Positions 1-28,360 of a DNA stretch of 28,360 nt are shown here, one piece after another. Made by a program: the position numbers and the translations under genes. Every line of letters starts with the position of its first letter. The stretch's first letter is position 1. The DNA comes from a virus: IMG/VR virus record IMGVR_UViG_3300025873_000032, positions 1-28,360 of that record. One strand, given 5' to 3'. Under the pieces are notes generated by a model. That model ran no database searches. It worked only from the letters and a program-made list of their open reading frames with translations, and was not told the DNA's origin.

Positions 1-1
1 T

Positions 2-1516
2 GCCGTCACATTCCCCAACGCATTTGTTTGCAAATTCCTTGATGATGTAGGGAACAAGGCGACTGGTGCAAGTTGGGAATCGTGGGATTTGCTATCATCT
101 ATTAAGGTTGCAGTTTCAGACCCCGGTGGAAGTATTAAAGACCTGAAAAACCTGACTCCATCAGCAGAAAAAGATGATACTTCAGGGGAATATGAAGATG
201 CTGATTATTATAAAAACTTTTATAAGGTATCACTTATGTTTGACGGATACCAAGAGTCATGCTTAGGTGAAACTGTTTATACAAGCTCGCCTAATCCAAA
301 TGAAAATGGGCATAAAATCACTATAGAGGTATTAGCATCTATGTTAGCTCCAAGAATATCACATGTTAATATTTATAGAGCTAAGGCTTGGGATGGTGGT
401 GCTACAACACCAGACTTAGATTATAATCTAATCGAATCGGTTTCATTAGAAGGCGCAGGTTGGGAATCATCTACTTCTGGTTATGTTAAATACGAAATCA
501 TGGATAACAAAGGAACGAACTATGGAAGCTATGAGGCGTTAACTGGTTTATCACCTGCAATGACTGTTAATTGGGTAGGTTATAGTGAATCAGAAGAGTG
601 TGCTGGTTACTTATTTACTGCAAATGCAGGGAATGAGGAAATGACTAATGTAGGAAACTATGTATTTAGAAGCAAGGCTGGAAAGTTTAGTATGTTTAAT
701 TGGGCTAATGAATATGTAGCCTTACCAGATAAGCCTACTGCTTTAAAGGCATATAAAAATCTGTTATTTGTTTTTACTGATTCAAAAGTTTACGCAATAA
801 ATCCTAATAACCTTGCTATAGTGGATGTTATTGATGGGATGGGATGCTTGGACCCTGATAGTGTATTAGCTACTGATTTTGGTATGTTCTTTGCAGATAA
901 GCATGGGGTATATCAGCACGATGGTAGGAAGGGAGCTATAATTAGTTCCCCTATATTTACAACGGACAATACTAGTTTGTCAAATTTTACTTGGGATAGC
1001 ATCAGTGAGTCTCTTATAACCTCTCCACCAAAACTAGGCTTTGACGGACAAAGAAAAGCTTTGTTTGTAGTTTTTGATGTGAGCGGTAACAGTTATGCAT
1101 GGGTATATAGTGTGGGAACTAAAAGATGGGATTTGTGGAGTTTCACATCCCCAATTAAATCTTTGACTCAGGGCAAATTTGGAGAGGTACTTGCATCAGA
1201 CGGAAAACTAGCACAAATAGGGACAAGTTCAACAAGGAAACCTTGGGAGTTTATTTCAAAGAAAATAACTGCTGGGTTTGATACATATGAAAAGTCTTTT
1301 TCGGAAATACATGTAGAAGGAGATTCTGGTTTAACAACTACTTATAAAACATCTGGTGTTTCAAGTTACCAAAGCTTAACTTCTAACCGTATTGCATCCG
1401 CTTACAAGAAAGCTAAGTGGTTACAACTACGAGTTGTTGACGGAGCAGGAACAAACCAGATGGAGTCAATTGGCGTACATTTAAGACCCCTTAGGGCAAA
1501 GAGTTCAAAAGTATAA
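2..1516 (+). CDS. Tail beta-propeller-like structural protein (5' partial)
   Basis: The reading frame is open from base 2, so the gene starts before the window. The internal TTG at 89 is not a convincing start, because 29 coding-like codons precede it. At least 504 residues are visible. The chain is rich in short beta-type segments with repeated aromatic and Gly-Asp turns, for example FFADKHGVYQHDGR and LLFVFTDSKVYAINPNN. Such blade-like repeats are typical of phage tail nozzle or stabilisation proteins of the T7 gp12 / P22 gp10 type. No signal peptide or membrane segment is seen in the visible part. Its stop overlaps the next start (TAATG at 1514-1518), and the genes after it look like internal virion proteins, which fits a head-tail or tail-tube role. 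The assignment rests on fold character and context, not on a diagnostic motif. Confidence 0.55.
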   Translation, partial: AVTFPNAFVCKFLDDVGNKATGASWESWDLLSSIKVAVSDPGGSIKDLKNLTPSAEKDDTSGEYEDADYYKNFYKVSLMFDGYQESCLGETVYTSSPNPNENGHKITIEVLASMLAPRISHVNIYRAKAWDGGATTPDLDYNLIESVSLEGAGWESSTSGYVKYEIMDNKGTNYGSYEALTGLSPAMTVNWVGYSESEECAGYLFTANAGNEEMTNVGNYVFRSKAGKFSMFNWANEYVALPDKPTALKAYKNLLFVFTDSKVYAINPNNLAIVDVIDGMGCLDPDSVLATDFGMFFADKHGVYQHDGRKGAIISSPIFTTDNTSLSNFTWDSISESLITSPPKLGFDGQRKALFVVFDVSGNSYAWVYSVGTKRWDLWSFTSPIKSLTQGKFGEVLASDGKLAQIGTSSTRKPWEFISKKITAGFDTYEKSFSEIHVEGDSGLTTTYKTSGVSSYQSLTSNRIASAYKKAKWLQLRVVDGAGTNQMESIGVHLRPLRAKSSKV

Positions 1517-1746
1517 TGAGTAGAATAGAAGACCCAACTACAGCACGAGAGTTTGAAGACCTCGAAGAAAGGGTTGAAAAGCTCGAGCAGTCTTTAAAAG
1601 GAACAAGAGAGACATCTTCATCAAAGAATGCAGACAAACAGAAAAATTCATATAGGGTCATCAAAGCAGATGGCGACCACTTTGTCGAGTTCAAAACAAA
1701 AGAGGGTTGGGTTCGCTCAGACTCTTCAAACTTCAAAATAAGGTAA
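1516..1746 (+). CDS. Small coiled-coil protein, probable virion-associated
   Basis: A 76-residue protein. Residues about 10-30 are charged and heptad-like (FEDLEERVEKLEQSLKG), predicting a short coiled coil. A Ser/Lys-rich linker follows, then a compact C-terminal part with alternating hydrophobic residues (YRVIKADGDHFVEFKTKEGW) that probably folds as a small beta-sheet. The ATG overlaps the stop of the upstream tail gene, so translation is likely coupled and the two products are probably needed together. I do not recognise the family. A small tail-associated or chaperone-like protein is possible, but only from context. Confidence 0.6.
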   Translation: MSRIEDPTTAREFEDLEERVEKLEQSLKGTRETSSSKNADKQKNSYRVIKADGDHFVEFKTKEGWVRSDSSNFKIR

Positions 1747-1749
1747 ATT

Positions 1750-2283
1750 ATGAGTTGGTTAGGTCAAACAATGGATTTCTTTGCAGGTAACCCAGACTTA
1801 GGTTCAATGAAGTCTACCCTAGGTCAGGGAATGCAACAGAATATTTCTGGTATGCAGGGCGTAGCAGGTCAACTAGGAAAACTAGGAGCACAAGCTACAG
1901 ATTTTAATAGTGGTACAAATTTAGCGCAGAGAGGTCTTCTCCAAGATGCGGCAAGTAATGCAACAGCTCAGGGAGGCATGCAAGCTCAAAGAATGGCGGC
2001 TCAACAGGGCATGGGCGGTTCAGGGTTGCTTCAACAAGCAACTAATAACCAAGCCTATTCAAACATGATGGGGGCTGGTAAACAAGGTTTAGGAGCTTTC
2101 TTACAACAACAAAAATTAGGTGCTGGATACCTACAAGGTCAAGGTCAGATGCTAGGACAAGCTGGTAAAATGCAGAGTGAGATGAATGTAAACGAGGCAA
2201 ATGCTATGCGTGACAATGCGGCTAATAGAGGTGCAATGGGACGAGATATACTTGGTTTCGCGGCTGGCGTGGCTGGTTTTTAG
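1750..2283 (+). CDS. Gly/Gln/Met/Ala-rich internal virion or ejection protein candidate
   Basis: A 177-residue protein of low complexity, rich in Gly, Gln, Ala and Met, with repeated segments such as QGMQQN, GMQAQRMAAQQGM and QGQGQMLGQAGKMQ. It is almost free of Cys and of long hydrophobic runs until a short hydrophobic, glycine-rich C-terminus (ILGFAAGVAGF). Helical Gln/Ala-rich proteins of this size beside larger internal proteins are typical of podovirus ejection proteins such as T7 gp14 or P22 gp7, which form part of the DNA channel through the cell envelope. The call is by composition and position only. It starts 4 bases after the previous stop and ends with TAG. Confidence 0.5.
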   Translation: MSWLGQTMDFFAGNPDLGSMKSTLGQGMQQNISGMQGVAGQLGKLGAQATDFNSGTNLAQRGLLQDAASNATAQGGMQAQRMAAQQGMGGSGLLQQATNNQAYSNMMGAGKQGLGAFLQQQKLGAGYLQGQGQMLGQAGKMQSEMNVNEANAMRDNAANRGAMGRDILGFAAGVAGF

Positions 2284-2303
2284 GTAAAAAATAGGAATAT
2301 AAT

Positions 2304-3578
2304 ATGGCAACTTATCAGAGTAATACAGGCGGGTACGCAAATCGAGGTGGGAATTCAATGTTTAATCAGCTTAATGCGGCTACCCTAAGAATGCAAGAAG
2401 CAAGACAAGCGAAGAGAACTTCGGATTGGTATGCTAAGCAAGACGCAACCAATCTGGGGAAAATCTCTGATGATTTTTATGGCTCATATGGTAAGAATGA
2501 AAATATTCAACTTGGTGCCACAAAGAATTGGAGAGAGCATTATGATGATTTAACTGGCGGTGATATGAAAAAGATGAGGAAAATCCATGGCGCAATGGGT
2601 ACTCCTGAGAATCTTAAGAAGCACTTCGAGAAGAAGACATCGGAAAGAGACCTACATATCATGAACGCTATTAAAAGAAAAATGGCAGAAATGGGTACTG
2701 GCGACCTTCATAAGGTGATTCCCAAGTTTAATGAAGAAGGTGGAAAAGAATTTAGAGAATGGTATAACAATGCTAATGATTTAACTCGCGAAGAGCTGAG
2801 AAAGGCAGGTTACCAACCCGGTCAAAAGGAAGTAGCTTTTACCCCTAATTGGATTGAAAAGAGACAAGCTCAGGGTAAAAGTACAGCCCCCTATCTAACG
2901 GCGGCTGGTGGTGCAGGAGCCTATGGTGCATATATGGGTGCTGGAAAGATTAAAGGAATGATGAGCCAACTTGAGGGAACTGCCCAAGGAAGGGAACTTA
3001 TAAAAGCGGAAATGGTTAGAAGCTCAGGACCCACTAGAACTAGAATTGAAGAAAGAATTGCTAAGTACAAAAACCAGCTAAAGACTAGTCCGGGTTCTAA
3101 AAAAGCGGCTAGGAATCTAAAGAGGTATGAAAAATATTTAAAGACCTTAGATGATACTGGGAGAATACCCTATAGAATGGGTGGAGGAGCCCAAATGAGG
3201 GAGGCTAAGAACGCAGTAAGAGACCAATTAGTGAAACAATCCAAGGCTGGATTGCTAGGAAAAGTAAAAGGAGCCGCACGATACGGAGTTGGTTATTATG
3301 GTGGTGGTCAAATTGGTGGAGCAATAGAAAGTGCTATTACAGGTAAAGATGATGGATGGGTTGGAGAGACAGTTGGTGGATTAGGTCTTCCTCCTGCTGT
3401 TAAATCGTTAGCAAAATCTAAAGCAGGGAAATCGTTAATTAATCATATTATGAAATCAATGGGTAAAACAGTATTGGCATCTCAAGCTTTTGATGCTGGT
3501 GTACCTACTTATGTAGACCTAGGAGCTGGTGTACTTGGTGCAGGAATAGGTGCTTATAATTGGTATAAAGACAAGTAA
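2304..3578 (+). CDS. Structural-type protein of unknown function (424 aa)
   Basis: No family is recognised. Residues 1-190 are polar and helical with many Lys/Glu/Arg. About residues 199-220 are a Gly/Ala-rich stretch (AAGGAGAYGAYMGAGKIKGM). A basic helical region follows (residues about 240-310), and the C-terminal third is again glycine-rich and weakly hydrophobic (GVGYYGGGQIGGAIESAITG and LGAGVLGAGIGAYNWYKDK). Basic helices mixed with Gly/Ala-rich, possibly membrane-active segments suit a DNA-ejection or internal virion protein. It sits 20 bases after the Gly/Gln-rich protein and 2 bases before the giant gene, so all are probably co-transcribed late genes. Confidence 0.55.
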   Translation: MATYQSNTGGYANRGGNSMFNQLNAATLRMQEARQAKRTSDWYAKQDATNLGKISDDFYGSYGKNENIQLGATKNWREHYDDLTGGDMKKMRKIHGAMGTPENLKKHFEKKTSERDLHIMNAIKRKMAEMGTGDLHKVIPKFNEEGGKEFREWYNNANDLTREELRKAGYQPGQKEVAFTPNWIEKRQAQGKSTAPYLTAAGGAGAYGAYMGAGKIKGMMSQLEGTAQGRELIKAEMVRSSGPTRTRIEERIAKYKNQLKTSPGSKKAARNLKRYEKYLKTLDDTGRIPYRMGGGAQMREAKNAVRDQLVKQSKAGLLGKVKGAARYGVGYYGGGQIGGAIESAITGKDDGWVGETVGGLGLPPAVKSLAKSKAGKSLINHIMKSMGKTVLASQAFDAGVPTYVDLGAGVLGAGIGAYNWYKDK

Positions 3579-3580
3579 CC

Positions 3581-6500
3581 ATGATAAGACATGGTTTCCA
3601 ACCTACTCTAGACCAAGAAACCACTAATCAACTTCTAGAGCAGTATACGCAGGACCCCGATAAGTTCCAACCTGAGCAACAAACTTTGCTTAGGGAACAT
3701 GCGGAACATTATAAAATAAAATCCCCCGATACTCAGTTGGCTGAGAACGGCTTTGGCAGTATTATGTCACAGGCTGGTAAAGGCTGGTTTGCTGGGTTCA
3801 CTACATTAAATATAGACCATGGTAATGCTGATGCACAACCTCGTACATCATGGGAGAGAATAGCAAGAAGCCTTGGTCACTTAGGTGGTTTCATTGGATA
3901 CATCCCCGGCTTAAGTATATTAAGTAAGGTTGGTAAGGCAAGTAAGTTGGCTACTAATCTCATGAAAATAAGAGGGCACTCTATTCCATTAATGGCTGGA
4001 AAAGCGGCTACTGCAGGGATAAAGAAAACTGCTGTAGCTCTTAGTAAAAAGGGCATAAATAAAAAAGGAGAAGCCGTTAATGCTGTGTCTAAGTTTATGG
4101 ATACTGTACCCGGTGACATGGTTGAGGGGGCTCTAAATCTTGGTATAGCTTCTGGTGTATCATCGTGGCAAGATGGTATCCATGCAGTAGCGGACTCTAT
4201 GATTGGTGGTGGAGTAGCAGGTGCAGGATTCAGGGCTATTGGTAACCTTATAAAAGTACCCGGTGCAAAGCCTGTTCTCCCCGGTACTAAATTAAAAGAC
4301 CTAACGAAGGCACAGGTAAATGAAAAGGTTTTAAAAGGAATAGCTGGCTCTTTGATGATGGGTCTACCCGCTACATTGCGGGGAGCCACTACTGAAGAAC
4401 AAATATATGATTATCTATTGGGTGCTTTCTTTGGACAAGGCGAACAATATATCAAGAATAGAAGGGCTATAGAGCACCTTTATAAGATGAAGGCTAAGTA
4501 TAAAGACCCAGAATCAGGTGTTATAGGGACTGCTCATCCTGAGCTTGTAGAAGGATGGGAACATATGGATTCCCAGACTAAGGAGCTTATCAGAGAGATT
4601 ACTACGCAGGATGCAGAGCAAGGTGGTGTTATTAGTTACTTACTCGCTAGGGACAATCTTGATAAGTTAAAAGCAATGCAGGAAGCTGAGACAAAGGCTA
4701 AAGAGATATATGAAGGGGAGCCTATTGAGAGAGTAAGGAAGCCTGAGGAAGAATTAACAGTAAGTAGAGATGGTAAAGGAGCAGATGGAGAAACAAGTCC
4801 TGAATTAGTTGACCCACAAGCAGACACCTATGAGGCATTGTTCCTAAAGACAAAGCATTATGTACAAAAGTATCTAGAACAAGAATGGATAGAAGCCCCA
4901 GATAAACAAGTAGCAATGGAAGACCATTGGAGGATAGTGAATAGGAAATGGAATGAGGTAGTGAATGGGAATCTCCAAGCAGAGTCATTAGAGAATCCTG
5001 CCGAAGAGATGATTGGATGGTTAAGTAAGAAGTATAAACGAAATATAGCACAGGGTGATGCCGAATGGAATTTTTGGATTAGATGGGGAAAGGCAAGAAA
5101 GGTAAATAAACCAGTACAGGTAGGCTCGATAGCATTAGATATAAAACCAGCTAATGAACGGATGAGAAGGTCACAGGACCCTGAATTTATAGACCAAGCT
5201 CCTGATGTAAAGATAGATATATTAAATCCAGCTTTAGAACATGATGCAGTAAATCAAGCAGGGAATGCAAAACAACTACGAGAGCCAGTAAAAATTATTG
5301 AGGAAGTTTTCTTAAATGAATACGAAAAACGGCACGGATTAAGACCAGACCCCAGAACTGAACCAATATATGCAGTCATTGATAATATAGTAAATAATAA
5401 AAAATCTTCAGGAGCATATTTCGAAGAGCAAAGTTTTACAGATTGGAAGAGAAGATTAGTAGAGGAAGTAACCGCAGATGCAGAACTACGAGACACTAGA
5501 GATGGAATGTGGGAACACCTAGAGACAAAGAAAGCTAAGCGTGAAGCTAAGGAAGATTGGATAGAGCAAGAAACAGAAAGACAATATAATAATGTAATGG
5601 CTATGGCTGTGAAACAAATGTCTGAAAAAGGATACCTATATTTAGGTGGTAAGGGTGACGCTGAAAGAATGTATTTTGTTAGAGAGCATCCTTTCTTAAA
5701 TCAAAAAATGCAATTTGAAGGTGGACGACATAAGCAAGGTGCGATACTAAAAAAGTTTAAAGAAGATTTAAAGAAACTGGACCCAGATGCTAATGAATTA
5801 TATGAAAGGGAAAAAGAATTATTTGTAAAATCATTTGCCGAGAATAGCTCAATGTCAGCACAAATGAGAAAGGGTGCTTTGTCTCCAACAGAGGCAAAGC
5901 GTCTTTTTGATGCGACATATTTAAACAATATAATGTACGACCTCAGCATGAATGGGTTACCTATTTCTCTCGAGGGGTTTAGAAAGTTAAACGGGAAAGG
6001 AATGATAAAGGATGCTAAAGCTTACAATAAAAGGTCTCAAATATGGTTTACTAATGGTACCCCTGCCACTAGAGAGTATGTCCAGAAATTCCTAAGAGAG
6101 GAACATGGTATAAATATACCAGATGAAGGCTTTAAGTTTGCATTATTCAAAGATACAGTTGGGAAAGTGCATTCTAAAAGTTTGGCTGAAGAATATGTTC
6201 ATACAATGGATGGTGAAATAATTACATTACCTGAGATAGTTGATGCACTCAACGCTGAGCAGGGGTTGCCTTATGGTAAAAAGTCAGGGAATGTAAACAA
6301 ATCCTTTATTGTATCTAATGGCGTAGAGGAACAAATTGATATGGCTACTGGAGCAATAACAGAGGTAGCCCATGGAGGAATGCTAGGCAAGTATCAATTC
6401 AAAGGGGCTGATGCAGAGATGGCGGCTGATATGAGAGCCAGAGGTATCCATATGCTTATCCCAGAGTCAGCCGCTAAACAATCTGGTTCAAGATTTATAT

Positions 6501-9500
6501 GGGATAAATGGGAGTGGCATAATGGAAAGTTAAGATTCAGGTCTAGTCAGAGACCCCCAACAGAAGGGGAGAAAGGACACTATAGATTACCCTTTTCCGA
6601 TATAAAGGTTGTAGCATCTGAGGTAACAAGTGATAAATATATCAAGCGACAGCGACTACCAAAGCAAATGCAGTCTAGCCTGACTCCTTTCGCCTATAAA
6701 AGTATAGAGCAAAGAGTTATTGATGAAATATTTGAGAGAGCTAGTGTAGAGTCTTTTAATGGTGATATAGAGATAAACAAATTAGCAGACCAATTGCTAG
6801 GTAAGGCTGACCCAAGATTAGAGGATACAATAATAAGTAATATAGAAGACCTTGGAATACCTAGGCTTCTTAGCCTTATGAATAATCCTGCTAATGAATC
6901 ATTTACTACTAAGGCTTATAATAAGATACTAAGAATAAATGAAGATATTGTTAGTGAGCTTCAAGCCGAAGGCGAGGTATCTTCTGAGCAAGCTCATGAA
7001 TTAAAATTAGATGCTATGGAATGGCAGAGTGTTTTTGATAGGATTGTAAGACTAAAGCCCGATTCATTAATACCAGTACTCCACAAGGTGGGTGATAGCT
7101 ATAGGGCATCTGTAATGAGGAACTATATACTTGCTCAAATTGTTAAGCCTCGAATGAAGAACAGTGCCGCATCTAGGATGACGGGGTATGATGCTTACAT
7201 GCAAAAAAAGTTTCCCGAAATGAATGGACCCGATGGTGATAAAATATTCTATCTCGATGAGGGCTTCAGAGACTTAGAAATTCACCTCGATGATGGTAAG
7301 AAAGTAAAACTTGGTCAATTATGGGAGGACTACTCAGTAGGTAAACGAATATCTCCTGCAACCAAGAGAAGATATAAGAATATATTTTCAGCAATAGCCA
7401 TAAGAGTCCCGATGGACTCACTCAGTGGGGCTCACAAGCTCGAATTTAGGGGCTTCACGGGCAGAACAGGCTTTGGAAGCATGTTACATCCAAGAACCAT
7501 GGAAGCACTAGGAGGAGCCGATTTAGACGGCGACAAGGCAAGTATCTTTTTTGGTGGTGAGAAGCATGGGTTTAGAGAAGAATGGCAAGACGCTTATCAT
7601 GCTCAGAAAAAAGAATACTGGGAGACAGATGATGGTCAAACGCTTACTGGATTAACAAAAATTATATCAGGTGCACAAACTGGTGCAGATTTAGGCGGGT
7701 TAGAAGCTGGGATATTAGCAAAGATTACAACTGGCGGGGTAATGCCCATAGGTTTCCAAGATGAGAGGGGGACACAGCCTGAATATGAAAAGAAATACGG
7801 CGTAACAGAGTATGTTAGTCAAACATCTGACGGTAGAGCCATAGATTATGCTCCTCTTTCAAAAATAGATAGTCTTGTAGCAAGTTCAAAAGGCAAAGCT
7901 GTAAGTGGTATGAGAAAGAGCACTCCCAAAGGAAAGGAGTGGAGAAATCCAAAGCATTTTGGCAATCCTTTCTCACATCTTCCTAAGAGTAGGGGTATAG
8001 TAAAGACAAAAGATTTAAAAGAAACATTAGATAGGTATCAAAAATGGTTAGAGGGGAAAGGTGATAAGGATATAGCTCAAGAGCAAAGGAAATGGATACT
8101 AGAACAGATAGATTCCGGCAAGCTCGATAATAAAAGATTTATATATATGAAGAAAACAAGTCAGCCTACTGATAATCATATCACAAGGTTAGTTGACTTC
8201 ATGAGTAATAGAAGAGATAGAAGACCTCCAATGGGAGGGCATGATACCATAGAGGTTCCTAAAGACTTTGTCCGTACTGAGTTCATGAGACTCTATAGGT
8301 CAATGACAAAGAGTAATAAAGATAGAGCTATTAAGGGTGACAAAAAACAACAAGTTAGATGGCTGGACTCTGAGATACATGAGTTTTATGATGAGGTATC
8401 AAGAAAAAAATTAAACTATGAACAATTAATAGATGAAGCTTTAGATGTCCTAAGAGCAGTAAATAAATTTGGTGATAATGATGCCGTAATAAAGAAATTC
8501 AAAAAACATAGTAAGAACATAGCTAAAGCATTCCTTAGTAAAGAAGGCACCTCTGAAGATTTTTCTCATTTTTTTGAAAAACACGCTTCAAAGATTATAG
8601 GGAGAGTCGGGGTAAAAGAATTCGAGAAACAAAGAGAAGGGGTGGAATGGAGTTACGATAATATAGTAAAGTTTATTGAGTCAGAGTTACCTAAGCCCAG
8701 TAAGAAGAAGCCAAAGAAAAAAGCAGTAGATGAGTCAATACCTATTTTAGATAGGTTACCAGAAGATTTATCTGGTCCAGAGAGAATATATATACAAAGT
8801 AAGCTAGACTCAGGTGAATGGAAAATGGATGCTCAGAAACTTTATTTACCAAGAACATTCTTAAATGTTAATAGGTCAGATGGTACAGTATTGTTCTACA
8901 AAGGGAGGCTAAAGGGTGGTACTAAAGCAACGGTTTCACTCGCAAAAGAATTAGGTAAGCCATTTATAGAGAACCCTTCTGCCGCTGAGTTAAATGCTTG
9001 GCTTAACTCCAACAATATCAAGACTTTAAATGTTGCTGGTAGCAGAGAATCCAAGTCACAGGGGCTACAAAAAGAAGTTACCAATACAATAGTAGATGCA
9101 TTAAAAGAGAAACAGGGTTCTGGGGAGTCTATTATTACAGATAATAAACCAGATGATATGCGTGAGTTACTAACATCACAAGACACGGAACTTCTAAGTC
9201 GTATTAAGAGTCCTACTCTAAGGTGGTCTCCTTTAATAAGATACGAAGCAAGCAAGGGTGCATACATAGGCAGAAACATGCTTGGTCCTTCTGTTGTTAA
9301 TAGGTCATCAATACTTTCAGCCTATAACCAAGTTAGGTCTGTCCTTGAACATCAAGGGGAGGAGACTTGGAAGGAATATTCAAAAGGTATGTTCCCTAAA
9401 CTCTTGTGGAAGTTAACACCTAAAACGCGAGAGGAAGATTTAAAACAGTTTAGAAAGGTGGCTAGGGCAACTGTTGCATTTGCATCAGACCCTATGGATG

Positions 9501-12500
9501 AGGCTGGATTAAAAGGGACAGATAAATTCTTCAATGCTATCTTTGATTCCCTATTCGATGCAAGGAAGGTTATAAAAACTAAGAAACATAGTTTTGAGTT
9601 AGACAATGATGCAATGACAACAAAGGATAGAAAGAAAATGTTTGTTGGTATCATGTCTGGCATAAACAGTGCATCATTTGGTAAAAATTTAGAGACAGGA
9701 AGAGCCCATAGTGCTTATGATTTTAAATCTACTATGGATAATGCAGTAAATAAATTACCAATGATTGAAGGTGGCGATAAAGGGAATAAATTTGACCTGT
9801 CATTTAATTCTAAAATAGCTGAACTAACATCAGGGCTAGACTTCTCAGATAGTCTCTTGCATCGCCTTGATGAGTTCAAGCTTGATAAATGGTATGGCGA
9901 TTTGAAAGAGACACTGGACTCTGAGAGTTACCAAGAGTTAAAATCTGTGTTAGGTAGACAAAGCATGTCTGTGCCACAAAATCGTCCATTAGAAATAGTC
10001 ATAAAGCATAAATTAATGAACTCAGATAGAAGAAAAGACTTTTTATGGGTATCAGAAGACCCTGATAGACCTGATTTTGGTTATTTATTGCGGAAGTATT
10101 CTGATTACTTTGTTGATATATATAAAAAACAACATCCTAACCAAGGAATTTTTAAAGAATTGCCTCAGCTTGGTGATGACATACAAAAAACAGTTAGGAA
10201 ACTTTCAAAAGAAGAAGGGAAGACTCCTGATGCTTGGCTAAAAGAAAATTTTGGTAGTGAAACTAGAATTGGAGAGCATAGAAGATATAAAGTAAATGGT
10301 AGAGTACAGTGGACATTGAATGGGAAAGCTCATAATAAGATAACTAATGCAGATGTAATTGCAATGGCTGGTGGAGGTAATGCTTTAACAATTGGGCAAA
10401 GAAAAGCAATGATTGATAACATTGTAAGATTGGCTGGCGATTCTATCTCAAATGATATGGGTGACTTTGCTAGTGCTAAATTAATTAATGATATTTGGGA
10501 CAGAGGTGCTCGTAGCCCAAAAGAAGTTGCTGAACTAGCTGAGTTTGCTGATTTTATACAGAAGGCTAAGAGTAAGCTCACTAAAGAAAGAGATGCCCTT
10601 GAGCCATTGCAGGATTTAAACTTAGATGATGCAACTAAAGAAAGAATTCTAGAGATTGATAGAGGGATAGAAAGCGAGACCACTACACGAGAGATGGACC
10701 AGCGAGAGATAGATGGTCTAATTGCGGAAAGAAAAAACAATATGAGTCGGCATGATAGGGATTTACTTGATGCTCTTTTAATATCAAGTTGGAGAAGAGG
10801 TAACCCCGAGCTTGTTAAGAGATTAGAAAAGGCTGAGAAGAAGATATTATCTAGTAAGAAATCCTATGGGTATAAATCTTGGACAGCTTTTCAAAGATAT
10901 TTAAAAGCAAAGAGAAAGCAGTTGCACACTACGCAGTTTAATAGAGTAGGGTTTGCATCAAAGGAAGTGAGTGACCATATTATCAGGCGACAGCTTGACT
11001 TAATGGAAGAAGCCTATGAGACCTTTAGGTTTTCAGATGTTGAAAGAGACCCAACAGTTGCTGAGAAAATTGTGAAAAATCTTGATGCTGAGAATAAGAA
11101 GCAACCATTGTTCAATGATAAGGGAGAAAGAACTCAAGGTCTAGCAATACAGGCTAGTGATTATAGCCATAAGACTCAGAAATACTTAGATGAGTATGCT
11201 CCATTCGCTAACTTAGAAAAGCATAAGGACATCATGGTGTCTAGCAAGTCTAAAAAAATAATGAATGAAATTATATCTAACATGGATTACTACGGTCCAA
11301 AGACCAGAGAAGACCTACATCTTATAGTCAGGGACATGATTAATAAAGATATAAATGAAATGACACTTGAAGATTGGGAGATAGTAAATAATACTTTCAG
11401 GGATTATAGAGAGGGGAGTTGGTTTCAAAAAGTGTTTGCAAAAGTTACAGATAAATTCCCAAAATTGCAGAAAAAATATTATAGGATGTTTCCAGAAGCC
11501 ATTGATAGGGATATAATGAGGCATGAAATTAAATGGAATGATACTGAAGCGTTATATAAAGACAACTATGGGAATTGGATTACTGGTAAGGCTAAGTCTG
11601 CTCAAGGATGGATGGGGGAAATTCAAAACCATATACATCTTTCTCAAGAGCTTTCTACAATGGAAACACAAAGAGAAGAAAGAGAATGGAATGAACTAAC
11701 AGAACCATATATGAACACAGAGCTTGGTCAATCCTTATGGGACTATGCTGTTAGAAAGTTTGAAGCAGATTTTATACCAAAGAATTTAAGGGAGAACAAC
11801 CCACATGATACAGTGTCTGAAGAGTATGCTAAGACATATGAAAGAAGGGTCGCTGACGCGGCTAAGGCTGTAGATTGGGAAAAGAATGCCGATAGATTAC
11901 TCGATGTTACAGGGTCTGGAAGAAAATCTGCAAGACAGATAGTAAAAGAAATACAAGAGATGCTTGCTCTAAAGAACGAAGAGAATCATCTTAGACTAAC
12001 TGGAACTGGGGACGAGGCTTTGTTACCTTTTGTAGAAAAGGCAAAAGATAAGCCCGGTATTAGTGACTTTCAGGAGCAGAAGAAAATAGAAACCTACATT
12101 GGACGGGACGCAGAAGGGGAAATTTATGAGACTGACATACCTGTTATAAGTAGAAAGAAAATGGTAGACTTTTTCTTAGACCACCTAAAACATGGGAAAC
12201 CTTTCCCAGTTAAAGAGTTTGGGGTTGATGGTTTGAGAAAAATTGTATTAGGTATGCAGATGGGACAGATACGAGAGGCAGAAAGGAGAGCTGGGGACTC
12301 AAAACCAGTAAGAGAGATACTAGATGGTGGAGTATCTGGTGCATTAGGTGCAAAGAGCTCACACATGACAATGAAGACAGGCGTACTTGGTGATAGAAAA
12401 GCTATCAATGGCATGCCTGCTATCTATGGTTACTTTCCACATGTAGCAAAGATGTTTGAAAAGGGGATACTAACGGGAGACCTAACTAAGAAGATAAAAA

Positions 12501-14344
12501 TTATATGGGAAGGGAACAGACCAAGAGAAGAGAAAGAAAAGATGGTTGCAAAATTATATCTAAGGTCAAAGCAATTGGCTGGAGATTTTGTTGAGTCCGA
12601 TACTATAAATGAATCTTGGGAGGCTATCTCTGATGCGGTCATTAGTCATATTGCTAAGAAAAAACCCGATGATTCTATTAGCTGGTTTAATAAGTTAGAC
12701 AGGGTTGGTAACCAATTCTCAAGAGAGAACCATGTTGATGGCTGGGACACTAGTCCTGAGGCGTACCTTGATTATACACAGAGTATAACAAAGACACTGT
12801 ATAAACAGATAGGTCAAATTTTATCAAGAGAAAGTATCAACGAGTTTGCAAAGCAACATCCTGATATGCCAACAGACTTAAAGACAGGCTGGATGAATTT
12901 CTTTAAACTATATGCTCAACAATCACTAGGGTTCCCTGCTATTATACCTGAAGATATGTTTGACAATCCTAACATGAAGATAAAGGGGACACTCTATGGT
13001 GCCTTAGCAGATAATCGTGTAGCATATAGGTTTGACCAGATAGGTAGAAAACTAGGATTAGTAGGCAAGGGTAAAGAGCTACCACCTGAACTAGCGTCAT
13101 TAGATAAGGTAAGTGCACAGACTGTTATAAATATAGGGAATGCTGAGGCTAAGTATGCACTTGCTACATTATTGGCTCACCCAAAATCAAGTATCGGTAA
13201 CTTTCTGGGTGGTACTCAAATGACTATAGTTAATTCTGGATTAAACAATTTTATTAATGCAAAGAGCATAGATTATTTAAGAAAAACTATTGACCCTGAG
13301 TTTAAGTCTTGGGAAGATGTAAACAAATGGGTAAGAGAACTTGGTATTATTGAAGAATTTATTATTCGAGAAGTAGGTGCTAACCCACGATTAACTGGGC
13401 TTAAATGGAACGCTTTCTTAAGAGATTTTAAACAAGCCTTGAATAAAGACCCTGATTTGCCTGATATTTCTATGAAAGATTTGATGAAGAAGCATAAGTT
13501 ATCAAAGGGAATGATGGATGTAGCTGGTAAGTTCATGTCTATCCCAGAAAGAATGCTTCGTAGGGATTCATTCATAGCTCACTATATACAAGCAAGGGAT
13601 AAGCTTGGTGGAAGAACCCTACCAAAAGACCATCCTTATTTAATAGAGATGGGTAAAAGAGGAGTTAAGGCTACGCAGTTCTTATACTCTGTCCCCTTTA
13701 GACCTATGTTTTCAGGCACAGCTATGGGTAAAGTGATAAGCAGATTCCAATTATGGGCATGGAACTCTGTAAGATATAGAAATACTATAAATAATGAAGC
13801 CGCAATTAGAGGAGTAAAACCCGGCTCAATGGAGTATGATAGATTTAAAAGGTTAATGATAGCTGATACGCTATCGTTATCATTAGGTACAATGTTTATG
13901 TATTCTTTATTCGGTTCACAGATGCCACAGCCTTATGCTTGGTTCCAAGATTTATCTGATTGGTTATTTGGCAATGAAAAGGATAGAGACAGAGCGTTCT
14001 TTGGTTCATATCCTACAGCACTTGCTCCTTTACAGTTAATAACTCCACCCAGTGCTAGACTAACAGGACCAATACTTAATGGTTTAGTTAATGGTGATTG
14101 GGAAAAGATGTCTAACTATTATATATGGACAATGTTCCCATTTGGTAGGTTAGCAAGAGACTTGTTTGGACCCGGAGGTTTGACTGAAAATCCTTACTAT
14201 GGTGTAGACAAGCTTACAGGAATACCTGTCGTTGGAGCTAAAAGGTTATCAACAAAGAGGAAGAGAGCGGAAGAAAAGGGTACAGAGTTCTGGCAACCAC
14301 CGGGATTGAAAGTTTCAAACTATTTTACAACGAGTGAAACCTAA
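3581..14344 (+). CDS. Giant multidomain virion protein: candidate DxDGD RNA polymerase with split SLOG and DUF4326-like domains
   Basis: A single 3587-residue frame, 38% of the window. Residues about 90-290 hold Gly-rich hydrophobic segments like those of ejection proteins. A PESAAK motif lies at 961-966 and a KQMQSSL segment near 1028. The string GGADLDGDKASIFF has its aspartates at 1314, 1316 and 1318, matching the metal-binding DxDGD loop of double-psi beta-barrel RNA polymerases, as in the crAss-like virion polymerase. Residues 1361-1370 (IISGAQTGAD) begin a SLOG/'putative molybdenum carrier' domain. Its second half comes only at about 1754-1830 (RTFLNV..SDGT, GGT at 1779-1781, NVAGSRES at 1817-1824). 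Between them lies a DUF4326-like domain with GNPF at 1461-1464. The C-terminal 400 residues carry an RFQLWAWNSV motif and hydrophobic segments. The arrangement fits a 'polyvalent' protein injected with the DNA. Polymerase activity is inferred. Confidence 0.7.
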   Translation: MIRHGFQPTLDQETTNQLLEQYTQDPDKFQPEQQTLLREHAEHYKIKSPDTQLAENGFGSIMSQAGKGWFAGFTTLNIDHGNADAQPRTSWERIARSLGHLGGFIGYIPGLSILSKVGKASKLATNLMKIRGHSIPLMAGKAATAGIKKTAVALSKKGINKKGEAVNAVSKFMDTVPGDMVEGALNLGIASGVSSWQDGIHAVADSMIGGGVAGAGFRAIGNLIKVPGAKPVLPGTKLKDLTKAQVNEKVLKGIAGSLMMGLPATLRGATTEEQIYDYLLGAFFGQGEQYIKNRRAIEHLYKMKAKYKDPESGVIGTAHPELVEGWEHMDSQTKELIREITTQDAEQGGVISYLLARDNLDKLKAMQEAETKAKEIYEGEPIERVRKPEEELTVSRDGKGADGETSPELVDPQADTYEALFLKTKHYVQKYLEQEWIEAPDKQVAMEDHWRIVNRKWNEVVNGNLQAESLENPAEEMIGWLSKKYKRNIAQGDAEWNFWIRWGKARKVNKPVQVGSIALDIKPANERMRRSQDPEFIDQAPDVKIDILNPALEHDAVNQAGNAKQLREPVKIIEEVFLNEYEKRHGLRPDPRTEPIYAVIDNIVNNKKSSGAYFEEQSFTDWKRRLVEEVTADAELRDTRDGMWEHLETKKAKREAKEDWIEQETERQYNNVMAMAVKQMSEKGYLYLGGKGDAERMYFVREHPFLNQKMQFEGGRHKQGAILKKFKEDLKKLDPDANELYEREKELFVKSFAENSSMSAQMRKGALSPTEAKRLFDATYLNNIMYDLSMNGLPISLEGFRKLNGKGMIKDAKAYNKRSQIWFTNGTPATREYVQKFLREEHGINIPDEGFKFALFKDTVGKVHSKSLAEEYVHTMDGEIITLPEIVDALNAEQGLPYGKKSGNVNKSFIVSNGVEEQIDMATGAITEVAHGGMLGKYQFKGADAEMAADMRARGIHMLIPESAAKQSGSRFIWDKWEWHNGKLRFRSSQRPPTEGEKGHYRLPFSDIKVVASEVTSDKYIKRQRLPKQMQSSLTPFAYKSIEQRVIDEIFERASVESFNGDIEINKLADQLLGKADPRLEDTIISNIEDLGIPRLLSLMNNPANESFTTKAYNKILRINEDIVSELQAEGEVSSEQAHELKLDAMEWQSVFDRIVRLKPDSLIPVLHKVGDSYRASVMRNYILAQIVKPRMKNSAASRMTGYDAYMQKKFPEMNGPDGDKIFYLDEGFRDLEIHLDDGKKVKLGQLWEDYSVGKRISPATKRRYKNIFSAIAIRVPMDSLSGAHKLEFRGFTGRTGFGSMLHPRTMEALGGADLDGDKASIFFGGEKHGFREEWQDAYHAQKKEYWETDDGQTLTGLTKIISGAQTGADLGGLEAGILAKITTGGVMPIGFQDERGTQPEYEKKYGVTEYVSQTSDGRAIDYAPLSKIDSLVASSKGKAVSGMRKSTPKGKEWRNPKHFGNPFSHLPKSRGIVKTKDLKETLDRYQKWLEGKGDKDIAQEQRKWILEQIDSGKLDNKRFIYMKKTSQPTDNHITRLVDFMSNRRDRRPPMGGHDTIEVPKDFVRTEFMRLYRSMTKSNKDRAIKGDKKQQVRWLDSEIHEFYDEVSRKKLNYEQLIDEALDVLRAVNKFGDNDAVIKKFKKHSKNIAKAFLSKEGTSEDFSHFFEKHASKIIGRVGVKEFEKQREGVEWSYDNIVKFIESELPKPSKKKPKKKAVDESIPILDRLPEDLSGPERIYIQSKLDSGEWKMDAQKLYLPRTFLNVNRSDGTVLFYKGRLKGGTKATVSLAKELGKPFIENPSAAELNAWLNSNNIKTLNVAGSRESKSQGLQKEVTNTIVDALKEKQGSGESIITDNKPDDMRELLTSQDTELLSRIKSPTLRWSPLIRYEASKGAYIGRNMLGPSVVNRSSILSAYNQVRSVLEHQGEETWKEYSKGMFPKLLWKLTPKTREEDLKQFRKVARATVAFASDPMDEAGLKGTDKFFNAIFDSLFDARKVIKTKKHSFELDNDAMTTKDRKKMFVGIMSGINSASFGKNLETGRAHSAYDFKSTMDNAVNKLPMIEGGDKGNKFDLSFNSKIAELTSGLDFSDSLLHRLDEFKLDKWYGDLKETLDSESYQELKSVLGRQSMSVPQNRPLEIVIKHKLMNSDRRKDFLWVSEDPDRPDFGYLLRKYSDYFVDIYKKQHPNQGIFKELPQLGDDIQKTVRKLSKEEGKTPDAWLKENFGSETRIGEHRRYKVNGRVQWTLNGKAHNKITNADVIAMAGGGNALTIGQRKAMIDNIVRLAGDSISNDMGDFASAKLINDIWDRGARSPKEVAELAEFADFIQKAKSKLTKERDALEPLQDLNLDDATKERILEIDRGIESETTTREMDQREIDGLIAERKNNMSRHDRDLLDALLISSWRRGNPELVKRLEKAEKKILSSKKSYGYKSWTAFQRYLKAKRKQLHTTQFNRVGFASKEVSDHIIRRQLDLMEEAYETFRFSDVERDPTVAEKIVKNLDAENKKQPLFNDKGERTQGLAIQASDYSHKTQKYLDEYAPFANLEKHKDIMVSSKSKKIMNEIISNMDYYGPKTREDLHLIVRDMINKDINEMTLEDWEIVNNTFRDYREGSWFQKVFAKVTDKFPKLQKKYYRMFPEAIDRDIMRHEIKWNDTEALYKDNYGNWITGKAKSAQGWMGEIQNHIHLSQELSTMETQREEREWNELTEPYMNTELGQSLWDYAVRKFEADFIPKNLRENNPHDTVSEEYAKTYERRVADAAKAVDWEKNADRLLDVTGSGRKSARQIVKEIQEMLALKNEENHLRLTGTGDEALLPFVEKAKDKPGISDFQEQKKIETYIGRDAEGEIYETDIPVISRKKMVDFFLDHLKHGKPFPVKEFGVDGLRKIVLGMQMGQIREAERRAGDSKPVREILDGGVSGALGAKSSHMTMKTGVLGDRKAINGMPAIYGYFPHVAKMFEKGILTGDLTKKIKIIWEGNRPREEKEKMVAKLYLRSKQLAGDFVESDTINESWEAISDAVISHIAKKKPDDSISWFNKLDRVGNQFSRENHVDGWDTSPEAYLDYTQSITKTLYKQIGQILSRESINEFAKQHPDMPTDLKTGWMNFFKLYAQQSLGFPAIIPEDMFDNPNMKIKGTLYGALADNRVAYRFDQIGRKLGLVGKGKELPPELASLDKVSAQTVINIGNAEAKYALATLLAHPKSSIGNFLGGTQMTIVNSGLNNFINAKSIDYLRKTIDPEFKSWEDVNKWVRELGIIEEFIIREVGANPRLTGLKWNAFLRDFKQALNKDPDLPDISMKDLMKKHKLSKGMMDVAGKFMSIPERMLRRDSFIAHYIQARDKLGGRTLPKDHPYLIEMGKRGVKATQFLYSVPFRPMFSGTAMGKVISRFQLWAWNSVRYRNTINNEAAIRGVKPGSMEYDRFKRLMIADTLSLSLGTMFMYSLFGSQMPQPYAWFQDLSDWLFGNEKDRDRAFFGSYPTALAPLQLITPPSARLTGPILNGLVNGDWEKMSNYYIWTMFPFGRLARDLFGPGGLTENPYYGVDKLTGIPVVGAKRLSTKRKRAEEKGTEFWQPPGLKVSNYFTTSET

Positions 14345-16446
14345 TGCTATACGGAGCACAAGGAATGTTAGGTGCCATGATGGGTGGAGGGGCTACCTAT
14401 GCTATTATGGATGACCCTGATGCTACTAATATTGGGTTAGGTGCGGTAGGTGGCTCAGCTATAATGAGTATGCCTAAACCAGCTATTGCTTGGGCTGGAT
14501 TAAACATGAGAAACTTTTCTGCTGGGTATTATAATAAAGACCCCTTGTATAATATGACTGGTGCTGAAAAACTCATAGGCAACAAAGCAACAAGTATAAA
14601 AAGAAACTTAGCTAGTGCGATAAGAGGGAAAGGACAAGAGCTGGGATACAATAATAGTATACTTAATGTGTTGGCAAATTCTTCATCCGTAAGTGATGCT
14701 GAAGCAATACATAATAAGATAGTTAACCCTACTCAGTTTGAAGACCTTCAAGTAGAAATGAAAAAACTAGGCAAGACTCATAGCTCGATTGATGAATTTA
14801 AAAACTATAAAAATAAATTTGGTGGAGTAAACTCTACTCCTGAAGAAGCTATCTGGTGGCATAAAAAACATAATGCACTGGGAACCAATGCAAAGATTGA
14901 TGGGCAAATAAGTAATATAAATGCAGAGATGTTTGAGAATGACAAGCTCTTAAAAAAGCAAACTGGCTTAAGAAAGATGGGCGAAAGATTATATAGGGAT
15001 GGTAGGATTACCAAAGAACAGTACATTAAATATATTAATAGATTTGAGATGACAAGCAACATGCATGCACAAGAAGGCTCTAGGTTATTTGCAGAGAAGA
15101 CTGCGCTAAGGAAAGGGTATCAAAGGCATGGTGAGGCTGATAGAAAATGGAGACATGAAATAGCTAAGAGTGAATCACATGCTATGTGGGCTAATAAAGA
15201 ATGGTCAGAAAAAAGATTAACAAAGGCTGGATATAAATGGGAAGGTGCCTATAGATGGGGTGATGTAAAGAAGTATATGAATAGCGTAGGAGGAGCACAG
15301 TGGGAAGCAGATATAAATAAGTACGCAGACAAGGTAAGTAAGCTTACAGGAATGAAGAAAGGCTTGATGCTTGATAATAATACAAGTGTAAATGTTTTAA
15401 GGAATATCCACAAGGGAGATAAGATGGCTAAAAGAAAACCATCGAGAGTCTTCCAAAGAATGGGAAGAGAGGCATCTCGTGTTGCTTTTGAAAATCCACA
15501 TTGGAATAAAAAAGAAGTCCTTGCTCATTTAAAGAGAAAAGTAACGGACCCCAATAGCCCGTGGAAGTTTACAATAAGAGATATCAGAGATTATGGTGAC
15601 TCTTGGAAGAATGATACCTTAACTAACAAGATGAAAGATAGCAAGGTTGGGGAAATATTAAGAAGAGATATTAAACATCCATTAACTAAGCTACCTAAAG
15701 TTATAAGAGACAGGGCTCCTGCTGGGCTAATTAGATATGATAGCTGGATGCAAGAGTACTTAAATATGTCTGACTATAATCAAAGGTATTCTCCAAGAGG
15801 GCAGGACTTGTTTAAAAAGATGTCTAATGCGTATGGCAATCGTGAAGCAGGAAAGATTGTTACGCAAATGAAAAATAAGGGAGGCTTTAGGAGTGCTACT
15901 CGTGGTAGGTTCCAATTGAGTGGTATAGGAAGGGTTACAAACAGTTACCTTGAGGGTGGTATCAATGCGACTAGTGACTTCATTCCTTTCGTTGAAAAAG
16001 GTACAACAAAGGTGGCAATGAGAATGGTCACTAGTGATTTAAGTGACCTTCCATTGAGTGGTCACACTGGAACACAAAGAAACATCCCCTTCATTATAGA
16101 AGAGGAACATAGAACTTACAATTGGAAGAGCGGGAAAGAACAAACGACAGCAATGACAAGAGGTAATCCTCTGTATGGTACTGAAGAGCCAAGGCTTAAT
16201 GAATTTAGAGCTACAAGGCAAGAGAGAGGAGATGTAAAGAGATATTTGAAAGGGAAACAGACCACTAGAGCAAAGGCAAGATATCTTAAAGCGCAAATCA
16301 GTAAATCTCCAAAAGGGTTTTTGAAGTATGCCGCTCGTAGATTACCGGGAGTAGCTTTAAATCCTTATGTTATGTCAGCAGGAATGTTAGCTTGGTATAT
16401 GATGGGTAAATCAGACGGAGAAATGGAACTTGATGAGATAGTATAG
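14344..16446 (+). CDS. Virion-type protein, basic, with hydrophobic ends (700 aa)
   Basis: A 700-residue protein whose ATG overlaps the giant gene's stop (TAATG), so it is probably coupled to it. The first 60 residues are Gly/Met/Ala-rich and hydrophobic (GMLGAMMGGGATYAIM). The last 40 again contain a hydrophobic stretch (NPYVMSAGMLAWYMMG). Between them the protein is strongly basic and helical, with many Trp, Lys and Arg. Two membrane-seeking ends flanking a basic body suit a DNA-channel or ejection component working with the giant protein, but no known family is recognised. It is the last rightward gene, ends with TAG and is followed by a terminator-like hairpin. Confidence 0.55.
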   Translation: MLYGAQGMLGAMMGGGATYAIMDDPDATNIGLGAVGGSAIMSMPKPAIAWAGLNMRNFSAGYYNKDPLYNMTGAEKLIGNKATSIKRNLASAIRGKGQELGYNNSILNVLANSSSVSDAEAIHNKIVNPTQFEDLQVEMKKLGKTHSSIDEFKNYKNKFGGVNSTPEEAIWWHKKHNALGTNAKIDGQISNINAEMFENDKLLKKQTGLRKMGERLYRDGRITKEQYIKYINRFEMTSNMHAQEGSRLFAEKTALRKGYQRHGEADRKWRHEIAKSESHAMWANKEWSEKRLTKAGYKWEGAYRWGDVKKYMNSVGGAQWEADINKYADKVSKLTGMKKGLMLDNNTSVNVLRNIHKGDKMAKRKPSRVFQRMGREASRVAFENPHWNKKEVLAHLKRKVTDPNSPWKFTIRDIRDYGDSWKNDTLTNKMKDSKVGEILRRDIKHPLTKLPKVIRDRAPAGLIRYDSWMQEYLNMSDYNQRYSPRGQDLFKKMSNAYGNREAGKIVTQMKNKGGFRSATRGRFQLSGIGRVTNSYLEGGINATSDFIPFVEKGTTKVAMRMVTSDLSDLPLSGHTGTQRNIPFIIEEEHRTYNWKSGKEQTTAMTRGNPLYGTEEPRLNEFRATRQERGDVKRYLKGKQTTRAKARYLKAQISKSPKGFLKYAARRLPGVALNPYVMSAGMLAWYMMGKSDGEMELDEIV

Positions 16447-16478
16447 GTTTTTTTTCAACGAAAATCGAAATTCTGATG

Positions 16479-16496
16479 GGCTACTTTTAGCCTTTT
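16479..16496 (+). terminator. Short intrinsic terminator of the rightward block
   Basis: A 5-bp stem (GGCTA / TAGCC) with a 4-base loop is followed at once by TTTT, 32 bases after the stop of the last rightward gene. The stem is short, so termination may be partial. No T-tract follows it on the minus strand, so it serves the plus strand only. Confidence 0.5.
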
Positions 16497-16580
16497 AAAA
16501 AAAATAAAACCGATTTAGTTTTTTTAGCAATTTTTACAAAGTGCTTTTTAGCATATGAGTAGGTAAGAATCGCTTACATA

Positions 16581-16614
16581 GTGGGGGGACGAAAGGGTTG
16601 ATAACGCCCCCCAC
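16581..16614. other. G6/C6 hairpin at the convergent junction
   Basis: GTGGGGGG (16581-16588) pairs with CCCCCCAC (16607-16614). Allowing a bulged A at 16589, two further C-G pairs form. The loop is about 13 bases. There is no T-run on either side, so it is not a classical intrinsic terminator. It lies between the ends of the two convergent blocks and may act as a Rho-assisted or RNA-stabilising structure for both. Apart from this and the short terminator, the stretch 16447-16627 holds only A/T-rich runs and no gene that I can see. Confidence 0.55.
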
Positions 16615-16627
16615 CACAGACACTGAG

Positions 16628-16882
16628 TTAACTTAGGCTTGGTCTAACACAGTTTTTAAAATATTGACAACCATCAGTACTCTCAATAAAACAATCTTTG
16701 CCATAGTATTTTTTGTGGACTCTTTGAAATATCTGCCCTGAGTCCTCTCCTCTTATAAAAAGTACACCTAAGCATTTTCCAGTATCCCAATTAGCACAAT
16801 GTTGCAAAGCCGTTCTTTTATTACTCACAGTTAACGCCGGGTTCACAGATTTCTGCTCCCGTTCTTTTCTTAACCTCTTCAC
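16628..16882 (-). CDS. Small cysteine-rich protein resembling the Cys-rich VLP family
   Basis: 84 residues from a GTG at 16882. The core has C29-x7-C37 in CANWDTGKCLG, then C64, C72 and C78 in GCQYFKNCVRP. The order C-N-x4-GKCLG ... C ... C-x-YF-x2-x-V-x-P recalls the 'cysteine-rich VLP' zinc-binding family of phages and conjugative elements. Here the usual VLP is VRP, and the protein ends four residues after the proline of that motif, so it is shorter than the family. The start is uncertain. GTG at 16882 has an upstream AAGGAAAG but overlaps the previous gene by 62 bases. GTG at 16828 overlaps by only 8 bases and would give 66 residues with all the cysteines kept. It is the last gene of the leftward block. 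Its role is unknown. Confidence 0.6.
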   Translation of the reverse strand: MKRLRKEREQKSVNPALTVSNKRTALQHCANWDTGKCLGVLFIRGEDSGQIFQRVHKKYYGKDCFIESTDGCQYFKNCVRPSLS

Positions 16883-17180
16883 GCTGTCTTTCCTTTTCCA
16901 TCCCTATTAATTTGTTCGATAAGTTACCAAAGAAATTTGAAAGTTCCTTGTTTTCCATTTCCATTGAACAAATATATAGTTCCTCCTGAGAAAGTCTTAC
17001 AACCGCTGTATTCATCAACACTTTATCAGCCTTGCTAACCAAGGGCTCTCTCTCTGTTTTACTCTTTATGATAAATTGAGATTTTAGAGCATCGCTTATC
17101 TTTCCAGATAAAGTCGTTCTCTTTTCTTTTGTTATATCCAAATCATAAACAGCTAGAATTGCACTTATTAATTTTACCAT
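16821..17180 (-). CDS. Hypothetical helical protein (119 aa)
   Basis: The ATG at 17180 is preceded by AGGAGA at a good distance, so the start is well supported. The protein is mainly helical: an N-terminal hydrophobic-polar helix (residues 1-15), a basic middle, and a charged region from about residue 70 with heptad character (SMEMENKELSNFFGNLSNKLIGMEKE). Two cysteines lie close to the end (EICEPGVNCE). No family is recognised. It is separated from the upstream genes by a 200-base gap with two hairpins, so its expression may be uncoupled from theirs. Confidence 0.6.
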   Translation of the reverse strand: MVKLISAILAVYDLDITKEKRTTLSGKISDALKSQFIIKSKTEREPLVSKADKVLMNTAVVRLSQEELYICSMEMENKELSNFFGNLSNKLIGMEKERQREEVKKRTGAEICEPGVNCE

Positions 17181-17207
17181 ATTTAGTTCTCCTATTTAAA
17201 AAGTTAA

Positions 17208-17246
17208 GGGGAGAGTACTCGATAGCATTGCTCTCTGACTCTCCCC
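17208..17246 (-). other. G/C-run hairpin upstream of the 119-residue gene
   Basis: A perfect 9-bp stem (17208-17216 with 17238-17246, GGGGAGAGT / ACTCTCCCC) encloses a 21-base loop. In the leftward transcript it is followed by TTAACTTTTT and then the AGGAGA ribosome site of the next gene. It could be a weak intrinsic terminator (attenuator) or an mRNA processing/stability element. The element at 18870-18944 has the same layout of hairpin, AACTTTT and SD. Confidence 0.6.
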
Positions 17247-17354
17247 CGTATTCTCGACACAACTTAAAACTCTTATTATGATTAGCCAACCATTTCAGAT
17301 GTTCAGCCTAGATTTTATTAAATGAAAGTTGCACATTAATCTGACGCAAACCTC

Positions 17355-17382
17355 CTGTTTCTTTTATGTATTCCAGAAACAG
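17355..17382 (-). other. 8-bp hairpin just after the 104-residue gene
   Basis: CTGTTTCT (17355-17362) pairs perfectly with AGAAACAG (17375-17382), with a 12-base loop. On the minus strand it directly follows the stop of the 104-residue gene and leads into an AGGAGG. There is no T-tract, so it is more likely an RNA structure or 3'-end stabiliser than a terminator. Confidence 0.45.
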
Positions 17383-17384
17383 AT

Positions 17385-17699
17385 TTAATTATTACTAGTA
17401 GTTGTATCTTGAAATTCTGTACCAGCTCTTAAAAGTTTTTGAATATACCTTCTTCGCTTGGTGTTCTTTAAGATAGCAGGGTTATCTTTTATTTGCTCTT
17501 GTTCCTTTCTATAAACACGAGCTTTTAATTGAGTGAATCTCTCAAATCCTGCTCCTCCGATTTCAATAGTGCCTTTTACTAATAAATTATAATAAAATAC
17601 CAGTAATGCTAAATCGGAAAAATGTAAATCAATATAAGTTCTGTCTCCCGAAAATTCAACAGGCTTACCATCATAGTTAAGAAATTTATATTTATTCAT
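17385..17699 (-). CDS. Hypothetical protein (104 aa)
   Basis: The ATG overlaps the stop of the HNH gene (TAATG), so translation is probably coupled. The N-terminal half has beta-type segments (YKFLNYDGKPVEFSGDRTYI) followed by a hydrophobic helix (DLALLVFYYNLLVKGTIEIG). The C-terminal half is strongly basic and helical (RVYRKEQEQI, NTKRRRYIQKLLRAG), which would suit nucleic-acid or nuclease binding. No family is recognised. It is the last gene of the unbroken overlap chain before a 200-base gap. Confidence 0.6.
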   Translation of the reverse strand: MNKYKFLNYDGKPVEFSGDRTYIDLHFSDLALLVFYYNLLVKGTIEIGGAGFERFTQLKARVYRKEQEQIKDNPAILKNTKRRRYIQKLLRAGTEFQDTTTSNN

Positions 17700-18133
17700 T
17701 AATATCTGCCTCCTTTGGCTAATTTTCTCATAACATACTCACTTAATTCATCTGGTAATTCAATCACCAATTGGAGTAATAGAGAAAAATCTTCTTCATC
17801 TAGCGGACCTTTTCGCATGTTACAAGATTTGCATATTAATTGCAAATTATCTGCTACACTGTCTCCACCTTTTGAAAGTGGAACAATATGGTCACAAGCT
17901 ATATTCCTATATGTAAGTACTTTAGTGCAATATTTACACTGAAGCCCATATACATCTAAAAACATTTTCTTTAATTCAGGCAATCCAATCTTAAACTTCA
18001 CATCATATTCAACTGCACGCCTCTTTAATGAAGACTTCAAGTTACTTATCTTTGCTGAAAGTTTTTTATAAGCTCTCTGCCAATAATTACCATGAATTGG
18101 TATCAATACCACCTTGAAGTCTTCTTTATTCAT
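17699..18133 (-). CDS. HNH endonuclease
   Basis: A 144-residue protein with a complete zinc-type HNH motif: C66-x2-C69, then DHIVPLSKGGD (D81-H82), N96, and C101-x2-C104-N105 followed by K108-G109. The two CxxC pairs bind structural zinc and the Asp-His / Asn elements form the metal nuclease centre, so catalytic function is likely intact. The N-terminal 60 residues are basic and may contact DNA. Free-standing phage HNH enzymes act in packaging, in recombination or as homing endonucleases. Here the gene is coupled (ATGA) to a PD-(D/E)XK nuclease gene rather than to a terminase, favouring a role in DNA metabolism or host DNA breakdown. The exact substrate is unknown. Confidence 0.85.
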   Translation of the reverse strand: MNKEDFKVVLIPIHGNYWQRAYKKLSAKISNLKSSLKRRAVEYDVKFKIGLPELKKMFLDVYGLQCKYCTKVLTYRNIACDHIVPLSKGGDSVADNLQLICKSCNMRKGPLDEEDFSLLLQLVIELPDELSEYVMRKLAKGGRY

Positions 18134-18678
18134 TTCTTTTTTCTTTTAAAATCATTTAATAGAGTACATGGTAACTCTAAATACTTTTTATTATTATCAT
18201 TATACTTATGTATTTCTCCAACATCAATCATGTTCCATACATCCTGTAATCTCATGACAAACCTTTCATCAAGTGTATTAGAATAAATAAAGAATAGCAC
18301 AGGTGCTACCCCGTTCCATAAATTGTACTGATTCAAATCATCAATCTTGAATTTTGCACTCTCGGTACAGCCTTTAATCTCAAGAAAATTAAATTGGTTT
18401 TTTACAACTATAAACATATCGGGCATACATCTTAAAAACTCTGGTACTTTAAACCATATTTGACTAGGTATCCTGTCATTTTTAGAATCAAAACCTATGT
18501 TTTTATATACAATGTTTGAGGAATTAAGATACTCCTCTGCCATTACCTGTGCTACATCTATTCTATTTGTATTACGCAAATGAAAATCACCGTCACTATC
18601 TGATACAGTACCGTCAAATTTATCAACTAATAATCTTGCTGATTTCTCATTAACTTTTAAAGTATCTAAGAGAGTCAT
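18130..18678 (-). CDS. PD-(D/E)XK-type nuclease
   Basis: A 182-residue protein with a PD at 86-87 (MPDMFIVV), followed 12 residues later by FLEIKG (E100-I-K102). This is the catalytic core of the PD-(D/E)XK fold shared by phage exonucleases, Holliday-junction resolvases and restriction enzymes. The predicted beta-strands around PD and EIK (MFIVV, FNFLEIK) fit the fold, and a helix with Q117 (DDLNQYNLW) follows as in many members. Its ATG overlaps the stop of the membrane peptide gene (ATGA), and its own stop overlaps the HNH start. Resolvase, junction-clearing or DNA-degrading roles are all possible. I cannot choose among them. Confidence 0.75.
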   Translation of the reverse strand: MTLLDTLKVNEKSARLLVDKFDGTVSDSDGDFHLRNTNRIDVAQVMAEEYLNSSNIVYKNIGFDSKNDRIPSQIWFKVPEFLRCMPDMFIVVKNQFNFLEIKGCTESAKFKIDDLNQYNLWNGVAPVLFFIYSNTLDERFVMRLQDVWNMIDVGEIHKYNDNNKKYLELPCTLLNDFKRKKK

Positions 18679-18851
18679 TTCTCTTCAATCTCATCTAATA
18701 TTTCAAATAATATTTTTCTATCTTCTACTAAATATTCTATAATATTCTTCAATCTTACAATTACGCTCCACCATAGTAAAAGCATACATACCCACATAAA
18801 TTCATAAAATGGGAAATGTTGTTCCTCAACTACTGTTTGTATCCATTCCAT
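18675..18851 (-). CDS. Small single-span membrane protein (58 aa)
   Basis: The start is ATG 18851, preceded by a strong GGAGG at 5 bases. A longer frame back to 18944 would run through a hairpin and lacks such a site. Residues about 14-34 (FYEFMWVCMLLLWWSVIV) form one transmembrane segment, followed by a charged amphipathic helix (LKNIIEYLVEDRKILFEILDEIEEK) predicted to be cytoplasmic. Its stop overlaps the start of the nuclease gene. Small membrane proteins in early phage operons include superinfection-exclusion factors and membrane anchors for replication, but nothing here identifies the role. Confidence 0.65.
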   Translation of the reverse strand: MEWIQTVVEEQHFPFYEFMWVCMLLLWWSVIVRLKNIIEYLVEDRKILFEILDEIEEK

Positions 18852-18869
18852 ATTATCCTCCTTAAAAGT

Positions 18870-18944
18870 TTGGGGGGTTCCACAGAGAGAAAATATACTA
18901 GAAGTATACCATCGTAGTTGTGGAGAAGAGTGGAGACCCCCCAA
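18870..18944 (-). other. Large G6/C6 hairpin with an inner stem-loop, upstream of the membrane peptide gene
   Basis: TTGGGGGGT (18870-18878) pairs with ACCCCCCAA (18936-18944). After a one-base bulge (18935), TCCAC (18879-18883) pairs with GTGGA (18930-18934), giving a 14-bp stem. Inside it lies a second stem, TATACT / AGTATA with a 3-base loop. In the leftward mRNA the structure is followed by AACTTTTAA and then GGAGG of the 58-residue gene. It may be an attenuator, a processing site or a regulatory RNA structure. Confidence 0.65.
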
Positions 18945-18957
18945 GGGTTAATTTAAC

Positions 18958-19140
18958 TTATTCTTCATCCTCTTCGTCAATATCGTCAGTATCACAATTG
19001 TTACAAACAATATTAAGTTCAGAATCATCACTTTCTGTAGTCCCATGTTCTTCATAAACAGTATCAGTGTCTCCACAATGTGGGCACTCGATATCATCTG
19101 TTTTATCTCCACCTATGGGGTAATCTTTCGGTGTATTCAT
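18958..19140 (-). CDS. Small acidic zinc-ribbon protein (60 aa)
   Basis: The start is taken at ATG 19140, which overlaps the stop of the AT-hook gene (ATGA), matching the coupling seen across this operon. A start at 19194 would add 18 Lys/Glu residues that merely overlap the previous gene. The protein has C19-x2-C22 (CPHCG) and C46-x2-C49 (CNNC), a typical zinc ribbon. It ends in a very acidic tail (DTDDIDEEDEE). Zinc ribbons with acidic tails occur in small phage transcription or replication modulators and in DNA mimics, but no family is recognised. Confidence 0.65.
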   Translation of the reverse strand: MNTPKDYPIGGDKTDDIECPHCGDTDTVYEEHGTTESDDSELNIVCNNCDTDDIDEEDEE

Positions 19141-19439
19141 ACTCTTTTTCTCGGTCTTCCCCTTTTCTTCGGTTTTAACATTTCTCTTTTCCAATCACCA
19201 ATATCTGATATTTGTTCAGCATGGAAATCTTGGTTCAGTTGCATTTCGTTAATTTGGGGTACCTGTTGTTCCATGCTTAATTGCATTTCGTTAATTTGGA
19301 ACGACTGTTGCTCTATGCGTAACTGCATTGCTTCAATAGCCTTTTTATTTGACCATGTAAAGTTACTTAAAAGTTGTAACTTTGTCCATAATCCATTCTT
19401 TTTTTTCCTTTTCCTAAAAGGATTGTAAAGTACTCTCAT
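19137..19439 (-). CDS. AT-hook protein with 14-residue coiled-coil repeats
   Basis: A 100-residue protein. The N-terminus is basic (FRKRKKKNG). Residues 37-78 are three copies of a 14-residue (two-heptad) repeat, of the form EMQLSMEQQVPQIN, predicting an oligomeric coiled coil. The C-terminus ends in KKRGRPRKRV (91-100), a classical AT-hook whose GRP core binds the minor groove of AT-rich DNA. An oligomer with an AT-hook on each chain could bridge or coat AT-rich DNA, a nucleoid-like or silencer-like property. It starts on the stop of the 58-residue gene (TAATG) and its stop overlaps the zinc-ribbon start. The role is inferred from the motifs. Confidence 0.65.
   Translation of the reverse strand: MRVLYNPFRKRKKKNGLWTKLQLLSNFTWSNKKAIEAMQLRIEQQSFQINEMQLSMEQQVPQINEMQLNQDFHAEQISDIGDWKREMLKPKKRGRPRKRV
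19206..19331 (-). repeat. Three 42-base in-gene tandem repeats
   Basis: The coding DNA for residues 37-78 of the AT-hook protein is a 42-base tandem repeat. Two copies share the string ttgcatttcgttaatttgg (plus strand) at a spacing of exactly 42 bases, and the third is more diverged. Such repeats can change copy number by slippage, which would lengthen or shorten the coiled coil. Confidence 0.7.
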
Positions 19440-19615
19440 TATCTTATTCCTAATTCAAGGTTAAGTTCTAGTTTCCAGAGTATTATTTGACATAGTATAT
19501 GACTACTATCATTGTCTTCGCATATATAATGGATAAATCCAATAGAGAAAAATTTAAAAAGCGTAAACTTTATAGCATTTTCACCAGTTCTTATGTAAAA
19601 GATATATTCCATCAT
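19439..19615 (-). CDS. Small hypothetical protein (58 aa) in a perfect overlap slot
   Basis: A short frame fits exactly between its neighbours. ATG 19615 overlaps the stop of the Gp157-like gene (ATGA), and its TAA overlaps the ATG of the AT-hook gene (TAATG). This double coupling is strong evidence that it is translated. The protein is hydrophobic and aromatic (FTLFKFFSIGFIHYICEDN) with a Leu-rich C-terminus (ILWKLELNLELGIR). One weak membrane segment at about 16-32 is possible. No family is recognised. Confidence 0.6.
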   Translation of the reverse strand: MMEYIFYIRTGENAIKFTLFKFFSIGFIHYICEDNDSSHILCQIILWKLELNLELGIR

Positions 19616-20172
19616 GAGCGTTTAACTCTCTTCACTTTTTGTATGCTGGCACCATTGGGCAATTCTATCCCTTCTTTTGCAAGGGACATACAAGCCTTTC
19701 TGAGCTTAGCTTTGTCTACTTTTTGCACTATTTCTGTTTTAATGAAATCATCTGGAAGTGCGCTCTGGTCAAGAATGACAACAGAACCATATGTTTCATA
19801 GAGCTTATACCTCGCAGTATCTGTTTCCAATACACCATTTTCATCACCAAGTTCTTCGATTAACATCGGCAACAGTACCTTGTTTAAGTAATCGGAAGTT
19901 CTTGTAAGGGCGTATTTTCTATTACGAAGACGAGCAATTTCACTTTTATGTACTTCTATCTCTGCATCTATTAGGTATTCTCTCTCCTTGATATTTTGTG
20001 AGAAAAAGTCAATGCCATCAGCCTTGCCTTTTATCTTCCTTTGTATCAAAGCCTGCTCCTCTAAAAGAGCAGGGAGAGTTTCTTCGTTAGTGTCCAGCTC
20101 CATCCTTAATACAATGTCCATATGGTCACCAATTAATTCTCTTGCTGTTTGTTTCTTTTTATCTCTACTCAT
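19612..20172 (-). CDS. Sipho_Gp157-like protein
   Basis: A 186-residue protein with the two-part layout of the Sipho_Gp157 family. The long N-terminal coiled coil (residues about 30-110) contains IARLRNRKYALTRTSDYLN, followed by the family's C-terminal block YGSVVILDQSALPDDFI ... DKAKLRKACM ... GIELPNGASI. Members occur next to recombination and replication genes in many phages and were first linked to phage resistance in Streptococcus thermophilus. Biochemical function is not established. The start overlaps the stop of the primase-helicase gene by 8 bases and is preceded by AAGGAG. Its position downstream of the ATPase, SSB-like and helicase genes matches the usual family context. Confidence 0.75.
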   Translation of the reverse strand: MSRDKKKQTARELIGDHMDIVLRMELDTNEETLPALLEEQALIQRKIKGKADGIDFFSQNIKEREYLIDAEIEVHKSEIARLRNRKYALTRTSDYLNKVLLPMLIEELGDENGVLETDTARYKLYETYGSVVILDQSALPDDFIKTEIVQKVDKAKLRKACMSLAKEGIELPNGASIQKVKRVKRS

Positions 20173-21910
20173 AATCTCTCCTTAACCTAAATGACGGTCT
20201 CCATTTCAAAGGAATATCTTCAAAAAGTTCACCATCAGAGTTTTTAAACAACGATAGATATTTCATGGTATCTTTAGCTTGCCCATTTATACCAATGACT
20301 TTACGAGACGCATTCTCAATAGCACCACTACCTTTACCAGCATATAAATCAAGAACATCTGCTTTAGAGTATTCTCTACTTACCTGTGACAATTGTATAA
20401 TTATTATATCATTATTAACAGCCATGTTTGATAGACTGTGACTAATATATCTCACACCTTCATATTCCCCTCTATGGGCTGGACCGGGGTCAATAAGGTC
20501 AATATAATCAACAACTACGACTTGAGGGTCTAGCTCTTTAATCTTTTCAGCTATGTCATCAATCGTTGGTTGTATAGTCTGTATAATAATGTGGTCTAAT
20601 AATCCTTTATGGTCTTCTGCTATTTGCTTTGCGTTCTGTTCTACTTGTTGTTTATCTACATCGGCAACTATCTGAATATGTCTTTTATGCATGTACCAAT
20701 CACTCAATTCTAAACTTAAATACAATGTATTCAGTTGTTGGTCTGGGTCTATTCTGTCTTGTGCAGAATTATAACCACAGATAATATTTTGAGCAATCGT
20801 TGTTTTCCCCGAGCCAGTAGGACCAAAAATAGTCACTAATTCACCGGGATAAATCATGCAATCCAAATTTGGGAGCCCAAAGATTTTTGATAAATCTATA
20901 GTTTTCCCACTAAAATCTGTTGACAATCTTTCTTCTAATCTCCGTTGCAATTGTGTGAAGTCCTTTACATCTATAGTATAGTCCTTCCTCTTGTAATGAA
21001 TACATTGTGTTTGACACCTAGCTTTCATCTCTGGGTCTTTACAACCATATTGATACCCATTATTGTACACGCTTTCGACCTTCTCCAAAATAATGTTCTC
21101 CGATAACTGGTCGCCATTCCAGTAAAGTAATGCGGCTTTTGTAGCATCACTTGGTATCCCATTTCTTCTGAAGTGTGAAGCAATTCTGAGTATTATATTG
21201 TTTCTACTACCAGCCTGTGGTCCTTCTTTCCACATAATTTGTACACAGGGTACAACCTTATTAGGTTCGGACACAGCTTTGAAAGCCCTTACGGGCTCAA
21301 CGGCAGTTTTGATAGATTTATCTAAGGATTCATCTCCCCACATAACATCTTCCCAATCAATACAGGATGGTTCTCTAGCCAGAGATTTAACTTCGTCAAA
21401 CTTCATACCAAGAAAAGTCTTAAATGGCATAAGAGTCTTAAATAGATTAGATTTAGGGTTCTTTGTCCCTTCTTCCCTATATATAGCAGTTCTCATGTAA
21501 ACAGCGGGGTCAATATCCACGCTTGTTATCAATTGAGTTAAAGTCTGCTTAACTATATAAGGCAAGTCTTGATGAGGTTTAAATCCAAAACAATCGGCAC
21601 TAACAAGTATATGATACCCTGTGCCACTGAAATAAATTCTGTAATTCCCATCCTTTAAACCTAATTCCATTAATTCTTTTACGCAAGTCTGTGCTTGTTG
21701 TAAGGTGTAACTATCACTATTGTCTTTTTTATCAATATCAATAAGAATATTATCACAATATCTCTTACCAATATAATCTTTTAAAGAGTGGTTAGTTCTT
21801 ACAAAGTCAACAGCATTGACATCATATAAATAATGAGACCTATAAATAGGTATACTGCTTCCCTTAGCAAAGAATTCATCTAAGTTTTTCTGGTATTCTC
21901 CAAGAGTCAT
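20165..21910 (-). CDS. Primase-helicase: AEP-type primase fused to DnaB-like helicase
   Basis: A 581-residue protein from ATG 21910. A GTG at 21964 would add 18 residues encoded through a hairpin and has no SD. The N-terminal part has archaeo-eukaryotic primase features: DID at 58-60 for metal binding and SGTGYH at 95-100 for the catalytic His. A Cys cluster (C290, C299, C303 in YGCKDPEMKARCQTQC) resembles primase-associated zinc elements. The C-terminal RecA-fold helicase has Walker A GPTGSGKT (363-370), SLELSDWYMHKR, Walker B VVVVDYIDL with D468, and IIIIQLSQVSR. It would synthesise primers and unwind DNA at the phage fork. Upstream lie the SSB-like and Sak4-like genes, and downstream the Gp157-like gene, so this is the core of the replication module. 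Confidence 0.85.
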   Translation of the reverse strand: MTLGEYQKNLDEFFAKGSSIPIYRSHYLYDVNAVDFVRTNHSLKDYIGKRYCDNILIDIDKKDNSDSYTLQQAQTCVKELMELGLKDGNYRIYFSGTGYHILVSADCFGFKPHQDLPYIVKQTLTQLITSVDIDPAVYMRTAIYREEGTKNPKSNLFKTLMPFKTFLGMKFDEVKSLAREPSCIDWEDVMWGDESLDKSIKTAVEPVRAFKAVSEPNKVVPCVQIMWKEGPQAGSRNNIILRIASHFRRNGIPSDATKAALLYWNGDQLSENIILEKVESVYNNGYQYGCKDPEMKARCQTQCIHYKRKDYTIDVKDFTQLQRRLEERLSTDFSGKTIDLSKIFGLPNLDCMIYPGELVTIFGPTGSGKTTIAQNIICGYNSAQDRIDPDQQLNTLYLSLELSDWYMHKRHIQIVADVDKQQVEQNAKQIAEDHKGLLDHIIIQTIQPTIDDIAEKIKELDPQVVVVDYIDLIDPGPAHRGEYEGVRYISHSLSNMAVNNDIIIIQLSQVSREYSKADVLDLYAGKGSGAIENASRKVIGINGQAKDTMKYLSLFKNSDGELFEDIPLKWRPSFRLRRDYE

Positions 21911-21912
21911 AA

Positions 21913-21936
21913 GGAGTCCCCGTTGCTGAGGACTCC
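21913..21936 (-). other. Hairpin abutting the primase-helicase start
   Basis: GGAGTCC and GGACTCC form a perfect 7-bp stem with a 10-base loop, ending 2 bases before ATG 21910 in the leftward mRNA. It occupies the place where an SD would be, so it may restrict initiation. It lies in the 82-base gap (21911-21992) after the SSB-like gene, which also has a GGTATACC palindrome at 21978-21985. Confidence 0.5.
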
Positions 21937-21992
21937 CTATTGCTACTTCAACATATAATTCCACTATTTATGTAGTTGGTATACCCGTGAAA

Positions 21993-22613
21993 CTAAAACG
22001 GCAATTCGTCTGCTGACGCAGTCGCTGTCGTTGAAGGAGACTTGGCAACATCTGTAGAAGATGCCTCCTTAAGAAAGCCCTTTTGTTGCATGTAGGTTAC
22101 ATAACTCGAAAGTTCTGCTTTCCCTTTTGCATCATTAGTGCATATCTTGCCAAGTACTCTTTTATATATCTTATCGCCAGACTTTTTAGGAGCCTCACGA
22201 TATATGTATATATAAAATCTTAGGGGTGCTTCCAACATGGGGTTGTCAGACCCGTTCATAGTATTAATATGAGCGTTTAGAGCACCAGTGATACTTGTAA
22301 TGGCTGTGCCATCTTCGTTCTCCCACTCGCCCTCTGTATTTATTCCGCCAGTAAACCCAATAGCATCTTTAAAATAATTAAAGTGTCTAATCATTTTATT
22401 AGCTTGTATACTGCCATCCGCTTCTCTTTCAAAAGAACCTTTAATGGCATGTACTTGGGGGTACTTGCTTCCTTTCAGGGTAAAATGTACATCTACCCAT
22501 ATATCAGCCCAATCAAATTGGTCTGACTTGTCTTCAACCTTCATGACACCAGCTTCAAAGTAACCAGTAAAATCATTGTTGGTAGAAGAAGTTTTGGTTT
22601 TTAATAACGCCAT
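21993..22613 (-). CDS. Single-stranded DNA-binding-like protein
   Basis: A 206-residue protein ending in a flexible Ser/Thr/Ala-rich tail and the terminal hexapeptide ADELPF (201-206). This matches the acidic-hydrophobic tips (DDxPF type) by which SSB proteins recruit partners. The body is beta-rich with aromatic residues (FDWADIWVDVHFTLKG, RFYIYIYREAP), compatible with an OB-type fold, but no standard SSB signature is obvious. It starts 2 bases after the stop of the ATPase gene with AGGAGG at good spacing. The neighbouring Sak4-like recombinase and helicase make an SSB role likely. Confidence 0.65.
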   Translation of the reverse strand: MALLKTKTSSTNNDFTGYFEAGVMKVEDKSDQFDWADIWVDVHFTLKGSKYPQVHAIKGSFEREADGSIQANKMIRHFNYFKDAIGFTGGINTEGEWENEDGTAITSITGALNAHINTMNGSDNPMLEAPLRFYIYIYREAPKKSGDKIYKRVLGKICTNDAKGKAELSSYVTYMQQKGFLKEASSTDVAKSPSTTATASADELPF

Positions 22614-22614
22614 G

Positions 22615-23454
22615 TTATTTAACCTCCTCTTCTGTGTATTCTGTGATTGCCTTTGTTATATCATCGTATGTGAAAGGCAAGAGTTTCCCATTTAAAGGTC
22701 GTAGCCTTGAGCCAACTGTTCTCTCATCATAAGCCTGAAAAGAGACATTAGGTACAAGTTCGTCTTTTTCGACAGTACTATAACCTATAACATCTGCTCT
22801 GGCACAAAGTGCATAGCCTAAACCTCTTGGGAGGTCAGGACTTAATTGTACTTTTCCGTCTTGCATTTGGGATTGTTTTGAATGGGAAGTAATCACTAAG
22901 GTAGAACCATGTTTCTTCATAAGCATTTGTAAACGCTTAACTAAATCAACATTTTTCCTCCTAGCTTTTCCCCAATCAGCTCCCCACTGACCTTCACCCA
23001 TAGATGTAATACCAAGTTCTTCACATACGGCATGTTCAATCCAGCCGTTAATAGTATCGACAGTATCGATAACTAAAGTTTCATATGGTAACTTAGTCCA
23101 ATTATCCTTTAACCAAAGATAAACTTCAGCTAAAGAATAGACTTCCATGGGTTTCCCTTTATCCTTCCCAACACGGTTATAATAACCTCGTTCCTTAATA
23201 GGAACAATGTGCTTATCTCCTTGCTCATCAAGCGTAAAGGGGGGGTTTAATGATGCAACTGTAATAACATTTGCACCGTCAACAAAATCAGCACCTAAAT
23301 CTGTATCGAGAACAAGAACACCTTTAGTGCCCTTCTTCGACCAGTTAGCCGCCGCAGTTGTTTTGCCCGTTTTGGGCTGACCGATAAAATACCAAGTCAG
23401 CCCACCGGGATGTTCTGTCCAATCAGTTGAAACTGTTCGGGGTTGTATTTGCAT
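22615..23454 (-). CDS. RecA-fold ATPase, Sak4/AAA_24-like
   Basis: A 279-residue P-loop ATPase. Walker A is GQPKTGKTT (25-33), a second strand VLVLDTD lies at 46-52, Walker B is TLVIDTVD (126-133), and a later strand STLVITSHSKQ carries the sensor-type polar residues. This size and layout match phage AAA_24/Sak4-type proteins, compact RecA relatives that pair with SSB to promote single-strand annealing. Its start (ATG 23454, GGAGG upstream) lies inside the 3' end of the E1-like gene by 32 bases, so the Ubl cassette and the recombination genes share one message. A nucleotide-binding role other than recombination is possible. Confidence 0.75.
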   Translation of the reverse strand: MQIQPRTVSTDWTEHPGGLTWYFIGQPKTGKTTAAANWSKKGTKGVLVLDTDLGADFVDGANVITVASLNPPFTLDEQGDKHIVPIKERGYYNRVGKDKGKPMEVYSLAEVYLWLKDNWTKLPYETLVIDTVDTINGWIEHAVCEELGITSMGEGQWGADWGKARRKNVDLVKRLQMLMKKHGSTLVITSHSKQSQMQDGKVQLSPDLPRGLGYALCARADVIGYSTVEKDELVPNVSFQAYDERTVGSRLRPLNGKLLPFTYDDITKAITEYTEEEVK

Positions 23455-24181
23455 ACGACATGTCCTCCACTATAATAGGGGTATTTGAATCATCTTCTCC
23501 ACAGTAAAAGTTCATCATCTTTATGTCTAAAGGCGATAAACCTTGCCAAATATACTGATAAAAAGGTCTTTCTGTCAAGAAATTAAACAGTTGGGTTACC
23601 CCTAAACCTGCAATTAAATTGGCACAAAAGATTGTATGTTTCATGGTACAAGGTGCTTCCTCTCCAGATTCTCCGTTAGGGAACCAATAGTCCATATAAA
23701 CATCGCTATTCTTTGTCACAGTAATACAAGACATTGTTAAAGCATCCATTCTCATGTCTATAAACACTTCTCTATCTTCTTTTTCTTTCCACTTTTCGTA
23801 AACTAGTTTTCTTGAATCCATACTATCTGTACATACTATGGTTTTGTCGGACAAGACTTGACCGTTGCCCGTGAATTTCTCCACGAGCATTTCGGTCTTA
23901 ACATCTTCTCCACCATAGTTTTCTGCTATCTTATTTGCCATTTTACATTTAGAGTTATCATCACCTCTGGAATACCACTCTTCTGGATACAGAGTTGTAC
24001 CAAAATTATGTTCTTCCATTGTATCGTCATCATAACCCCTTATAAAATCAAAACCCATAGTAGCTAGTAACATAATTACTGCGCTTCCTATACCGCCTAA
24101 ACCTACGATTGTTACATCGTCAAGCTTCTGTTGTGGTATTAAGTCTTGATTTCTCAGGTGTTTCCGGGAGAGCGAGGACAT
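23423..24181 (-). CDS. E1/ThiF-like adenylating enzyme of a ubiquitin-like cassette
   Basis: 252 residues from ATG 24181, which has AAAGGAGG six bases upstream. An ATG at 24199 lies in front of that site and is rejected. The Rossmann loop VGLGGIGS is at 26-33, the acidic loop YDDDTMEEHNFG at 50-61 corresponds to the ThiF DxDxVxxxN region, K80 lies downstream, and CTDSMDSR at 117-124 holds the second acidic site. Later motifs IDMRMD (141-146) and APCTMKHTIFCANLIAGLG (176-194) match phage/plasmid ThiF-family proteins. The usual NLxRQ arginine is absent (NFGTT). E1-like enzymes adenylate the C-terminus of a Ubl. Candidate relay cysteines are C152, C178 and C186. The gene overlaps the JAB gene by 62 bases. 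Confidence 0.8.
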   Translation of the reverse strand: MSSLSRKHLRNQDLIPQQKLDDVTIVGLGGIGSAVIMLLATMGFDFIRGYDDDTMEEHNFGTTLYPEEWYSRGDDNSKCKMANKIAENYGGEDVKTEMLVEKFTGNGQVLSDKTIVCTDSMDSRKLVYEKWKEKEDREVFIDMRMDALTMSCITVTKNSDVYMDYWFPNGESGEEAPCTMKHTIFCANLIAGLGVTQLFNFLTERPFYQYIWQGLSPLDIKMMNFYCGEDDSNTPIIVEDMSYANTTPNSFN

Positions 24182-25049
24182 CCATAACCTCCTTTGCATT
24201 AGCGTTAGATGAATCGTTCCAAGAGTTTATAAAACTGAGATCGTCAATCCCCAATTCTTTTAACTCGTCTTTGAAAGTTTCAAACAAAATCTGGTTATCT
24301 TTATAAGCTTCCGCTAGTAAAGTGATATAACCACTTTCGGGTTCAGCCATATAAGCCGCCCGATGTTGTAAACCTTCTATGACTCTTTTGTCACTGTTAG
24401 TGTTACCTGCTTCATGACCAAATGGGTAGCCATACCCACCACTTCCATTAAAGAGAGTTCCTTGATTATATTGTCCATTTCTGTAATAACCAGTAGTCAC
24501 TACAACAGATTCTACTTTCTTCTTCTTCTCTAATCCCTTTGCAATGTAACTCCATTTCTGTTCATCTACATCTGGTGGCATGATTAACTGAATATCAGCT
24601 TCATCTGCTTCTTCAACATGTACAATTTCATATTGGTCAGCATATGATACTGCAAATGCAAACTTCTCTTTCTTACTTGCTACAACAGTAGAACAATAAA
24701 AGTTCTGTATTGGAGCATTGTCTTCCAGACAGTCTGTATCAGTTCCACTAAAGAAAGCACCCATAGTATGGTGAGAATGTATTATTCCCATCATACACTT
24801 TTCTGTCTCTGGGAAATTTTTCCAAGTTTTCTTGAGTATTTTTGCAGTATCGCCAGCGTCTATTACTGTTCTAGTCCCGTGACCTAAGTCAACAGGATGA
24901 AAATGAACTAATTCAAATCCCGAAGGATATTTTTCATCTTTTTCGAAATGTGGCTTGTACCATGCAGGTCCACTCCACTCAGTTGACGGGAACTTCTTTA
25001 AAAAGTAGTTCACTTTGTTCCATGTTCGGTAAGGTATTCTTAAGAACAT
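24120..25049 (-). CDS. JAMM (JAB/MPN+) metalloprotease
   Basis: A 309-residue protein with a complete JAMM signature: E24 in STEWSGPAWY, then H91-S-H93, S101 and D104 in HSHHTMGAFFSGTD. The spacing HxH-x7-S-x2-D is exactly that of active zinc isopeptidases, which cleave after the C-terminus of ubiquitin-like proteins. The fold occupies about residues 1-150. The rest is a low-complexity Gly/Tyr/Asn linker (NGQYNQGTLFNGSGGYGYP) and a helical C-terminal part of unknown role. The start has AAGGAG at 8 bases and lies 71 bases inside the E2-like gene, so both are made from one message. Likely jobs are maturing the Ubl and/or removing it from targets. Confidence 0.85.
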   Translation of the reverse strand: MFLRIPYRTWNKVNYFLKKFPSTEWSGPAWYKPHFEKDEKYPSGFELVHFHPVDLGHGTRTVIDAGDTAKILKKTWKNFPETEKCMMGIIHSHHTMGAFFSGTDTDCLEDNAPIQNFYCSTVVASKKEKFAFAVSYADQYEIVHVEEADEADIQLIMPPDVDEQKWSYIAKGLEKKKKVESVVVTTGYYRNGQYNQGTLFNGSGGYGYPFGHEAGNTNSDKRVIEGLQHRAAYMAEPESGYITLLAEAYKDNQILFETFKDELKELGIDDLSFINSWNDSSNANAKEVMDVLALPETPEKSRLNTTTEA

Positions 25050-27117
25050 TTTTTAACTCCTTGCTTTTTGTAGCATATCCAGAAATAAATTCTCTATATG
25101 CAGTTGTTATTACTATTTTGTCCATTGTGTCTCTGAGCTCTTTTGCCTCTACAAGACTTTTGGGGAATTCTGGGAATAATACATCCCACAGTCTGTGACA
25201 GTTTTTTAACTGCCCTGCCCTCTCGTCTTTATCAAGGTCTCTAATGTCATATAAATAACCATTCATGTACTTACTCATTGCATCTTGGTCTTCTATATTA
25301 CATCTCACACTAATGGTCTCACTTAACCAGTTGCCCATATTCCCAAACTCTCCAATAACCCATTGTTGAAAGAATCTAGACATCATTTCAGTCCAAGCAT
25401 CATTAATACTTAATGATACACCTTTGTAGGTCTTACTAAAATCAACTTTTGCAATTTTAGATGAATTTCCAGTTAATAATAAATTAATAATATCACGCTG
25501 GTGTTCCATCTTGACATTTTGCGAACCTTTTCTCATACTTCTAAAGGTTGATGCTATTTTATCAAATAAAATAAACATAAAGTTGTATTCAGGAAGATTC
25601 TCCTTAATAGAGTATGACTGTTCTTTATAGACAAACAGATTACCATCGAATCTTGAGTCACTATCATTTTCACTTAGATAACCTTCTTCAGTTAACATCG
25701 CATAATCATGATTTCTTAACACTCTTGCTTCTTGGTAAGACTCTTCAAAGACAGCCGCTGGTTCTGAGTTTCTTACAGCCTGTTCCCAGCTTATCAGTTT
25801 ATCCATTATTTCATTAATATTATTGTTTTTACCTAATAATAATAACAAATTAGAACAACCATCGGTTCTTGGGCTATTACCTTCACTATCGGCTTGTCCA
25901 AACAATTGCATCAAACTGCCAAATCTGTAATCACTACCAGAATTAACCGTTCTGACCATCTCTAACTGACTTGCTTTGTCTTCAATGTTATGGTAATTAA
26001 CATGTGCCCAAGTATCCAGTCCAGCAAAGAATAGTGCTTTTAAATCACCATATGACCAAGTATACCCTGAGCGTTTATTAATCCATTGAGTAATTCTAAG
26101 ACTAAGTTCACAATCACTCCATTTAGCATTAAAGTTGTGCCAATCTGTGTATTCTTTCATCATTTCTTCATAATCATCTTCATACTCGTCTCTATCAGGA
26201 TAATTTAAACATACACGAGGTGATTCAACACCTACTATGTCATGGATTTTCTTGATATAATAAGAGTATTGACGATTGTTCATTTCTTCATTATCTTCAT
26301 AAAGAAAGAAATTGATGAGTTTACTCCAAATGTTCCAGTTCTCATTCTCTTCAGCACAAAAATCAATTAACCAATCTTCTCCAAGAACACTTACTAATAC
26401 ATTGTTGTATGTTCTTGCTAAATCTGGTCTTCCAAGGTTTAAATTACCACCCGTACACCAAGGAAAAGGTTGACGATGATGTGCTCTGTCAGTTGGTATC
26501 CTATCATGGTCATATACATTTACATTGAAAAATGTACTACGATAGTTATAATCACAAAGAAATCCCCTTAGTGTCTCTACTTGATGATAAGCAGTTTGTC
26601 TCTGTGAATCTTCAAGATTACCAGCCCAATATCCCCAACAAGCCTGTGCTTGTGCGTCAATATGAGGATGATAAAGTTTCTGAAAAGGAAAATCAGCTAA
26701 TTTATAAGCATCTTCAACTTTTTCTTCCATTAAATATCCTATAGGTTTACATTTCTGTAAGAATCTTACATGACAAGGTTCATAACCAGTCAGTCTAGCT
26801 CCTTTCTTCATGTCCCAAGCAACATATACTGGTGGAAGATAAAAGTATTTCTTTACCCGTATTCTACAATCTCTTAAAATTAGCATTAAATACTCTCTTT
26901 TTTCATCATATATAAATTCGTATTCTTTTAAAAATTTATAAACTTCTTCACCTACAAATTTTTCAGGAATACTTATTTTATTAGCAAAAAGATTATTTAT
27001 CATTTCTTCAGATTTTATTTCATATTTTACAGTTTCTCCAGTATTGGTGTATCCTGTATATTTTACTGTTTCTTTTCCAGTTAATCTCTTTAGTTTTCTT
27101 TCTTTTGATGCAAACAT
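24979..27117 (-). CDS. Large protein with an E2-like (UBC-fold) N-terminal region
   Basis: 712 residues from ATG 27117, which has GGGAGG 8 bases upstream. The frame is open to 27174, but that stretch is hairpin DNA. Residues about 88-165 show the pattern of prokaryotic E2-like (Prok-E2/PRTRC_B) proteins: YFYLPPVYVAW (91-101), a variable insert, then FPFQKLYHPHI and a Cys-Trp-Gly (C160-W161-G162), where the family has a Phe-Pro/His strand followed by the 'CxG' site. C160 is the candidate thioester cysteine. A PWCTGGNLNLG element follows at 219-229. The remaining 480 residues are helical, with an acidic patch (DRDEYEDDYEEMM), and match nothing I know. Position between Ubl and JAB supports an E2 or E2/E3-type role. 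Confidence 0.6.
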   Translation of the reverse strand: MFASKERKLKRLTGKETVKYTGYTNTGETVKYEIKSEEMINNLFANKISIPEKFVGEEVYKFLKEYEFIYDEKREYLMLILRDCRIRVKKYFYLPPVYVAWDMKKGARLTGYEPCHVRFLQKCKPIGYLMEEKVEDAYKLADFPFQKLYHPHIDAQAQACWGYWAGNLEDSQRQTAYHQVETLRGFLCDYNYRSTFFNVNVYDHDRIPTDRAHHRQPFPWCTGGNLNLGRPDLARTYNNVLVSVLGEDWLIDFCAEENENWNIWSKLINFFLYEDNEEMNNRQYSYYIKKIHDIVGVESPRVCLNYPDRDEYEDDYEEMMKEYTDWHNFNAKWSDCELSLRITQWINKRSGYTWSYGDLKALFFAGLDTWAHVNYHNIEDKASQLEMVRTVNSGSDYRFGSLMQLFGQADSEGNSPRTDGCSNLLLLLGKNNNINEIMDKLISWEQAVRNSEPAAVFEESYQEARVLRNHDYAMLTEEGYLSENDSDSRFDGNLFVYKEQSYSIKENLPEYNFMFILFDKIASTFRSMRKGSQNVKMEHQRDIINLLLTGNSSKIAKVDFSKTYKGVSLSINDAWTEMMSRFFQQWVIGEFGNMGNWLSETISVRCNIEDQDAMSKYMNGYLYDIRDLDKDERAGQLKNCHRLWDVLFPEFPKSLVEAKELRDTMDKIVITTAYREFISGYATKSKELKNVLKNTLPNMEQSELLFKEVPVN

Positions 27118-27147
27118 AAGGATTTCCTCCCTGTTAGTTATTAATTC

Positions 27148-27203
27148 GTTGCAAAGTGCAACATTATGCAACAAGGGTATAGGTTATTTGTTTCCCTATA
27201 CCC
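27148..27203 (-). other. Tandem hairpins between the Ubl and E2-like genes
   Basis: In the 114-base gap (27118-27231), GGGTATAGG / CCTATACCC form a perfect 9-bp stem (27175-27183 with 27195-27203). Just downstream in the leftward message, GTTGCA / TGCAAC form a 6-bp stem with a 3-base loop (27148-27162). The first stem is followed by TTGTTGC, only a weak T-tract. The pair could attenuate transcription or protect the upstream mRNA, so that the small Ubl is made in excess over the large E2-like protein. Confidence 0.6.
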
Positions 27204-27231
27204 CGTTACGGTATTCGAAAGCAGTGCTAAA

Positions 27232-27471
27232 CTACCGCACTTGAACTTTAAAAGTTCTGTGCCCAGACTCTTGGCGAGCTTTCTGGAAAGAGACTACTGC
27301 CCCGTCTTTAAGACGAGTATTTGCAGTAGCGGCTTTACCACCAACATAGATAGCCACTTGGTTATCCGTGATGCCAAAACCTTCTTTCTCAGCAATCTCC
27401 GCAGGAGTGGATGCTTCCACAGTCTTAGGCACGCCACCAGTGTGGTATGCCATATAGCGAACTTCAGCCAT
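27232..27471 (-). CDS. Ubiquitin-like beta-grasp protein (ThiS/MoaD-like Ubl)
   Basis: A 79-residue protein with the strand-helix-strand pattern of ThiS/MoaD/ubiquitin-like folds: KTVEASTPAEIAEKEGF (16-32; strand, turn, helix), QVAIYVGGKAATANTRLKDG (38-57; strand, Gly-Gly turn, then the LKDG turn typical of ThiS 'LkDGD'), and VVSFQKARQESG. The chain does not end in Gly-Gly. In alignment to ThiS/MoaD the tail position falls near S69-G70, with nine residues (HRTFKVQVR) beyond it. A JAMM enzyme could trim that extension, or the protein is a non-conjugated family member. The ATG overlaps the previous stop (TAATG) and has GGAGG at 7 bases. It heads the cassette that also encodes E2-like, JAB and E1-like proteins. 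Confidence 0.7.
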   Translation of the reverse strand: MAEVRYMAYHTGGVPKTVEASTPAEIAEKEGFGITDNQVAIYVGGKAATANTRLKDGAVVSFQKARQESGHRTFKVQVR

Positions 27472-27773
27472 TAATAGACCTCCGATATGCTTTGAAGGTA
27501 ATTACTTACGCTTCTGGTTGTCACTGCACTTGCAGTCTTCCTAATGAAAAATCGAGCAATAGGTTTCTTTCCATCCTTAATCATAGTCTTTCTGTAAATA
27601 CCTTGAGCCCTTCTCAAGATAAATACGCCTTCTTCATATGATGGATAGATACCTATTAACACTTTCTCCCATTCAGTGGGAACTTCTACTTTCTCACCCT
27701 TTATGGTGACTTTCTTTGTCTTGAACCACGATGTATAAGACACTTCAAAATTTACCTTCTGGTTCGTAGCCAT
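27471..27773 (-). CDS. Hypothetical basic protein coupled to the Ubl gene (100 aa)
   Basis: A 100-residue protein with no recognised family. The first half is beta-rich (KVNFEVSYTSWFKTKKVTIKG), followed by VPTEWEKVLIGIYPSYEEGVF, then a basic helical part (LRRAQGIYRKTMIKDGKKP, IARFFIRKTASAVTT). It begins inside the 3' end of the 69-residue membrane protein gene (GAGGG upstream) and ends on the Ubl start (TAATG). Because it is tightly coupled to the Ubl gene, it is a candidate substrate or accessory factor of the Ubl cassette, but this rests on position alone. Confidence 0.6.
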   Translation of the reverse strand: MATNQKVNFEVSYTSWFKTKKVTIKGEKVEVPTEWEKVLIGIYPSYEEGVFILRRAQGIYRKTMIKDGKKPIARFFIRKTASAVTTRSVSNYLQSISEVY

Positions 27774-27961
27774 GGTGCCCTCGTCTTATGTTGTTTCCAT
27801 AATTCTCTTAAACGGAGATTACCGTTGGCTTTCAATGCTTCGTTTCTCCACCAAATCATTTTCTTACTAACCTGATTTAATTTTACACCAAGCATAATAC
27901 ATATAAGGATAAGTCCAACCATTGTTAGACTTACCCCTAAAGGAATTAGTAATATTTCCAT
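27752..27961 (-). CDS. Small single-span membrane protein with basic tail (69 aa)
   Basis: The N-terminus is one long hydrophobic segment (MEILLIPLGVSLTMVGLILI and CIMLGVKL, residues about 3-27). The rest is strongly basic and probably cytoplasmic (NEALKANGNLRLRELWKQHK, RAPWLRTRR), which by the positive-inside rule places the N-terminus outside. GGAGAG precedes ATG 27961. It starts two bases after the stop of a 24-residue membrane peptide, so the two may act together. The role is unknown: membrane anchoring of DNA or replication proteins, or superinfection exclusion, would both fit. Confidence 0.6.
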   Translation of the reverse strand: MEILLIPLGVSLTMVGLILICIMLGVKLNQVSKKMIWWRNEALKANGNLRLRELWKQHKTRAPWLRTRR

Positions 27962-27962
27962 C

Positions 27963-28037
27963 TTATCTCTCCATAAAATAATTAAAGATAAAGAAGGAGA
28001 TTATACATAGTACGATTATTATTAATGCAGTATACAT
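27963..28037 (-). CDS. Tiny membrane peptide (24 aa)
   Basis: A 25-codon frame, ATG 28037 to TAA 27963, encodes one hydrophobic span (MYTALIIIVLCIISFFIFNY then FMER). AGAGAG lies about 8 bases upstream. Its stop is one base before the next ATG. The neatness of the fit and the pure membrane character support translation, but a frame this short could be chance. Confidence 0.4.
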   Translation of the reverse strand: MYTALIIIVLCIISFFIFNYFMER

Positions 28038-28051
28038 GTTACTATACTCTC

Positions 28052-28213
28052 TTATTTATGGCGACTATCAAAGATAATACGCCCGTTAGGAATTATAACT
28101 GCTACTTTTCCTTTGCCATGTGGCTGTACACCACAGACAATATCTGGATACTTCTCTTGAAGACCCTTCACAGTTAACTCGGTTGGTGTTCTCTTTGAGA
28201 ACTTGGGCTTCAT
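28052..28213 (-). CDS. Small basic protein, first gene of the leftward operon (53 aa)
   Basis: ATG 28213 has a strong AGGAGG at 6 bases, so this 53-residue frame is very likely real. The N-terminus is basic (MKPKFSKRTPTELTVKGLQE) with a possible short helix, then a beta-hairpin-like part (GKGKVAVIIPNGRIIFDSR) ending in RHK. No family is recognised. It is the first gene after the two candidate promoters at the right edge and would be among the earliest products of the operon. Confidence 0.65.
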   Translation of the reverse strand: MKPKFSKRTPTELTVKGLQEKYPDIVCGVQPHGKGKVAVIIPNGRIIFDSRHK

Positions 28214-28246
28214 ATAAGCCTCCTTTCTTTGTTATAAAAAATCTTT

Positions 28247-28276
28247 ATTATCACACCACTATCACAATTAAGACAA
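28247..28276 (-). promoter_or_regulatory. Candidate sigma70 promoter with extended -10
   Basis: On the minus strand, TTGTCT (28271-28276) and GATAAT (28247-28252) are 18 bases apart, and TGT precedes the -10 (extended -10). It points into the leftward operon, with the first ATG 34 bases downstream of the -10 box. Confidence 0.45.
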
Positions 28277-28352
28277 GACTTTCACTTGCCATCACTTTCG
28301 TGCATATATGGTTAATATATGTGCTTGTTTCTTGCATACTCAATTGTGACAG
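28259..28352. repeat. Inverted repeat around the right-edge promoters, possible operators
   Basis: CTATCACAATTAAG (28259-28272) and the reverse complement of CTCAATTGTGACAG (28339-28352) match at 12 of 14 bases. TATCACA is also repeated 11 bases apart (28249 and 28260), one helical turn. Between the arms, CATATAT / ATATATG form a smaller palindrome. The arms touch the -35 regions of both candidate promoters, as expected for operator half-sites. No other gene is visible at 28214-28360. Confidence 0.45.
28314..28343 (-). promoter_or_regulatory. Second candidate sigma70 promoter, further upstream
   Basis: On the minus strand, TTGAGT (28338-28343) and TATATT (28314-28319) are 18 bases apart. The -35 lies inside one arm of the inverted repeat 28259-28352, so a repressor bound there could block it. 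Confidence 0.4.
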
Positions 28353-28360
28353 CTCACCAG

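What the first reader, a model, noticed from the sequence alone, without database searches (positions are those of the whole stretch)
23423..27471. Phage-borne complete ubiquitin-like cassette: Ubl, E2-like, JAMM protease and E1-like enzyme in one overlapping gene set
Seen: four consecutive minus-strand genes with a beta-grasp pattern, an E2-like region with candidate C160, a perfect JAMM signature (E24, H91, H93, S101, D104) and a ThiF Rossmann loop with downstream acidic sites. Known: this combination defines conjugation-type Ubl systems, and the order Ubl-E2-JAB-ThiF recalls the plasmid PRTRC cassette. Bacterial anti-phage systems (Bil, type II CBASS) also use E1/E2/JAB sets. Inferred: the phage itself conjugates and removes a Ubl, perhaps on replisome proteins or a host defence factor. 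A phage carrying the whole set, fused by overlaps to its replication operon, is the strongest novelty candidate here.
Basis: partly seen in the sequence, partly recalled or inferred. Interest (0 to 1): 0.9.

Follow-up and report, generated by a model that had tools for sequence, protein, structure and literature searches.

The report
Phage ubiquitin-like tagging kit for replication
Hundreds of bacterial viruses, including cultured gut crAss phages and fish-pathogen phages, carry what looks like a complete ubiquitin-style protein-tagging pathway inside their DNA-replication genes, and in this marine group the tagging enzyme ends in a peptide that looks built to dock on the bacterial replication clamp.

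Summary
Four overlapping minus-strand genes encode a beta-grasp Ubl, an E2-like protein, a JAMM protease and a ThiF/E1-like enzyme. The order is invariant in more than 50 viral contigs and the catalytic residues are essentially unchanged (E2-like HPH-x7-C-x-G, JAMM E/H/H/S/D, E1 Cys184). Related cassettes occur in cultured Bacteroides phages crAss001 (gp79-gp76) and DAC15 and in Flavobacterium phages. All Ubls share an invariant Ser-Gly followed by a variable tail, the mark of a pro-Ubl. AlphaFold gives a beta-grasp. The E2 fold is supported by motif, gene order and a weak match to UEV domains, but no E2 profile hits it. E1 tree and curated cut-offs separate it from plasmid PRTRC.

New here: in the marine clade the E2-like protein ends in a conserved sliding-clamp-binding motif (QxxLF/QxxLxF), in 40 of 44 C-termini against 2.4% of other ORFs, kept by codon choice in a reading-frame overlap. 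These contigs show no DNA polymerase or clamp of their own. Best reading: a phage Ubl-conjugation pathway aimed at the replisome, in this clade at the host beta clamp. Conjugation and substrate are inferred, not shown.

The parts
27232..27471 (-). Ubl precursor, 79 aa, beta-grasp; invariant Ser69-Gly70 (codons at 27262-27267), then a 9-residue tail predicted to be removed
   Evidence: (S69, G70 invariant in 32/32)
24979..27117 (-). E2-like protein, 712 aa: N-terminal UBC/UEV-like region, then a long all-helical region and a disordered tail
26638..26670 (-). E2-like active-site motif H150-P-H152-x7-C160 (C160-x-G162)
   Evidence: H150, H152, C160, G162 invariant in 37 aligned members; spacing as in UBC HPNI-x6-C
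25000..25017 (-). C-terminal QSELLF (residues 701-706), putative sliding-clamp-binding motif in the low-confidence tail, inside the E2/JAB overlap
   Evidence: consensus from PMC11139829
24120..25049 (-). JAMM/JAB metalloprotease, 309 aa; E24, H91, S92, H93, S101, D104 invariant
23423..24199 (-). E1-like (ThiF-family) enzyme, 258 aa (likely start Met7, at 24181); GxGGxGS, D57, D59, K84, D125, C184
22615..23454 (-). Sak4-like AAA annealing/recombination protein, directly after ThiF in about 70 marine loci
21993..22613 (-). putative single-strand-binding protein (C-terminal DELPF), next in the block
   Evidence: no Pfam or PHROG hit
20165..21964 (-). primase/DnaB-type helicase
19612..20172 (-). 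Gp157 / Mu Gam-like protein

Best explanation
The cassette is a complete, virus-specific ubiquitin-like conjugation pathway that works as part of phage DNA replication. Proposed steps: (1) The JAMM protease trims the Ubl precursor after the invariant Ser-Gly. (2) The ThiF-like E1 adenylates the Gly and may hold it on Cys184. (3) The Ubl passes to Cys160 of the E2-like protein. (4) In the marine clade, which shows no DNA polymerase or clamp of its own, the E2's C-terminal QxxL(x)F tail docks on the host beta sliding clamp, so the Ubl is attached to the clamp or to a clamp-bound protein. (5) The JAMM protease removes it again. Shown: the genes, synteny, invariant catalytic residues, beta-grasp model, pro-Ubl pattern, replication context, the conserved tail motif and its selection in the E2 frame. 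Inferred: every chemical step, clamp binding and the substrate.
For: Order Ubl-E2-JAB-ThiF-Sak4-SSB-primase/helicase is stable in 70-76 marine loci. Catalytic residues: E2 Cys 35/35 and JAMM 32/32; E1 Cys in every aligned E1. Ubl SG invariant in 32/32, with tails of 0-2 residues in 26 of 36 distinct proteins and 8 or more in the others. Ubl fold: TtuB Z 8.2, MoaD 7.3. Clamp motif in 40/44 marine E2 C-termini against 47/1921 other ORFs. The overlapping JAB codon before Lys12 ends in C in 16/19 clusters, 3.9 expected, although its amino acid varies (N, S, L, D, T). In the window the pentamer is broken but the hexamer form is present. PolA was absent from all 11 marine contigs searched and found in many phages of the other clades, whose E2s lack the motif in 58/59. 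No DnaN, PolB or DnaE in the contigs searched. Related cassette in crAss001, DAC15 and Flavobacterium phages.
Against: No sequence profile places the 712-aa protein in an E2 family, and whole-model Foldseek finds nothing. The UEV match is weak (Z about 4). The E1 lacks an adenylation Arg seen in MoeB and PRTRC_ThiF: the position is Thr in the marine clade. No E3 was recognised. The clamp motif is absent in other clades, so it is not needed by the system as a whole; motif and missing polymerase both follow phylogeny, so their link rests on few independent events. Host unknown, so no DnaN could be tested. No biochemical evidence.
Confidence: 0.55

Rival explanations
1. The cassette conjugates the Ubl as described, but the main target is not the clamp; it is a phage protein (for example SSB, Sak4 or helicase) or another host protein. 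The C-terminal motif only co-localises the E2 with replication, or binds something else.
For: The cassette exists without the motif in crAss-like and Flavobacterium phages. Sak4, SSB and helicase are its constant neighbours in the marine clade.
Against: The motif is kept in 40/44 marine E2s and fits both the pentamer and hexamer forms of the clamp consensus.
Confidence: 0.25
2. It is a sulfur-carrier system, like ThiS/ThiF, TtuB or CysO-Mec: the Ubl carries a thiocarboxylate for a nucleotide, tRNA or cofactor modification, and the 712-aa protein is the acceptor enzyme.
For: The best structural matches of the Ubl are sulfur carriers TtuB and MoaD. The E1 Cys sits where ThiF/MoeB have a conserved Cys (position by established knowledge of the family). 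JAMM proteins act on the sulfur carrier CysO (established knowledge).
Against: C-terminus is SG, not GG; no rhodanese or known sulfurtransferase seen beside it; an E2-like motif with UBC spacing is constant; linked to replication genes rather than metabolic genes.
Confidence: 0.1
3. It is a counter-defence or superinfection module: the phage tags host defence proteins, or uses the JAMM to undo host Bil or CBASS conjugates.
For: Bacterial defence systems Bil and type II CBASS use E1/E2/JAB sets (PMC11354881, PMC12355090).
Against: It is not an accessory island: it occupies a fixed place in the replication operon of the marine clade and is likewise next to the primase region in crAss001. Bil features are not met.
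Confidence: 0.1

Closest known systems
Plasmid PRTRC system (Iyer et al. 2006 operon type 6d, PMC1779556)
   Same: Ubl (PRTRC_C) - E2 (B) - JAB (A) - ThiF in the same order; Ubl with a conserved C-terminal Gly and in some members a tail; borne by mobile DNA; ThiF profiles align at E 2e-11 including the Cys
   Different: No PRTRC_E, F or ParB genes identified; phage E2 has the classical HP(N/H) His that PRTRC_B lacks and a long helical C-terminal region; curated HMM cut-offs missed by far; E1s split 100/100 in the tree
BilABCD / bacterial ISG15-like defence
   Same: Ubl, E2, JAB and E1 as four genes
   Different: BilA has two Ubl domains and BilD a double adenylation domain plus a Cys domain; BilB has a CEHH motif (PMC11354881); none of these is seen here; replication-linked phage genes, not host defence
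Type II CBASS Cap2/Cap3
   Same: E1-like, E2-like and JAB-type activities
   Different: Cap2 is one E2-E1 fusion acting on a CD-NTase, not on a Ubl; here all are separate and a true Ubl is present
Eukaryotic PCNA ubiquitylation/SUMOylation (RAD6-RAD18, UBC9-SIZ1)
   Same: Functional analogy only: a Ubl pathway recruited to the replication clamp
   Different: Here the E2 itself would carry the clamp-binding peptide; bacterial clamp; phage-encoded; conjugation not shown
Lambda-type tail-assembly Ubl/JAB (TAPI/TAPK)
   Same: Phage-borne Ubl with a JAB peptidase (PMC1779556)
   Different: No E1 or E2 and a tail-assembly context; here replication context and a full E1-E2 set

Membership tests
PRTRC system (operon type 6d) | ThiF and JAB over the curated TIGR03736/TIGR03735 cut-offs | tested here: not met
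   19.5 of 144.75 bits and 14.7 of 101.8 bits
PRTRC system (operon type 6d) | PRTRC_E, PRTRC_F and ParB neighbours | tested here: inconclusive
   no gene in the block was matched to them and hhalign with PRTRC_F is nil, but no dedicated search for E or ParB was run; the neighbours found are Sak4, SSB-like and primase/helicase
PRTRC system (operon type 6d) | E1 groups with PRTRC_ThiF | tested here: not met
   phage E1s and PRTRC_ThiF lie on opposite sides of a 100/100 branch (no further outgroup)
PRTRC system (operon type 6d) | Order Ubl-E2-JAB-ThiF and Ubl ending in one conserved Gly | tested here: met
E2 (UBC-fold) superfamily | Invariant catalytic Cys, with the HPN-type His-Pro 10 residues before it | tested here: met
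E2 (UBC-fold) superfamily | UBC fold | tested here: inconclusive
   N-domain matches are mainly TSG101 UEV at Z 3.5-4.1, rmsd about 4, 115-126 residues; Foldseek no hit
E2 (UBC-fold) superfamily | Match to a Pfam E2 profile | tested here: not met
   none of 37 members
Ubiquitin-like beta-grasp | Beta-grasp fold and a conserved C-terminal Gly | tested here: met
   the reactivity of the Gly was not tested
JAMM/JAB metalloprotease | E ... HxH-x7-S-x2-D | tested here: met
E1-like ThiF/MoeB family | Pfam ThiF over cut-off, GxGGxGS, DxD, Lys, Asp | tested here: met
E1-like ThiF/MoeB family | Adenylation Arg (MoeB R73, as in the NxxRQ motif) | tested here: not met
   Thr68 in the window, Thr in the marine alignment, at the position where PRTRC_ThiF has Arg
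BilABCD | Two-domain Ubl; E1 with Cys domain; BilB CEHH motif | tested here: not met
   79-aa Ubl, 258-aa E1, no E or H at the BilB spacing after C160; features from PMC11354881
Type II CBASS | E2-E1 fusion with a CD-NTase | tested here: not met
   separate genes; no CD-NTase among the window proteins scanned
Beta-clamp-binding proteins | Qx[x][L/M][F/L] or Qxx[L/M]x[F/L] peptide in a disordered terminus | tested here: met
   consensus in PMC11139829; position 2 is often not a large aliphatic residue (S, G, T, A), which weakens affinity in E. coli studies
Beta-clamp-binding proteins | Physical binding to DnaN | not testable with these tools
   no complex prediction or assay available

The most novel reading that the evidence does not exclude
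Phages encode their own ubiquitin-like conjugation pathway to modify the bacterial replisome, with an E2 that carries its own sliding-clamp-binding peptide: a bacterial-virus parallel of PCNA ubiquitylation/SUMOylation, ancient enough to span crAss-like, Flavobacterium and marine phages, whereas known bacterial E1-E2-Ubl systems are plasmid-borne or defensive.
Probability: 0.45. Interest if true: 0.97.

Novelty: new variant of a known kind. Interest (0 to 1): 0.87.

Why it matters
Prokaryotic ubiquitin-like conjugation is known from defence systems and archaea; PRTRC-type plasmid systems have been predicted since 2006 (PMC1779556). Finding a complete, conserved set in the replication operon of hundreds of phages would make protein tagging a core viral replication function. 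It becomes testable at once because crAss001, DAC15 and Flavobacterium psychrophilum phages carrying it are in culture. It also gives annotation to genes now called 'hypothetical', 'thiamine biosynthesis protein' and 'metalloprotease'. The clamp-binding tail offers a concrete substrate hypothesis and a parallel with PCNA modification.

Tried and rejected
Pfam, PHROGs, NCBIfam and PADLOC on the 712-aa protein: no hit worth reporting. Its profile against PDB sequences: nothing. Whole-model Foldseek against PDB and viral models: nothing. PRTRC_F as the source of the helical C-terminal region: hhalign nil. Pfam Prok_Ub in two phages: none, and no control rang. Bacterial relatives: none in about 85,000 genomes with the pattern of the first scan, one crAss-like contig in a Spirochaetia MAG with the second; the pattern scan reaches only close motif carriers. 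ThiF in plasmids: none. TerL_nuclease family PF20441: no match in any contig. A MoeB outgroup for the tree could not be extracted. Worry that the conserved Gln/Leu of the E2 tail is a by-product of the overlapping JAB frame: tested by codon and rejected as the sole cause. Literature search found no description of this phage cassette in the held open-licence papers; subscription papers and preprints were not searchable.
Full report
**What is there.** The window is a 28.4-kb IMG/VR virus record. On the minus strand, in transcription order, lie a 79-aa Ubl (27471-27232), a 712-aa protein (27117-24979), a 309-aa JAB protease (25049-24120) and a 258-aa ThiF protein (24199-23423). A Sak4-like ATPase, an SSB-like protein, a primase/DnaB-type helicase and Gp157 follow. 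Successive genes from the 712-aa protein to Sak4 overlap by 71, 80 and 32 bp. JAB and ThiF exceed Pfam's curated cut-offs.

**It is a conserved cassette.** A scan of viral contigs with ThiF gave 139 relatives, the best 80 of which were fetched. Iterated profiles found Ubl-E2-JAB-ThiF in the same order in about 50 of them, the rest being mostly cut by contig ends. In non-redundant alignments the 712-aa family has Cys160 and Gly162 in 35/35 and H150, P151 and H152 in 33-34/35; the curated 37-member alignment keeps H150, H152, C160 and G162 in all. JAB keeps E24, H91, S92, H93, S101 and D104 in 32/32. E1 keeps Cys184, Lys84 and Asp125 in 18/18. Sak4, SSB and primase/helicase follow in 70, 76 and 74 marine loci. 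Four of 15 marine contigs tested show a phage terminase.

**It is not only marine.** ThiF and JAB relatives occur in 78 and 74 deposited phage genomes: Flavobacterium phages, crAss-like phages of Bacteroides and others. Reading the neighbourhoods showed a related four-gene set. In crAss001 these are gp79 (Ubl with KKIKSG and a long C-terminal extension), gp78 (HSH...CTG), gp77 (JAMM) and gp76 (E1, CSYKQT), just after the primase gene and near uracil-DNA glycosylase. A second scan found 378 relatives, the best 80 of which were fetched. In 55 of 61 distinct loci the gene before JAB carries HxH...CxG. Profiles link marine and crAss Ubl (E 1.5e-5) and E2 (E 5e-4), with the HxH, CxG and SG columns aligned.

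**The Ubl.** Ser69-Gly70 is invariant in 32/32, preceded by a conserved VSFQK strand. What follows is variable: 0-2 residues in 26 of 36 distinct proteins and 8 or more in the others. In the crAss and Flavobacterium phages the SG is followed by a long extension. This is how precursors processed to a C-terminal Gly look. AlphaFold (pLDDT 76) gives a beta-grasp. The structural second look gives TtuB 8.2, MoaD 7.3, SAMP1 7.1 and ubiquitin 6.2, with G70 at the end of the aligned MoaD chain. Foldseek's best hits are ubiquitin and SUMO chains at E 7e-4.

**The E2-like protein.** The motif LYHPHI-x6-C has the spacing of UBC's HPNI-x6-C. The AlphaFold model (pLDDT 81, pTM 0.74) has a helix, strands, the motif loop and two helices over residues 57-188, then an all-helical region and a low-confidence end. 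In the structural second look, the hits on the N-domain are mainly TSG101 UEV entries (Z 3.5-4.1, 115-126 of about 142 residues). No sequence profile reaches an E2 family. I put the UBC assignment at about 0.8.

**The clamp-binding tail.** In the marine clade the E2-like protein ends in QSELLF, QGELF, QTELF, QAELF, QTDLF, QVPLSF, QVHLSF, QVQLSF or QIPLFF. This matches the pentamer and hexamer forms of the beta-clamp-binding motif (Q-phi-x-[L/M]-[F/L], Q-phi-x-[L/M]-x-[F/L]; PMC11139829), though position 2 is often small. 40 of 44 distinct E2 C-termini have it, against 47 of 1921 other ORFs in the same loci. Because the motif lies in the overlap with JAB, I tested whether JAB explains it. The Gln codon borrows the last base of the JAB codon before Lys12. 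That amino acid varies, yet the base is C in 16 of 19 clusters with 3.9 expected from the same genes' codon use. In the window itself a JAB TAC codon breaks the pentamer Phe, and the hexamer Phe is present instead. So the motif appears to be selected in the E2 frame.

**Fit with the replication machinery.** None of 11 marine contigs (30-53 kb) holds DNA polymerase A. No DnaN or PolB was found in the contigs searched for them, nor DnaE in a wider set. crAss-like and other large phages often carry PolA, and their E2s lack the motif in 58 of 59. This fits E2 recruitment to the host clamp where the phage relies on host Pol III. Phylogeny confounds it, and contigs may be incomplete.

**Mechanism proposed.** JAB trims pro-Ubl to SG; E1 activates it; E2 Cys160 carries it; in this clade the tail brings the E2 to the host clamp; the Ubl is attached to the clamp or a clamp client and removed by JAB. 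The chemistry and the substrate are inferred. One warning sign: an adenylation Arg of MoeB (named in PMC12355090) and PRTRC_ThiF is Thr in the marine clade.

**Relation to known systems.** The plasmid PRTRC cassette has the order C-F-B-A-ThiF, a Ubl ending in a conserved Gly, and E1 profiles that align at 2e-11. But curated cut-offs are missed by far, PRTRC_B lacks the HP His, phage and plasmid E1s split at 100/100, and the neighbours found are different. Bil and CBASS features are not met. Iyer et al. 2006 (PMC1779556) described tail-assembly Ubl/JAB in phages, but in the passages I read no E1-E2 set in phages. I found no paper on the phage cassette in the held library, which lacks most subscription papers and all preprints.

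**Verdict.** A real, widespread, virus-borne Ubl-conjugation-type cassette; a new variant of a known kind, with a testable link to the replication clamp.

Noticed in passing
window 3581-14344 (+): A 3587-aa protein with a circularly permuted YpsA/SLOG domain (cpYpsA, E 1.6e-26), reminiscent of giant polyvalent proteins.
   Followed up: no
window 21993-22613 (-): The 206-aa SSB-like protein has no Pfam or PHROG match, but its family usually ends in a conserved C-terminal Phe (DELPF, DMPF, TPF, NKF, TSF), like an SSB tip.
   Followed up: partly
window 27471-27773 (-): A 100-aa protein whose stop overlaps the Ubl start; its family is found in 13 marine loci upstream of the Ubl; no known domain.
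   Followed up: partly
L083, L084, L085, L185, L186: crAss-like Ubl genes, or the neighbouring gene in L085, carry a C-terminal extension that often ends in a similar peptide (EIDDMF, EINKMF, EISDMF), possibly another docking motif.
   Followed up: no
L163, L152, L158, L164: More divergent phages (up to 180 kb) carry related genes too; L163 has JAB after ThiF, and L152 and L158 have HPHI/HPHV...CxG E2-like proteins.
   Followed up: partly
L168 (SABI01000248.1): A contig filed under a Spirochaetia MAG carries crAss-like E1 and apparent uracil-DNA glycosylase genes; probably phage contamination of the bin.
   Followed up: no
G002 (record of L016), 28786-30306: The terminase match reads through 2 TAG and 2 TAA codons, suggesting an intron, frameshift or assembly error.
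   Followed up: no
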